Source: Pelodictyon luteolum DSM 273 (GTDB lineage: Bacteria > Bacteroidota > Chlorobiia > Chlorobiales > Chlorobiaceae). Taken from it: a stretch of 64,000 nt of DNA. The translations under genes were made by a program, and so were the position numbers. A model generated the notes under the pieces. That model made no database searches and had not been told where the DNA came from. It saw nothing but the letters and a program-made list of their open reading frames with translations. The stretch covers positions 373,001-437,000 of the forward strand of contig NC_007512.1 in NCBI RefSeq assembly GCF_000012485.1. The letters run 5' to 3'. Positions 1 to 64,000 of the stretch are shown here, piece by piece. Each line of letters starts with the position of its first letter. Positions within the stretch are counted from its first letter, which is position 1.

Positions 1-1696
1 CATCGTCCGGGTCGGGCTGCTCGGCCGCAAGCGACACCCGGCTGAACACTCCTGTCTCATAGAGGTTCTCGACCGATTCCTTCGCTTTGCCATAGATTAC
101 GGCCCTTGAAGTGTCAATCTTGATCTCGCGCTGTACCGGGGTCGGACCCGTGATGTTGCGGTCCTGCGAGATGACGATGGAGCCGGCTTTGCCGGAGGTG
201 AGGGCGACAGAGATGGTACCTCCGGAAAGTGAAGGAGATTTCAGGTTCACGAAGACGTAACCCTTCTGCCGATAAGCCCGCACCAGATTCTCAAGCGCCA
301 GGGTGCCCGCCCGGTTGGTGTATACCCTCTCCATTACCGGCGCGAAGCATGCGGCCTGTTCATCGAATGAGAGCACGCCCGTCGGCCCTCCGCTGATGCG
401 CACCTGACGTATGGCGGGCAGCGGTACAAGATGGAACACCACCCGCTTCCTCCGGCTGTCGAGTTCCGCCCACACCCTTGTGAAGAGGTCAGTTTCGAGC
501 AGTTCGCGGAGTGCCATCCTGGTATCGGTGGCATTTCGCACGATTCCCGATACTATGCGGTAGTGTTCGATGTACTCCGCGCTTTCTTCCGGGAACTGCA
601 CTTCTTTGCGCCATCCTTTGATGGGAGACGGGGCACTTCTCCCCTCGCCCTCGGCGATGCTTCGCTTGATGGTGCCGGCCAGTACCTTTCCCTTCTGGTA
701 GCCAACCTTGACGAGCCCGTCTATGTCCGAAAAGTCTGTGGCCATCCGGCCTTCAAGGTCGGGCGCAATGACGATGTCGGCCCGTTCGAGCTGTGCGGGG
801 TACTGCAGCTTGGTGAGGATGGTCATCGCCTGATCGGCGGCTTTCCATGGCAGGTCGAGCTCGCGGCCTGTGGCGTACATGCTGCCGTGGGTGTCGACGG
901 CGATCCTGTAGCCTGCATCGAATGCGTCGAGCTCGTCGACCGGCAGGTTGGCCACAAGTCCGCCGTCCACCAGTTCCTCTGAACCGCGGCGGATGGGGGA
1001 GAAGAGCACCGGTATGGTGCTGCTTGCCCGCATGGCTTCGGAGAGCGAGCCGGAGGAAAGGGTGACGCGGCGGCCCGTGACGAGGTCGGTCGTTACCGCC
1101 CTGAACTGGACGGGCAGCTCATTGAAGTCGCCTGAGGCCGGGTAGAGGGCGTTGATTACGAGGAGGTCGAGTGTTTCTGTCAATGCCTGCGCTGAATTGA
1201 GCGAGCGCGGAATGACAAGTTTCAGTTTGTCGAAGCGGATGGCGACGGTGGAGCGGTCGCGGACCCGCTGCTGCTCGAGAAATACGTTCGAGCGGGAGTA
1301 GTCGTCGTTGCCGATGGTGACGATAGACTGCCAGGGCAGGCTGTGGGCGATGGCCTGAAGTTCCGAAGGGGTGTAGCCGCAGCTGTAAAGGCCGCCGATG
1401 ACGGCGCCCATGCTGGTGCCTGCGATATGGTCGATGGGTACCTGTTCCTCTTCGAGTGCCTTCAGGACGCCGATCTGCGATATGCCGTTGGCCCCGCCGC
1501 CCGACAGCGCAAGGCCGACAGTTTTCCTGAAGGGGCGCATGGCGGGGGTGAGCAGATAGCGCCGGGAGGGAACGCTGAGGGTGTCGGGCCAGACGGTAAG
1601 GGTCCTTCCTTCGGCACAGGATGGCCCCGGAGGGCCGGACGCACAGAGAACAGCCGCCAGAGCGAGGGAAAGGAGGAGGGGTCTCAGGTTCAGCAA
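1..1696 (-). CDS. Patatin-like phospholipase with POTRA domains (3' end beyond window)
   Basis: I translated this gene from the reverse strand; it is open to the left edge, giving 565 visible residues. I chose the TTG start at 1696 because GGAG lies 8 bases upstream and it gives a hydrophobic signal peptide (residues 6-20, possible cleavage near A28). The patatin fold is clear: glycine-rich oxyanion motif GGGANG at 66-71, nucleophile elbow GTSMG with Ser95, and the DGG motif with catalytic Asp244. After about residue 425 the sequence looks like POTRA repeats (AIRQVRISGG..., then ENLVRAYRQKGYVFVNL). Known proteins of this architecture (PlpD-like, type Vd) continue into an Omp85 beta-barrel, which would lie outside the window. 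The likely role is a lipid acyl hydrolase at the outer membrane or secreted by its own barrel. It is divergent from accD. The family is sure; the barrel is inferred. Confidence 0.88.
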   Translation of the reverse strand, partial: MLNLRPLLLSLALAAVLCASGPPGPSCAEGRTLTVWPDTLSVPSRRYLLTPAMRPFRKTVGLALSGGGANGISQIGVLKALEEEQVPIDHIAGTSMGAVIGGLYSCGYTPSELQAIAHSLPWQSIVTIGNDDYSRSNVFLEQQRVRDRSTVAIRFDKLKLVIPRSLNSAQALTETLDLLVINALYPASGDFNELPVQFRAVTTDLVTGRRVTLSSGSLSEAMRASSTIPVLFSPIRRGSEELVDGGLVANLPVDELDAFDAGYRIAVDTHGSMYATGRELDLPWKAADQAMTILTKLQYPAQLERADIVIAPDLEGRMATDFSDIDGLVKVGYQKGKVLAGTIKRSIAEGEGRSAPSPIKGWRKEVQFPEESAEYIEHYRIVSGIVRNATDTRMALRELLETDLFTRVWAELDSRRKRVVFHLVPLPAIRQVRISGGPTGVLSFDEQAACFAPVMERVYTNRAGTLALENLVRAYRQKGYVFVNLKSPSLSGGTISVALTSGKAGSIVISQDRNITGPTPVQREIKIDTSRAVIYGKAKESVENLYETGVFSRVSLAAEQPDPDD

Positions 1697-1815
1697 GTGG
1701 TGCGCTCCGTGTTCATCGGCTTCAGACCGGGGGATCGTGAAGGACGCGTTTGAGTTTGTCGTGCCGACAGTATATCTTGTATCCTAATGTATAACCTTTA
1801 GCCCTAATTGTAAAG
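1697..1815. promoter_or_regulatory. Divergent intergenic region, patatin gene / accD
   Basis: This 119-base gap separates two divergently transcribed genes and must carry both 5' control regions. The accD-proximal half is AT-rich compared with its surroundings (about 1755-1810). I see no clear consensus -35/-10 pair. Upstream of accD there is only a weak ribosome site (TAAAG). Confidence 0.4.
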
Positions 1816-2661
1816 ATGGTCTGGTTCAAACGGGTAAAACCCTTTATACGCACTACCGACAGGCGCGATGTTCCCGAAGGGCTCTGGTCGAAATGCGAAG
1901 ACTGCGGCGCCATGCTCCACCGCCGCCAGCTTGAGGAGAACCTCAACACCTGCAACGAGTGCGGCCATCATTTCCGCATCTCCCCCTACCGCTACTTCTC
2001 CATCCTGTTCGACAACGAAGAGTTCACCGAGTTCGACGACTGCCTGCGCGCAGCCGACCCCCTCACCTTCGTTGATACCAAGAAGTATCCCGACCGGGTG
2101 CACGACACCATAGAGAAGAGCGGCAAGACGGAAGCCTGCCGCAACGCCTTCGGCAAAAGTGCCGGCGCCGACCTCGTCATATCGGCCATGGACTTCGGGT
2201 TCATCGGCGGCTCGATGGGTTCGGTTGTCGGCGAGAAGATTTCGCGCGCAGCCGACAAGGCGATCGAGCTCAACGCTCCGCTTATCGTCATCTCTCAGTC
2301 GGGAGGTGCGCGCATGATGGAGGGCGCTTTCAGCCTCATGCAGATGGCAAAGACCGCCGCACGCCTCACCCGCCTCGGCGAGAACAGGCTCCCATTCATA
2401 TCCCTCATGACCGACCCCACCATGGGCGGCATAAGCGCATCCTTCGCCATGCTCGGTGACCTCAACATCAGCGAGCCCAAGGCCCTTATCGGGTTTGCCG
2501 GCCCGCGTGTCATCCGCGACACCATCAAACGCGACCTTCCTGAAGGGTTCCAGCGCGCCGAGTTCCTGCAGGAACACGGGTTCGTGGATATGATCGTCCA
2601 CCGTAAGGAGCTCAAGCAGCGCCTCGCAAAGACGCTTGCGATGATGCGCGTGGAGGGCTGA
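1816..2661 (+). CDS. accD: Acetyl-CoA carboxylase carboxyltransferase subunit beta
   Basis: AccD is the beta half of the carboxyltransferase that moves the carboxyl group from biotin-BCCP to acetyl-CoA, giving malonyl-CoA for fatty-acid synthesis in the cytoplasm. The 281-residue length is normal for the family. The N-terminal four-cysteine zinc ribbon is intact (C27, C30, C46, C49). It is followed by the crotonase-like carboxyltransferase core with the expected glycine-rich stretches ([49 protein letters not shown]). Its partner accA is not in the window. The gene stands alone and ends at a strong intrinsic terminator, so it is probably monocistronic. The start is the first ATG that gives the normal family N-terminus. 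Confidence 0.97.
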
Positions 2662-2696
2662 ACAGGAGCTCCCCTGGAATGGCCATAAACCAGTTA

Positions 2697-2739
2697 GCCC
2701 CGTTCGGAGCATGTGTGCCGAACGGGGCTTTTCCGTTTT
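2697..2739 (+). terminator. Rho-independent terminator after accD
   Basis: An 11-bp perfect inverted repeat (2697-2707 with 2718-2728, GC-rich) encloses a 10-base loop and is followed by TTTT, CCG and TTTT. It lies 36 bases after the accD stop. It also sits just downstream of the 3' end of the minus-strand toxin remnant. Confidence 0.93.
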
Positions 2740-2770
2740 GGAGCGGATGATGGATGATGGACGACTGGTC

Positions 2771-3057
2771 TTACGGATTGGGGGCGTGCTGGGCGGTATG
2801 GAACACCGCAAGAACCAGTACCCTGTCAGCATCTGCCATGTAGACTATAAGGTAGGGCAGGTCTGAAAAATCGAGCTCTCGTGTTCCGTAAGGGCGACCG
2901 GGTTTTCCTCTGCCGGGGTAGTGTGCCAGCTGCTCCTTGACCTTCGTTACCAGCTTCAGTACTGTTTGTAGTGCGGCGCGTTCGCTGTCCTGTTTGAACT
3001 GTAGGCCTCTATTTCAGCAAGGCGCAGCAGCGCCCTTTCAGTCCACACTATCTGCAA
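2771..3057 (-). pseudogene. RelE/ParE-type toxin, frameshifted
   Basis: On the reverse strand, a TTG at 3057 with GGAG 7 bases upstream starts MQIVWTERALLRLAEIEAY. The reading then has to shift by one base near 2997 to continue as FKQDSERAALQTVLKLVTKV and on through RGKPGRPYGTREL and DLPYLIVYMADADRVLVLAVFHTAQ to the TAA at 2771. The span is 287 bases, one short of a 95-codon gene plus stop, so a single base is missing. The C-terminal half, typical of RelE/ParE plasmid-stabilization toxins (mRNA interferase or gyrase inhibitor), is otherwise intact. It overlaps the end of the antitoxin gene, the usual antitoxin-toxin order. It is inactive unless the shift is a sequencing error. Confidence 0.8.
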
Positions 3058-3207
3058 TGCGCCGCTCCAGTTTCTTGATAAGAGTGTCGTTGTCGATGTA
3101 CCTGCCGGCTCTCTGTCCTCAAGTCCCTCCTCGATGCATTTGAGCTGCCATTCATTCATATCCAGGTACTGATGCTCGAGCTCGACCGTCTTTTCGTCAT
3201 CTGTCAT
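3038..3207 (-). pseudogene. Antitoxin partner of the RelE/ParE toxin, frameshifted
   Basis: Starting at the ATG at 3207, the reverse strand reads MTDDEKTVELEHQYLDMNEW and on to GLEDRE. There the frame breaks. Moving to the neighbouring frame gives AGRYIDNDTLIKKLERRI and then ADSVD followed by the TGA at 3040-3038. The 170-base span is one base short of 171, so one base seems to be missing in the AGAGAGCC run (around 3108). Small antitoxins of this kind bind the toxin and autorepress the operon. The stop region overlaps the toxin start. Read without the shift, the frame runs on into toxin sequence and makes an artificial fusion. Confidence 0.75.
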
Positions 3208-3390
3208 GCGGAAGGCGAATCGTGGCCGATGGCCGAGGGGATAGAGGCAGTACCGGCAGCGATGCGTGCTTCTGCCGACTGGCAGCCGCTGAAGGTCTGA
3301 TGTTTTTTTGCGACAACATCGCGCACTATCGTTATCTTCAAGGAAAGGAAGCCGATACGTGATGCTTCCGATAACCCAAGCAGTACGGTT
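3208..3390. other. Intergenic region between toxin-antitoxin remnant and subtilase gene
   Basis: A 183-base gap lies between divergent genes. It includes a T7 run (3303-3309) and the sequence AAGGAAAGG near 3340, but neither is positioned as a ribosome site for the ATG at 3391. I see no RNA gene and no convincing promoter consensus. Confidence 0.3.
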
Positions 3391-5469
3391 ATGAAAAAGA
3401 GTACCCCCGCCAGTATCCTCCAGCAGCACAGAGAACAGCATTTTCCCGGACAGCAGTCCCCCTTGTCCCTGGGGAACGATGCTGAACTGCTTTCGCGGTT
3501 CGGAAGCCATGCCTATGACAGCCTGTATGATGTGCTTGAACCCCTCTCCAGAATCAGTGATGACGACCGGCACGGGCCCGGGTCGATCGATACGGATTTC
3601 ACTCCAGGTGGCGCAGGCCGCAGGGTCGACAGGGTCGCTCCCGAGGTATTGGCGTTCAGCCCGTCGGACGGCAGCCTGAATGTAGCCCTCGATGCGGATG
3701 TCGTCGTGACCTTCAGCGAGTCGGTTGCGGCCGGCAGTGGCCTGATAGAACTTCACGCCGGCTCGGCCACAGGGGAACTGCTCTATACTTTTGACGTATC
3801 CGATACCAGCCAGGTGTCGTTCGCAGGAAATGTCCTGACGATCGACCCGTCGTTCGATCTCGATGCCGATATCCACTATTATCTCACCATCGGGTTCGGC
3901 GCAGTCACCGATTTGGCGGGCAACGCCTATGTCGGCACCTCATCATACGACTTCACCACGATCTCCCTGGCGGATGCCACCGCCCCGACGGTTACGGCGT
4001 TCAGTCCCGCCGACGGGAGCCTCGATGTGGATACGGACGCAAACATCACCATCACCTTCAGCGAGGCGGTAAGCGCCGGCAGCGGGCTGATCGAGCTGCA
4101 TGCAGATTCGCCGGCCGGTGAGCTGATATACGGATTCGACGTCACCGACGGCAGCCAGGTGTCGTTTGATGGGAATGTCCTGACGATCGATCCGTCGTTC
4201 GATCTCGATGCCGCCACCCATTATTATCTCGCGATCGGGGATGGTGCGGTAACCGATCTTGCCGGGAACAGCTACGTGGGGACCGATGCCTATGACTTCA
4301 CGACGGGTTTCGATGCCCCGTCGTGGGATCCGGTATCCGGATACGGTATGGTCGACGCTGCAGCCGCCATCGAGCTTGCCACCGGAACGGCTCTCGCCGA
4401 TGCGGACCTTTTCGGCGACGGCTATGGCGTATGGGACTGGGGGCTGAACCTGATCGATGCACCCGATGCGTGGCAGGCCGGCTATACCGGAGAAGGTATC
4501 GTCGTCGCTGTCATCGATACCGGCGTCAACTACTTCCACAGCGACCTGTACGACAACATCTGGATCAATACGCTTGAGATCGAGGGAAACGGGATCGATG
4601 ACGACGGCAACGGGTATGTCGATGACATTTTCGGTTACGACTTCGTCAACGACGACGGATACGCCTTCGATGACAATGGCCACGGGACCCATGTCTCGGG
4701 GATCATCGCCGGCCTCTATGACGACATCGGTGTGACGGGGGTGGCCTACGATGCGTCCATAATGGCGGTGAAGGTGCTCGATGCGGAAGGAACCGGAACC
4801 TTCCTTGACGTCTCCTCAGGCATATACTATGCTGTGGACAACGGCGCAGATGTCATCAATCTTTCCCTTGGGGCGTATGACGCCGTCTCGCTCGATCTGG
4901 TGCTTGCGCTCGAGTACGCCTTCGACAGCGGCGTCATCGTCAGCATGGCCGCAGGAAACGATGGCCTTTCGAGCCCGACCTACCCGGCGGTTCTTGCGGA
5001 AACGGAGGGCGGAATAGCCGTGGGCGCGATCGACAGCGACGGATCGGTTGCGTACTTCAGCAACGATGCGGGAAGCGTCGATCCGTACGATTATGTCGTG
5101 GCGCCGGGCGTGAGCGTCTACAGTACCTACCTGGACGACTCCTACGCCATAATGAGCGGCACGTCGATGGCGACGCCGTACGTTTCCGGTGTCGCGGCAC
5201 TGCTGCTTGATGCACAGGCCGACTTCGCTTCCGACTGGACTCTCGACCAGCTTGAGGAGATCATCTCCACCTCCGCCCAGTCCCTTGACTCGCTCATTGC
5301 GGCCGCGACCGGAGACCCGTCTTCCGAGTCGGACGATGCCCTCGCTTCCGCTCTCCCGGCAGACACCGCTCCCGAGGGGGTATTCACGACGGATGTGGTG
5401 CTCGAAGAGGTCTCGATGATGGGCATATCCTCATTCCTTGACGACCTGCCCGAGGTATACATGGCCTGA
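3391..5469 (+). CDS. Subtilisin-like serine protease (S8) with two N-terminal Ig-like repeats
   Basis: This 692-residue protein begins with about 80 unrecognised, polar residues and no signal peptide. Two SbsA/Big_5-type Ig-like repeats follow (about 84-192 and 199-307, offset 115 residues, closely similar in DNA). The rest is a peptidase S8 domain (about 345-650) with the complete catalytic set: Asp376 in VIDTGV, His431 in GHGTHVSG, oxyanion Asn523 in AAGNDG and Ser592 in GTSMATP. The protein is acidic, as expected for an extracellular calcium-using protease. Without a Sec signal, export by a type I-like route with an uncleaved C-terminal signal is plausible; the tail is MMGISSFLDDLPEVYMA. 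A processing role for the giant surface proteins nearby is possible but unproven. An upstream in-frame TAA makes the ATG at 3391 the first available ATG. Confidence 0.93.
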   Translation: MKKSTPASILQQHREQHFPGQQSPLSLGNDAELLSRFGSHAYDSLYDVLEPLSRISDDDRHGPGSIDTDFTPGGAGRRVDRVAPEVLAFSPSDGSLNVALDADVVVTFSESVAAGSGLIELHAGSATGELLYTFDVSDTSQVSFAGNVLTIDPSFDLDADIHYYLTIGFGAVTDLAGNAYVGTSSYDFTTISLADATAPTVTAFSPADGSLDVDTDANITITFSEAVSAGSGLIELHADSPAGELIYGFDVTDGSQVSFDGNVLTIDPSFDLDAATHYYLAIGDGAVTDLAGNSYVGTDAYDFTTGFDAPSWDPVSGYGMVDAAAAIELATGTALADADLFGDGYGVWDWGLNLIDAPDAWQAGYTGEGIVVAVIDTGVNYFHSDLYDNIWINTLEIEGNGIDDDGNGYVDDIFGYDFVNDDGYAFDDNGHGTHVSGIIAGLYDDIGVTGVAYDASIMAVKVLDAEGTGTFLDVSSGIYYAVDNGADVINLSLGAYDAVSLDLVLALEYAFDSGVIVSMAAGNDGLSSPTYPAVLAETEGGIAVGAIDSDGSVAYFSNDAGSVDPYDYVVAPGVSVYSTYLDDSYAIMSGTSMATPYVSGVAALLLDAQADFASDWTLDQLEEIISTSAQSLDSLIAAATGDPSSESDDALASALPADTAPEGVFTTDVVLEEVSMMGISSFLDDLPEVYMA
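3640..4300 (+). repeat. Tandem pair of 345-bp Ig-like repeat units in the subtilase gene
   Basis: Two consecutive units of 345 bases (115 codons) encode the Ig-like domains. Corresponding stretches are nearly identical; for example the segment around 3831-3870 recurs at 4176-4215 with a single mismatch over about 35 bases. This points to a fairly recent internal duplication. Confidence 0.85.
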
Positions 5470-5597
5470 GGCTTGGCGCCATAGGCCTCGAGTTCTCCGC
5501 AAAGTCAACGGTGCGCCGGATTGCCCGCCAGTCAGGCGCATGGACTCCGTTGCACTCGATGCCATGGGCGGGCAGGGCGTGACGGCCGGTATGTGAT

Positions 5598-6758
5598 GTG
5601 TTATATTGCTTTCCCGTCCGGCGCGGCCACGCGGTGACGGCGCTGACCATGAGGAAAATGGACGCCGCCGAATGGCAGGGGGTGAGGGTGGTGAACTACG
5701 CCATAACGAGGGGGATGGCCGAGAACGCGCATCCCTGGGTGAAGGATTTCGAGGTGAAGGCGATCCGGGGAGAGGCCTGCTTCCGCAGAGCCATGAAACT
5801 CAAAGCGGCTGGCTACACTCCTGACGTCATCGTCGCCCACCATGGCTGGGGCGAGAGCCTCTTCCTCAAGGAGGTGTGGCCGGAGGCGAAGCTCGGCATC
5901 TACTGCGAGTTCTACTACCGGGCGCACGGCGCCGACGTCGGTTTCGATCCCGAGTTCCCCCAGGCGGATCCCGAGGGTGCCGCCTGCCGGCTCAGGCTGA
6001 GGAATCTCAACAACATGCTGCACTTCGAAACGGCTGACGGGGCCATCAGTCCGACAGAGTGGCAGGCCGCCACCTTCCCGGAGCCGTTCCGCGAAAAGAT
6101 CACCGTCGCCCATGACGGCATCGACACCGCCCGGCTTGCGCCGGATCCCGGAGTCAAGCTCCGTCTCGGGAGCGGGCTTATGCTGACAAAGAAGGACGAG
6201 GTCGTAACCTTCGTCAACCGCAACTTCGAGCCTTACCGGGGCTACCACACCTTCATGCGTGTCCTGCCGGAGATCCTCAGGCGCCGGAGAGGCGCCCGGG
6301 TGCTCATCGTCGGCGGCGACGGGGTCAGCTACGGGGCGAAGGCGCCCGACGGGAAAAGCTGGAAGCGGATCTTTATCGATGAGGTTCGCCCGAAGATCGG
6401 CGATGCGGACTGGCAGCGGGTCCATTTTCTCGGCAGGGTGCCCTATGCGGACTTCGTCAGGCTCCTGCTCGAGGCGATGAGCTGCGGCTGCGCCATCCTC
6501 GGCAGCGACACGGGGCCGCTCATCGAGGCGATCCACCATGACGAGACGGGTCGGCTCGTGAACTTTTTCGACCAGGGCCGGCTTGCCGAAGAGGCCTGCG
6601 CCCTTCTCGACGATCCGGACGCCCGCCGGCGCCTCGGTGAAAACGCCCGGCGCTTCGCCCGCGAGACCTACGATCTCAATCGCGTCTGCCTGCCGAAGCA
6701 GCTGGCGTGGGTCGAGGGGCTGGTGCCCCTCAGCTCCAGCCGAGCGCCGAGGCCGTGA
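5598..6758 (+). CDS. Glycosyltransferase family 4-like protein, probably truncated and internally deleted
   Basis: The 386-residue product matches GT-B retaining glycosyltransferases that add sugars to envelope polysaccharides. The donor-side domain is clear ([57 protein letters not shown]). Two defects stand out. The N-terminus starts at [12 protein letters not shown], where relatives as I recall them have about 25 more residues (first beta strand and glycine loop); nothing in the upstream 128 bases restores them. At about 6461-6470 the sequence jumps from YADFVRLL to LEAMSCG, apparently omitting about 20 residues of the nucleotide-sugar binding region. The GTG start at 5598 is simply the first in-frame start. 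The 3' end overlaps thyX by 29 bases, tail to tail. It may be a non-functional remnant. Confidence 0.72.
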
Positions 6759-7380
6759 CGGGGAAGCGCTCGACGAAGATCTTCCTGATTTCGAGGGCGA
6801 TGTCGCGGTGCTCCTTCTGGGTCGCCGGATCGGTGCGCACTTCAAGGTAGTGGATCCAGCTGCGGATCGAGCCTTTCATGTAGAGTTTCGTCTGGGTTGC
6901 GAGCGGCAGCATCGCACGGGCGCACTCCTTGGCTATTCCCTTCTCCAGCGCCGCCTCGTAGAGCGCCATGCTCTCCGTGGCCACCCTTTCCTGAGCCTCG
7001 TCGAACCATGCCACGGTCTCCGGCGGCAGGTCGTCGAGCGAGTTCTGGCGGTTCTTGCTGTCCTGCCGGCGCGGCGTGTAGCGCTCGATCGCCTGGGCCT
7101 TCGAATACCTCATGGAAAATTCCTGAAACGTGAAGCTCCTGTGTCTGAGGATTTGAGGGGAGATCGCCCGCGAGGTCACGATCTCGACCGTCATGTCCGC
7201 CATCTCGAAGATGCTCCAGTGCTTGTGTGCGATGCAGTAGGCAAGGAGCTTCTCATAGTCGGCGCTCTCCTGGTGCGGGCTCGATACCCTCGCACAGTAA
7301 GCCATGAGGCCTTCGGCGGTAAGGCTTTGGCCCTCTATGTTGATTTGCGGTGCAGTGAGGGCAATGAGGCGTACCTGCAT
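6730..7380 (-). CDS. thyX: Flavin-dependent thymidylate synthase
   Basis: ThyX makes dTMP from dUMP using methylene-tetrahydrofolate and NADPH through FAD, in place of ThyA. I chose the internal ATG at 7380 ([13 protein letters not shown], 216 aa) because it matches the family N-terminus. An upstream ATG at 7449 would add 23 atypical residues, and neither start has a good ribosome site. The signature RHR-x7-S is present (R79, H80, R81, S89 in [11 protein letters not shown]), as are [17 protein letters not shown] and the C-terminal Arg-containing helices that bind dUMP ([21 protein letters not shown]). It is tail to tail with the glycosyltransferase remnant. Confidence 0.95.
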
Positions 7381-7652
7381 GGGAGGTCGGGATGAATGGT
7401 TCAAAAACCTAAATATACACCGACAGCCTGTTCCCTCCAATTCAGGCATAGGGTGGCTTTTACCGAGTCCTGTTGATGCAAGCTATCGCCGCGGGTTTGG
7501 TTTCATGGAGTTCGCGGGCACGCTGTCATTGAGGCTTCATTGTCAGAAATGTGAGGAAATGTGAGGATTGAGGGCTACGGCCTTTGCATATGTTTTGTGA
7601 TATTAATATTAACTTTACAGTAGTCTGAATTTTCCCGTTTCCCCCTTTGTTC
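7381..7652. other. Intergenic region upstream of giant protein 1
   Basis: This 272-base region is shared by the divergent thyX gene and giant gene 1. The part nearest the giant gene (about 7570-7640) is AT-rich and contains the palindrome ATATTAATAT, a plausible promoter area, but I see no strong sigma-70 consensus. No ribosome site precedes the start at 7653. The 5' side holds a short repeat (GTGAGGAAATGTGAGGATTG around 7550-7570) of unknown meaning. Confidence 0.35.
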
Positions 7653-10600
7653 ATGAGCGGTCCGCTTGACAACAAAAGGCGCGGTAAAGGGATGTTTCTT
7701 GCCCTTGAACCTCGCATACTCCTTGATGCTGCCGCTGCAGTGCTTGCCGGCGACCTCATTCAGGAAGCCCTTACTGCCGACAGCGATGCGGGTACTGTTG
7801 AATGCGCGCAGGTGGAGCCGACGGCCGATGCCGAGGATGCGGCCACGGACAGCCCTGAAACTCAAGCTGATGCTTACGATACGGCTGACAGCGCTGATGC
7901 AGCTGCCTCCCCGTTAGATGCTGCAGCCGAAGTTCATCCTGTTGACATTGTTCCCGCTGCAGACGGCAGCGCTGATGCCCGCCATGAAATAGCGTTCGTC
8001 GACGCCTCGGTTCCTGAGGCCGACAGCCTCGCCTCCGGCCTGCCTGACAGGGTTGAGGTGTACCGGATTGACGCCGGCAGTTCCGGTATCGCCCAGATCA
8101 CCGAAATCCTCAATACCCGGACGGATATCGATGCCGTGCATATCCTCAGCCATGGTACTTCGGGTTCCCTCAGGATCGGCAGCGACACACTCAGCACCGA
8201 TACCATAGACTTCTACGCTTCGCAGCTTACCGCCATCGGGCGTTCACTCTCGGCCGACGGAGACATACTGCTCTATGGCTGCGACATCGGTCAGGACAGT
8301 GATTTCGTTCTGCGCTTCAGCCAAATCACCGGAGCGGATGTTGCCGCATCAACTGATGATACCGGCTCGGCAGCACTCGGCGGTGACTGGGAACTCGAAC
8401 ATGAGGTGGGTACGATTGATGCAGATGCGATTGTGTCGGACGACTATAGCGGGATCCTTGGCGACTATGCGCTCAGCTTCGATGGGGGAAACGACTATGC
8501 CCGGAGTGCGTCGGCCGTCAATCTCGGCAATACCTTCACCATTTCGTTCTGGATGAATGCCGAGTCCCTTAAGAATTACGGCGACCCCCTCTCTGCTGGA
8601 ACTGCGGATTACCATCTGAGTTTCTTGACCTATCAGGATGGGAAGATGCTTTTTATTGCAGGTGATGGAAGCAGCTGGGGAAACGGGGTCACTACAACTT
8701 CGGGCACATTTTCGGCTGGAACCTGGTACCATATCGTTGGTGTCGCTACCGGCAGCAATCTCCAGCTCTACGTCAATGGCTCGTTGTATGGCACCAGCGA
8801 ATCAAACAGCTCGCCGGTCAACGATGTAATCAATATAGGTGCCAGACCAGCCACCGGCTATTATTTCGACGGACGCGTTGACGAGGTCGGCATCTGGAAC
8901 GAGGCTTTCAATGCGGCGACGATATCGGCGCTGTACAATGGCGGTTCCCCGATTTCCCTGACTGCCGATGCCACCAATTATACCGGCCATACCGATAACC
9001 TCCTCGCTTACTGGAAATTCAATGAAGGCTCCGGTACGACGGTGGCCGACAGCAGTTCGCATGCCAACGCCCTGACTGTTTATGATGGGTCCAGCGTTGC
9101 CGCCTCATGGGCCGTCGGCGCAATGAATGCGCCCGCTGTAGGGTCCGGTCAGGCTCTTGATTTTGACGGAGTGGATGATAAGGTTGTCGTAGCTGATTCC
9201 GGCGCCCTGGATCTTTCCGGTTCATTCACCATCGAGGCCTGGATTATGCCGCAGGGGAGCGGTTCCAGCAGTACAGATGGGGGGATGATTCTTAATAAGG
9301 AAAACAGTTATGAAATAGCGTGGCATGGAGATGGAAGCATTTACTATGCGCTTAATGACGACGACACCTCACTTGATTGGGCATGGGTCGATACCGGCCT
9401 TGATGCACCTGTGGACCAGTGGAGCCATCTGGCGTTCATCAAGAGCAGTACTTCGCTCAAGGTAATCCTTACCAGCGAGGCGGGTGAGAGTTTGACCTAT
9501 GCTGCCAGCACTTTTGCCGGTCAGCCTGAGCCAACGACTGAACCGCTTACCATAGGGGGCCGTCCCGCCGGCACCTATTTCAATGGACTTATCGATGAAG
9601 TCCGTATCTGGAGCGATGCCCGTACCGATACCGAAATCACCACCAGCCTCTATACCCGCCTTTCCGGCACCGAACAGGGGCTTGTGGGGTCCTGGGACTT
9701 TGAAGAGCCCTCAGGAACAACGGCGTATGACCGGAGTCCTTCAGCCAACAACGGAACCTTGACCAACTTTGTTTCTACCGACAGGACCTCTGAAAGTGCT
9801 CCCGTGTCGGAGCGTGCCGGTGCGCTGGTGCTTGACGGGACGGATGATTATCTGCGTGTGGAGAATCATTCAGAACTTGAGATTACCGGCGATGTTACGG
9901 TGGCGGTATGGGCCAAGTTCGATGTCTTGGACGGCTGGGATATCATGGCGATTCAAGGCAATGGCGAGGGTGATGATAATACCCTTTATATGTTTGGTGT
10001 GTCTACTTCTGGTGGCAGCAGTAAGTTGGTGGCGTATTGGGAGTATGACAGTGGAGGATCGGACTACTATGCGTATTCAACTGTATCTGTCACAGTAAAT
10101 ACATCGGACTGGCATCATTATGCGATGGTCAGGGATTCGGTGGCCAGGACGGTTTCTTTTTACATTGATGGGGATAAATTTGGGGATGCTGTTTCGTATA
10201 CAAATAACGCCTATAAATCCTTGACAGGCCCTTTGACGATTGGGGCCTCTACCACCAGTACTGGGGCGCATAATTTTATCGACGGTAAAATCGACGACCT
10301 GCGCATCTATTCCCGTGCCCTATCCGGAGCAGAAATCGCCGCTTCGAAGGATACTGAGCTGAATGGTTCGGAATCGGGTCTTGTCGCTTATTACTCTTTC
10401 AACGACGCCGGCGGCAGTGTGGCGGTCGATTCCAGTCCGAATCGTCTCGACGGCACGCTTTACGGTGGAGTATCCTTAACGACCGCGGCTTCTCCCGTGC
10501 AGCGAGCCACCGGCATGGGGCTGGTGTTCGACGGGACAGATGACTATGTGAACGCCGGCGCTAATGCCGCCCTGCAGATAACCGGAGACCTGACGGTAGA

Positions 10601-13600
10601 AACCTGGGCAAACTTCGAGTCTCTGGACCATAATTCCGCACCAAGTACTCTGGTTCTGCAGGGGTTAGGCAATATTGACAACAGCCAGAGTTCGAACAAT
10701 ATCCTATACCTGTTCAGGATCAACACCGACAAGACCCTGAATGTTTTCTGGGAGTATGCTACAGGCACGAATGTTACGCTGACCTCAACCATTGCGGCGT
10801 CTGTCAATGCCGGAGAGTGGCATCATTATTCCTTCGTAAGGGATGCTGCGAACAAGACGCTTACTTTTCTGGTTGATGGTGTCAAGTTGGGGGAGGCAAT
10901 TTCCTATAGCTCAAATCCAGTAGGAGGAGACAGTACCCCTCTCATAATAGGTGCGGAATACCAAAATGACGGTGCCGTTGTCAGTGAATTCAAGGGGATG
11001 ATTGATGATGTGCGCATATGGAATGTCGCCCGTTCGGCAGCGGAAATAGCAGCTGCAATGTCCTCACGCCTGGCCAGCACTACCGCAAACCTCGTTGCCA
11101 ACTTCCGCCTCGATGAACAGGGGTCATCGACCATAAAGAGCTCCAACGGGACCTATACCGGCACTCTTTCCGGCAACCCGCAGTTCGTCACAAACTACTA
11201 CATCGATACCCTGGTGACCGATCAGGGGACAGGGATCCTTCCTGCCTATGATGTTGATACTTCCGGTACCCTTACCTTCAGCACGACCCGTGCTCCATTG
11301 AAAGGTACGCTGACATGGACTGATGCTGCTGCGGGCGCGTTCACCTATACGCCGAATGCTGCTGCTACCGGCATCGACACCTTTTTCTATGAGGTTAGCG
11401 ACGGTTCGCTGACCTCAGCCCCGAGAGAAGTCCTCGTGAGCATACTGGATGGCAATCAGGCGCTGGATTTTGACGGAGTGGATGACTATGTCGATCTGGG
11501 AATTAATCAAACGACGCTCGGCAACACGTTCACAATCTCTGCCTGGGTCAACCCGGATGGCGTATGGACAAACTACAGAGGGATTGCCGGGGATCATTAT
11601 GACTCTTTGGAAAGCGGCGGCACGGCCGGCATTAATTTTGGGCAATATAATAGTGCTGAACCAGAAGGTGCCGGAATAGTGTTCACCATTGGCACGGGAG
11701 TTGAACAGGTTTGGTCTTCGGTCAGGATAGACACTTCCCTGATCCCTGCGAATGATTGGTCGCATGTATCAATGGTTGTCAGTGCCGACGCTACGACTGC
11801 AGACAACTATATCAAAGTCTATGTCAATGGCCTACTGGTAGGGGAAAAGACAGGCGTTGCTGCATTTACGCCAAAAGATGGCTTCACCATCGGTCGCGCT
11901 TTTAACGGCAATGATCGATACTTTGATGGTCAGATCGATGAGTTTCAAATCTGGGACACCGCCCGCAGCGAAGCCGAAATCCGCGAGTACATGTACCGGG
12001 AACTGCCGGATATGGTTGTCAGTGGCGGCGACCTTGTAGCGTACTACCGCTTCAATGAGAGCTCCGGAACATTGTTATATGATGCCAGAGGGGGCGCCGA
12101 CGGCACATTGCTCCATATGGATGATGCCGACCGGGTAACCTCCGCCGCCCAGTTCGGGCCGAAAAACGCGCTGGATTTCGACGGGACGAATGACTATGTC
12201 AATCTCGGTTCCTTCACCGATTTCTACGGCAGCAATTATGATTCCGACTACACGATCAGCGCCTGGGTGAAGCCTGCCGATACGGCCTCGAACCAGAGCA
12301 TCTTCTATGCCCGCGAGAACACCGCCGACGAAAAATACCTCGACCTGCGCGTCAACAGCGACGGGACCCTCACCTTCATCGTCAGAACGATATATCCCGA
12401 TACTCAAGGGTTGGTGACCTCTACGGTAAGGGTGGACGACGGGCGGTGGCACAATGTCACGGCGGTGAAGTCCGGCTCCGTCCACACGCTCTATATTGAC
12501 GGGGTATCCGCCGGTATGTTCACGCTCGGCGAGAACCCGATGCAGCTCGACTATTTCTACATAGGCGCCTCGAGGACGGACAATAACAACATCGCTCAGT
12601 TTTTCAATGGTCGGATCGACGAGTTCCGCCTATGGGACAAGGCTCTCAGCGCCTCCGAGCTGCGCGATACAATGATGCGCAGCCTCACCGGCAACGAAAG
12701 CGGGCTGGCAGCCTATTACAACTTCGACAACACCTCCGGCACCACCCTGCAGGACTTCTCGGGCGGCCGGCACGACGGCACCCTGACCAATATGGATGCG
12801 GCGACCGACTGGGTGGCTTCCGTGGCATTCAACACCTGGCTGAACACCTCTTCGACCGCCTGGGCGATGGCAACGAACTGGAGTCTCGGCAGCGTTCCCG
12901 TTTCCACGGACAATGTCGGTATCTATTCCTATGCAGGCAGCTCAAGCCCGACGCTGAGTTCCGCTGCAACCGTCAACAATTTCCTGCTCGGAACCGGGGC
13001 CACATTCACCCTCTCGGCAAACCTTACGGTCAACGGTTCCCTGATCCTGGAGAACGACCTCGATCTCAACGGGCAGGTCATCACCCTCGGCGGCAGCGCC
13101 ATGCTGGTCGAAGACGGCGGAAGAGCTTACGGTACTTCCGGAAGCATCACCACAACCCGCACCCTCAGCAACATCAGCGGAGTGGATGTTGCCGGTCTTG
13201 GGGCCGAGATCACTACCGTAGCCGATATGGGGAGCACCATCATCACCCGCACCCATGTTGCAGATACCGAACCAGTCACCCTCAAACGCTCCTATACCCT
13301 TACCCCGATCACCAATACAGGCCTGAACGCCACTCTCGTATTCCACTACGACGATCAGGAACTGAACGGCCTGAACGAAAGTGACCTCAAGCTGTACACC
13401 TCAACAGACAGCGGTTCGACCTGGACGTTCATTGGCGGTACGGTGGACGCGACAGCCAATACCGTGACGCTGGCAGGTCTCGGAAGTTTAAGTCTCGTTA
13501 CCCTCGGTGTCAACGCCCCTGCGGTAACGGCAAGCGCCGGGACGACGGCCTTTACGGAGTCAGCTTCGGCTTCGGCTTCAGGGGATGCGAAAAAGATCGA

Positions 13601-16600
13601 TGAAAGTATTACGGTCTCCGCCCGCTCGGGCGAAATACTGACCGGTGCTACGGTGTCGATCACGGGTAATTTCAAGAGTGGTGAAGATATATTGGCATTC
13701 GCGAACGACAGTTCGACGATGGGAGACCTGACGGGCAGTTACGACTCGGCCACGGGCGTACTGACCTTGAGTTCCTCAGGAGGGGTTACTGCTGCGCAGA
13801 TGCAGGCGGCCCTGCGTGCGGTGACCTACCGCAACACGAGTGAGACGCCGACCGAAAGCACCAGGACGGTTTCGTTCGTGGTGAATGACGGATCGGTCGG
13901 TTCGGTGGTCGTAACCAAGTTGGTGAGCGTCGCCGCCACCAACGACGCGCCGGTCGCGGGTGCTGATTCGGCAGCCGTCAGTGAGGACGCAACGGGTACC
14001 GGCAATGTTTTCCTGAACGATACGGACCGGGATTTCCAGACCACGGGGATAACGGTCAACAACGGCTCTACCACCAATCAGGGGCTGGTTTTTGACGAAA
14101 GACCTGCGGGGACGACGCTGCTCGGCGGAGCAACATCACTTGATATATCGATAATATTCTCCAGCACCGACAGTAGCGGCGACGCGCCCATATTCTCTTA
14201 TGCTGCGGGCAGCAGTTATAATGAACTGCTCTTCGACGCGAATTACTCGAATTCCGGGAAGCTGGACTGGTGGTTCGGTAATACCGCTTTAAACGATTCC
14301 GGCATAACCAGCGCGGAACTTCTGGACGGCAATGTCCATACTCTGCGTTTTACCTGGATAAGCGCCACCGGGGCAACCGCTTTTTACCTGGACGGCGTCC
14401 AGAAATGCTTGACGACCCATTTTACCAACTCTTCGCTTGGTTCTGACGGCGTGCTGGTTCTGGGTCAGGAGCAGGACAGCGTCGGCGGCGGCTGGAGCAC
14501 CTCCCAGGTGTTCAGCGGCACCTATTATGGCGTGAGTATCACTGCCGGTGACGGCACAACCACCCGGACGGCTCACTGGGACATGTCAGGGGCCCAGGAC
14601 GGAACCGTGACGTCGGAGAGCGGCGGCTATGATCTGACACTGGCCGGTTCCCCCACGCTCGTGAACCAGCTCTCGGTGAGTGCCATCAGGACCGGGACGG
14701 AGGCCGGTTCCGGTACATCGGGTACAGTGGGCCAATCGCTTGCCGGTACCTACGGGACCTTGACCATCAACGCGGACGGTTCGTATTCATACAGCGCCGA
14801 CCAGAACGCAGCAGATGCTCTTGCCGCCGGATCTTCAGCAACGGATACTTTTACCTATTCGGTTTCTGACGGGGGCCTGACCGATACGGCAGAACTGGTG
14901 TTTACCGTGAATGGAATGAACGATGTTCCGCTCATCTCTTCCGATTCCGATCTTATCCAGCAGGCAAGCTCGACAGGCATCGCCCTGAAAAATGCAGCCG
15001 GGACTGCCGTATCAGATCTCGCCATTCGTGGTATTGCCACCGATGGCACCTATATGTACATCGCTGACGATAACGGCGTGTCTTCTTTAACTATCGTCCG
15101 CTTCACCATGGAGGGGACAATGGTTGATACCCGCGTAGTTGCGGAGCTTCCTGTGGGCTGGAACCAGATGGTCTACCTTGACGGGGCCATATACTTCAGG
15201 AGTTATAATGTTAATTCTGCTTCTAACAATGCCCTTTATCGCATTGCCACTTCCAACTGGCCAACGGCAGCAGTTTCCAGCGTAACCGTTCCCGGGGACC
15301 ATCCCCTGTTGATTGGTGATGGGTGGATGAATGGTAACCTCTTCACCACCCCCGATGGCCGGATCGGGGTGCTGGGTCAGCAGGACGAAAACTATGATAC
15401 CCTTGTCCGTTTGTACTCAGTGTCTGCCGATGGACTGACTCTTACGCATGTTCAGGATATTACGATCCTTGATGCTGTTGAGTTTCCGATTGACAGCCAT
15501 GGTGCGGCTTCTGACGGCCAGTATCTGTATGTGATGAGCATTAATGCCGGCTATAGGGTCTACAGCCTCATCGACGGCAGTTTCGTCTACGACAACAGTT
15601 CCGTCGAAGGGGGCGGTAGCTGGACCATGCAGACGCCCGCTCAGGGCGATACTGCTGAAATCGGCAATGCGACCTATTTGACGAGGAACCCGCTTACGGG
15701 GGCATTCATCTGGGCGGATTACAACAATGCGCGCGTGGTTTCGAGCGCCGGCGTCGTGCCCTCATTCACCGTGACCGAAGATGTTGCCGGCAATCTCACC
15801 TTTACCGGCACACCATTCGCTGATATCGATGGGGACACGCTGACCGTTACGCTTAGTGTCGCCGATGGGACGATTGCAGGTTCCGCCGGAACCGGCATCA
15901 CCATCGGGGGCAGCGGAACCGCGAGGACATTCGCCGGCAGTGCTGCAGACTTGAATACCTATTTCGGATCGGCTGGCAAGATTACCTACACTGCCGCTCA
16001 GGACAGCACGGCATCTCGTGCGTTGGGGGTCAGCGTGACCGACGGGACGCTGAGCTCGAGCCTGCAGGCGGTAATTGCCGTGACGCCGGTGAACGACGCT
16101 CCGGGCATTACGGCCGGCGGCACAACGGCGTTCACCGAGCAGACGCCCATAGCGGTCGCTTCCGCCATTACCCTCAGCGATGCAGAAGGTGACGGGGAGT
16201 GGACTGAAGGCACCCTGAAGGTACAGGTGACTTCGAACAGCGAGGCTGCGGACAGCCTGGTGCTGCCGAACAATGCCCCGGAAGGTTACGGAATATGGCT
16301 GGATGTGGTCAATAATAAGACCCTCAAGTACGGTAGTACGGCAATCGGTACGGCATCCTCCTTTTTAGCTAGCGGTGATACGGCCTGGACCTTCACATTC
16401 AATGCCACCGCCACGAACGCCCTGGTGCAGGCTACCGCTCGTGCAATACAGTTCAACAATTCCAGCGACACGCCCGGAACCGCGAGTCGCACGGTGACCT
16501 TCACTGCGACCGACATGCACAGTGCGGCGACGAGCGCCACTCAGGCGGTGACGGTGGCCGCCCTGAACGATGCGCCGAAGGTTACCAACGAGGCTGATCC

Positions 16601-19600
16601 GGCGCTGGTATTTGACGGGACAGATGACTATGCACTGTTTCCCGACATCGATGCCAACATCTCCACTGCCTTCACCCTCGAGACCTGGGTGAAGTTCGAT
16701 GATCTGGACGGGGTGCAGTTCATCAGCGGCAAGGGGACTGAGCAGATGGAACTGCATACGAGCGGCAGCGCCCTGCGTTTCATCCCGACCAACGGCGCTT
16801 ATATCGATACGGGCAGTGTTCTGGTGGTTGATACATGGACGCATATCGCCGCCACTTATGACGCTGGTGCCGATACGGCGCACATCTACATCAATGGAGT
16901 GGAAGTTTCGGCTGTTGACAATAACGCGGCTGCCGATTCCGCCCTGCTGGCCACAGAAACAGGATATTACCTTGGAAGAAGGGCGGATAACACCTATTAC
17001 CTGAACGGATCCATCGCTGATTTCAGGATCTGGAACGACGTGCGCACCGCCGATGAAATCCGCAACAACATGAATGCGGAGCTTCAGGGCAGCGAGGCAG
17101 GTCTCGTTGCCTTGTGGAACCTTGATGAAGGCAGCGGGACGACTCTTGCCGATGCAACCTCAAGCAGGTTCAACGGTACGGCATACAATACGACCACCTG
17201 GACAACGCGTCCGGTAACGGCGGGTCTCTCGGTGAACTACACCGAAGACGCTTCGCCGGTTTCCCTGTTCAGCGGGGTGAATGTAAGCACGGTCGAGACG
17301 GGTGAAACCATTACGGCCATGACGCTGACCGTCAGCAATGTGTCGGACGCAACCGAAAGCCTCGGGATAGACAGCTCCGCCGTAGCGCTCACCAATGGCG
17401 CGAGCGGAACCACGGCAACGAACGGATTGGGGTATTCCGTCAGCGTGAGCAGCGGCACGGCCACCGTGACCCTGAGCAAGGCCGAAGGAATCAGTGCCTC
17501 CGCCACCGAGACACTAATCAACGGCATCACCTACAGCAACAGCAGTCAGGCGCCCTCAACAGGCGCGACCCGAACCGTTACGATCACTTCGCTGAAAGAC
17601 AGCGGTGGTTCGGCCGGCGGCGGTAGTGATACGGCAAGCCTGAATGTTGCGGCCACTGTGACGGTGCATGCGGTCAACGATGCCCCGGTACTGGCGGCTC
17701 AGACTTTAAGTATAACGGAAACAGCGTCTTACGATACCTTTTCTATTGAAAAAGGCCGTTTCGGTGCCACCGATGCCGAGGGAGACTCTATTGTATTTTC
17801 GTTAGTTGACTCTACAACCGTTCCCAGTGGGGCCGTGGACAGTGAAGGATATAACTTCGTACAGAATGGGGCGTACGGTGACCTGTATATCCAGACAGAC
17901 GGGGACTATGCTTTTGTCCCTGATAACGGTGCCATCAATGCATTGACGAACAATGTTTCCGAATCGTTCAAGATCCGCGCGACGGCCGACGGGCAGACTG
18001 CAGAGAGTACTTTTACGGTCAGCATCACAGCTGTCAATGATACGCCAACAATAACCACATATGTATCAACAGCGGATATAACCACAGGATTGCCTGATAC
18101 CGCATATAGTGTTGTAGGTTCATCGCCTGAGACAGAAGTTGTGAAATATGCGTTCGATGACAATGTCAATACAAAATATCTCAACTTCAGCGGTGTCGGC
18201 AGCAGCGTGACCGTTGATGCTGGCGCAAACTATGTGGTCACTTCGCTCGGACTGACCACGGCAAATGATGCGACCAACAGAGACCCTGCGCACTTTATCC
18301 TCTATGGGTCGACTGATAACGCAAGTTTCACTCAAATAGCAGCAGCTGCTCTTACGCCTCCTGCAGAGAGATATACCGATTACCCGACGGTTTCATTTTC
18401 TAACAGTACAAGCTACCGTTACTACAGGTTGGCATTTGATCAAAGTGCTGGTGGTGGTGGTGACAGTTATATTCAGGTTGCTGAAATACGCCTCGGGGGA
18501 GAGACCTCCAATGTCATTCTCTATACTGAAAATGCACAAGTCAACGCACTGGAAAATGTCATTCTTCGAGATAATGAACATGGTAGTCTGGCTTCAGCGA
18601 CAGTCACCATTTCAGGGAATTACGAAAACGCCTCTGACTCTCTTTCCTTTACCAATAACAATACTGGGTTATACGGGAGCATAACGGCCTCATTTGTGAG
18701 CTCAACGGGGGTGTTGTCCTTAAGCGGAAGTGCTACCGTCGAGCAGTATCAAAATGCATTGCGTGCGGTTACCTATGCCTCTTCAAGCGATAACCCGACG
18801 CTGAACAGCCCGACAAGAACCTTGAGCTGGCAGGTCAATGACGGCGCGGCTGACAGCAGCGTCGCCACCAGTACCATTACCATTACTCCCGTCAATGATG
18901 CGCCTGCTCTTGCTGGCGCAGGCAATACTCTGGCGTTTACTGAAGGGAGTTCACCTGCCGTTATTGACGCATCTCTGGCGCTCTCCGACGCGGACGACAC
19001 CACTATTGCATCTGCAACAGTCACCATCTCCGGAGGGTATGTCAGCACTGAGGATGTTCTGGCATGTACCAGTCAGAACGGCATCACCGGCAGCTGGAAT
19101 GGCAGCACCGGAGTCTTGACTCTGACCGGCAGCGCCACAATAGCGCAGTACAAAGCAGCGCTGGAGTCCATCACCTATCAGAATACCAATACCAACAATC
19201 CGAATATCGGAAATCGAACCATCAGCTGGGTGGTGAACGACGCTGCTCTTGGTTCTTCGCCCGTTACATCAACTATTACGGTTGCAGGTGTCAACGATGC
19301 TCCGACGGTCAGCAGTTCAATCACCCGCAGTGCGAGCGAGGGCGCGTCATCCATTACTTTCAACCTGCTTGCTAACGCCAGTGATGTTGACGATTCCACT
19401 TTGAGCATTACGGACGTGACCTATGCGGTCGGAGGTGTCTCGACGGGCAACAGTGGTAGCGATGTCCCAGCCGGTTTCAGCCTCAGCGGCGTCACCCTGA
19501 CGGTCGATCCAGCGGCCGCTGCTTTTGATGATCTTGCCGCCGGTGTGGGTCGCACTATTGTTGCCAGTTATACCATTGCCGACGGATCGGGCGGTGCAGT

Positions 19601-22600
19601 TACGCAGACGGCCACGGTAACCATCACCGGCACGAACGACGTACCGACGGTAACGAACGCTGATACAGCCAAAGCCGGCGCCGTCACCGAATCCGGCAAT
19701 GCCGACGATGGCACCGCAGAGGCCGGCACGGCCACCGCTTCCGGTACGCTGAGCTCGAGTGATGTTGATGCCAGTGCCACCGCCACCTGGAGCCTGCAGG
19801 GCACCCCGAGTACCACATACGGCACGATGGTGCTTGATGCTACAAGTGGAGTATGGACCTACACGCTGGACAATACCCTCACGGCAACACAGGCCCTGAA
19901 AGAAGGTGAGAGTGCAACCCAAACCTACACGGCCCGGGTGACGGACGACAAGGGAGCCTATGTCGATCAGACCCTCACGGTAACCATCACCGGCACGAAC
20001 GACGTACCGACGGTGACGAACGCTGATACAGCCAAAGCCGGCGCCGTCACCGAATCCGGCAATGCCGACGATGGCACCGCAGAGGCCGGCACGGCCACCG
20101 CTTCCGGTACGCTGAGCTCGAGTGATGTTGATGCCAGTGCCACCGCCACCTGGAGCCTGCAGGGCACCCCGAGTACCACATACGGCACGATGGTGCTTGA
20201 TGCTACAAGTGGAGTATGGACCTACACGCTGGACAATACCCTCACGGCAACACAGGCCCTGAAAGAAGGTGAGAGTGCAACCCAAACCTACACGGCCCGG
20301 GTGACGGACGACAAGGGAGCCTATGTCGACCAGACCGTCACGATAACCATCACCGGCACGAACGACGCGCCGACATTGACGGGTCTTGAAGGTAAGACTG
20401 TTCTGGAAAATGCCTCTGCTGCATTTATAGACAGTTCTGTGGTTTTTGGTGATGTGGATTCCGTGAATCTGGATGGCGGCACGCTGATGGTGAGCGGGCT
20501 GGACAGCGAGGATGTGGTGTCGATCGCCACCGGAGTGGCCCATAGCAACGGTGCCATACAGCGCGACGGCAACAATGTTCAGGTCTCGGATGGATCTGGC
20601 TGGACGACAATCGGAACGATCGGGACGGTGGCGGGAGCGACCGGTTCGGGCGAGAACCTTGTCATCACCTTCAACAGCAGCGCCATGCCGACGAATGTTG
20701 ACGCTCTTCTGCAGTCGCTGACATTCTACAACAACGACGATACCCCGACAGCGATCCGGACGCTGAGCATTACGGTAACGGATGGCGATGGCGGCACGAC
20801 AGGAGCACAGTCAGCTGTTGTGAATGTGACGGCAGTAGATGACTCTTCCGTGCTGGCCTTCTCACACAGTCCCTCCACCTATACGGAAAACGCGACGGGT
20901 TTCCATATCGATAGCGGGTTGACAATCACTGATGTGGATTCAACGACACTGGATGGCGCGAAAGTATTCATCTCCAGTAATTTCTTCGGAACAGAGGATA
21001 CGCTTTCGGCATCGGGAACGAATGTGAGTTGGTCGGGCAGTGGCGGAAGTTATGCAGGTACCAATGGCACGATAACGATGGCATATGATGCTGCCAAAGG
21101 GATCCTGACGCTCTCGGGATCAGCTGGTGTTGCCGACTATCAGGCCGCATTGCGGAGCATACAGTACTCTAACAGCAGCGATAATCCCTCAACGGCATCG
21201 AGGGGAATTGACATCACACTGGGAAGTGCTGTAGGTACGGTCATTGACGATACGCTGCATTTCTACGAGTATGTTGCAATCCCCGGGATTAGCTGGACTG
21301 CATCCCGGGATGCTGCGGCTTTGAAGACCCTTAACGGCCTGACAGGTTATCTGGCGACGATCACCAGCGAAGCAGAAAGCACTTTTGTTCTCAGTAAGGT
21401 TTCAGGTACGACCTGGATCGGCGCATCAGATAAAGATTCGGAGGGGATATGGAAATGGATGACCGGCCCCGAAACCGGTGAAACCCTTTCCTGGACAAAC
21501 TGGAGCAGTGGAGAACCGAACAATTCGGGTGGAAATGAAGACTATGCCCACATTATGGACTGGACTTCTCCTGCGGGGAAATGGAACGATCTGCCGGATG
21601 GTGGTGGTGGTGGGGATTATGCTTCAAAGGGCTATCTGGTTGAGTACAGTGCACCAGCCCTGTCCGTATCGTTCAGTAAAAGCCTGAGCCTCGGCATCAC
21701 GGCGGTCAATGATGTTCCGGTCTCATCGGGTGGCATCACGAACACTGGCGGGATTGAGGCAGGTGTTGACAGCAGCGGGAATGCTGTGGCCGGAAGCAAT
21801 GCGACGGCCGCTGCAAATGCTCTCTTTGCAGGCGTCAGCGATCTGGATAACAGCATCTTCACGGTCACGCAGGCGAAGGCCTCAGCGGGTTCTTTTGCAG
21901 GCGTGACGGCCAGCACGACATCATCAAACGGCCTTGCGGTGACCGGTCTGTACGGAACGATGACGGTGGGGGCGGATGGATCGTACAGCTATGTGATAGA
22001 CAATACGAACGCCACAGTCCAGGCGCTGGATGAATCGGAGAGCGTGGATGATCTCTTTGTTGTGAGGGTTTCGGATGGGTCGGGCGGTACGGTTGATCAG
22101 GCTCTGACGATCAGAGTTGATGGTACGAATGACAGGCCGACGGTCAGCAGTTCAATCACCGGCAGTGCGAGCGAGGGCGCGTCATCCATTACTTTCAACC
22201 TGCTTGCTAACGCCAGTGATGTTGACGATTCCACTTTGAGCATTACGGACGTGACCTATGCGGTCGGAGGTGTCTCGACGGGCAACAGTGGTAGCGATGT
22301 CCCGGCTGGTTTCAGCCTCAGCGGCGTCACCCTGAGGGTCGATCAAGCGGCCGCTGCCTTTGATGATCTTGCCGCCGGTGTGGGTCGCACTATTGTTGCC
22401 AGTTATACCATTGCCGACGGATCGGGCGGTTCGGTTGCGCAGACGGCAACGGTAACCATCACCGGCACGAACGACGTACCGACGGTAACGAATGCTGATA
22501 CAGCAAAAGCCGGCGCCGTCACCGAATCCGGCCACGCCGACGATGGCGCCGCAGTGGCCGGCACGGCTACCGCTACCGGCACCCTGACATCGAGTGACGT

Positions 22601-25600
22601 TGATGCTGGTGCAACAAAGGCATGGAGCCTGCAGGGTACTTCGAGTACGACGTACGGCACGATGGCCATCAACGCATCAACGGGAGTATGGTCATACACG
22701 CTCAATAACGAGCTCACAGCCACACAAGCCCTGAAAGAAGGCGATACGGTGACCGAGGCCTACACCGCCCGGGTCACGGACGACCAGGGAGCCTATGTCG
22801 ACCAGACCGTCACGATCACCATAACAGGCACGAACGACGTGCCGACGGTAACGAGCTTAGCAGCAGCGCATGCAGGAGCAGTCGTTGAAGCCGGTCATCA
22901 GGACAACGGCACTGTCGTTGCGGGCACCGCTACAGCCACTGGAACGCTGGCGGCAAGTGATGTGGACACCGGCGCAACCAAAATCTGGAGCCTGCAGGGT
23001 ACCCCGAGCGAGACCTACGGCACGATGGCGATCAACAGTTCGACAGGCGTCTGGACCTACACGCTGGACAACACCCTCATGGCAACACAGGCCCTGAAAG
23101 AAGGCGAGAGTGCAACCCAAACCTACACGGCCCGGGTCACGGACGACCAGGGAGCCTATGTCGACCAGGCCGTCACGATCACCATCACCGGCACGAACGA
23201 CGCGCCGGTTCTCCAGGCCGTAACGGCGGGAAGCATTACCGAAACAGTTCAGTCCTCCGCCACGGCAGATCAGAATCTCAGTGGTACTCTGACTGCTGCT
23301 GATGTTGATGGTGGTGATTCGAAGACCTACGGGATCAACGACGGCAGTGGCAATGCGATAGCTGCATCGGACGGAGTCGTCTCGAAGGCCGGCACCTACG
23401 GAACCCTGACCCTCGATACCTCTACCGGCGTGTATGCATACGCGAAGAATGCTTCCGCTATTGAAGCGCTCGACGACGGTGAAAGTGGAAGCGACAGCTT
23501 CACCGTCGTCGTGACCGACAGCGCCGGGGCAGTATCATCGAAGACCTACACGGTTTCGGTAACTGGTCACGACGACGCTCCGACGCTTTCGGCGGCGACA
23601 TCGGGGAGCATAACGGAAACAGGCCTCGCCACAGCCGTTACTGAAACCGGTCTGACGGGAACGCTCAGCGGTTCTGATGTTGATACTGAGATACTGACCT
23701 ACGGTATTGACGGTGGTATTGAGCTGACAGGGACTTATGCAGGAATCGTCACGAAAACGGGAACCTATGGCACCTTAAGCCTCAACCGATCCAGCGGAGC
23801 TTATCAATACGATAGGAATGCCGCAAGTGTAGAAGCCCTTGCCGCATCAGAATCTGTCAGCGATGTGTTCACACTGACAGTTACGGATGGCGACGGCGTC
23901 CTTGTGAGGCAGACTTATACGGTAAACCTTACTGGTGCTGACGATGTCCCGTTGATAACGGTTGTTGATGTCGACGCCAGCATCACCGAGGCCTCCACGC
24001 TTTTGGATTCGGGGTCGGTGACCTTCACGGATGTTGACTTGAGTGATCGACCGGTGGCGACGGGGGCAAAGAGTTCCATTAGTGCAGTGAAGTCCGGCGG
24101 CACGACTGCGCTGGTGTTGAGTGCTGCGCAGGAGTCCGCGCTTGCCGCAGGGTTCAGTGTGACGAACGCCGACGGCAACACCAATAACGGCACGGTGAAC
24201 TGGGGGTATGTGATTGCCGAGAGCACACTTGACTTCCTCGGGGCCGGTGAGAAGGTGACGGCGGTCTTCACCATTACGGTGAACGACCAGCACGGAGGGA
24301 CGGCAACGCAGGATGTGATGGTGCGCATCACGGGGGCGAACGATTCGCCGTCGATCAGTCTTGGTGGCAGTGACAGTGCTTCAGAAGGCCTGAGTGAGTC
24401 CAATGCCGGTCTTTCGAAAAGCGGAACCCTGACGCTGTCGGACAAGGATGCGACCGATACGGTGACGCCGAGTGTCTATGCCGTATCGACGGAGGGCATT
24501 ACGAACGGCATTTCAAATACTGCGTTCAAGGCGATGCTCTCGGTCGATGACGGGGCAGTCATAGCCAGCGGGGCGACAGGCGGTACGATTCACTGGGTAT
24601 TCAACAGCGGATCAGAAGCGTTCAATTACCTCGCCGAGGGAGAAACGCTGAAGCTGACCTATACTCTGCGCGCTACCGACAGTCAGTCCTCTGTCGTTGA
24701 CCAGGCGGTCGTCATCACCATAACCGGAACCAACGATACTCCGGTGGTCGATGCCACTGATGTGAGCGGCGGCGTGACTGAGCTGGTTACAGCAGATGGC
24801 AACCTGACGGACTCCGGCACGATAGGCTTTACGGACACCGATCTCTCCGACACTCACAGCCTCGGCGCAGTGACGGCTTCAGGCGGTGCGATTGGTGCGC
24901 TTACGGTGACGAAGACGGTCGATACGACGGGCATCGGTACCGGTGGCAGTATGACCTGGAACTACAGCGTTGCAGCCTCTGCGGTAGAGTACCTTGCTGC
25001 AGGAGAGACAAAAGTTGAATCGTTCACCTTTGCCGTGCAGGATGCTCATGGCGGGAGCGTGACGCGGACGGTGGAGGTGACCCTCACCGGAACGAACGAC
25101 GCTCCGGTGATAACGGCAGGGCCTGACACGGCATCGCTTTCTGAAATAGACGCCGGGCTGTCGACGAGCGGTTCGCTCACGGTATCGGATGTCGACGTGA
25201 CGGACGTGGTAACGGCCACGCGGACGCTCTCGGTCGGGGGCACTTCGAACCGCTCCGATAGCGCTGCCCCGGGCGACGCCGCGCTGCTCGGGATGTTCAC
25301 GGTGACGCCCGGCACCATTATCGACGGATTGCACACAAGCAGCACGCTCGGCTGGTCTTTCGACTCGGGCACCGGGACGTTCGACTACCTTCAGAACGGT
25401 GAGACGCTGGTGCTGACCTACACGGTAAGCGCGACGGACGACAACGGTACGGCGCTCTCCGACAGCGAAACGGTGACCATCACCATTACCGGTACGAATG
25501 ACACCCCGGTGATTACGAACGGCAATGATACGTCTGCACTTACCGAAACCGATGCCGCCTTGACAGCATCGGGGACGATGGCGGTGATGGACCTTGATAC

Positions 25601-27689
25601 CGCTGACACGGTGGATATAGCGGTTGAGTCGGTATCAAGAGGCGGAACATTCGAGGGTACGGTGCCCCTCACCAATGACGAGCTGAAGGCGATGCTCGGG
25701 GTATCGGTCCAGTCGGGAAGCATCAGCGCACTCGGAGCTGACGCATCGGCAGGAACGGAGTTCGGCTGGACATTCACCTCTGGCAGTTCCGGCAGCGCGG
25801 CGTTCGACTTTCTCCGTGATGGCGAGACGCTGGTGCTGACCTATACCCTCAAGGCGACGGACAACAGCGGTGCGGGATCGCTGGAGGCATCGCCTTCGGC
25901 GACATCAATCGTCGTTGTTACGGTGACCGGCACGAACGACGCACCAGAGATCACAGCAGCAACCGTAACCGGCGCCATTACCGAGGGCTCGGGTGACTTG
26001 ACAGAGACGGGTTCGATTGCTTTTTCCGATGTGGACCTCTCGGACCGTCCATCGGTGAGCAAAGCGCTGAAGTCGCTCAAGTGGGAGAGCGCTGCGGGAG
26101 AGGATGTGACCGATGCGATGAGCGTCGGCCGCTATAATGAGCTTACGGCATTCGCCAGTGGGGAGTCGGTGTATGGCTTTGCGATGACGCCATCGTCAGC
26201 CAACGCGAACGGCGGCTCGGTTGGATGGGAGTACAGTATGCAGGAATCCACTCTTGATTTCCTCGCTGCCGGCGAAACGGTGACGGTTGTATACACGGTG
26301 CGTGTTGCCGACGATAAGGGCGGTTCAGCTTCACAGGATGTGACGATAACTATCAACGGCACGAACGACCTGCCGGAGCTTGCATCAGTGACGTATGGCA
26401 GCATCGTTGAGAATCCTTCCGATACGACGGTTCTCGAATCCGGACTTTTCGGTACTCTCAAGGGGACCGATCGTGACAGCGTTTCGATGCTTACTTACGG
26501 AATTTCGGGATCTTTACCAAGCGGGGGGATGGTGGCTCAGTCCGGAAGATACGGTACGCTTCAGGTAGCGACCGCGAGTGGAGCTTTTCTCTATAAGCGC
26601 GACGCACTGGCGGTCGAGGCTCTCGACGATGGGCAGATGGCGGCCGATCGATTTATCTTTACGGTTACTGATGGCCTGTCCGCTCCGAGTAAGAGGGAGT
26701 ATGTGGTCAACCTCACGGGGGCTGCGGAATTCGTGCCGCTTGCCGATGCAGCAAAAGCAAAAACAAGTTCAGACAACCTTGCTCCGGATCTGGTGCCAAG
26801 CGTTCTTAATTCATTGGTGCTGGTGCAGCCTGATTCGGGAACTGATGCCTCGCCGGCATCGTCGATGCTTTCCACGGTGGTGCAGGGTATTGTCGTTCAG
26901 GGGGTGGATGTTTCTACAGATCCATTTGTGGTGCCCTCAGCAACCGGCAGCTCCGTTCCTCCTGCGACTGTTCCGGAGCCTTTGCTGTCCGCGGCTTCGT
27001 CAACAGTTGCCCCCTCTGAAACGGTTTCCCTGCCAGTTAAAAATTCGGTTGCCGGGATTGATGACGGGCAGAACGTTAAGGGCGCTTCGCTCACCAAAGC
27101 TACCGGTGCTGCAGAGGGTGCTGCATCCGTGGGCAGAGCTGTCGGTGAGGTTTTGTTTGTCGATAAGGGAATCGGCAACATCTCTGTTGATCCGGTGATG
27201 GGTCTGATATTCCGGGTTCCCGAGAATGCTTTCGGCAAGGCGGATGCTTCGGCGAAGGTCACCTATCGGGCCATGCAGGCTGGTGGTCTGCCCCTGCCGA
27301 AGTGGGTTACGTTCGATTCTGAAAGCGCAACGTTCAGGGTGAAGCCTGGTGCCGAAGGCTCCTTGCGGGTTGTTGTCAAGATTCTTGATGAGGCCGGAAA
27401 CGAGGCCGAGGCATCGTTCGAGCTTAACGCCAGAGATGGATTGACGCCAAAAGACGACGCAAAGGATGGCTCGAAAGATGGCGAGGGCCGCCCTCAGGGC
27501 GCCGCGGGGCACCGGTCTCTTCACCCGTTCTCCCGGGAGGGTGCTCTGGACGGCGGACGCGAAGTGCTTCCGTCGGCCGGGCGCCGTGCGCTCAGCGAGC
27601 AGCTGGCCGAGGCGGGACGCTGGGGTATGTTCCGCAAGCACCATCAGCTGCTGGCACAGCTTGGTGAAGTTGTCGCTGAAGATGCGTGA
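7653..27689 (+). CDS. Giant LEPR-XLL / DUF4347 multidomain surface protein (giant 1)
   Basis: One uninterrupted frame encodes about 6,678 residues from ATG 7653. A TTG at 7647 and an ATG at 7692 are alternative starts, and none has a good ribosome site. Approximate order: LEPRILLDA motif (18-26); DUF4347 (111-265); six LamG-type lectin domains (270-1666); a beta-rich region (1726-1843); cadherin-like repeats; a LamG inserted in a VCBS domain (about 2128-2342); a propeller-like block (2450-2703); another LamG (2983-3136); a discoidin-like F5/8C domain (3480-3620); VCBS/cadherin repeats; a C-type-lectin-like domain (4530-4666); more VCBS repeats to about 6366; a CADG-like domain (6506-6596); and an Arg/His/Ala-rich amphipathic tail. 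There are no RTX nonapeptides and no classical signal peptide. LEPR-XLL is known from N-termini of very large, probably surface, proteins. The lectin-like modules suggest binding to glycans on cells or surfaces. Export by the machinery encoded just downstream is inferred. Confidence 0.93.
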   Translation: MSGPLDNKRRGKGMFLALEPRILLDAAAAVLAGDLIQEALTADSDAGTVECAQVEPTADAEDAATDSPETQADAYDTADSADAAASPLDAAAEVHPVDIVPAADGSADARHEIAFVDASVPEADSLASGLPDRVEVYRIDAGSSGIAQITEILNTRTDIDAVHILSHGTSGSLRIGSDTLSTDTIDFYASQLTAIGRSLSADGDILLYGCDIGQDSDFVLRFSQITGADVAASTDDTGSAALGGDWELEHEVGTIDADAIVSDDYSGILGDYALSFDGGNDYARSASAVNLGNTFTISFWMNAESLKNYGDPLSAGTADYHLSFLTYQDGKMLFIAGDGSSWGNGVTTTSGTFSAGTWYHIVGVATGSNLQLYVNGSLYGTSESNSSPVNDVINIGARPATGYYFDGRVDEVGIWNEAFNAATISALYNGGSPISLTADATNYTGHTDNLLAYWKFNEGSGTTVADSSSHANALTVYDGSSVAASWAVGAMNAPAVGSGQALDFDGVDDKVVVADSGALDLSGSFTIEAWIMPQGSGSSSTDGGMILNKENSYEIAWHGDGSIYYALNDDDTSLDWAWVDTGLDAPVDQWSHLAFIKSSTSLKVILTSEAGESLTYAASTFAGQPEPTTEPLTIGGRPAGTYFNGLIDEVRIWSDARTDTEITTSLYTRLSGTEQGLVGSWDFEEPSGTTAYDRSPSANNGTLTNFVSTDRTSESAPVSERAGALVLDGTDDYLRVENHSELEITGDVTVAVWAKFDVLDGWDIMAIQGNGEGDDNTLYMFGVSTSGGSSKLVAYWEYDSGGSDYYAYSTVSVTVNTSDWHHYAMVRDSVARTVSFYIDGDKFGDAVSYTNNAYKSLTGPLTIGASTTSTGAHNFIDGKIDDLRIYSRALSGAEIAASKDTELNGSESGLVAYYSFNDAGGSVAVDSSPNRLDGTLYGGVSLTTAASPVQRATGMGLVFDGTDDYVNAGANAALQITGDLTVETWANFESLDHNSAPSTLVLQGLGNIDNSQSSNNILYLFRINTDKTLNVFWEYATGTNVTLTSTIAASVNAGEWHHYSFVRDAANKTLTFLVDGVKLGEAISYSSNPVGGDSTPLIIGAEYQNDGAVVSEFKGMIDDVRIWNVARSAAEIAAAMSSRLASTTANLVANFRLDEQGSSTIKSSNGTYTGTLSGNPQFVTNYYIDTLVTDQGTGILPAYDVDTSGTLTFSTTRAPLKGTLTWTDAAAGAFTYTPNAAATGIDTFFYEVSDGSLTSAPREVLVSILDGNQALDFDGVDDYVDLGINQTTLGNTFTISAWVNPDGVWTNYRGIAGDHYDSLESGGTAGINFGQYNSAEPEGAGIVFTIGTGVEQVWSSVRIDTSLIPANDWSHVSMVVSADATTADNYIKVYVNGLLVGEKTGVAAFTPKDGFTIGRAFNGNDRYFDGQIDEFQIWDTARSEAEIREYMYRELPDMVVSGGDLVAYYRFNESSGTLLYDARGGADGTLLHMDDADRVTSAAQFGPKNALDFDGTNDYVNLGSFTDFYGSNYDSDYTISAWVKPADTASNQSIFYARENTADEKYLDLRVNSDGTLTFIVRTIYPDTQGLVTSTVRVDDGRWHNVTAVKSGSVHTLYIDGVSAGMFTLGENPMQLDYFYIGASRTDNNNIAQFFNGRIDEFRLWDKALSASELRDTMMRSLTGNESGLAAYYNFDNTSGTTLQDFSGGRHDGTLTNMDAATDWVASVAFNTWLNTSSTAWAMATNWSLGSVPVSTDNVGIYSYAGSSSPTLSSAATVNNFLLGTGATFTLSANLTVNGSLILENDLDLNGQVITLGGSAMLVEDGGRAYGTSGSITTTRTLSNISGVDVAGLGAEITTVADMGSTIITRTHVADTEPVTLKRSYTLTPITNTGLNATLVFHYDDQELNGLNESDLKLYTSTDSGSTWTFIGGTVDATANTVTLAGLGSLSLVTLGVNAPAVTASAGTTAFTESASASASGDAKKIDESITVSARSGEILTGATVSITGNFKSGEDILAFANDSSTMGDLTGSYDSATGVLTLSSSGGVTAAQMQAALRAVTYRNTSETPTESTRTVSFVVNDGSVGSVVVTKLVSVAATNDAPVAGADSAAVSEDATGTGNVFLNDTDRDFQTTGITVNNGSTTNQGLVFDERPAGTTLLGGATSLDISIIFSSTDSSGDAPIFSYAAGSSYNELLFDANYSNSGKLDWWFGNTALNDSGITSAELLDGNVHTLRFTWISATGATAFYLDGVQKCLTTHFTNSSLGSDGVLVLGQEQDSVGGGWSTSQVFSGTYYGVSITAGDGTTTRTAHWDMSGAQDGTVTSESGGYDLTLAGSPTLVNQLSVSAIRTGTEAGSGTSGTVGQSLAGTYGTLTINADGSYSYSADQNAADALAAGSSATDTFTYSVSDGGLTDTAELVFTVNGMNDVPLISSDSDLIQQASSTGIALKNAAGTAVSDLAIRGIATDGTYMYIADDNGVSSLTIVRFTMEGTMVDTRVVAELPVGWNQMVYLDGAIYFRSYNVNSASNNALYRIATSNWPTAAVSSVTVPGDHPLLIGDGWMNGNLFTTPDGRIGVLGQQDENYDTLVRLYSVSADGLTLTHVQDITILDAVEFPIDSHGAASDGQYLYVMSINAGYRVYSLIDGSFVYDNSSVEGGGSWTMQTPAQGDTAEIGNATYLTRNPLTGAFIWADYNNARVVSSAGVVPSFTVTEDVAGNLTFTGTPFADIDGDTLTVTLSVADGTIAGSAGTGITIGGSGTARTFAGSAADLNTYFGSAGKITYTAAQDSTASRALGVSVTDGTLSSSLQAVIAVTPVNDAPGITAGGTTAFTEQTPIAVASAITLSDAEGDGEWTEGTLKVQVTSNSEAADSLVLPNNAPEGYGIWLDVVNNKTLKYGSTAIGTASSFLASGDTAWTFTFNATATNALVQATARAIQFNNSSDTPGTASRTVTFTATDMHSAATSATQAVTVAALNDAPKVTNEADPALVFDGTDDYALFPDIDANISTAFTLETWVKFDDLDGVQFISGKGTEQMELHTSGSALRFIPTNGAYIDTGSVLVVDTWTHIAATYDAGADTAHIYINGVEVSAVDNNAAADSALLATETGYYLGRRADNTYYLNGSIADFRIWNDVRTADEIRNNMNAELQGSEAGLVALWNLDEGSGTTLADATSSRFNGTAYNTTTWTTRPVTAGLSVNYTEDASPVSLFSGVNVSTVETGETITAMTLTVSNVSDATESLGIDSSAVALTNGASGTTATNGLGYSVSVSSGTATVTLSKAEGISASATETLINGITYSNSSQAPSTGATRTVTITSLKDSGGSAGGGSDTASLNVAATVTVHAVNDAPVLAAQTLSITETASYDTFSIEKGRFGATDAEGDSIVFSLVDSTTVPSGAVDSEGYNFVQNGAYGDLYIQTDGDYAFVPDNGAINALTNNVSESFKIRATADGQTAESTFTVSITAVNDTPTITTYVSTADITTGLPDTAYSVVGSSPETEVVKYAFDDNVNTKYLNFSGVGSSVTVDAGANYVVTSLGLTTANDATNRDPAHFILYGSTDNASFTQIAAAALTPPAERYTDYPTVSFSNSTSYRYYRLAFDQSAGGGGDSYIQVAEIRLGGETSNVILYTENAQVNALENVILRDNEHGSLASATVTISGNYENASDSLSFTNNNTGLYGSITASFVSSTGVLSLSGSATVEQYQNALRAVTYASSSDNPTLNSPTRTLSWQVNDGAADSSVATSTITITPVNDAPALAGAGNTLAFTEGSSPAVIDASLALSDADDTTIASATVTISGGYVSTEDVLACTSQNGITGSWNGSTGVLTLTGSATIAQYKAALESITYQNTNTNNPNIGNRTISWVVNDAALGSSPVTSTITVAGVNDAPTVSSSITRSASEGASSITFNLLANASDVDDSTLSITDVTYAVGGVSTGNSGSDVPAGFSLSGVTLTVDPAAAAFDDLAAGVGRTIVASYTIADGSGGAVTQTATVTITGTNDVPTVTNADTAKAGAVTESGNADDGTAEAGTATASGTLSSSDVDASATATWSLQGTPSTTYGTMVLDATSGVWTYTLDNTLTATQALKEGESATQTYTARVTDDKGAYVDQTLTVTITGTNDVPTVTNADTAKAGAVTESGNADDGTAEAGTATASGTLSSSDVDASATATWSLQGTPSTTYGTMVLDATSGVWTYTLDNTLTATQALKEGESATQTYTARVTDDKGAYVDQTVTITITGTNDAPTLTGLEGKTVLENASAAFIDSSVVFGDVDSVNLDGGTLMVSGLDSEDVVSIATGVAHSNGAIQRDGNNVQVSDGSGWTTIGTIGTVAGATGSGENLVITFNSSAMPTNVDALLQSLTFYNNDDTPTAIRTLSITVTDGDGGTTGAQSAVVNVTAVDDSSVLAFSHSPSTYTENATGFHIDSGLTITDVDSTTLDGAKVFISSNFFGTEDTLSASGTNVSWSGSGGSYAGTNGTITMAYDAAKGILTLSGSAGVADYQAALRSIQYSNSSDNPSTASRGIDITLGSAVGTVIDDTLHFYEYVAIPGISWTASRDAAALKTLNGLTGYLATITSEAESTFVLSKVSGTTWIGASDKDSEGIWKWMTGPETGETLSWTNWSSGEPNNSGGNEDYAHIMDWTSPAGKWNDLPDGGGGGDYASKGYLVEYSAPALSVSFSKSLSLGITAVNDVPVSSGGITNTGGIEAGVDSSGNAVAGSNATAAANALFAGVSDLDNSIFTVTQAKASAGSFAGVTASTTSSNGLAVTGLYGTMTVGADGSYSYVIDNTNATVQALDESESVDDLFVVRVSDGSGGTVDQALTIRVDGTNDRPTVSSSITGSASEGASSITFNLLANASDVDDSTLSITDVTYAVGGVSTGNSGSDVPAGFSLSGVTLRVDQAAAAFDDLAAGVGRTIVASYTIADGSGGSVAQTATVTITGTNDVPTVTNADTAKAGAVTESGHADDGAAVAGTATATGTLTSSDVDAGATKAWSLQGTSSTTYGTMAINASTGVWSYTLNNELTATQALKEGDTVTEAYTARVTDDQGAYVDQTVTITITGTNDVPTVTSLAAAHAGAVVEAGHQDNGTVVAGTATATGTLAASDVDTGATKIWSLQGTPSETYGTMAINSSTGVWTYTLDNTLMATQALKEGESATQTYTARVTDDQGAYVDQAVTITITGTNDAPVLQAVTAGSITETVQSSATADQNLSGTLTAADVDGGDSKTYGINDGSGNAIAASDGVVSKAGTYGTLTLDTSTGVYAYAKNASAIEALDDGESGSDSFTVVVTDSAGAVSSKTYTVSVTGHDDAPTLSAATSGSITETGLATAVTETGLTGTLSGSDVDTEILTYGIDGGIELTGTYAGIVTKTGTYGTLSLNRSSGAYQYDRNAASVEALAASESVSDVFTLTVTDGDGVLVRQTYTVNLTGADDVPLITVVDVDASITEASTLLDSGSVTFTDVDLSDRPVATGAKSSISAVKSGGTTALVLSAAQESALAAGFSVTNADGNTNNGTVNWGYVIAESTLDFLGAGEKVTAVFTITVNDQHGGTATQDVMVRITGANDSPSISLGGSDSASEGLSESNAGLSKSGTLTLSDKDATDTVTPSVYAVSTEGITNGISNTAFKAMLSVDDGAVIASGATGGTIHWVFNSGSEAFNYLAEGETLKLTYTLRATDSQSSVVDQAVVITITGTNDTPVVDATDVSGGVTELVTADGNLTDSGTIGFTDTDLSDTHSLGAVTASGGAIGALTVTKTVDTTGIGTGGSMTWNYSVAASAVEYLAAGETKVESFTFAVQDAHGGSVTRTVEVTLTGTNDAPVITAGPDTASLSEIDAGLSTSGSLTVSDVDVTDVVTATRTLSVGGTSNRSDSAAPGDAALLGMFTVTPGTIIDGLHTSSTLGWSFDSGTGTFDYLQNGETLVLTYTVSATDDNGTALSDSETVTITITGTNDTPVITNGNDTSALTETDAALTASGTMAVMDLDTADTVDIAVESVSRGGTFEGTVPLTNDELKAMLGVSVQSGSISALGADASAGTEFGWTFTSGSSGSAAFDFLRDGETLVLTYTLKATDNSGAGSLEASPSATSIVVVTVTGTNDAPEITAATVTGAITEGSGDLTETGSIAFSDVDLSDRPSVSKALKSLKWESAAGEDVTDAMSVGRYNELTAFASGESVYGFAMTPSSANANGGSVGWEYSMQESTLDFLAAGETVTVVYTVRVADDKGGSASQDVTITINGTNDLPELASVTYGSIVENPSDTTVLESGLFGTLKGTDRDSVSMLTYGISGSLPSGGMVAQSGRYGTLQVATASGAFLYKRDALAVEALDDGQMAADRFIFTVTDGLSAPSKREYVVNLTGAAEFVPLADAAKAKTSSDNLAPDLVPSVLNSLVLVQPDSGTDASPASSMLSTVVQGIVVQGVDVSTDPFVVPSATGSSVPPATVPEPLLSAASSTVAPSETVSLPVKNSVAGIDDGQNVKGASLTKATGAAEGAASVGRAVGEVLFVDKGIGNISVDPVMGLIFRVPENAFGKADASAKVTYRAMQAGGLPLPKWVTFDSESATFRVKPGAEGSLRVVVKILDEAGNEAEASFELNARDGLTPKDDAKDGSKDGEGRPQGAAGHRSLHPFSREGALDGGREVLPSAGRRALSEQLAEAGRWGMFRKHHQLLAQLGEVVAEDA
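14034..14679 (+). other. LamG-like module inserted inside a VCBS domain of giant 1
   Basis: The flanks (NDAPVAGADSAAVSEDATG ... NDTDRD before, AIRTGTEAGSGTSGTVGQSL after) align with one continuous VCBS domain in giant 2 (about 52308-52685: NDAPVAVNDTGSVAEDATL ... DDTDVDTDATSTVTAIRTG). In giant 1 about 215 residues are interposed, with a concanavalin/LamG-like pattern (LVFDERPAG, HTLRFTWISATGATAFYLDG, LGQEQD). The comparison makes this an insertion into a loop rather than a separate tandem domain. Confidence 0.75.
19302..19710 (+). repeat. Dispersed repeat, copy 1 (VCBS/Ig unit of giant 1)
   Basis: About 409 bases recur at 22137-22545, 2,835 bases (945 codons) downstream, with only scattered differences. 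The reading frame is kept. The block encodes one Ig-like unit (PTVSSSITRSASEG...) plus the start of the next VCBS unit. Confidence 0.9.
19616..20341 (+). repeat. Perfect-phase tandem duplication of a 363-bp VCBS unit (giant 1)
   Basis: Two adjacent copies (19616-19978 and 19979-20341) of a 363-base unit, exactly 121 codons, differ at only a couple of positions that I could find. The encoded VCBS domains (TNDVPTVTNADTAKAGAVTE ... GAYVDQTLTVTITG) are virtually identical. Neighbouring VCBS units at 22460-23200 are clearly diverged, so this duplication is recent. Confidence 0.93.
22137..22545 (+). repeat. Dispersed repeat, copy 2 (VCBS/Ig unit of giant 1)
   Basis: This is the second copy of the block at 19302-19710. 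The near identity ends within the following VCBS unit, where copy 1 reads GNADDGTAEAG and copy 2 reads GHADDGAAVAG. Confidence 0.9.
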
Positions 27690-27756
27690 TTTAGGGTTAA
27701 ATGCCGTAACTTCCGAAACTGTTAATTGCAAAAGCCATATGGCGTAGCGTTTTTTT

Positions 27757-29586
27757 ATGATGGTTAACCCCCTGCGGCATGCCCCGATGGCCTTTCTGGC
27801 CGCCGTGCTGCTTTTGCTGTCCTCATGCGCGGTCGTGCCGAAGCCCCTGGACTCCGAGTCCAACAGGGCGCGCCTTTCAGCAGGGCTTGCGGAAACATAT
27901 GCCCGACAGGAGCAGCTGCAGCGTTCTGTGACGCTCGAGGAGGCGATGGCCCGCGCCATCAGCTACAACCTTGACAGCCGGGTGAGGCTGATGCAGGAGG
28001 CGCTTGCGCATGGTGAGCTCGCTCGTGCCCGCTGGGACATGCTGCCGAAACTGGCTGCAAGTGCGGGGTATTCGCACCGCTCGGACTATCCTGCGTCAAG
28101 CAGCGCAAGTTACAGTGATGGTGAGGTCGGTGCAGTGACGCTCTCGATGTCGACCTCGCAGGACCGGGATCTACGGACGGCGGATCTCAGCGTCGCATGG
28201 AACGTGCTGGATTTCGGTGTCAGCTACTTTCAGGCAAAACAGCAGGCCGACCGGCAGCTGATATGGCGGGAGCGTCGCCGCAAGTCGGTCCACAACCTGA
28301 TGCAGGAGGTGCGGCTGGCGTATTGGCAGGCGGCGGGTGCCGCCCGGCTCCGCTCTCGTGCCATGCGTGTTCTTGATGCATCGGAGCGTGAGCTCGGGCG
28401 CATCCGCCGGCAGCGGGAGCTGCGTTTGACCTCAGGTCTTGAGAGCCTGCGGCAGGAAAAAGCGCTGCTTGAGGTCATGCGCCAGATGCAGGCGATTCTC
28501 GATGAGTTCGCTGTTGCAAAGCCGAGGCTTGCCTCATTGATGGGGCTTCCTCCGGGATCTGCCTTTGAGCTTGCCCTCGTGGATCTACCCGACGACGGGC
28601 TGCCGGGCATGGATGTGCCGGTGGAGGAGATGGAGCGCGTTGCGCTCAAGTACCGTCCGGAGCTGCGCGAGGCGGCTTATGAGGAGCGCATATCGGCGCT
28701 CGAGGCCCGCAAGGCTATCGCCCGGCTGCTTCCGGGCATTGAACTGAGTGGATCAAAGGAATACAACAGTAACAGTTTTGCGGCCTATCCCAACTGGTGG
28801 GGGGGTGGCATGACGGTGAGCTGGAACCTGATGAACATCCCTTCGGCACCGCAGCGCATCAAGACGGCCAAGGCCGCAAAAACGGTTGCGGAGGCCAACA
28901 GCCTCGCGCTTGCGATGGCCGTGCTCTCGCAGGTATACGTGAGCCGCCAGCAGCAGATCGCCGCCATCAGGCAGTATTCACTGGCACGGCAGCAGTGGGA
29001 CGTCGACGAGCAGATGCTCTGGTATGTCGAGGCCGGCCATTCGCTCAATGCTCTCAGTGACCGGGAGCTGATACAGACCGAGGCCAATGCGGTGAAGGCC
29101 CAGCTTGGCCTCTATGTGGCCTATGCATCAATGGAGCGGGCACAGGGGAACGTCTATGCTTCGCTCGGGCTCGATCCGTTCGTCGACATCGACGCCCGTA
29201 TGCCGGTCGACAAGCTTGCCGACACCATAAAAAGGGCCTCTGACGCATGGCAGGCGGGTAAGTTCAGCTGGATCAACGAGGAGATGGGCCGAATCGAGCA
29301 GTCGAGGGCGCTCTATCATGAAGGCATGGAACTGTTCCGGCGTGAAGAGTACGCAAGGGCCGATTCCACCTTCAGTGCACTGAGGGCGCTTGACCCGTTC
29401 AACGAGTCTGCACGGCAGTACGCCGAGGTACTCATTCCTGCCCGGGTAAAGCGGATAGACAAGGCGCAGTCGCTGCGACATAAAGCAATGGAGGCGCAAA
29501 AACTGCAGCAGGAAGGCAAAGTCGAAGAGGCCAAGGCGCTCTGGACAGAAATCATCACGGAATCAAAAGAGGAGTTGAGTAAATGA
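27757..29586 (+). CDS. TolC-type outer-membrane efflux lipoprotein with TPR-like C-terminal tail
   Basis: The 609-residue protein has a lipoprotein signal (AAVLLLLSSC, acylated Cys24) and then two OEP repeats of the TolC family (about 55-270 and 285-480), which trimerise into an outer-membrane channel with a periplasmic alpha-barrel. TolC proteins normally end near there. This one continues for about 110 residues with TPR-like helices (ALYHEGMELFRREEYARADS..., then LRHKAMEAQKLQQEGKVEEA) that match the alternating units of the next gene's product. Its stop overlaps the start of that gene (ATGA), indicating translational coupling. It follows giant 1 by 67 bases on the same strand. The gap contains a T7 run just before the ATG and no recognisable ribosome site. 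Inference: an outer-membrane exit channel for this locus, with the tail docking to the TPR protein. Confidence 0.9.
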   Translation: MMVNPLRHAPMAFLAAVLLLLSSCAVVPKPLDSESNRARLSAGLAETYARQEQLQRSVTLEEAMARAISYNLDSRVRLMQEALAHGELARARWDMLPKLAASAGYSHRSDYPASSSASYSDGEVGAVTLSMSTSQDRDLRTADLSVAWNVLDFGVSYFQAKQQADRQLIWRERRRKSVHNLMQEVRLAYWQAAGAARLRSRAMRVLDASERELGRIRRQRELRLTSGLESLRQEKALLEVMRQMQAILDEFAVAKPRLASLMGLPPGSAFELALVDLPDDGLPGMDVPVEEMERVALKYRPELREAAYEERISALEARKAIARLLPGIELSGSKEYNSNSFAAYPNWWGGGMTVSWNLMNIPSAPQRIKTAKAAKTVAEANSLALAMAVLSQVYVSRQQQIAAIRQYSLARQQWDVDEQMLWYVEAGHSLNALSDRELIQTEANAVKAQLGLYVAYASMERAQGNVYASLGLDPFVDIDARMPVDKLADTIKRASDAWQAGKFSWINEEMGRIEQSRALYHEGMELFRREEYARADSTFSALRALDPFNESARQYAEVLIPARVKRIDKAQSLRHKAMEAQKLQQEGKVEEAKALWTEIITESKEELSK

Positions 29587-32500
29587 AATCCATCGTTGCC
29601 AGAGCAGCCCTCGGCGCCTGTATCCTTGCCCTGCCGGCAGGACTTGATGCGGGTACTGATGCACCGCTGAAGACCGTCGGCGATGCCGAACTGACGCTTC
29701 GCGAACTGATCGAGCAGGCCGAAGAGAACATCAGCGAAGCCGATCTGCTTATAGAGGCCCGCAAACAGGCCGAACGTAACGCAGAGAGTGCCGCCAAGGT
29801 CCGCGAGGCATATGAGAGGGGCAGCCGCCTTGCCGAGTCGGGCGATCTGGCCGGAGCAAGGGCTGAATGGAGGCGGGCTCTGGAAATCGCCCGAAACCCT
29901 GAAATGAAGAGCTACATCGTCGAGCAGACGCGGAAGGCAGAGCAGAGGGCTGAGGCGCAGCGGGCCGAACGGGAGCAGCGTGTCGCGGCCCTTAACGGGG
30001 AGGCGACGGCACTCTTCGGACGCGGTCTGCTTGATGAATCGCAGGCCAGGTTCCAGGAATCGCTCGCCCTTGAGGCATCGAACCCTGAAGCGAAACGATA
30101 CATCGATACCCTCATTCCTGCACGCCGAAACGAACTTCGCCAGCAGGCAGCCCGTGAGGAGCAGGCGAGGGTTGCTCTGGAAAAAGGCCGGGCCCTTTCG
30201 TCTGGCGGTGATTTCAACGCTGCCCTCACCAGGTGGAGGGAAGCATTGGCGCTTACATCTGACGTGGAGCTTGCCGCAACCATAAACAACGAAATACAGC
30301 TTGCCGAAGGCAAGGTTTCCAAGGCTGCGGGGCTTTTGTCGGAAGGAGCGGTGCAGTTTGATGCAGGCAGTCTCCAGGCTGCCGAAGAGAAGTTCCGGGC
30401 GGCGCTTGCAGTTGATCCGATGCAGGTGGCCGCCACGGACTACCTGGAAGTGAAGATTCCTGCAAGGAAGGTGGAGCTGCAGCGTATTGCCGAAGCTGAA
30501 GCCGGGGCCAGAGTGATCTTTGAAAAGGGCAACAAGCTGTTTGCCGCCGGTGACACCGATGGTGCCAAGGCGGCGTGGCGGGAAGCGGAAGCTGCAACCC
30601 GTGATCCCGAACTGAAGGCTGCCGTGGTGGCCCAGTTCCGTAAGGCAGAGGCGCAGGAAGCTGCTGAGCGCGCCGCTGCCGAGGCCCGTGTAGCTGCCCT
30701 CGTCCGTGAGGGCGAGAGTCTTTTCCAGAGCGGCCGTCTTGAGGAGGCAGAGGCGAAGTTCCGCGAGGTGATTGCCCTTGATCGGTCGGACCGGGTTGCA
30801 ACCCAATACCTTTCCTCAAGCATTCCTGACCGGAAAGCGCAGCTTGAAAAGCAGAGAGAGGAGGAGGCAGAGGCCAGAGCGGCTATTGAGAGGGGCAACA
30901 AACTCTATGCCGGCGGCAACCTCGACGGTGCACAGGCGGTATGGCGCGAGGCTCTTTCCCTGACCCGGAACCCCGAACTGAAGTCGGCCATCGCCCTGCA
31001 GTCGCGCAGGGCGGAAGAGCAGGCCGCCAGAGACCGTGCTGCACTGAAGGCACGCATCGACAGCCTCAGTGCTGAAGGCGTAGCTCTTTTCAATGCGGAC
31101 CGTCTCGACGAGGCGGCATTGAAGTTCCGCGGCGTGCTTGCGCTCGACCCGTCCCACTGGTCCTCCCTGCAGTCCATTGATTCCGGCATCCCAAAGCGTA
31201 GAAAAGAGCTGGAGCGGATCGCAGTCGTCGAAGAACAGGCCGCCGGAGTAGCGCTGCGCGGAGACGCTCTCCTGAAGGCTGGAGACCTGGAAGGGGCGAA
31301 GTCCGCTTACCTTGAAGCCGCCGGCATCGCCGAAAAGGCGGAGAGCAAGGCCTCGATGACCCTGAAAGCCGACCAGATCACCCTCCGTCAGGAGCGCGAA
31401 GCTGAAGAGCTGAGGGCCCGCATTGCCGCAATGGCAACGGAAGGCGAATCGCTCTTCAATGCAGACCGCCTCGACGAATCTACAGCGAAGTTCAGGGAAC
31501 TGCTTACCCTCGACGCCACGAACCGCACTGCAACCACTTACATCAACGACACCATTCCTGCCCGCAAAGCAGAACTCGAGCGCCGGGCGGCTGTTGCAAA
31601 ACAGGCCCGGGCCTCCTATGAGCGTGGTACATCTCTTGCTGCCGCAGGTGACCTCAGGGGAGCTGTCGGGGCATGGAACGAAGCACTCGCAGCAGCTGAA
31701 GACCCTGATCTCACTGCAGCAATCAATACCGGTCTTGCCGGTGCGAAGGAAAAGCTCGCCAGGGCAGAGGAACTCACCCTGGAGGGTACGGCTTTGTTCC
31801 AGTCGGGCAATGTTGACGGTTCAGAAGCGACGTTCCGCCAGGCGCTCGCACTTGATCCCATGAACCGCGGCGCCATGGACTATCTGGAGGTGCGGCTTCC
31901 CGTGCGCAGGGCGGAACTCCAGCGGCAGCGGGAGGCCGAAGAGCTGAGGGGCCGGATTGCCGCAACGCTGGCAGAAGGCGAATCGCTTTTCAATACCGAC
32001 CGCCTCGACGAATCTACAGCGAAGTTCAAGGAGTTGCTTGCCCTCGACGCCACGAACCGCACGGCGACCGGCTATATCAACGATACCATTCCCGCCAGAA
32101 AAAAAGAACTGCAGCGCATCGCCGCCGTTGAGCAGCGGGTGAAAGAGACCGGCGTTCGCGGAGACGGCCTCCTGAAGGCTGGAGACCTGGAAGGGGCGAA
32201 GGCCGCTTACCTTGAAGCCGCCGGCATCGCCGAAAAGGCGGAGAGCAAGGCCTCGATGACTCAGAAAGCAAGTCAGATCACCCTCCGTCAGGAGCGCGAA
32301 GCTGAAGAGCTGAGGGCCCGCATTGCCGCAATGGCAACGGAAGGCGAATCGCTCTTCAATGCCGACCGCCTCGACGAATCAGCGGCGAAGTTCAGTGAAC
32401 TGCTCGCCCTCGACGCCACGAACCGCACGGCGACCGGCTATATCAATGATACCATTCCCGCCCGCAAAGCAGAACTCGAGCACCGGGCAGCTGTTGCAGA

Positions 32501-35288
32501 ACAGGCCCGTGCCTCCTATGAGCGGGGTAGTGCGCTTGCCGCAGCAGGTGACCTCAGGGGAGCTGTCGGGGCATGGAACGAAGCACTCGCCGCAGCTGAA
32601 GACCCTAAACTCACGGCAGCAATCAAGACCGGTCTTGCCGGTGCGAAGGAAAAGCTCGCCAGGGCAGAGGCGCTCAGCCAAGAGGGTACGGCCTTGTTCC
32701 AGTCGGGCAATGTCGACGGTTCAGAAGCGAAGTTCCGCTCAGCTCTTATCATTGATCCCATGAACCGCGGCGCCATGGACTATCTGGAGGTACGGCTTCC
32801 CGCGCGCAGGGCGGAACTCCAGCGGCAGCGGGAGGCCGAAGAGCTGAGGGTCCGGATTGCCGCAACGCTGGCGGAAGGCGAATCGCTCTTCAATGCCGAC
32901 CGCCTCGACGAATCTACAGCGAAGTTCAGGGAACTGCTTGCCCTCGACGCCACGAACCGCACGGCGACCGGCTATATCAACGATACCATTCCCGCCCGCA
33001 AAGCGGAACTAGAGCGCCGGGCAGCTGTTGCAAAACAGGCCCGGGCCTCCTATGAGCGGGGTACATCTCTTGCTGCCGCAGGGGACCTCAGGGGAGCTGT
33101 CGGGGCATGGAACGAAGCACTCGCCGCAGCTGAAGACCCTGAACTCACTGCAGCAATCAATACCGGTCTTGCCGGTGCGAAGGAAAAGCTCGCCAAGGCA
33201 GAGGAGCTCACCCTGGAGGGTACGGCCTTGTTCCAGTCGGGCAATGTCGACGGTTCAGAAGCGAAGTTCCGCTCGGCTCTTATCCTTGATCCCATGAACC
33301 CTGTTGCCATGGATTACAGGGATGCGCAGATTCCTCTGCGCAGGGAGGAACTGCGTCGCCAGATCGAAGCCGAGGCGCAGGCTGCAGCAGCTTTCAAGAG
33401 CGGCAACACCATGTTCGCTGCAGGCGACCTCAACGGTGCGGAAGTGGCATGGCGCAAGGCTCTTTCGTTGACCCGCAACCCTGAGCTGCAGGCGGCCATT
33501 GCCCTGCAGTCCCGCAAGGCCGAGGAACAGGCCGCTGCCGAGCGCGCAGCTCTTGCTGCCCGCATTGAAGCCCTCGGCCGTGAGGCCCGTCTGCTGCTCG
33601 CTGCCGACCAGCTAGATGAAGCCGATGCCAGGTATCGTGAACTGCTTGCTCTGGACCCCGCACGTCCGGATGCGCTTCTGGCCCTAGAAACAGGAATTCC
33701 TCAGCGCAGGGCGGAACTCAAGCGGCAGCGTGAAGCTGAAGAACTGAGGGCCCGCATCGCCGCAATATCGGCGGAAGGCGAATCGCTCTTCAACGCCGAC
33801 CGCCTCGACGAATCTACAGCGAAGTTCAGTGAACTGCTCGCCCTCGACGCCACGAACCGCACGGCGACCGGCTATATCAATGATACCATTCCCGCCCGCA
33901 AAGCAGAACTCGAGCGTCGGGCAGCTGTTGCAGAACAGGCCCGTGCCTCCTATGAGCGGGGTAGTGCGCTTGCCGCAGCAGGTGACCTCAGGGGAGCTGT
34001 CGGGGCATGGAACGAAGCACTCGCCGCAGCTGAAGACCCTGAACTCACTGCAGCAATCAATACCGGTCTTGCCGGTGCGAAGGAAAAGCTCGCTAGGGCA
34101 GAGGAGCTCACTCTGGAGGGTACGGCCTTGTTCCAGTCTGGAAACGTCGACGGTTCAGAAACGACGTTCCGCCAGGTGCTTGCACTTGACCCCATGAACC
34201 GGGGCGCCATGGACTATCTGGAGGTACAGCTTCCCGCGCGCAGGGCAGAGCTGCTGCGCCAGCAGCGTGAAGCTGAACATCAGGCCCGGATCGCCGCAAT
34301 ATCGGCGGAAGGCGAATCGCTCTTCAATGCCGACCGCCTCGGTGAATCTGCAGCGAAGTTCCGGGAACTGCTTGCCCTCGACGCCACGAACCGCACGGCG
34401 ACCGGCTATATCAATGATGCCATTCCTGCCCGGAGGGTTGAGCTGCAGCGTCGTGCTGCAGTGGCACGCCAGGCGCAGGCCGGCTATGAAAACGGACGTG
34501 CCCGGTATGCGGCCGGTGATCTTGCCGGTGCAATCGGGGCATGGGAAGGGGCTCTCCGTATTGCCGAGGATGCCAAGCTCACCGCCACCATCAACGCCGA
34601 CCTCCAGAAGGCGAGGGAAAAAAGCTCACGGATCAGGGCGCTGCATGACGAGTCCCTTTCCCTGTTCGCCAGCGACAGTCTTGACGGCTCCGAAGCGAAG
34701 TTCAGGGAACTGCTTGCCATTGATGCTTCGAATGCCGTGGCCAAAGATCATCTTTCCTCAAGAATTCCCGCCCGCAGAGCTGAGCTTCTTCGCCAGCGCG
34801 GTGTAGCTTCCAGTGTGGAAGCGGCTCTTGGGGAAGGCAACCGACTCTACGCTTCAGGCAATGTTCAGGGTGCGATAGCACGCTGGACAGAGGGGCTCGG
34901 GGTTGCTGAAACTCCAGGCCAGAAAGCTTCACTTGCCGGTCAGGTCCGTATGGCAGATGAGCGCCTTCGTCAGGAAGCGGCAGCCCGCCAGATCCGGGTG
35001 TCGGAGCTCTATGCGGAAGGTGCGACCCTGTTCGGCAGCGACAGGCTCGACGAGGCTGCGGCGAAGTTCCAGGAGCTCCTGCAGCTTGATGGATCGCATC
35101 CTGAAGCCCGCTCGTACGCCGGCGTGAAAATCCCCGCCCGCAAAGCCGAACTGCAGCGGCTGGCTGAACTCGAGCAGAGGGCGAAGGATGCTTATGAGCG
35201 GGGCAACAGGCTCTACGCTGCCGGCGATTACGATGCAGCGAAAGCTGCATGGCAGGAGGCGCTCAACATTACCGCTACACAGCGCTGA
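29583..35288 (+). CDS. Very large periplasmic TPR-like repeat protein
   Basis: The 1,901-residue product has a Sec signal peptide (MKSIVARAALGACILALPAG). The rest is almost entirely alternating helical-hairpin motifs of two kinds. I count 17 A units (type EGESLFNADRLDESTAKFRELLALD) and 14 B units (type YERGNKLYAAGDLDGAKAAWREAL), joined by charged Ala/Glu/Arg-rich coiled-coil-like linkers. An A+B pair is about 122 residues; some A units follow each other directly. Similar TPR proteins serve as protein-binding scaffolds. The start overlaps the stop of the TolC lipoprotein gene, and the adaptor gene follows after 14 bases, so it sits in the middle of an operon. Internal copies are nearly identical in DNA, so unit number may vary among strains. 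The function is inferred: a periplasmic scaffold or chaperone for the export complex. Confidence 0.85.
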   Translation: MKSIVARAALGACILALPAGLDAGTDAPLKTVGDAELTLRELIEQAEENISEADLLIEARKQAERNAESAAKVREAYERGSRLAESGDLAGARAEWRRALEIARNPEMKSYIVEQTRKAEQRAEAQRAEREQRVAALNGEATALFGRGLLDESQARFQESLALEASNPEAKRYIDTLIPARRNELRQQAAREEQARVALEKGRALSSGGDFNAALTRWREALALTSDVELAATINNEIQLAEGKVSKAAGLLSEGAVQFDAGSLQAAEEKFRAALAVDPMQVAATDYLEVKIPARKVELQRIAEAEAGARVIFEKGNKLFAAGDTDGAKAAWREAEAATRDPELKAAVVAQFRKAEAQEAAERAAAEARVAALVREGESLFQSGRLEEAEAKFREVIALDRSDRVATQYLSSSIPDRKAQLEKQREEEAEARAAIERGNKLYAGGNLDGAQAVWREALSLTRNPELKSAIALQSRRAEEQAARDRAALKARIDSLSAEGVALFNADRLDEAALKFRGVLALDPSHWSSLQSIDSGIPKRRKELERIAVVEEQAAGVALRGDALLKAGDLEGAKSAYLEAAGIAEKAESKASMTLKADQITLRQEREAEELRARIAAMATEGESLFNADRLDESTAKFRELLTLDATNRTATTYINDTIPARKAELERRAAVAKQARASYERGTSLAAAGDLRGAVGAWNEALAAAEDPDLTAAINTGLAGAKEKLARAEELTLEGTALFQSGNVDGSEATFRQALALDPMNRGAMDYLEVRLPVRRAELQRQREAEELRGRIAATLAEGESLFNTDRLDESTAKFKELLALDATNRTATGYINDTIPARKKELQRIAAVEQRVKETGVRGDGLLKAGDLEGAKAAYLEAAGIAEKAESKASMTQKASQITLRQEREAEELRARIAAMATEGESLFNADRLDESAAKFSELLALDATNRTATGYINDTIPARKAELEHRAAVAEQARASYERGSALAAAGDLRGAVGAWNEALAAAEDPKLTAAIKTGLAGAKEKLARAEALSQEGTALFQSGNVDGSEAKFRSALIIDPMNRGAMDYLEVRLPARRAELQRQREAEELRVRIAATLAEGESLFNADRLDESTAKFRELLALDATNRTATGYINDTIPARKAELERRAAVAKQARASYERGTSLAAAGDLRGAVGAWNEALAAAEDPELTAAINTGLAGAKEKLAKAEELTLEGTALFQSGNVDGSEAKFRSALILDPMNPVAMDYRDAQIPLRREELRRQIEAEAQAAAAFKSGNTMFAAGDLNGAEVAWRKALSLTRNPELQAAIALQSRKAEEQAAAERAALAARIEALGREARLLLAADQLDEADARYRELLALDPARPDALLALETGIPQRRAELKRQREAEELRARIAAISAEGESLFNADRLDESTAKFSELLALDATNRTATGYINDTIPARKAELERRAAVAEQARASYERGSALAAAGDLRGAVGAWNEALAAAEDPELTAAINTGLAGAKEKLARAEELTLEGTALFQSGNVDGSETTFRQVLALDPMNRGAMDYLEVQLPARRAELLRQQREAEHQARIAAISAEGESLFNADRLGESAAKFRELLALDATNRTATGYINDAIPARRVELQRRAAVARQAQAGYENGRARYAAGDLAGAIGAWEGALRIAEDAKLTATINADLQKAREKSSRIRALHDESLSLFASDSLDGSEAKFRELLAIDASNAVAKDHLSSRIPARRAELLRQRGVASSVEAALGEGNRLYASGNVQGAIARWTEGLGVAETPGQKASLAGQVRMADERLRQEAAARQIRVSELYAEGATLFGSDRLDEAAAKFQELLQLDGSHPEARSYAGVKIPARKAELQRLAELEQRAKDAYERGNRLYAAGDYDAAKAAWQEALNITATQR
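31261..33300 (+). repeat. Long near-identical internal repeats in the TPR gene (900-bp period)
   Basis: Segments around 31261-31480 recur at 32161-32380 with an exact 900-base offset and very few differences. Further near-copies of the same A/B modules occur at about 32860-33290 and 33760-34210. The repeats are in frame (300 codons), consistent with expansion by unequal recombination. Confidence 0.85.
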
Positions 35289-35302
35289 GGAGGCGGTATA
35301 AC

Positions 35303-36127
35303 ATGAACCACAATATGTCCTGCACAGTGTCCATACAGAGAGGTTTAGGGGGGGCTTTCGCACGCATGTTCGCTTTTCTCTGTATGCTTGCCGTTGCGGC
35401 ACCACATACCGCTTTTGGCGAAAAGCCGGTTCCGGCGGCCTTGAAGGCGCCGGCACGCGTTCCAGCCGGAGATGTTCTGATCCAGGTGGTCGCGCGTGAG
35501 CACGTGACGATTGCTGCCGGCATGGACGGACGCATCGAGCGCCTGATGGTTCGCGAGGGGGACCGGTTCACGAAAGGCATGCTGCTGCTTGCTTTTGACT
35601 GCTCGAGCGAGCAGGGGATGCTTGAGCGTTCGAAAGCTTCCCGGGAGCTCGCCGTGAAAAACGCTGAAATCCAGGAAAAGCTCTTTGCCATGGGCGCTTC
35701 GAGCGATCTGGAGCTCTCAACGGCCCGGGCAGAGCGTGGAAAGATGGCGGCTGAGCAGAAGATAGCCGCTGCCGCGGTGCGTAAGTGCACCGTCCTGGCA
35801 CCGTTTTCCGGCGGGGTGTCGGAACTGAAGGTGCAGCGATTCCAGACTGTGAAGAAGGGCGATCCTCTCATGCGGCTCGTCAATACCGGCGACCTTGAGA
35901 TCCAGATGTTCGTTCCCTCGAAATGGCTGGTCTGGCTAAAGCCCGGCAGGCGCTTCACAGTGCATGTCGACGAACTCGACCGTGATTATCAGGCCGAAGT
36001 CCGTGCCACCGGCACCTGGATCGACGCTGTAAGCCAGTCGGTTGCCGTGTTTTCCCGCTTCAGCCGGCAGGCTCCCGAGCTGCTGCCGGGCATGAGCGGC
36101 CACGCCATCCTCGCCTCTCCCAAGTAG
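35303..36127 (+). CDS. HlyD/RND-type periplasmic adaptor protein
   Basis: The start at ATG 35303 is chosen because GAGGAGG stands just upstream; an earlier in-frame ATG at 35249 lies inside the TPR gene. The product is 274 residues with a signal sequence (FAFLCMLAVAAPHTAFG). A lipoyl/barrel-sandwich half motif (VTIAAGMDGRIERLMVREGD) is followed by a short alpha-helical hairpin, the second lipoyl half (CTVLAPFSGGVSELKVQRFQ) and a beta-barrel with the usual GMSGHAIL end. Such adaptors link an inner-membrane transporter to a TolC channel. It is small for the family. It is part of the operon with the TPR gene upstream and the GAF-like adaptor 10 bases downstream. Confidence 0.9.
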   Translation: MNHNMSCTVSIQRGLGGAFARMFAFLCMLAVAAPHTAFGEKPVPAALKAPARVPAGDVLIQVVAREHVTIAAGMDGRIERLMVREGDRFTKGMLLLAFDCSSEQGMLERSKASRELAVKNAEIQEKLFAMGASSDLELSTARAERGKMAAEQKIAAAAVRKCTVLAPFSGGVSELKVQRFQTVKKGDPLMRLVNTGDLEIQMFVPSKWLVWLKPGRRFTVHVDELDRDYQAEVRATGTWIDAVSQSVAVFSRFSRQAPELLPGMSGHAILASPK

Positions 36128-36137
36128 CAGACAAGCC

Positions 36138-37511
36138 ATGGCAGATCCCAGACTCAGCGCATTCAGCTCCATCCTTGAGCTTGAGCGCATGGCCCGAAAG
36201 GCCGAAGACGCCGCTGCGCTGCGATACGTGCTGGTCAACGAGACCATGACCCTTGTTCCGTATCGACAGGCAGCGTTCTGGGAACTGGGTTCCGGTCGCC
36301 TGAGGGCGCTCTCCGGCATGAGTCAGCCGGACCGCAATGCCCCTTTCGTCGCATGGCTTGAACGATTGATGGCCGAGCTGCACCGGATGGCGGTCGAACG
36401 CCGCTCCGGTGAGGAGTATCCTCCGCAGACGCTGACGATGGCCGATGTGTCAGAAGAGATTGCTTTGGACTGGGGCGAATGGCTTCCGGCCCATGCTATC
36501 TCGGTTCCGATCGGTTCGGCAAACGGCGTGCTTCAGGGTATCCTGCTGCTTGCCCGTGCCACGCCCTTTGCCGGGCATGAACCGGCGCTCCTTGCCGTGC
36601 TCGCAGAGGCTTACGGTCACGCGCTGCAGGCTCTGGAGCCGAGGAACCGCCCCGAGCTTTCCTGGGCGTTCCTCAAGAGGAAGGCTGAATCCATCCTCAA
36701 GGACAACAAACAGGTGCGCTGGATTGCCGGAGGGGTGCTGCTGCTGCTCGTCTTCCCGGTCAGGATCTCTTCGCTTGCCCCTGCCGAAGTGGAGTCGCGC
36801 GACCCATGGGTGGTGCGCTCTCCGCTGGACGGCGTGGTGCGCAGCATCGACGTGCCTCCCAACAGCACGGTGGAACGGGGCCGGCAGCTGGTCACGATGG
36901 AGCGTACGGTGCTGGAGAACGCGCTTGCCGTTACCCGCCAGGAACGCATGGTCTCGGAAGCCGAGTACCGAAGGGCGGCCCAGGAGGCTGTGTACGACCG
37001 CGCCAACATGTCTGAAATGTCGGTTCTCAGTGCCAAGGTAGGTCGGCTTCGGGCGGAGGAGGCCTACGCTTCCCAGCAGCTCCAGCGTACCCTCATCACG
37101 GCCGAGCATTCCGGAGTTGCTGTTTACGGGGATCCCGACGACTGGAACGGCCGGCCGGTCCGTACCGGTGAACGGATCATGACCATCATGGATCCAGAGA
37201 AGGCCAAGCTTGCCATCTGGCTCGGCGTCGACGACGCCATCTCGCTCGAGCCGGGTGCCGAGGTGGTTTTCTTCCTCTCCTCGAACCCGCTCTGGCCCGT
37301 TCGCGCAACCCTTCAGTACGCATCCTACTCCCCCGAGATCCGAGCTGACGGCACCCTGGCTTACGGCCTTGAAGCGAAGTTCAACGACAAAACCGACCTG
37401 CCGAGGGTCGGGCTGAAAGGCACTGCGAAGATCTACGGTCGCCGGGTGGCCCTTTCCTACTACCTCTTACGGCGGCCGATTGCCGCAATGCGAAGGTGGC
37501 TGGGGATATGA
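36138..37511 (+). CDS. Membrane-anchored HlyD-type adaptor with cytoplasmic GAF-like domain
   Basis: The 457 residues split in two. The N-terminal about 190 look like a GAF-type sensor domain (AAALRYVLVNETMTLVPYRQA, ISVPIGSANGVLQGILLLAR). One transmembrane helix follows (about 196-210, WIAGGVLLLLVFPV), then a periplasmic HlyD-like region with lipoyl half motif (WVVRSPLDGVVRSIDVPPNS), a helical hairpin, and a beta-barrel. Adaptors with a cytoplasmic ligand-sensing-type domain are unusual. The product could couple a cytoplasmic signal to assembly of the export complex. Its stop codon overlaps the start of the next gene (ATGA), so the two are probably translated together. Domain naming for the N-terminus rests on pattern only. 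Confidence 0.82.
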   Translation: MADPRLSAFSSILELERMARKAEDAAALRYVLVNETMTLVPYRQAAFWELGSGRLRALSGMSQPDRNAPFVAWLERLMAELHRMAVERRSGEEYPPQTLTMADVSEEIALDWGEWLPAHAISVPIGSANGVLQGILLLARATPFAGHEPALLAVLAEAYGHALQALEPRNRPELSWAFLKRKAESILKDNKQVRWIAGGVLLLLVFPVRISSLAPAEVESRDPWVVRSPLDGVVRSIDVPPNSTVERGRQLVTMERTVLENALAVTRQERMVSEAEYRRAAQEAVYDRANMSEMSVLSAKVGRLRAEEAYASQQLQRTLITAEHSGVAVYGDPDDWNGRPVRTGERIMTIMDPEKAKLAIWLGVDDAISLEPGAEVVFFLSSNPLWPVRATLQYASYSPEIRADGTLAYGLEAKFNDKTDLPRVGLKGTAKIYGRRVALSYYLLRRPIAAMRRWLGI

Positions 37512-38932
37512 GCGCTGCCACCGGGCAGAAGCCGCCGCTTCCGCCGCTGCGCGAAGACCTGTCGCTGCATCCCGGCCCTTCGGCCCGTGACGGCTCGCCT
37601 GCTTGGGTGCTGCACGATCCCGGTCGCAACCGCTTTTTCCAGATTGACGCTCTCGGCTTCGAAATCCTCTCGCGATGGCAGATGGGAGATGCCGATGCCA
37701 TTGCGGGCTCGATTTCCGATGAGACGACCATAGCGGCCGATGCGTCAGATGTTCTTGAAATGGCACGGTTCCTTGTCGTTCACGAACTGGTGCGGGTCAT
37801 GGGTGAGGCGGGCCGCGAGAGGCTGAAGGCTGCGACTTCGAAGGGACGCTGGCCGAAACTGAAGTGGCTGCTCCACAACTACCTCTACTTTCGCTTTCAT
37901 CTCTTCAACCCCGAGCGATTCCTTTCGAAGACCTATCCCTACATCCGCTGGATCTATACGCCCATAGCGGCGAAGGTCATGCTGTTCATCGCCCTGGTTG
38001 CCCTGTATATGGCCGGCAGGCAGTGGGACGCCTTCACCCACAGCCTGAGCTATTTCTTCTCATTCCAGGGTGTCGTCCTTTTCGGGCTTGCCATGTTTTT
38101 CGCCAAGGTGGTCCATGAGCTTGGTCACGGTTATACCGCTTACCGGTACGGCTGCAGGGTGTCGAGCATGGGGGTGGTTTTCATAGTCCTGACGCCGGTC
38201 TTTTATACCGATGCGAGTGAAGCCTGGCTGCTCACATCCCGCCGGAAGCGCATTGCCATCGGTGCTGCGGGCATCGTGGCCGAGCTCGGCCTTGCCGTGC
38301 TTGCCACCTTCCTCTGGAGCTTCCTGCCTGAGGGTGCAATGCGCAGCGCAGCGCTGCTCCTTGCCACCACATCCTGGGTCCATACCCTGCTGGTGAACAT
38401 GATGCCATATATGCGCTTTGACGGCTACTACCTGTTCTCGGACCTGCTCGGCATCCCGAACCTCTTCGAGCGCAGCTTCGCGATGGGGCGGTGGTGGGTG
38501 CGCGAGCGTTTGTTCGGACTTGGCGATCCGCCTCCGGAGGAGTGGGACCGGCGGACCGAAAAGCTGCTCGTCGCCTTCGCCCTCGGCGTCTGGGTCTACC
38601 GGTTCTTCCTCTTCATCGGCATCGCGTTCCTCGTCTACCACTTCACCTTCAAGCTGCTCGGCATCGTGCTGCTCACCGTCGAGCTCGGCTGGTTCGTCTT
38701 CCTGCCCATATTCGGCGAGCTCAAAAGTTGGTACGCCATGCGCGATCGGTTCATCTGGAACCGTAACAGCCGCATCTCCGCCGCACTGGCCGGCCTGTTC
38801 CTGATCGGTTTCGTGCTCCCGCTCAGCTTCTCTGTCGACGCTCCTGCACTCCTCCTTCCCCGTGAGCATGCGGTGTTCTATGCCCCCGAGGATGCACGGG
38901 TCCATACGCTCCGGGTCCGTGAGGGTGAGTAG
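37508..38932 (+). CDS. PqqD-M50 metalloprotease-HlyD fusion, 5' part up to in-frame amber stop
   Basis: The start at ATG 37508 overlaps the upstream stop. Residues about 20-100 form a PqqD-like domain (WVLHDPGRNRFFQIDALGFE ... ILSRWQMGD). Next is a polytopic membrane domain of the M50/site-2-protease family with the zinc site HELGH (His203, Glu204, His207) and the distal Asp305 in FDGYY, so the active site looks complete. Near residue 455 the first HlyD lipoyl half begins (REHAVFYAPEDARVHTLRVR) and stops at TAG 38930-38932, exactly inside the conserved EGE-x-VEKGEQL hairpin. The frame continues unbroken afterwards for 234 codons to 39634. So the intact gene would encode about 708 residues, and the break is a single-codon nonsense change (one base from CAG or AAG). 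Either a pseudogene, a suppressed amber, or a sequencing error. Confidence 0.88.
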   Translation: MSAATGQKPPLPPLREDLSLHPGPSARDGSPAWVLHDPGRNRFFQIDALGFEILSRWQMGDADAIAGSISDETTIAADASDVLEMARFLVVHELVRVMGEAGRERLKAATSKGRWPKLKWLLHNYLYFRFHLFNPERFLSKTYPYIRWIYTPIAAKVMLFIALVALYMAGRQWDAFTHSLSYFFSFQGVVLFGLAMFFAKVVHELGHGYTAYRYGCRVSSMGVVFIVLTPVFYTDASEAWLLTSRRKRIAIGAAGIVAELGLAVLATFLWSFLPEGAMRSAALLLATTSWVHTLLVNMMPYMRFDGYYLFSDLLGIPNLFERSFAMGRWWVRERLFGLGDPPPEEWDRRTEKLLVAFALGVWVYRFFLFIGIAFLVYHFTFKLLGIVLLTVELGWFVFLPIFGELKSWYAMRDRFIWNRNSRISAALAGLFLIGFVLPLSFSVDAPALLLPREHAVFYAPEDARVHTLRVREGE

Positions 38933-39634
38933 GTAGAGAAGGGCGAGCAGCTCTTCATCCTTGATTCCCCGCAGCTGGATTTCAGGCTGGGGCAGGCCGA
39001 GCGGCAGGTTGACGTGATGCGATGGGCGCTCATGGCTTCGGCGGCAGATGAGCGCCAGTACTCCCGGCGGCTCGTCACCCTGCGTGAACTCGAGGCTGCG
39101 GCGAAGGAACTTGAGGGTTACCGCCGGCAGGCGCTTCGGCTGAGGGCGATTGCACCATTTTCAGGGCGGATAGACCGGGTGATGAAAGAGCTGCGTCCCG
39201 GCCAGTGGGTCGGTGGCGGCAGCCCGCTCGTAAGCGTTGTCGGCACGGCAGGCTCATCCGGCGAAGGATACGTCTTCGAATCCGATGTCGAGCGGGTTAG
39301 GCCCGGTGCACGCTGCACCTTTTATCCCGACAACTGCGAAATGCCGGTGGTGCGTGGCAGGGTCAGGCAGGTCGAGCGCGCCGGTTCCCCGGTACTGCAG
39401 CATCCCGAACTCGCTTCCATTTACCGGGGGAGCATTCCCTCAAGAATCTCGCGCAGCGGGGAGGTTATTCCTGAAAAGGCAGTGTACCGGTTCTTCTGGA
39501 CGCCCGACATGAAGGGCGGGGAAGAGCCTCGCCATATCCGCGGCACGCTCGTCATCCGGAGCAGTCCCGAAAGCATGTTCTGGCGGCTCTGGCGGACGGT
39601 GGCTGGGGTCCTCATCCGCGAGACGGGGTTCTAA
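38933..39634 (+). pseudogene. HlyD-domain 3' part of the PqqD-M50-HlyD gene, beyond the amber codon
   Basis: Directly after the TAG the same frame reads VEKGEQLFILDSPQLDFRLG, then a helical hairpin, the second lipoyl half (RLRAIAPFSGRIDRVMKEL) and the beta-barrel region, ending at TAA 39634. This is the natural C-terminal half of the adaptor domain. If translated separately it could restart at the GTG at 39014 (about 206 aa), which would lack half of the lipoyl hairpin and any membrane anchor or signal peptide. It is therefore best viewed as one gene with the preceding entry. No other damage is visible, so the interruption is recent or tolerated. Confidence 0.8.
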
Positions 39635-39688
39635 ATCCCTGACATGGGCGCCGCATCGCGTTACGGTTCTATGAAATCGGGGCAGGAA

Positions 39689-39718
39689 TTCACAATTGGA
39701 AATGAAATAGCGTATATT
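39689..39718 (+). promoter_or_regulatory. Sigma-70-like promoter upstream of second TPR gene
   Basis: TTCACA (39689-39694) and TATATT (39713-39718) are separated by 18 bases; each matches the consensus at 5 of 6 positions. The surroundings are AT-rich. The predicted transcript would have an untranslated leader of about 220 bases before the ATG at 39945. Confidence 0.5.
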
Positions 39719-39845
39719 ATTAAACTATAAGTATGTCATGGCGTAGCTTGTGTGTTGCAGTGCAATGCCATATTTTCTTTTTTTATGCGGTGTCCCCGTG
39801 TCCCCTAGCACCCCCGCATTCAATTTCTTCCGGTGCTTTGATGCA

Positions 39846-39864
39846 GTTGCCCCTTTCGGGCAAC
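39846..39864 (+). other. Leader hairpin upstream of second TPR gene
   Basis: A perfect 7-bp stem (GTTGCCC/GGGCAAC) with a 5-base loop. No T run follows, so it is not an intrinsic terminator. It could be a leader structure, or chance. Confidence 0.3.
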
Positions 39865-39944
39865 ATTGAATGGGATCCGAAGGATTGCCATAATGAACGG
39901 ATGTCGAACGCATGTATCATGGAACCAAAGCTGGAGCTGCAGAA

Positions 39945-41483
39945 ATGAAATCGATCATCGCCAGGGCCTTCTTGGGCGCCTGCATCCTTACCCTTCCTGC
40001 ATCCCTGCAAGCCCGGGCTGAAGAGTCCGTCAATACCGGAGGGGCGCCTGCCGTGTCACTGACTGATCTCGGCAGGATGGCCGAGGAGAACATCAGGAAG
40101 GTCGAGTCGCTTATTGAGGAGCGCAGGAAGGCCGAGCGCAAGGCTGCCCTTGACGCCGAGGCCCGCAGGGCGTTCGGCCGCGGTGTCCGGCTTGCCGAGT
40201 CCGGAGACCTGGATGGGTCGAAAAAAGCACTGAAAGAGGCGCTGGAAATAACCCAGAGCCCCGAGATGCGCTCATACCTCGAAGAGCAGAGCCGGCGCAG
40301 GCAGGAGTATAGCACCGCAGAGGGTGAGGCGCTCGACAAAGAGCGGAGGGAACTGGCCGCACTGCAGAAAGAGCGCGCTGCGGTGGTGCCGGCAGAGGGA
40401 GCTAAAGCCGAGTGGCTCACAGACCTGTCGCTCTCGGCGGCAACGGAGCTGAAGGCGGCCGTCCAGTCGCGCATCAACCTGCTTAACGGCGAGGGTGAGA
40501 CGCTTTTCAAGGCCGACCGGCTCGACGAGTCGGAAGCGAGGTTCCGCGAGGTGCTCAAGCTTGACCCCTCGAACCTCAAGGCAAGAGAGTATCTGGGATC
40601 CCTCGTTCCCGTTCGCAGGGCGGGGCTGCAGCGCATAGCCCTGGCTGAAGAGAAGGCCGGTGAGGCGTTCGAGCGTGGCAATAAACTCTACCGCTCCGGC
40701 GACCTGCTTGGCACGAGGGCTGCCTGGGTGGAGGCGATCAACACCACCGAGATCCCTGCGACCAAAATGGGCATGGCTGCCCGCATCAGCAGGCTCGATA
40801 CTGAAATCGCCGTGCTGTACTCGAAAGTGGACGGGCTCAACAGTGAGGGTTCTGCCCTGTTTGATGACAACCGGCTCGAGGATGCCGAGGCCAAGTTCCG
40901 CGAAGTGCTCACCCTCGACCCTACGAACGCCAAGGCTATGGAGTACATGGATGTCATGATTCCCCGCCGCAGGGATCTGGTCGCAGCCCGGGACGCCGTG
41001 GAAAAGAAAGCCGAGGCCGTGTATCTGGAGGCCAACAGGCTCTATGCCGCCGGTGACGCGGCAGGTGCCGGAGCGGCATGGCAGAATGCGATGGCGCTCA
41101 CCCAGGATGTCGCCCTGAAGGCGAAGATCACCGCCAAGGTCCGCATTGCCGAAGAGCGCAAACGCCAGGATGCCGAGGCCTTCCAGGCAAGGATTGCCGG
41201 GCTGTATGCTGACGGTGTCGCCCTCTACGACGTCGGTCGTCTGGAGGATGCCGGCGGCAAGTTCAGGGAGGTCATCGCGCTTGACGCGACTCACTGGGGT
41301 GCCCGCCAGTACCTTGATCACAAGATCCCCGGCCGGAAGGTTGAAGAAGTCCGTAAGTCACAGGTCGAGCAGGCTGCAAAAGCGGCGATGGAGCAGGGCA
41401 ACAAACTCTACGCCGCCGGCGACTTCGAGGGCGCCCAGGCAGCCTGGAACAAGGCGCTGGAAATCACCCGGCAGCAGCGTTGA
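39945..41483 (+). CDS. Periplasmic TPR-like repeat protein, short paralog
   Basis: I chose ATG 39945 (GGAG upstream) because it gives a signal peptide nearly identical to that of the 1,901-residue protein (MKSIIARAFLGACILTLPAS); an earlier ATG at 39912 would add 11 residues. The 512-residue product has the same alternating architecture, with about three A units (EGETLFKADRLDESEARFRE) and four B units (EQGNKLYAAGDFEGAQAAWN), and the same C-terminal ending (ALEITRQQR versus ALNITATQR). It is clearly a paralog made from the same building blocks. It precedes the second TolC gene by about 90 bases. By analogy with the first TolC/TPR pair it probably partners that channel. Confidence 0.87.
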   Translation: MKSIIARAFLGACILTLPASLQARAEESVNTGGAPAVSLTDLGRMAEENIRKVESLIEERRKAERKAALDAEARRAFGRGVRLAESGDLDGSKKALKEALEITQSPEMRSYLEEQSRRRQEYSTAEGEALDKERRELAALQKERAAVVPAEGAKAEWLTDLSLSAATELKAAVQSRINLLNGEGETLFKADRLDESEARFREVLKLDPSNLKAREYLGSLVPVRRAGLQRIALAEEKAGEAFERGNKLYRSGDLLGTRAAWVEAINTTEIPATKMGMAARISRLDTEIAVLYSKVDGLNSEGSALFDDNRLEDAEAKFREVLTLDPTNAKAMEYMDVMIPRRRDLVAARDAVEKKAEAVYLEANRLYAAGDAAGAGAAWQNAMALTQDVALKAKITAKVRIAEERKRQDAEAFQARIAGLYADGVALYDVGRLEDAGGKFREVIALDATHWGARQYLDHKIPGRKVEEVRKSQVEQAAKAAMEQGNKLYAAGDFEGAQAAWNKALEITRQQR

Positions 41484-41572
41484 ACAGGTGAACCCGACAT
41501 CAGGGCTGCAGCTGCGGCCCTGCCGCATCATATCGACACGACTGAACGCTGCAAGACACCGATCTCCCCCTA

Positions 41573-44500
41573 GTGAAGAGAGTCCTCAGAAAATCCGGCA
41601 CAAGCCTCCTTCTCTTTTTCGCCATCTTCAAGGGCGTTCCGGGTACCGTGTCCGCGGAAGAGCCCTTGCGGCCATCTCCTTTTCCTCACTCTTCGTCCCT
41701 GTTCTTAGCCCCTTCATTCCTGACGAAGCTCGGTGGACCTGAAAAGCCCTCCCGAGAACCTTTGCAGCCACAGCCCTTACCTTCAGCATCGAATCCTGAT
41801 GGCCGGGGATCGGGGTTTCTCAATGCTTCCGTACAGTCCGGCCCGCCGCCCGGCTCAAGTTCCGCCATGAGTGAACCCCACCGGGGGAGTTTCCTGCTCG
41901 GCTCCGGTCCGGCTGCACCCTCTCCGGTGCCTGCCGGCTTGAGGGTAAAATCGAGGCCGATACCGGGACCGACACAGAGCCCGTCACTGCAGCCGGTTGC
42001 CATCAGGCCGGTCACGGCCACAACCCTTTTTCCCGCTCCTCCCCGGAAGCCTGTTGAAGAGGCTGTACCGGTACTGCAACCCGGCACTCGTACTGAGAAG
42101 GGCAGCGGAAGTTTTCTTCTTGGGTCTCCTTCTCCATCGCAAGCGGCGGAGGCCCCACGCCTTGACCCCCGATTTGAGTCGGCACCCGTCACCGCTCCCC
42201 CGAAGCTGGCGGACATCGCAGCATCGCCCGTATCGGGCACCACCGCTGCTGCCGTCTCCACGCCTTCAGAACAGCCCATCGTGAGCTCTGGAAGAACCGC
42301 GCGGGGGAGTTTCCTTATTGAGCCCGTGCCCCGGGACCCCGTCCCTGCTTTCCCGCCTGCCATGATCCCTTCCGCTGCGCCCCCTGTTCCTGCTCCCGCA
42401 GAGAGTGTCGTCGAGGTGCCCGGCAGTGTACTTCCTGACGCTAAGCCCTTGAAGCCGGTTGTCGTGAATCAGCCGACGAAAGAACCTGTCGTACAGGCAC
42501 TTCCCAAGTCCGATGTGGCAGTCAGGAAAGAGTCTCTGCACAGGAGCTTCCTGCTCGATTCGCCTCCTTCGACACCTGCAGTCGTTGAGGCTGAGCCGTT
42601 GCCCCCTGTTGCGAAGAGGGTTGCTGCAATGCAGCCTTCTCTGCCGGCTCCGCCCCCGATCGTGCCCGCTCCCGCGGCTCCTGCAGCGCTGGAACCAGCT
42701 GTGGTTGAGTCTCTGCCTGCCGCCGTTCTGGCGGTCCCGTTGCCTTCGGCTGATGCGCCCTCCGTGGACGGAGGCGCAAAGAAAACTGTTCCTGCTGCTG
42801 TCGCCACAGCGACAGCGCCCGCTCTGGCAGCGGCTCCTCTGCCGGATGAGCCGGTCCCGGCAGACCCTGGACCCTCAGCTGCTTCTGCTGCTTCCCCAGA
42901 GCGTGCCCCGGCGGCTGCTTCTCTCCCTGCCCCTCTTCTTCCGGAGCCTGTCGCAGCTGAACCGGAGGCTGTCGTTCTGGAAGAGGGCGAGCCACTCCCT
43001 GAAGCGATGCCCGGGCCTGTTGGCGCGCCTCTCCCCGAACCGGTCGCCGGGGTTGCGATTCCTGATGCCGAAAGTGAAACGAGGGTGGACGGTGAACCCC
43101 CGAAACCCCAGCCGTCGGTAGAATCGGTGGCGCTGCCGGAGGAACTCCGGATCGGCGTGGTGCAGGAGCCTCCGTCTGCATTGCAGGAAGCGCCTTCCCG
43201 GGAGATCCTCGTCAAGGACGAATCACTTGCGGAGGAGCCCGGCCCCGAAGCTCCGTCTCCCGAGCCGGCTCCCGCGAGGCCCGGGATGCCCCCGCCGCAT
43301 GACCTTGCCCCCTGGGCCCTTGTCGAGTCAGAGGACGGCGACCTTCCGGTGTTCGATTCAAGCATGCCCGTCATCCGCAACGAGGTGGCGCGCCTGCAGC
43401 TTGAAGAGTGGTCCCGGCATGTGGGTGAGGCTGTCGCCAGGCACCCTTCGGTGCGTGCTGCGGAGTATGCCGAGCAGGAGAGCATCTCTTCAATCGGGGA
43501 AGCAAAGGCTCAGCTCTATCCCCAGGTGTCGCTCGGTCTGAACACCGACCTGCGCCGATCGATCCGTGACGGCAAACCCTATGCGACGGTCTCAGATCTT
43601 CCGATTGACGACGAGGTGCGCCTGAACCCGAACCTGACAGTGCGTCAGCTGGTTTTCGACGGGGGTGCGACCTCGTCGCGGGGAAAAGCCGCTATGGCCC
43701 GCTCTCTGGCGGCACGTGAGCGGCGGGTGTCGACCGAGGAGGGGGTTGCGCTGCGCGCGGTGGCTACGATGATCGAGCTTGCAAAGCTCCAGGAACAGCT
43801 TGAGTTCGCCAGAGAGAACCTGTCCGAGGTGCGCCGGCTGCGCGACATGATCCGCGCGAGAGTTGATGCAGGGCGGGACGCGCCGAGCGAAATGCTTCAG
43901 ATGAACAGCCGGGTCTTCGAGGCTCGCAACGAGGTGGTCCTGCTTGAAGGACGGCGGGCAGATGCTGGTGCCCGCTATGAGGAGGTGTTCGGTGGCACGC
44001 CGGTCGTCCTCGCGTTTCCTGACGTCTTCGCTCCCATCCCGATGAGCATGTCGGGCGGGATGGATGCGGCCCTGCGAAAGAACCCCGACCTTTTGAGCTC
44101 GAAGGCTCTGGTCGATGCGGCTGCCGCGGACTACAAGGCGGCCTGGGGCGCGCTCTACCCCCGCCTTGAGGTGGAGGCCAACCTCACAGTCTACGACGTC
44201 ACGCGCAATGAGAGTGATTATTACGATTCGTTCGTGGGGCTGAAGCTGAGCCACAATATTCTCGACGGCGGTCTGAAAAGCTCAACCAAGGCCCGCACCC
44301 GCAGCCAGATGGAGCGGGCCCGTTCCGAGTACGACAACACCCAGCGTGCAGTCGAACTTGCCCTGAGGCGTGCGTATGCCAACCGTGAGGCGCTGATCCC
44401 GCAGTACAAGGCGCTGCAGGCGCAGCTTGACCACAAGCGGGAAACACAACGTGCCTATGAGGAGCAGTTCCTCGCAGGCCGCAGGCCCCTCAATGACCTG

Positions 44501-44632
44501 GTTGCGGCCCAGCAGCAGGTGATCGATACCGCCATCAGGACCCTCGACTACAAGGCGGAGCTCCACCGCCAGCATTTCGTGATTCTTTCCCTTATCGGTG
44601 AATTGGCGAAGGGAGAGGGGAAGAAGATGTGA
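41573..44632 (+). CDS. TolC-type outer-membrane protein with long proline-rich spacer
   Basis: The 1,019-residue protein starts at a GTG (no ribosome site seen; the start is the least certain part) with a signal peptide (SGTSLLLFFAIFKGVPGTVSA). Residues about 45-600 are a Pro/Ala/Glu-rich, low-complexity spacer. It carries the motif GSFLL or a variant four times (Ser106, Ser180, Ser246, Ser325) and one weaker copy (RGSGFL near 80). Residues about 605-1015 are a full OEP/TolC domain of the type I secretion kind (WSRHVGEAVARHPSVRAAEY, LTVRQLVFDGG, LKLSHNILDGG, GRRPLNDLVAAQQQVID). The spacer is far longer than in ordinary TolC proteins and would sit in the periplasm, where the repeated motif could bind a partner. 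It ends 30 bases from the convergent response-regulator gene. Confidence 0.85.
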   Translation: MKRVLRKSGTSLLLFFAIFKGVPGTVSAEEPLRPSPFPHSSSLFLAPSFLTKLGGPEKPSREPLQPQPLPSASNPDGRGSGFLNASVQSGPPPGSSSAMSEPHRGSFLLGSGPAAPSPVPAGLRVKSRPIPGPTQSPSLQPVAIRPVTATTLFPAPPRKPVEEAVPVLQPGTRTEKGSGSFLLGSPSPSQAAEAPRLDPRFESAPVTAPPKLADIAASPVSGTTAAAVSTPSEQPIVSSGRTARGSFLIEPVPRDPVPAFPPAMIPSAAPPVPAPAESVVEVPGSVLPDAKPLKPVVVNQPTKEPVVQALPKSDVAVRKESLHRSFLLDSPPSTPAVVEAEPLPPVAKRVAAMQPSLPAPPPIVPAPAAPAALEPAVVESLPAAVLAVPLPSADAPSVDGGAKKTVPAAVATATAPALAAAPLPDEPVPADPGPSAASAASPERAPAAASLPAPLLPEPVAAEPEAVVLEEGEPLPEAMPGPVGAPLPEPVAGVAIPDAESETRVDGEPPKPQPSVESVALPEELRIGVVQEPPSALQEAPSREILVKDESLAEEPGPEAPSPEPAPARPGMPPPHDLAPWALVESEDGDLPVFDSSMPVIRNEVARLQLEEWSRHVGEAVARHPSVRAAEYAEQESISSIGEAKAQLYPQVSLGLNTDLRRSIRDGKPYATVSDLPIDDEVRLNPNLTVRQLVFDGGATSSRGKAAMARSLAARERRVSTEEGVALRAVATMIELAKLQEQLEFARENLSEVRRLRDMIRARVDAGRDAPSEMLQMNSRVFEARNEVVLLEGRRADAGARYEEVFGGTPVVLAFPDVFAPIPMSMSGGMDAALRKNPDLLSSKALVDAAAADYKAAWGALYPRLEVEANLTVYDVTRNESDYYDSFVGLKLSHNILDGGLKSSTKARTRSQMERARSEYDNTQRAVELALRRAYANREALIPQYKALQAQLDHKRETQRAYEEQFLAGRRPLNDLVAAQQQVIDTAIRTLDYKAELHRQHFVILSLIGELAKGEGKKM

Positions 44633-44662
44633 GGCTTGCCGGTCCCCTCCATTGCCGATTGC

Positions 44663-45385
44663 TCAAATAACCACCAGCGGTGCCATGAACCCGTACCCGT
44701 TGCCGTGAAAGGTTTTGACCGGGTTGGCGCCCATATCCGAGGTTTTTTTGCGCAGGCGGTACAGTATGGACTCCAGCGAACGGTGACCGTATTCGTTGTT
44801 CGTGTAGCCCAGCGTTTTCAGGATGCTTTCCCTTGATACCATTTTGTTGCAGCGCGCTGAGAGCGCAACAAGCAGGTCCCACTCTTTTGCAGTGAGCCGG
44901 GCATGAGCCCCTGAGGGTGAGACCAGATCCCAGTCACTGCGAAGCATCAGCCACCGCTCTTCCTGAGGCTTCGTGTCTGCGGTCTGTTGCGTCTGGCTGT
45001 CTTTGCCCATGGAATCAAGAAGAGCGGCTATCGACCCGGAGAGCTCCCCGAAATCAACCGGTTTGGCAATGAATACATGGGCTCCTGCATCGTAGCCCAT
45101 ACGCCGGTCTTCAATGGTGGAACGGGCTGAGAGCACCATGATGGCAGTCTGGGTGTTGTTGCGGAGGTAGCGGGCGAGTATGAGCCCGTCCTGATCAGGA
45201 AGGGAAAGATCAAGCAGCGCAAGATCAAATGTGGAATTGTAAAGCTCCACATAGCAGCTGATTGCGTTGGTGGCGGTGGTGACCTGGTATCCCTCAAGTT
45301 CCAGGTACATGCCTATGCTTTCTGCCAGATCCCTGTCATCCTCCACAATGAGGATGCTTTTCCCGTTTTTTTCAGTCTGTGTCAT
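44663..45385 (-). CDS. OmpR-family response regulator
   Basis: The 240-residue protein has an N-terminal receiver domain (acidic pocket E15, D16, D17; phospho-acceptor Asp59 in LLDLSLPD; Ser86; Lys108). A C-terminal winged-helix DNA-binding domain follows (about 145-235; LTAKEWDLLVALSARCNKMVS, LESILYRLRKK, ..VKTFHGNGYGF). It lies 58 bases after the second histidine kinase gene on the same strand, so one of the two kinases is its likely partner. Candidate targets are the giant proteins and export genes flanking it on both sides; this is inference from position. Confidence 0.94.
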   Translation of the reverse strand: MTQTEKNGKSILIVEDDRDLAESIGMYLELEGYQVTTATNAISCYVELYNSTFDLALLDLSLPDQDGLILARYLRNNTQTAIMVLSARSTIEDRRMGYDAGAHVFIAKPVDFGELSGSIAALLDSMGKDSQTQQTADTKPQEERWLMLRSDWDLVSPSGAHARLTAKEWDLLVALSARCNKMVSRESILKTLGYTNNEYGHRSLESILYRLRKKTSDMGANPVKTFHGNGYGFMAPLVVI

Positions 45386-45443
45386 CCTTATGCCGCATGA
45401 TTGTTAAGGTCTGTATGCTGTGTCTTGATTGTTTTCCCTTGAC

Positions 45444-47465
45444 TTATTCGGAGCTGGTCAGGGTATGCCTGGTGACAGGGGCGGTGATTGTAACCGTGAT
45501 GGAGTTTTTCCCGGTCTTCTGTATGGTGACTTCTCCGCCGAACTGCTCAATGATGCTTCGGGCTGCAGGCAGCCCTACCCCTGCACCGGCAGTCCCTGCC
45601 GCATTGGTTCCCCTGTAATACTTTTTGAACAACTCCTCCATATCAGTTCCGGGCAGGAGTTCGACAGCATTGCTAACGTTTATCTCTACGAGTCCGTTCG
45701 AAACCGTGCTGGTGATGGTGACAGGGCTTCCCGGAGGGGAGTAGCTGTGTGCATTGTCGAATATGCTGAAGATGGCGGCATCAAAGTGCGAGGGTTCTCC
45801 GAAGAGAAATGCATCGTCTGAGGATGCACTAAGGAAGAACCCTCTCTCGGGCCAGCGGGATTGTGCCACGGAGATTGCCCTCTTGAGGGCTTCATGAACG
45901 CATATATACTCTTCTCTGCCGGGCTCTGAGGGCTGCTGAAGCCGTTCATGAACCAGTGATATCTCCATCAGTTTCTCCAGTCGTTTGGCGGCGTGCCTTA
46001 TTTTGCCGATTTCAGTGCCAGCTTCACTGTTTCCTTCAGGCGCCAATCTGTTGAGAATATCAAGATTTCCGGAGATCACGGAAAGCGGCGAGCGGTAATC
46101 ATGTGCCAGCATTGTCAGGAAGGTCTCCATGCGCTCTGATGCTGACTGTTCCGCCTGAATCGATACCTCCAGGCGTTCGGTGTGTTCACGAAGTTCCCTG
46201 CTGATTCGTTCCGAGAGCGCCTCGGCAGTTCTGGTGACCAGTATGGACTGCTCGATAGCCTGCTGGCGGGAACTCTGGACCCGGATGGCAAACACCGGCA
46301 GGAGCAGCAGTGCATAGATGAGAGACGAGGCCTGCAGGGCATTGAAGGCGAACACGCTATCAGGGAAGAATCCCATAAGATGCAGGAAATATACGGTAAA
46401 GCCCGAAAATATGGTGACGGTTGCAGAGACAAACAACACCCGGGAAGATCTTGTAGGGAGGACAATTCTTGAACTGAACCATACGACGAGAGGCACTATT
46501 GAAAAATAACAGGTCATCACAATGCTTGCCACAACCCCGAATGCCGGCGTCGGGCTGCTGAAGAGCAAAAGAACCGCGAGCACTATCAATACGGTAAAGT
46601 AGGTGCGGAATCTCCCGGGATAGTCGTCGTTCATGAGTTCAATGACAAAGAGCATGAAGATGAGCATTGACGAGCCCAACTGGGCTTTCAACAGCACTGC
46701 GGTGAACGTCCGCAGCCAGTCGGGCAGCAGATAGAAGTGCATCCCTCTTGAGAGATACAATGACAGGAACAGAATGAAAATGTATATGCTGAAATACAGC
46801 ATATGCCGCCAGCCCGTATTGCGGTAGACAACGAGCGCTATGAGGATGATCATCAGCGATATCGCCCCGAAAGCCGACTCCTGGGCGATGGTACGGTCGG
46901 TGCATGAGAGCAGGTGTGCTTCTGTGCAGATTCCACCATGCAGGGTGATCGTGTTCTGGCTCCATATCCGCAGATAGACGACGACCGGACCGTCCCCGGA
47001 CAGGTCCACCGGGGTGAGGAAATCAGCGTTGCGTAAGATGCCGCCGGGGTGGAGCTCGGTGCTGCCCATCCGAATCGGCCTGCCGTGGTTTTCTGGAAGG
47101 TAGATCTCCATATGTTCGAGTACCGCTGGTGCCAGGCGCAGCCAGCCCTCTGCAGGAAACCCCCCGCTCGGGAGGATCTCAAGCCGGACCCAGTACGCGG
47201 AATGTGAATACCCCGCGGCAAACTTGCCCTCAATCTCCTGAAACTTTCCCTGGCGGTATGCGCTTTTCGCCTCTGCAAGCCCGACTGTTCCCGCCGGGTC
47301 TTCAAGAACCGCAAGATGGCCTTCCAGGGAGTAGTGCTCTTTTTTGCCGAGCTCCAGAGGGGAGGCCCATGCATGTGCTCCGCATCCGGCAGCCAGGCAG
47401 AGCACCGCGAGCATGAGCAACGCCCGATGGCGCATTCCTTTCCTTTTCAGTGGATTCAGGCTCAT
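45444..47465 (-). CDS. 7TMR-DISM sensor histidine kinase (second of pair)
   Basis: The 673 residues comprise an N-terminal signal with a possible lipobox (LAAGC), an extracytoplasmic 7TMR-DISMED2-type beta domain (about 40-190, sugar-binding-like fold), seven transmembrane helices (about 195-400), a short coiled coil, a HisKA domain with phospho-acceptor His455 (MLAHDYRSPLSVI) and an HATPase_c domain (N box FSIFDNAHSYSPPGSPV, G box GAGVGLPAARSI). DISM kinases are thought to sense extracellular carbohydrates or related ligands. The start overlaps the stop of the upstream kinase by 4 bases (ATGA). The N box has Phe-Asp-Asn-Ala, so the key Asn is present. It is followed by the response regulator gene. 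Confidence 0.93.
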   Translation of the reverse strand: MSLNPLKRKGMRHRALLMLAVLCLAAGCGAHAWASPLELGKKEHYSLEGHLAVLEDPAGTVGLAEAKSAYRQGKFQEIEGKFAAGYSHSAYWVRLEILPSGGFPAEGWLRLAPAVLEHMEIYLPENHGRPIRMGSTELHPGGILRNADFLTPVDLSGDGPVVVYLRIWSQNTITLHGGICTEAHLLSCTDRTIAQESAFGAISLMIILIALVVYRNTGWRHMLYFSIYIFILFLSLYLSRGMHFYLLPDWLRTFTAVLLKAQLGSSMLIFMLFVIELMNDDYPGRFRTYFTVLIVLAVLLLFSSPTPAFGVVASIVMTCYFSIVPLVVWFSSRIVLPTRSSRVLFVSATVTIFSGFTVYFLHLMGFFPDSVFAFNALQASSLIYALLLLPVFAIRVQSSRQQAIEQSILVTRTAEALSERISRELREHTERLEVSIQAEQSASERMETFLTMLAHDYRSPLSVISGNLDILNRLAPEGNSEAGTEIGKIRHAAKRLEKLMEISLVHERLQQPSEPGREEYICVHEALKRAISVAQSRWPERGFFLSASSDDAFLFGEPSHFDAAIFSIFDNAHSYSPPGSPVTITSTVSNGLVEINVSNAVELLPGTDMEELFKKYYRGTNAAGTAGAGVGLPAARSIIEQFGGEVTIQKTGKNSITVTITAPVTRHTLTSSE

Positions 47466-49522
47466 GGGTTCTCCTTTTGGGCAAGCGGTATCCGGATGGT
47501 TGCCGTAACGCCGCCCTCTTTGCCACTCTTCAGGGTGGCGCTTCCATCGTGCTGCCGCATCACTTCGCGCACCAGCCAGAGCCCGATGCCTTTGCCCGGC
47601 TCGGCTGCACTGTTGTTGCCCCGGTGAAACTTCATGAACAACTCACCCTCATCTTCATCCATCGGCAGAGCCGTGTTGTTGTGGAGTTCTATAATGCCGA
47701 ACCCTTCTTCGGCACGGCACCGCACATGAACCGGGCTGCCTTCGGGTGAGTATTTCCGTGCATTGTCAAGCAGGTTGAAGAGCGCCATCTGCAGGAGCAG
47801 CAGGTCTCCCTCGATTTCCTCATTTCCGGCAAGGCATTCTTGTATGATGTGAAGCTTCGGCCAGAGTGCCCTTGCGGACTCTACCTGCTGAAACATGTAC
47901 GCACTCACCCTGATGCGCCCGATAACCTGGACATCATCGGTTTCAAGCAGCCGGCTTCGTTCCACAGCCTGTTCCATGACCTCAAGCAGCCGCCCGGCAG
48001 CGCGGTGCATGGCATGGAGTATGGCTGGTTTTTTTGTGTCTCCGGGGCGGCTCCTCCTGCTGAGGATGTTGATGTTGCCCTGGATGATGGCCAGAGGGGT
48101 GCGGTACTCGTGCGACACCATCTGAAAGAACCGGCGGACCCGCTCTGCCGACTGATGCCGGCTCTGCAGCGACTGTTCGAGGCGGTCTCTGTATATGCGC
48201 AGTTCTTCGGTCTTTTTCTCTGCGATTGCCGTCGCACGCATTTCACTTTCATGCGTACTCTCCTTCAGCTCCTGTTCTGCATGCAGAAAGCGTTCAACGA
48301 GCAGACCGAAAATCACCAGGATATGCATGAATGAACCTGCCTGTACAAGATCCTGTATTGCCGTATTGAGCGGCAGCAGGCCGAGGCGCTGCAGGAATAA
48401 CTCCCCATAAAGCAGGATGTTCAGCCCGAACAGCCCCAAGAGTACTTGTTTTCTGAAAGGGTGCAACGGCAGCTGGCGAACCGTTATCCAGCACAGCACC
48501 CCGAGGAGTGCGATTGCGCTGTATGCCCCGAAGGGTTTCAGTATGGTGGTGTTGAAGAGAAGCGATGCCGTCGGGTCAAGCAGCCCGGCAAGGGCGGTCA
48601 CTTGAAGGGCCCGCAGTGTCGTCGGTTTGCATTTATCTTTAAGCACTTCATAGGCAAACAGCGCGAAAAACACCACACCCAGACCGCCGGTTGTTTCCAT
48701 CAGTTCCGGAGCTGCGCTATCGCCAAGCCAGGGCATCAGGAATACATACATGCCCCGTGCTATCAGATAGGACAGGAACAGGTCTGCTGCGTAGAGGGAA
48801 AAGAAGAGGAACCTCCATTCCCGAACAGCAAAGAAAATCAGGAGACTCATCAGCACAATCACGGCAGTAACCCCCAGGTAGAAAGCCTGCAGGAACATAT
48901 GGCTGCGCGACTGCTTCATCAGCTCTTCTCTGTTGAGCACCGTTCCCCGGAGCTGAACAGGGGAGCGGGAGGCAATGCGCATATAGGCCAGCAGTTCGCT
49001 CCCTTCAGGGCCCAACTCCAGCGGCACCAGGAGCTGAGGGTCCGGAACCGCCCGCTTGCCGGGTGGCATGGTGAGCCCCAGCGGGAATGCTTTGTATGAA
49101 GATGCAGAGAGGGGGCTCGTTCCCTGCTGCTGCACATAGGCTTCGAGCGTATCAGGGGTGCGGGGGCCAAGGCGCAGCCATGCCGATGCGGGGAACCCCT
49201 CTCCTCTTACCACCCTGAACCGTACCCAGAATGCCGAGCCGGAAAACCCTTCGTTTACGCTGCCCTGTATCTCCCTGAATGCTGTCGAGCCGATTACTTC
49301 ATGCAGCTTCAGCGTTCCGGACGCATCTTCAAGCAGTTCCAGATGTCCGTCAAGTGAAAATGAGCCTTTTCCTCCATCGCTTTTCAGCAGGAGGGGAGAG
49401 GCCGCAGCTGTCTGCGAGAGCAACAGGATGCCTGAGCAGCAGAGTGCCGCCAAGAGGACTGTGATCCATCCTGCATGCCGTAATGCGCGCAGTGAGGGCT
49501 GTGAGGGCTGCGGTGGGGGCAA
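47462..49522 (-). CDS. 7TMR-DISM sensor histidine kinase (first of pair)
   Basis: The 686-residue kinase has the same plan as its neighbour: signal/TM helix (ITVLLAALCCSGILLLSQTA), DISMED2-type domain (about 45-195), seven transmembrane helices (about 205-405), a HisKA domain with His471 in MVSHEYRTPLAIIQGN, and an HATPase_c domain (FNLLDNARKYSPEGSPV, GKGIGLWLVREV). All catalytic boxes look intact. It is first in a minus-strand operon kinase-kinase-regulator and is translationally coupled to the second kinase. The two are paralogs of moderate identity, so they arose by an old duplication and may form heterodimers or sense different ligands. Confidence 0.93.
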   Translation of the reverse strand: MPPPQPSQPSLRALRHAGWITVLLAALCCSGILLLSQTAAASPLLLKSDGGKGSFSLDGHLELLEDASGTLKLHEVIGSTAFREIQGSVNEGFSGSAFWVRFRVVRGEGFPASAWLRLGPRTPDTLEAYVQQQGTSPLSASSYKAFPLGLTMPPGKRAVPDPQLLVPLELGPEGSELLAYMRIASRSPVQLRGTVLNREELMKQSRSHMFLQAFYLGVTAVIVLMSLLIFFAVREWRFLFFSLYAADLFLSYLIARGMYVFLMPWLGDSAAPELMETTGGLGVVFFALFAYEVLKDKCKPTTLRALQVTALAGLLDPTASLLFNTTILKPFGAYSAIALLGVLCWITVRQLPLHPFRKQVLLGLFGLNILLYGELFLQRLGLLPLNTAIQDLVQAGSFMHILVIFGLLVERFLHAEQELKESTHESEMRATAIAEKKTEELRIYRDRLEQSLQSRHQSAERVRRFFQMVSHEYRTPLAIIQGNINILSRRSRPGDTKKPAILHAMHRAAGRLLEVMEQAVERSRLLETDDVQVIGRIRVSAYMFQQVESARALWPKLHIIQECLAGNEEIEGDLLLLQMALFNLLDNARKYSPEGSPVHVRCRAEEGFGIIELHNNTALPMDEDEGELFMKFHRGNNSAAEPGKGIGLWLVREVMRQHDGSATLKSGKEGGVTATIRIPLAQKENP

Positions 49523-49738
49523 GAGAACTATTGAGGGTTAAATGGTTGTAGAAGAACACCTTCATCCTCTGGCGAAGGCGTCATGATGCAGTAGCACCAG
49601 AGGAATATAACGCGCCTTGTGTGAATTGCGAGAATATGTGGGTATTTGAGTGTTGTCCTGGTTGCTGCATAATGCTGAAATTGGTATAGAGTTGAAAAAC
49701 CCTTTTTGCGTGGAGTTAACCCCCTGAACTTACCGAAA
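49523..49738. promoter_or_regulatory. Divergent control region between kinase operon and giant 2
   Basis: This 216-base region must hold the promoters for the kinase-kinase-regulator operon (minus) and giant 2 (plus). It contains an inverted repeat with 8-bp arms (TCCTCTGG at 49565-49572, CCAGAGGA at 49597-49604) that could be an operator or transcript stem. I see no strong -35/-10 pair on either strand. No ribosome site precedes the giant 2 start. Confidence 0.4.
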
Positions 49739-52700
49739 ATGAGTGTTGCCGAACCGCACGCGGTCTGTCTCGAACAGGCGTGTGAAAGAGCGTATAGTGA
49801 TGTAAATAAGCGCCTTACCCTCAAGTCCCCTGAAGTACTCCTGTATGATCCCGGCGTTGCCGAGGTTGAAGTGCTGCTTGCAGGGCTCGACCCGGCAGTA
49901 CAGCCTCTGGCGGTTCAGCCGTCGGACTCTCCGCAGGAAATTCTCGCATTTCTGATATCCCATCCACAGCTGACTGCGCTCCATATCCTCGGGCATGGGG
50001 GCCCGGGTGCCGTCCGTTTCGGCGGAGTGCAGCTCAACGCTGAAGATTTTCATGTTCCAGTCGACGCGCTCATCCAGCGCGCTCGTCTCATAGACATCTA
50101 TTTCTGGTCCTGCCGTACCGCACAGGGTACTGAGGGCACAACCTATCTGCAAGCAATCTCGGAGAACTCCATGGCAAATGTACACGCATCCACAGGCCTC
50201 ATCGGTGAAACCGCAAAAGGCGGAAGCTGGGAACTCGATGTGACGGTCAGTCCAACAGTCCGCATGCCGTTCAGCAGCGCGGCGCGGGAAGCGTTTGAGG
50301 GGGTGCTGGCGGTTACTGCCCTGGATAATGCCCTCTCAGTAACTGAGCAGGCGACTCCAACGCTGATTGATAATAACGTAGAAATAAGCGGGATAGCTGA
50401 TAGTTATTACCTGCTTGTTTCGTTGGCCGGCATCGTTTCTTCGGACCAATTCAGTTTCGCTACAACTGTACCAGCCTCACCGACTGCAGGTGCTGTTTAT
50501 AGCGATTCAGGGACAATCAAGTATTATGATGGGTCCGCTTGGTCGGCAGTCGCTACGGTTGATTCGTCGCTTGATGGTGCCGGGGGTGCTTTAAAGATTG
50601 TGTTCAACTCCTCAGCTAGTGATGCTATAGCCACTGCGGTTGCTCAATCTATTTTGTATCAGTATTCCGGCGATGATCCGAATGTGGCTGCTAGGGAGGT
50701 TACCTATGCTGTTTATAGCGGCAGTAATGCATTGGTGGGTAGCAGTGATTCAACTATGATCACAGTGACGGCGGTGAATGATGCACCGGTGAACACGGTG
50801 TCAAGCGCGGTGACGGTTGCTGAAGACACGGCCATCGCGATCACGGGCCTGAGTGTTGCAGACGCTGACGATACGAGCGACATAACTGTTACGCTAAGCG
50901 TAACGAACGGGACGATTACGGTAGCCGAGAGTGTGACAAGCGGTCTGGTTACGACCGATATCGGCGGCAACGGGACGGGCACGGTTACCCTGACGGGTAC
51001 GGTAGCCGAGATCAACGCGACGCTGGCCGATACGGGAGCAGTGTCGTATCAGGGTGCTTTGAACTACAACGGTAGCGACACGCTGACGATGCTGACGACC
51101 GACGGCAGTTTGTTGACTGACAGTGACACGGTCTCGATCACAGTGGCGGCGGTGAACGATGCCGCGACCTTCTCGGGCGACAAGACGGGCAGCGGAAACG
51201 AGGATGGGACGATAACCGGTACGCTCGCCGTCGCCGATGCGGCTGATGGTCTCGCAAGTCCGCTTGATTTCAGTGTCAGCACGGCGGCCTCGAACGGCAC
51301 GGCTACCATCGATGCGACAACCGGAGCATGGAGTTATGCTCCGACAGCCGATTACAACGGCTCCGACAGCTTCACGGTAAGCGTTACGGACGGTGACGGA
51401 AACGTTGAGACACAGGTTATCAGCGTCACGGTGGCGGCGGTGAACGATGCCGCGACCTTCTCGGGCGACAAGACGGGCAGCGGAAACGAGGATGGGACGA
51501 TAACCGGTACGCTCGCCGTCGCCGATGCGGCTGATGGTCTCGCAAGTCCGCTTGATTTCAGTGTCAGCACGGCGGCCTCGAACGGCACGGCTACCATCGA
51601 TGCGACAACCGGAGCATGGAGTTATGCTCCGACAGCCGATTACAACGGCTCCGACAGCTTCACGGTAAGCGTTACGGACGGTGACGGAAACGTTGAGACA
51701 CAGGTTATCAGCGTCACGGTGGCGGCGGTGAACGATGCCGCGACCTTCTCGGGCGACAAGACGGGCAGCGGAAACGAGGATGGGACGATAACCGGTACGC
51801 TCGCCGTCGCCGATGCGGCTGATGGTCTCGCAAGTCCGCTTGATTTCAGTGTCAGCACGGCGGCCTCGAACGGCACGGCTACCATCGATGCGACAACCGG
51901 AGCATGGAGTTATGCTCCGACAGCCGATTACAACGGCTCCGACAGCTTCACGGTAAGCGTTACGGACGGTGACGGAAACGTTGAGACACAGGTTATCAGC
52001 GTCACGGTGGCGGCGGTGAACGATGCCGCGACCTTCTCGGGCGACAAGACGGGCAGCGGAAACGAGGATGGGACGATAACCGGTACGCTCGCCGTCGCCG
52101 ATGCGGCTGATGGTCTCGCAAGTCCGCTTGATTTCAGTGTCAGCACGGCGGCCTCGAACGGCACGGCTACCATCGATGCGACAACCGGAGCATGGAGTTA
52201 TGCTCCGACAGCCGATTACAACGGCTCCGACAGCTTCACGGTAAGCGTTACGGACGGTGACGGAAACGTTGAGACACAGGTTATCAGTATTACGGTGGCG
52301 GCGGTCAACGATGCCCCAGTCGCTGTGAATGACACCGGTTCTGTTGCTGAAGATGCAACTTTGACCGTGGATGCAACATTGGGTGTGTTGGCTGATGATA
52401 CTGATGTGGATACTGATGCCACTAGTACTGTCACCGCAATCCGCACTGGCGCAGAGTCAGCCGAGACCAGCACAAGTGGTACTGTCGGGACTGGGCTTGT
52501 CGGAACATACGGTACGCTCACCATCGCTGCTAACGGCAGTTATACCTATGTAGCAGATCAGGCCGCAGCGGATGATTTGGATGCTGGCGATACGGTTACT
52601 GATACCTTCACATATACCGTCTCCGATGGGAGCCTCACCGACACTGCAGAACTGGTTATCACCGTAACCGGCACCAACGACGCACCGACGGTCAGTTCTG

Positions 52701-55700
52701 CCATCACCAGCGCTCAGAATGAAGGCGCTGCATCCTATCAAATCGATCTGCTGACGAACGCCAGTGATGTTGATGACAGTGCTTCTCTCAGTGTTACGGG
52801 CATCACTTATAAAATTGGCACTGGCGATGCAAGTGAAAATATCCCGACCGGCCTGAGCCTGAGCGGCTCATCCCTGACAGTCAACCCGAACAGTACGGCG
52901 TTCAATGACCTTGGGGCAGGACAGCCGCGTGTTATTCTTGTCAGCTATAATGTTTCGGACGGTACGGCTACCGTTGCCCAGACGGCTACCATAACCATTA
53001 CCGGGACCAATGATACTCCCTCGGTTACCCTTGGTACGGTGAGCAGTGGGTTTACCGAGATTGATGGTGTCGATACTGCGACAAATGCTGTTGCATTCGG
53101 AACTACCGGCACAGCGGAAATCGCCGATCTCGACCTTGCGAGTGACGGCATTGCCAACCTGACCATAACATTCGCCAACAGCACGATCAGGGATGGTGCT
53201 GCTGAACAGCTGCTCGTTGGGGGCTCGACAATAACGCTGAATACTACAGCTTCTGCGTCAAACCTGACGGTAGACAGTTCCGGGATTACCTGGTCGGTGG
53301 CCGTAACGAGGACGGGCGACGCGTCTACAGGGACTACGAGCGTTGTCTTCACGAATTCGGCTTCCGGCGGTGAGGCGACCACGGCCCAGGCCGAGGCGCT
53401 GCTGGATGCGATCAAATACAACAACACCTCCGACACGCCGACTGCTGGAGCCCGTACATTCCAGGTGACGGTTTCAGATGGTACGGCCACCTCGAGCGTT
53501 GCGACCAAGTCCATAACGGTCGTTCCCGAGAACGATACGCCGGTCATCGACCTGAACGGCACTTCGACCGGTGTCAATGATTCGGTGGGTTACACGGAGA
53601 TCAATGGCGCCGATACGACGGCCAACGACGTCAAGCTCGGTGTTTCGGGTACGGCCGTCGTGACCGACCTAGACGGTGACTCGCTGGCCAACCTGACGGT
53701 GAGCTTCCTGAACAGCGACATCAAGGACGGCTCAAGCGAGGAGTTCGTGCTGGGTGGCCTGCATATAGGCCTCGTCAGCAACTATACGACCAACTACTTG
53801 CTTGGTGGGGTCTCCAAGTACACCATCACAACTACTGTCGGGGCCACGGAAACGACCGTGGTTTTCACCGATGCAGAGAGTGCTACACTGACGAAAGCGG
53901 ATGTTGCGTATCTGCTTGACCTTGTCCAGTACAACAACACGTCGGACGCTCCGACAGATGGTGGCCGCAATTTCAACATAACGGTCTCCGACGGCACCGA
54001 CGTCTCCAGCGTTGCTACGAAGACCATCACGGTGGTTCACGAAAACGACACTCCGGTGGTAAGCCTCAGTGCTGCCACTGCGACCTATACCGAGATCAAT
54101 GGCGCCGATACGACTTCGAATGATGTTTCGCTCGGAACAGCCGGCCAGACCGAAATCAGCGATCTGGACAGCGCGAACCTGAGCAGTTTGACGGTATCGT
54201 TTGCCAACAGCACGATCCAGAACGGCGCTGCCGAGCAGTTCCTGGTTGGTGGTTCGACGATTGCACTTAATGCTTCTACTGGCACCACCACATTGGTCTC
54301 CACGGTTGGCGGGGTGTCCTATGCCGTCTCGATTACAAACAATAGCACGAATACATCATTTGTCTTTACCAAAGTCGGCACCAACACGGTGGTGACGAAG
54401 GCAGAGGCAGAGGCACTGCTGGACGCCATCAAGTACAACAACACGCTGGACAGCCCGACTGCAGGTGCGCGTGTCTTCAATGTGACGGTCTCTGACGGCA
54501 CCGAGTCATCCACCGCCGTGACGAAAACGATCACGGTTGTTCCGACAAACGACACGCCGTCGGTAAGCCTGTATACTGCATCGGGGATATTTACCGAAAC
54601 TGATGGAGAAGATGTTGCCGGCAATGATGTCGCCTTTGGTACCACCGACCAAACCGAAATCAGCGATCTGGATCTGACCAGCGATGGTATTGCCAACCTT
54701 ACGGTAACATTCGCCAATACCACAATCAAGGATGGCGCAAGCGAGCAGTTTACGGTTGGCGGTTCGGAGATTGCGCTCAATGCGTCAGGGACAACCAGTT
54801 TGTCAAACACGATTGATGGCATTAACTATACCGCAACGGTAACGACGGGAACGACGAATACGACGGTCGTCTTCACCAAGGAGGGCGGCGGCGAGGTGAC
54901 GACAGCCAATGCAGAGGCGCTGCTGGATGCGCTGAAGTACAATAATGCCTCTGACAGCCCGACGGAGGGCGACCGTCTGTTCAATGTGACGGTTTCAGAC
55001 GGTTCGGCCGTCTCAGCCGTTTCAACCCAGACGGTCAGCGTCTCGGCGGTGAACGATACGCCTACCATTACCGTCAACACAAGCGCCACCCCGGCATTTA
55101 CTGAGGTGCAGGGTGCTGATACTGCAGCCAATAAGGTCACGATCAGCCCTAATGTGACGATTGCCGATCTTGATGATGCCATCATTTCTGCGTCAGTCAG
55201 GATCACCAATCCGTTCGACGGAGACATCCTCGGCTTTACCAGTACGAGCTCAGGGAAGATAACCGGGACTTACAACAGCACCACGGGGACTCTTTCGCTT
55301 GTTGCGGCGGCAGGCCAGACTCCCTCGACGGCTGATTTCCAGGCGGCTTTGCAGTCGGTTTATTTCAACAACTCATCCGATACCCCGAATACGACGACGA
55401 GGACGGTCGAGTGTACCATTACGGACGGTGACGCCTTCTCCCTGGTAGCAACTGAGACGGTGACGGTTACATCTACTAACGACACCCCTGTCGTTACTAC
55501 TTCGGCCATCAATATCTGGTCAGGTACCACTACCCAGACCTCCACGCTTTCCTATTCCGATCTCGATCCGAGTGCTTCACAGACCTGGACGGTTGTCAGC
55601 GGGACCGGTGCGGCGTTTGCAACTGCGACTGATGCGACGAACGGCAAGATCACCTTCACGGTGGCCAATGTGGTTGATGGTGGGAATATTACGGTCAAGG

Positions 55701-58700
55701 TGACCGACACTGGTTCGGAAGGTGCTGCAACCAGTGTCAACAAGCTGGTAGCGGTCAATGTTTACGATTATGCGCTGTTCGATACCGACGGCACAACCCA
55801 GCTTGCGGCCTATGCAACGTTTGCTGATGCTACTGCTGCAGGTACGGCAGGACAGGTCGTTAAAATAGCTACCGACAACACGGTTTCCACCTTCGTGCTT
55901 CCGGACAGTTCGGTTAGCCTGGATGTCGACGCTTCACTCGAGACTGCTGCAGTCAGCATTACCGGCAATGATGGCGATAATACCCTCACCGGCACTTCTC
56001 TGAACGATACACTGTCGGGCGGTGATGGTGACGACAGCCTGGTTGCCGGCAGTGGCAACGACACCCTGAGCGGTGGTGCCGGTGCCGATACGCTTGATGC
56101 CGGCCTCGGCAATGATGTGCTTGCCGGTGGGACTGGTGCGGACAGCCTGCTTGGTGGCGATGGAGATGATGTGTTCGCATACAGCGCATTCTCGGATGCA
56201 ACTTCCAGCGCAATTGATGAGGTGACGGGTGACTCCATCAGCGGCGGGGCCGGTACCGATACGATCCTCATTTCGACGCAGGGGGCTTACGACTTCAGGA
56301 CGATCTCGTCGGCCATGGGTATCGAGAAACTCGTTATTGATGCGGGAACTGCCACGCCGACAGTCATCATCGACAACAAGCTTGTCGGTGCCGGTGAGGT
56401 GCTCAATGTCTCTTCTGCCAGCGCCGACGGTACGGTAAACGTCATTCTCCACGCCACGAGCCTTACACAGGGGACAATCAACATCACGGGTTACGAGTTC
56501 GGGGACAATTCCGAGTTCAATGGCGGTACGGGCATTGATACAATCACATACTACGGCTCCGTTTCTGATTACTCGTTCTCTGGATCTCCGGACACCTATG
56601 TTAAAATCGTTTCCGACACCTATGGAGTAGATCATACGCTTCGTGGCATCGAAGTCATCAATTTTGTCACCGAGGCCGCTCCCACGACGGTTACCATGTC
56701 GGCTCGTCTTATCGGTGCAGGCGGATACGCAGCGCTTAGTGATGCCATTGCGGTTGCTTCGACGGGTGATCTCATCATGATGGCTGCTCCCGTTGCGGTC
56801 AACTACGCTGAATCGAAGGTCATTGCCGACAAGGACCTCTGGCTGAATGTGCCGATCACGACCCTTAAGGATACCGGGACAAACCTCAGCAGCGTTTCCA
56901 CCATCAACGCCATAGGTACCTCGAATACCGCGGTGCTGGACATGACGGCATCCGGTTATACGGGTGACCAGTACGGCTACCCCAACTACACCACCATCGA
57001 AGTATCCGATGGCGGTACTGCTTACATGGACGCTTCGGTATTGGGCGGCCGGGCCTTTACGCTGACGGGCGATTTCCGGGTTACGGGCACCTACCTTGAA
57101 GTTCTCAATCTTGATCCGGCGACGGCCAGAAGCATTGATGTTCTCACCATTCAGGACAGTTCGGCTAATCTGGCCGCGCTCACGCCCACACAGATTGCCA
57201 CACTGAAGAGTACCTATGGGGTTGACGCGTTTGTCGGTAATGGTGATATCTCACTGACCGCTGATCAGATTGCGGCATTCTCGACCAGTTCCAGCGTGAC
57301 CCTGCTCAATCCAAACGGCGACGTCACCCAGATCGGGTCGAATTCGACTGCGTATGGTTATGGTGATACTCTGGACGCGTTCAGTTCAACCGAGACGGGC
57401 TATGCGCTTGCAACGAATGTGGCGAAGAGCGTTACTCTCGCTGATGTCAATACTTCCAATACGACTACCTACACCATCAGTGGCCAGATTATTGACGGCC
57501 TTGCAGGAAATGACAGGATTTCAGGTACCTCGGTTGCGACTTCGTCCGATGCCCTCGTTACCGATTATCTGATAGGCGGAGAGGGTCATGACTACCTGAT
57601 CGGTGGCGGTACCGATCTCTTGCAGGGTGATGCGGGCGATGATATCTACATCGTTACCGGGGCAAACGATTTCGTCCTTGAGGATCAGGGCGAAGGCATT
57701 GACGAAGTTCGTACTTCACTCGGTACCTACACGCTTACCGATGATGTCGACATACTTCGCTATACCGGAACGACGGTGAACGCCGGCTTTACGGGAACCG
57801 GCAACGAGCTCGCAAACCGCATTTATGGCGGGGCATATAACGATACCCTGACCGGTGGCGCAGGCGACGATGTGCTCTGGGGTGGAGCAGGAGCCGATAC
57901 CCTCAGTGGTGGCATCGGCAACGATACAATCATCATCGGCACTGACAGGATAGCTGTTGCTTACTATAACGGTGCATATACGACAACCGCTTCGGCGAAT
58001 ACTGATCCGGTCGATGATTACGCCGGCGACAGTGTCGACGGTGGCGCAGGTATCGATACCCTGCAGTTCCAGGGGACGGCAAATAACCAGAACCTGATCA
58101 TCAGCAGCACGACCACTGGTATCGAAGTCTTCAAGGTCGTCAATATTCCGGGATACACTTCCTATGCGCTTGATCTTGATGCGAGCGCACTGAGCGACGA
58201 CAGTGATAATTTCGCCGTCACATTTAACACCCCGGGTAGCGTGGTTTCCGGTGTTGCCTCCCTTGCCGATGACATCTCTGCTAAAGCCGGCACGGATCTT
58301 GTTTTCAACGGCGCTGAAATGGTCGGCAACGCTGCGGCCAATACCCTGAAAGGTTCCGCATACTCGGATGTCATTCTTGGCGGCGAGGGTGCCGACGGAC
58401 TGTATGGACAGGGCGGCAACGACTACATCTTCGGTGAGGGCGGCAACGACCAGATCTTCGGCGGAGCTGGAGATGATGTGATCGTCGGTGGCACCGGAGA
58501 CGACCGTGCGTTCGGCGACCTCGGCAGCGACATCTTCATCGGCGGGGCCGGGAATGATTATTTCTCGGGAAGCAAGGCGTCCGAGTATGTCGATAGTTCT
58601 CCTGTTGATACCGGCGTCGACAAGGCGGTGGTTGCGGCTGATGCCAAAATCTACCTCTCGGGTGACGCGCGTTTCGAGGCCACGGCATCTGTCACGGTAA

Positions 58701-61700
58701 CCAGTAACGCAGACGGGACCGATACCTATGAAGGGGTCGAGGTTGTCAGCAAAGGCGGTGCCGTTACTGTCAGTTCCGGTGCGGTCACGGTTTCAGGTGG
58801 CACTGCTGTCGATTTGGCAATGGATTTCCGACTGATTGCCAGCACGGGAGAGCTGCTCAGCACATACAGCTCGTTCGATGCTGCTCTTGCTGCGGCCCGC
58901 TCGGCTGCAGCTACTAACACCGGCCTGACCATTGCTGTTGCAGACGGCGCTGCTGTGGTGCTTGACGGCTCGGGCGAAGGTCTCGTCAGCGGCCTCACCA
59001 TCATCGGCTCCGGAACGGACGATGCGGCGACCTTCACCGGTGCACTCACCATCGACCAGTCCAACGTCACGCTCCAGGGCGTGCGGTTCGAGACGGTCGG
59101 CGACGTGGCTGCGGTGACGGTCAGCGCATCCGGCGCAACAATCGCGGATGTGAGTTTCACCGGTACTAATGTGGCCACCAGCTCGGTTGGTGTGGCTGTC
59201 GGTGCCGCAATTGGCGTCTCAATCACGGGCAGTGATTTCACCAACCTTGACACTGCCATTGCGCTTGCAGACACCTATGGAGCGGCGGCGGTGATTACCG
59301 GCAATACCATTGCATCGTCTACGGTTGGCATCGATATCAATGGTCTCGCTGCCGCGGCAGATGTCACGGTCACGAATAACAGTTTCGACAGCAACGATAC
59401 CGCCCTCCTTCTCGATAAGGCGAGCACCGATTACAATGCCGCTGCGTCACTGGCGGTAGAGTACAACCGTTTCGATGTTCCTGTCGATCATGTTGGTGTT
59501 GACGCCGACGGGGTGTCCTTCAGCGGTGCTCTCCAGACAGAACTTCTGGCCACCCTCCCCTTGAATACCTATGTTCTGGCTCAAACGGATACTGCTGGTC
59601 ATACTGACGGCGAAGCCATCACCAATGACGGCAACACTGCCATGGAGAGTGCCAGCAACTATGTTGTGGATGGCACTACAGCCACTGGTGATACGGTTGT
59701 GTTCCAGCAGGACGATTACGGCCTGACTCTGGACATGACCAGCGGGTCCACCCTTGCCCTTGACCTTGACAGTGACAGCACCTATACCACCTATGTTGTC
59801 GGAGAACTTGGTGAGGGGACCGTATACATTTCAACGGCAATCGAGAACATCACCGGTACAGCACAGGGGGACTCCATTACTGGAAGCGCAGATGCGAATG
59901 TACTCTCCGGCCTTGAAGGGATGGATGTCCTGAGCGGCGGAGCGGGCAACGATACCATCTACGGTGGCGCCGATGACGATCTCATCTATGGCGGTGACGG
60001 AAACGACATTCTCTATTCCGGTTCCGCCACCCTTACGGACAGCGTACAGGGTGTTGGAGACGATGTTCTCTATGGCGGTGCAGGTGACGATACCTACAAG
60101 GTCGGCGAGGTCGCCGACCAGAACTATTTTGTAGGCGGTGATGGGGAGGATACTGCGGTCTTCAGCAGGACCATCGGCTCCTACTACATCAACCGCGCAG
60201 ACCTGCGCTTCCTGACGGATGTCAACCTGACTTCGGGGACGGAAGATGCCATCTGGGGGGTACTCAACAACGACGAGAGTTCTCTTAGTGCTACTGGCAG
60301 TGAAACGGCGGTTGATGTCGATTTCGCTTCCGACCAGCCGATCTTCCAGGTTGAATATGTCGTCAACGGGGTGACGATCCAGACGGATTATGTGCAGGCC
60401 GAAAACCTTGAATTTACTGATGTTACCCTGATATGGGGGACGCTGGCGGAGCTTGAATCCGATCTGGCGATCTCCGGCCTTGCCGATGCGGTCGATCCGG
60501 ATGCGGACTTCCGTACCGAACTCTTCGTTACCTCCAGCGATCCTGAAGTCGCATTCGTCTATAACGGCGGTGGTTCGCCCGATGAACTGAACACGCCGAA
60601 CTATGTGCTTGGCAGCCTGAAAGCCGATACGATCATCGGTGGTGATGGTGCCGATGTCGTCTTCGGTCTTGCGGGCGACGATAAGATCACCGGCGGTCTG
60701 GGTGTCGATACGCTTGATGGCGGCATCGGTGAGGACAACTACTACATCACACCGCAAATCTACAATGCGGAAACAGGGTATTGGATTGGTGACGAGTTCC
60801 AGGCTGGCGACATCATCGCCGATACGGGTGACGGTGATGCCGGCATAGACCAGCTCGACGAAGTCCATATCATCGATGGAGGTTATGTCCACTTCGACTA
60901 TGGAACCCTCACAGGAGTCGACGAGGTCCTTTACGACAGCTACATGGCTGAAGATAACGGAGTCACCTCTTCGGACAGCAACCAGGTGTATGTCACAAGC
61001 GAGCAGTTCGACGGTGTCGACTACTTCCGCTCGGGCTCGGCTGCGTACGATTACCTGGAGATCGAGTTCTTTGAAAACGACACCACCCTTACGGCTACGA
61101 ATGTCGTCGGTGTTGAAGCGGTGGTTCTCGATACCTGGACCGACGGTTCAGAAGAAAACAGGATTGATGCGGCTGGCATCACCACTGATGCCATTGTCTA
61201 TGTCCGCGGCGGCCAGTCCGATACCGATTCGGACTCCATCAGGGTCGACAATCTGGTTGCCGATATCCGTGCCGACGGTTACACTACCGTTACGGGACAC
61301 TCTACAACCGGCATCTATTATGGTGACCTTGACATCAACCTGCGCTCCGGTGCTGGAGAGGTCAGGATCTGGACGGGTGCGGATGACACCACCGTCACAA
61401 CCCGTACCGGCAGTTTAGCCTATGTCGATGCTGACAAGCTTACCCTTGGCGACCTCTATCTGGACGGCGTCGGCAATGTGACGGTCGTCAATGCCGGAAG
61501 CATAACGGTTGACGCTTCGAAGGATCTGGCGTTTGACGACCTTGACACCCTCAACCCGCTTACCGGTACGTTGAGTGTAACGACCAAAAATTACGCGGAT
61601 ATTGATATCCTGACCGGTACGAACACCACGACCGTAACCAGTTATTATGGCCATGTCGATGTCGATGCTACCGAGCTTCTCGATGACAAGGTTGCCGGCC

Positions 61701-64000
61701 AGTACAACCTTATCCTGAAGGGTTCGTCTTCGGTCACCGTGACCGAACTGCAGGGCGATGTGAATGCCTCGCTGAGTTCCGGGGCGATGGACATCACCAC
61801 GGCAACCACCCTTGAGGCTGGCCATGACGGCAATGTCGATATCATCACGGGTACCCATGATACCAAAATCACGGGAACGACCGACGGCCTTTCGGTCACG
61901 GTCAATGCCGACCTGCTCTCGAGTGATGCAGTGCACTCCGATGTCCTGACCCTCGACGGGCAGGCCGACTTCGATGTCGATCATATCGCTTCGGGAGTTA
62001 CCGTCGATGCTGACGGTGATGGATCGGGCGCAGCCCTGCAGGGCACGCTCGTCATCGACACCGATGCCGCTGCCAAGGATGTCCTGGTTCTTACCGGTGT
62101 GGCGGCTACGACGATCAACACGCAGTCGTCTCTCGGCGGGACTGTTACTGTCGAAGCCGACAAGCTGGCTGACGACATCACGCTTGCGCTCAACGGAGCT
62201 GCGGCAATTACGGTGAACGATCTGGTCGGTGATATCGATGCCGACGGCAACGGTACCACCACAGGCATGACCGCCGGTGACCTGATCGTCAAGACCGCCG
62301 ACAACGGCGGCGGCTCGCTTGCCATTCATACCGGCGACACCTCGCTGTACCTCAATACGGCTGCCGACACGGATACAAAGGATGCGGTCACGGTCGACGC
62401 AGACATGATGGCCCGCGACACCGACATGTACATCGGCGGTGCTTCGAATGTCACCATTACAGGCCTTATTACCGATCTCTACGCCTCGAGCGCCGCGACG
62501 GACTATGCGACCCTGAGCGGGTCCCTCACCGTGACGACCGGTGCGTTGACCAATGGCGGCGGAACCGGCGGGGCAGTCCAGTTCGTGCTCGGTTCGGGTG
62601 TAACGACCGTCGTTGCCAATGAGTCCGGAACCGATGCTACGACGACGGACCTCGTTATCGATGCTACGGCGCTCACCGCCAACACTCTGACGCTGCGGGG
62701 TACCGCCGAGATTGAAGTCGATCATGTGAGCACCAATGTCGATGCAGGCGGCGATGCCGAGAGCTCACTGTCGCCGTTGAGCGGAATGCTGGATATCGAT
62801 GCGGAGGCAGGATCGCATACATTCACGGTTACGACCGGTACCGGGCGTACCGCAGTCACGGCGGCAACCGGCAACACAATCACCATCGCTGCGGCGCTGC
62901 TTGATGATATCAATGCAGTGGTGTCCGGCGCAAAGGCCGATGCGGAGCTGGTCCTCGACGGTACCGGTACGGTGAGGGTCAACGATCTCAACGGTGACCT
63001 GAATGCCGAAGATTTCAGCGGGGCTACGGGCACTTCCCTGACGGTCAATGTCTCCGACCTGTCTGGAACCGGAGACGGTGCGGACAGCCTTGCCGCCCTT
63101 GAAATCGTGACAGGCTCAACCGATACCAACATTACCGGTAACGACCTTTACGACGATGTCGATACGCTTGATATCCGGGTTGATGGTTCCGCTCTGGCCG
63201 GTCAAGCCGGTGAACGCCTGAAACTCAGCGGTACGGCCGAGTATGTTGTTGAGAACAATACGGACAATCAGAAGCTGACCCTCGATGTATACGATCTTCT
63301 CGACAACAATGAAGTGACCCTCCAGGGTGTCGGTGACTTCGAACTCACAGGCACCAGCGCCGATGTGGATGCCAGCGATCTTACTGGCGACATTACCGTC
63401 CGGACGAAAAACACTGATCCTGATGCTGCCGACGACATCATTGTCACCTCCGGATCGGGCATCACGACCGTGGACGCTGTGGAATCTGTCGACAAGATCA
63501 CCCTGAACGCGGCACTGATTCATGACGACCATCTGGATGCGGAACGCACCATAGAGACGGAAAAAACCGAAGTCAATGTTCTTGGCGCAGGTACCGTCGT
63601 TGTCACTAACCTCAAGGCTGACCTTGATGCTTCAAGCTTTACGGGTACTCTGGATGTGACCCGTACTGCTGTCGGTGTTGATGCGTCGGAAAACCCCTAC
63701 ATCGATGATGTCGACATCACGGTCGGCGTCAAGGGCGCTTCAATTGACGCGGGTGAAATCCGCAACAATACGACCTATGTCGATGCGCACCTGATGGATG
63801 CGGACGGCCTGCTTACGCTGGAAGGTGCAGACGCCACCTCGTTCCTTGTTGACCTTGTCAATGAAGGCGCAAAAATCGATGCCAGGGGCCTCGACGGTGC
63901 GCTTGATGTCTACACCATCGACGGTGTTGGCAAGACTTCGGTTGTCGAGGTCCTGACCGGTACGGCTGAGACTACGATTACTTCGAATGCCGGCGCGGTC
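49739..64000 (+). CDS. Giant DUF4347 / VCBS / RTX surface or secreted protein (giant 2, 3' end beyond window)
   Basis: A single frame from ATG 49739 stays open to the right edge (4,754 codons). The start is preceded in frame by a stop and lacks a ribosome site. Approximate order: DUF4347 (about 30-190; LHILGHGGPGAVRFGG, IDIYFWSCRTAQGTEG); a cadherin-like unit; four nearly identical 96-residue cadherin-like repeats (51142-52294); a VCBS unit; five to six longer repeats (type TVSLGTVSSGFTEIDG...); RTX calcium-binding nonapeptide blocks (from 55965, 57829, 58375, 59905 and 60630); a right-handed beta-helix-like stretch (58880-59460); then Asp/Thr/Val-rich solenoid-like repeats to the edge. It has no LEPR-XLL motif and no signal peptide. 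RTX repeats fold with calcium outside the cell after type I secretion. An adhesin or surface-layer-like role is inferred. Confidence 0.92.
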   Translation, partial: MSVAEPHAVCLEQACERAYSDVNKRLTLKSPEVLLYDPGVAEVEVLLAGLDPAVQPLAVQPSDSPQEILAFLISHPQLTALHILGHGGPGAVRFGGVQLNAEDFHVPVDALIQRARLIDIYFWSCRTAQGTEGTTYLQAISENSMANVHASTGLIGETAKGGSWELDVTVSPTVRMPFSSAAREAFEGVLAVTALDNALSVTEQATPTLIDNNVEISGIADSYYLLVSLAGIVSSDQFSFATTVPASPTAGAVYSDSGTIKYYDGSAWSAVATVDSSLDGAGGALKIVFNSSASDAIATAVAQSILYQYSGDDPNVAAREVTYAVYSGSNALVGSSDSTMITVTAVNDAPVNTVSSAVTVAEDTAIAITGLSVADADDTSDITVTLSVTNGTITVAESVTSGLVTTDIGGNGTGTVTLTGTVAEINATLADTGAVSYQGALNYNGSDTLTMLTTDGSLLTDSDTVSITVAAVNDAATFSGDKTGSGNEDGTITGTLAVADAADGLASPLDFSVSTAASNGTATIDATTGAWSYAPTADYNGSDSFTVSVTDGDGNVETQVISVTVAAVNDAATFSGDKTGSGNEDGTITGTLAVADAADGLASPLDFSVSTAASNGTATIDATTGAWSYAPTADYNGSDSFTVSVTDGDGNVETQVISVTVAAVNDAATFSGDKTGSGNEDGTITGTLAVADAADGLASPLDFSVSTAASNGTATIDATTGAWSYAPTADYNGSDSFTVSVTDGDGNVETQVISVTVAAVNDAATFSGDKTGSGNEDGTITGTLAVADAADGLASPLDFSVSTAASNGTATIDATTGAWSYAPTADYNGSDSFTVSVTDGDGNVETQVISITVAAVNDAPVAVNDTGSVAEDATLTVDATLGVLADDTDVDTDATSTVTAIRTGAESAETSTSGTVGTGLVGTYGTLTIAANGSYTYVADQAAADDLDAGDTVTDTFTYTVSDGSLTDTAELVITVTGTNDAPTVSSAITSAQNEGAASYQIDLLTNASDVDDSASLSVTGITYKIGTGDASENIPTGLSLSGSSLTVNPNSTAFNDLGAGQPRVILVSYNVSDGTATVAQTATITITGTNDTPSVTLGTVSSGFTEIDGVDTATNAVAFGTTGTAEIADLDLASDGIANLTITFANSTIRDGAAEQLLVGGSTITLNTTASASNLTVDSSGITWSVAVTRTGDASTGTTSVVFTNSASGGEATTAQAEALLDAIKYNNTSDTPTAGARTFQVTVSDGTATSSVATKSITVVPENDTPVIDLNGTSTGVNDSVGYTEINGADTTANDVKLGVSGTAVVTDLDGDSLANLTVSFLNSDIKDGSSEEFVLGGLHIGLVSNYTTNYLLGGVSKYTITTTVGATETTVVFTDAESATLTKADVAYLLDLVQYNNTSDAPTDGGRNFNITVSDGTDVSSVATKTITVVHENDTPVVSLSAATATYTEINGADTTSNDVSLGTAGQTEISDLDSANLSSLTVSFANSTIQNGAAEQFLVGGSTIALNASTGTTTLVSTVGGVSYAVSITNNSTNTSFVFTKVGTNTVVTKAEAEALLDAIKYNNTLDSPTAGARVFNVTVSDGTESSTAVTKTITVVPTNDTPSVSLYTASGIFTETDGEDVAGNDVAFGTTDQTEISDLDLTSDGIANLTVTFANTTIKDGASEQFTVGGSEIALNASGTTSLSNTIDGINYTATVTTGTTNTTVVFTKEGGGEVTTANAEALLDALKYNNASDSPTEGDRLFNVTVSDGSAVSAVSTQTVSVSAVNDTPTITVNTSATPAFTEVQGADTAANKVTISPNVTIADLDDAIISASVRITNPFDGDILGFTSTSSGKITGTYNSTTGTLSLVAAAGQTPSTADFQAALQSVYFNNSSDTPNTTTRTVECTITDGDAFSLVATETVTVTSTNDTPVVTTSAINIWSGTTTQTSTLSYSDLDPSASQTWTVVSGTGAAFATATDATNGKITFTVANVVDGGNITVKVTDTGSEGAATSVNKLVAVNVYDYALFDTDGTTQLAAYATFADATAAGTAGQVVKIATDNTVSTFVLPDSSVSLDVDASLETAAVSITGNDGDNTLTGTSLNDTLSGGDGDDSLVAGSGNDTLSGGAGADTLDAGLGNDVLAGGTGADSLLGGDGDDVFAYSAFSDATSSAIDEVTGDSISGGAGTDTILISTQGAYDFRTISSAMGIEKLVIDAGTATPTVIIDNKLVGAGEVLNVSSASADGTVNVILHATSLTQGTINITGYEFGDNSEFNGGTGIDTITYYGSVSDYSFSGSPDTYVKIVSDTYGVDHTLRGIEVINFVTEAAPTTVTMSARLIGAGGYAALSDAIAVASTGDLIMMAAPVAVNYAESKVIADKDLWLNVPITTLKDTGTNLSSVSTINAIGTSNTAVLDMTASGYTGDQYGYPNYTTIEVSDGGTAYMDASVLGGRAFTLTGDFRVTGTYLEVLNLDPATARSIDVLTIQDSSANLAALTPTQIATLKSTYGVDAFVGNGDISLTADQIAAFSTSSSVTLLNPNGDVTQIGSNSTAYGYGDTLDAFSSTETGYALATNVAKSVTLADVNTSNTTTYTISGQIIDGLAGNDRISGTSVATSSDALVTDYLIGGEGHDYLIGGGTDLLQGDAGDDIYIVTGANDFVLEDQGEGIDEVRTSLGTYTLTDDVDILRYTGTTVNAGFTGTGNELANRIYGGAYNDTLTGGAGDDVLWGGAGADTLSGGIGNDTIIIGTDRIAVAYYNGAYTTTASANTDPVDDYAGDSVDGGAGIDTLQFQGTANNQNLIISSTTTGIEVFKVVNIPGYTSYALDLDASALSDDSDNFAVTFNTPGSVVSGVASLADDISAKAGTDLVFNGAEMVGNAAANTLKGSAYSDVILGGEGADGLYGQGGNDYIFGEGGNDQIFGGAGDDVIVGGTGDDRAFGDLGSDIFIGGAGNDYFSGSKASEYVDSSPVDTGVDKAVVAADAKIYLSGDARFEATASVTVTSNADGTDTYEGVEVVSKGGAVTVSSGAVTVSGGTAVDLAMDFRLIASTGELLSTYSSFDAALAAARSAAATNTGLTIAVADGAAVVLDGSGEGLVSGLTIIGSGTDDAATFTGALTIDQSNVTLQGVRFETVGDVAAVTVSASGATIADVSFTGTNVATSSVGVAVGAAIGVSITGSDFTNLDTAIALADTYGAAAVITGNTIASSTVGIDINGLAAAADVTVTNNSFDSNDTALLLDKASTDYNAAASLAVEYNRFDVPVDHVGVDADGVSFSGALQTELLATLPLNTYVLAQTDTAGHTDGEAITNDGNTAMESASNYVVDGTTATGDTVVFQQDDYGLTLDMTSGSTLALDLDSDSTYTTYVVGELGEGTVYISTAIENITGTAQGDSITGSADANVLSGLEGMDVLSGGAGNDTIYGGADDDLIYGGDGNDILYSGSATLTDSVQGVGDDVLYGGAGDDTYKVGEVADQNYFVGGDGEDTAVFSRTIGSYYINRADLRFLTDVNLTSGTEDAIWGVLNNDESSLSATGSETAVDVDFASDQPIFQVEYVVNGVTIQTDYVQAENLEFTDVTLIWGTLAELESDLAISGLADAVDPDADFRTELFVTSSDPEVAFVYNGGGSPDELNTPNYVLGSLKADTIIGGDGADVVFGLAGDDKITGGLGVDTLDGGIGEDNYYITPQIYNAETGYWIGDEFQAGDIIADTGDGDAGIDQLDEVHIIDGGYVHFDYGTLTGVDEVLYDSYMAEDNGVTSSDSNQVYVTSEQFDGVDYFRSGSAAYDYLEIEFFENDTTLTATNVVGVEAVVLDTWTDGSEENRIDAAGITTDAIVYVRGGQSDTDSDSIRVDNLVADIRADGYTTVTGHSTTGIYYGDLDINLRSGAGEVRIWTGADDTTVTTRTGSLAYVDADKLTLGDLYLDGVGNVTVVNAGSITVDASKDLAFDDLDTLNPLTGTLSVTTKNYADIDILTGTNTTTVTSYYGHVDVDATELLDDKVAGQYNLILKGSSSVTVTELQGDVNASLSSGAMDITTATTLEAGHDGNVDIITGTHDTKITGTTDGLSVTVNADLLSSDAVHSDVLTLDGQADFDVDHIASGVTVDADGDGSGAALQGTLVIDTDAAAKDVLVLTGVAATTINTQSSLGGTVTVEADKLADDITLALNGAAAITVNDLVGDIDADGNGTTTGMTAGDLIVKTADNGGGSLAIHTGDTSLYLNTAADTDTKDAVTVDADMMARDTDMYIGGASNVTITGLITDLYASSAATDYATLSGSLTVTTGALTNGGGTGGAVQFVLGSGVTTVVANESGTDATTTDLVIDATALTANTLTLRGTAEIEVDHVSTNVDAGGDAESSLSPLSGMLDIDAEAGSHTFTVTTGTGRTAVTAATGNTITIAAALLDDINAVVSGAKADAELVLDGTGTVRVNDLNGDLNAEDFSGATGTSLTVNVSDLSGTGDGADSLAALEIVTGSTDTNITGNDLYDDVDTLDIRVDGSALAGQAGERLKLSGTAEYVVENNTDNQKLTLDVYDLLDNNEVTLQGVGDFELTGTSADVDASDLTGDITVRTKNTDPDAADDIIVTSGSGITTVDAVESVDKITLNAALIHDDHLDAERTIETEKTEVNVLGAGTVVVTNLKADLDASSFTGTLDVTRTAVGVDASENPYIDDVDITVGVKGASIDAGEIRNNTTYVDAHLMDADGLLTLEGADATSFLVDLVNEGAKIDARGLDGALDVYTIDGVGKTSVVEVLTGTAETTITSNAGAV
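51142..52294 (+). repeat. Four tandem 288-bp near-identical repeats in giant 2
   Basis: Four units of exactly 288 bases (96 codons) start near 51142, 51430, 51718 and 52006. They read VAAVNDAATFSGDKTGSGNE ... and end with NVETQVISVT; I found essentially no differences between the central copies. A fifth, diverging start (VAAVNDAPVAVND) follows at 52294. The copies are recent, and unit number is likely to vary between strains or assemblies. Confidence 0.95.
55965..56180 (+). repeat. RTX calcium-binding nonapeptide array 1
   Basis: Consecutive GGxGxDxLx-type nonapeptides (TLSGGDGDD, TLSGGAGADTL, VLAGGTGAD, LLGGDGDDVF) form a parallel beta-roll that binds calcium. This is the first of several blocks in giant 2. 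Confidence 0.93.
57829..57950 (+). repeat. RTX calcium-binding nonapeptide array 2
   Basis: A short block of RTX nonapeptides (YNDTLTGGAGDDVLWGGAGA, then DTLSGGIGNDTI). It is preceded by a more degenerate run at 57560-57660 (DYLIGGEGHDYLIGGG). Confidence 0.9.
58375..58560 (+). repeat. RTX calcium-binding nonapeptide array 3
   Basis: About seven RTX nonapeptides in a row (LGGEGADGL, YGQGGNDYI, FGEGGNDQI, FGGAGDDVI, VGGTGDDRA, FGDLGSDIF, IGGAGNDYF). Confidence 0.93.
59905..60095 (+). repeat. RTX calcium-binding nonapeptide array 4
   Basis: RTX nonapeptides (VLSGGAGNDTIYGGADDDLI, then YGGDGNDILY) followed after a short insertion by VLYGGAGDDTY. Confidence 0.92.
60630..60765 (+). repeat. RTX calcium-binding nonapeptide array 5
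   Basis: The last RTX block in the window (IIGGDGADVVFGLAGDDKI, TGGLGVDTLDGGIGEDNYY). From here to the right edge the protein changes to a different repeat type. Confidence 0.9.

Follow-up and report, generated by a model that had tools for sequence, protein, structure and literature searches.

The window, the 64-kb stretch of DNA analysed here in full, lies in a complete bacterial genome of 2,364,842 bases. It contains two very large open frames, giant 1 and giant 2, and on the same strand giant 1 is followed by genes for a TolC-type protein, a long repeat protein, two HlyD adaptors and then a protein in which a PqqD-like domain, or RiPP recognition element (RRE), precedes an M50 protease-like domain (the RRE-M50 gene; Table 1). 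The extra N-terminal domain of the second adaptor has no Pfam match in the window, and in a relative from a class II cluster (the L014 homolog; see below for the classes) it is a GAF domain (E 1.8e-8).

Table 1. Features of the window, with positions counted from its first nucleotide.
Feature	Position	Strand	Basis or remark
Giant 1	7647..27689	+	Single open frame, 6680 codons from TTG, first ATG 7653; LEPR-8K and DUF4347
LEPRILLDA, class I N-terminal motif	7704..7730	+	Residues 20-28 of giant 1 ORF; NF012209 match
DUF4347 in giant 1	7989..8441	+	PF14252 E 9.4e-50, residues 115-265
GRRALSEQL, C-terminal motif in giant 1	27579..27605	+	Motif search in class I giants
TolC-type outer membrane factor	27757..29586	+	PF02321 E 2.2e-26
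Long repeat protein	29583..35288	+	Open frame; TPR-like by eye
HlyD-type periplasmic adaptor 1	35249..36127	+	PF13437 E 8.6e-17; TIGR01730 over cut-off
HlyD-type adaptor 2, extra N-terminal domain	36138..37511	+	PF13437 E 4.9e-10
RRE (PqqD-like) domain	37547..37798	+	Residues 14-97 counted from ATG 37508; predicted fold
M50 site-2-protease-like membrane domain	37850..38827	+	PF02163 E 1.7e-9
HELGH zinc motif, H203-H207; third ligand D305	38114..38128	+	Homolog alignment
In-frame TAG between M50 and HlyD	38930..38932	+	Intact in relatives
HlyD remainder	38933..39634	+	PF13437 E 2.6e-8; frame is that of M50 ORF
Second TolC-like protein, N-terminal half Pro/Ala-rich	41573..44632	+	Open frame read by eye
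Giant 2	49706..64000	+	Residue 44 marks DUF4347; LEPR match absent

Giant 1 belongs to the LEPR-XLL giants (LEPR-8K, NCBIfam NF012209), whose model its residues 17-37 match at 20.2 bits (cut-off 17), and no second LEPR match occurs elsewhere in the genome. The first 110 residues contain no clear signal-peptide or transmembrane stretch (maximum KD19 1.58, with the peak on the motif itself). The first-pass annotation had described an N-terminal LEPRILLDA motif without a signal peptide in this protein, and the description holds in both respects.

When the starts of 71 giants are read together, they are conserved only from about -4 to +14 around the L of LEPR, with a stretch rich in lysine and arginine before the motif and a stretch poor in both after it. 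The search pattern for these giants itself required the E, the R/K and the neighbouring hydrophobic or small positions; the positions free of that constraint show P in 60 of the 71 giants, A before the motif and A, V or T after it, and small residues follow the motif. Two classes of motif may be distinguished, LEPRx[LM][FL]D[AG]A (class I, FDAA or FDGA) and LEPRxL[LFY]S[AG]D (class II, LLSAD). The motif as defined here is wider than NF012209, as it includes ALEPRxMFDGAA and ALESRQLFDGA forms, several of which carry no LEPR-XLL label in RefSeq, and it is tied to an exporter (see below). Giant 2 has a DUF4347 domain, but neither an NF012209 match nor a recognisable LEPR motif that would account for an export route of its own. 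A degenerate motif at its LKSPEVLLYDPG was rejected, this sequence being the first strand of DUF4347.

The M50 reading frame starts at either 37496 (GTG) or 37508 (ATG). Counted from the former, the open frame (37496-38932) stops at a TAG inside the lipoyl half, beyond which the rest of HlyD continues in the unchanged frame. Three Chlorobium relatives have one intact open frame of 724 codons for M50-HlyD. The product had earlier been taken as a single M50-HlyD protein; both parts are indeed present, but in the window genome they occupy two open frames split by the TAG, which may have arisen by a recent nonsense mutation or an error of sequencing, or may mark a true division of the gene. The recurrent TAG in another genome, G722, lends no support to recoding, the gene there being broken into several pieces. 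The 20-kb giant adjoining the split gene in the window retains its open frame. The G722 cluster (L317) is an alphaproteobacterial cluster in decay, in which M50 is in pieces and the giant is cut to 820 codons with its motif kept.

The M50 domain has the features of a site-2 protease, namely the HExxH motif, the third metal ligand and a conserved membrane fold. The motif and the third ligand are invariant in 42/42 aligned homologs, and the fold matches RseP (Z 10.9) and SpoIVFB (Z 9.9).

The first-pass annotation had also placed a PqqD-like domain at the N-terminus of the M50 protein, and the predicted structure bears this out. In the AlphaFold model (pLDDT 86.9 for the 474-aa protein and 97.1 for the RRE domain alone), the domain runs E19-23, E32-37, E42-46, H48-55, H62-72, H79-91, a beta3-alpha3 winged helix, and this order of three strands and then three helices is that of the published RRE definition (PMC12710340). 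Its closest fold in the PDB is TfuB1 with leader (6jx3, Z 10.6), followed by TbiB1 with leader (Z 9.7 for 5v1u, and 9.5) and PqqD (5sxy, Z 8.5); the top four structural matches (6jx3, 5v1u, 5v1v and 5sxy) are all RREs, and three of them were solved with a leader bound. By sequence, the window domain scores 14.7 bits against Pfam PqqD (PF05402, E 0.038, cut-off 23.4 bits), and a Pfam scan of the full-length protein gives no PqqD hit at E 1. PqqD is matched by 10/30 homologous domains (best E 7.9e-8), and a profile of the 30 RRE homologs gives weak matches to TfuB1 (E 0.14) and PqqD (E 0.26) in the PDB. The fold assignment is therefore made from the predicted structure, since the sequence alone stays below threshold. 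On the model, the domain is a genuine PqqD-type RRE fold. Seven predicted membrane helices ahead of the periplasmic HlyD part would place it in the cytoplasm.

RREs hold their recognition sequence in a cleft between alpha3 and beta3, with one known exception in which it forms a strand on beta3 (PMC12710340). In the present family R15 and D37 are invariant, and L14, G29, L89 and L94 nearly so, across Chlorobi, Proteobacteria and Nitrospirota. Two variants of the architecture were seen. A 419-aa M50 protein with a PqqD-like N-terminus and no HlyD part is encoded in genome G059, of the same phylum as the window genome (L018, 13067-14326), and is perhaps a peptide-maturation form; in G106, a gammaproteobacterium (L255), an M50 protein has an apparent cyclic-nucleotide-binding domain in the position of the RRE.

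Relatives of the RRE-M50 gene were found on at least 590 genome contigs by an alignment-based scan, and on none by a single-protein scan. The motif opens giants beside the gene on plasmid records of E. coli, Azospirillum, Methylosinus, Pseudosulfitobacter, Thalassospira, Burkholderia and Cupriavidus, most of which giants are not labelled LEPR-XLL there. A long open frame begins with it in 41/42 genomes that were picked for holding the best RRE-M50 relatives.

The association was assessed in Alphaproteobacteria and Gammaproteobacteria with genomes drawn evenly across each class. The alphaproteobacterial set overlaps its models by one genome, which was excluded from the test, and by a few relatives of the same class; the motif occurs in 17/385 genomes, all 17 of which have an RRE-M50(-HlyD) gene, while among genomes lacking the gene it occurs in 0/361 (Fisher, 3e-23, centre genome left out). 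For the Gammaproteobacteria, where the model included some sequences of the class, the motif is found in 21/321 genomes and the gene in 20 of these 21 (Fisher, 1e-16), one of the positives, G225, being represented by a fragment where a contig ends. The lone exception, G347, has a clear motif (LEKRIVFDAAAV) on a contig that ends a few kilobases further. Of 61 genomes from the group to which the window belongs, three carry the motif, and all three have the gene. The first-pass annotation held that its proposal would fail if genomes with LEPR-XLL giants consistently lacked a PqqD-M50 gene; the reverse is observed in all three groups.

In the opposite direction, about 30 of the 49-51 gammaproteobacterial genomes with the gene have no profile match to the motif, and reading of the neighbouring genes resolved only part of them. 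Where the profile missed a genome with the gene, the neighbouring giant often opens with a variant of the motif (MKLVLEPRYLFDGS, MKLVLEARHLFDGS, ELEARIAFDAAG or LEPRLLLSAD). For G183, G412, G360, G397, G214, G513, G748 and G777, absence of the motif was rejected, because variant motifs adjoin the gene and the profile is under-sensitive. G386 has the gene and no giant nearby. Among complete E. coli genomes the M50 gene occurs in 24/5426, and on enterobacterial plasmids a class I cluster was read (L044, L045; NZ_CP081687) in which an Ig-like giant begins ALESRQLFDGA. We judge it very probable that the motif and the RRE-M50-HlyD gene belong to one export system, although an operon co-inherited with its cargo would yield the same association without direct binding.

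In another explanation RRE and LEPR have only been inherited together, and the RRE is left over from an M50 protease of a RiPP pathway, for instance a daptide-type enzyme. The M50 part is indeed close to the daptide HExxH model NF041824 (5e-48, 164.1 bits, family cut-off 300), and the match in relatives begins within the N-terminal domain. A vestigial domain should have degenerated, however, while this one is conserved over Chlorobi, Proteobacteria and Nitrospirota, and we regard this explanation as very improbable. No short precursor peptide or modifying enzymes were recognised beside the RRE, its neighbours being giants, TolC, HlyD and SecA-like proteins.

The class of the motif follows the phylogeny of the gene. 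In a tree built from 76 RRE-M50 proteins that span several phyla, the class switches once, on a branch with support of 100/100, and the pairs examined show no exception to the match between motif class and RRE-M50 clade. The window protein is a class I member placed next to Microvirga, and two further genomes of its genus belong to class II, so that the agreement goes with the gene rather than the species. Another fifteen Alphaproteobacteria, absent from the tree, agree on class, the sole class II representative among them. G405 has both classes of motif, each with an M50 of its own class. A single inherited change of class implies that reader and cargo stay together, rather than repeated coevolution.

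The two classes also differ in their neighbours. A SecA paralog adjoins the RRE-M50 gene in 14/18 class II and 0/59 class I cases; it matches the DEAD and preprotein cross-linking domains of SecA (PF07517, 1.9e-86; PF01043, 2.4e-25). In L010, L012, L014, L039 and L041 a 680-aa SecA-like ATPase comes directly after the class II RRE-M50-HlyD gene, and in the RefSeq records of L039 and L041 it is named 'prepilin peptidase'. The window genome has the housekeeping SecA and no second one. SecA as the sole reader of LEPR was rejected, because class I has no SecA paralog. HlyD and TolC genes are also part of the clusters, and no ABC transporter was found in those of E. coli, Thalassospira, Methylosinus, Burkholderia, Variovorax and Azospirillum or in that of the window.

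These observations bear on a different explanation, according to which LEPR serves for retention or anchoring, being recognised once translocation is over or else by SecA or the adaptors, and export depends on a C-terminal signal in the manner of ordinary type I secretion. Type I substrates in general have C-terminal signals, and retention modules at the N-terminus are found in LapA-type adhesins. Class I giants do share a C-terminal motif, [GAP][KR]xx[LF][ST]xQ[LF], about 30-40 residues before the end, which is present in 27/41 of them against 6/591 other open frames (0.004 per giant after shuffling), though the pattern was built from the same giants in which it was counted. It was not seen in the three class II giants read, whereas LEPR is common to both classes, and the lack of a SecA paralog in class I and of an ABC transporter in the clusters examined also argues against this explanation, which appears unlikely.

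 The [A]LEPRx[LM][FL][D/S][A/G] motif, after its short basic stretch, would serve as the leader. The RRE at the cytoplasmic N-terminus of RRE-M50-HlyD would bind it, as RREs bind RiPP leaders, and place it at the membrane, where the M50 domain, with its conserved zinc site, may then cut the leader or gate entry. The rest of the giant would be threaded to the cell surface via a HlyD/TolC conduit without an ABC transporter, and one branch may add its own SecA-like ATPase. Binding, cleavage, route and energy source are all inferred. That the RRE reads the motif directly is likely; that M50 cleaves the leader is possible, at somewhat less than an even chance.

Evidence against the RRE as reader comes from variation within class I. 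In partial Mantel tests the motif tracks M50 distance (partial r 0.24, p 0.0025) and not RRE distance (0.05, p 0.24), although the M50 stretch is longer and hence the better clock, which biases the comparison. In co-evolution across genomes, proposed earlier as a check, motif class and RRE-M50 clade match through one inherited change, and within class I the motif goes with M50. This result would fit a site-2 protease that itself reads and cuts the LEPR region, with the RRE binding another part of the machine or acting as a structural cap, and so would the invariant catalytic residues and the small residues after the motif. Besides the bias of the test, the aligned RRE-M50 sequences keep the RRE, with beta2/beta3 among their best-conserved parts, and we consider a reading role for M50 instead of the RRE improbable. 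The earlier proposal that the RRE recognises the giant's N-terminus thus draws on the fold, the near-perfect co-occurrence and the class match, and has the Mantel result against it.

The proposed system resembles several known ones in part. Like the RREs of PqqD, TfuB1, TbiB1 and CteB, the window RRE is a predicted beta3-alpha3 winged helix (structural matches Z 7-11) and would act on an N-terminal leader beside a processing or modifying protein; unlike them, it is fused to M50-HlyD, its cargo would be a giant of thousands of residues, and the clusters read contain no recognised RiPP-modifying enzymes. With the M50 proteases of RiPP pathways (daptide HExxH, YydH/LiaK/EpeP) it shares the membrane protease and the NF041824 match, and EpeP is thought to cleave as well as export its peptide (PMC10885120); the window protein differs in falling under the family cut-off and in its periplasmic HlyD extension and TolC partner. 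TolC and HlyD-type adaptors recall type I secretion, and the leader-guided export proposed here recalls peptidase-containing ABC transporters (PCATs), but RRE-M50-HlyD stands in place of the ABC transporter, together with a SecA-like ATPase in class II. Whether these parts form a distinct and widespread Gram-negative secretion system for giant proteins, in which an RRE reads the LEPR leader and an M50 protease-adaptor works with TolC, with or without a dedicated SecA and without an ABC transporter, we judge to be evenly balanced.

The literature searched contains no description of this system, nor of how LEPR giants without a Sec signal leave the cell. A leader with a dedicated reader would explain the exit of such very large surface proteins. 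If the reading is correct, the reach of RREs goes beyond peptide natural products to the secretion of proteins, and the motif offers a signal that can be tested in hundreds of genomes, some enterobacterial plasmids among them.
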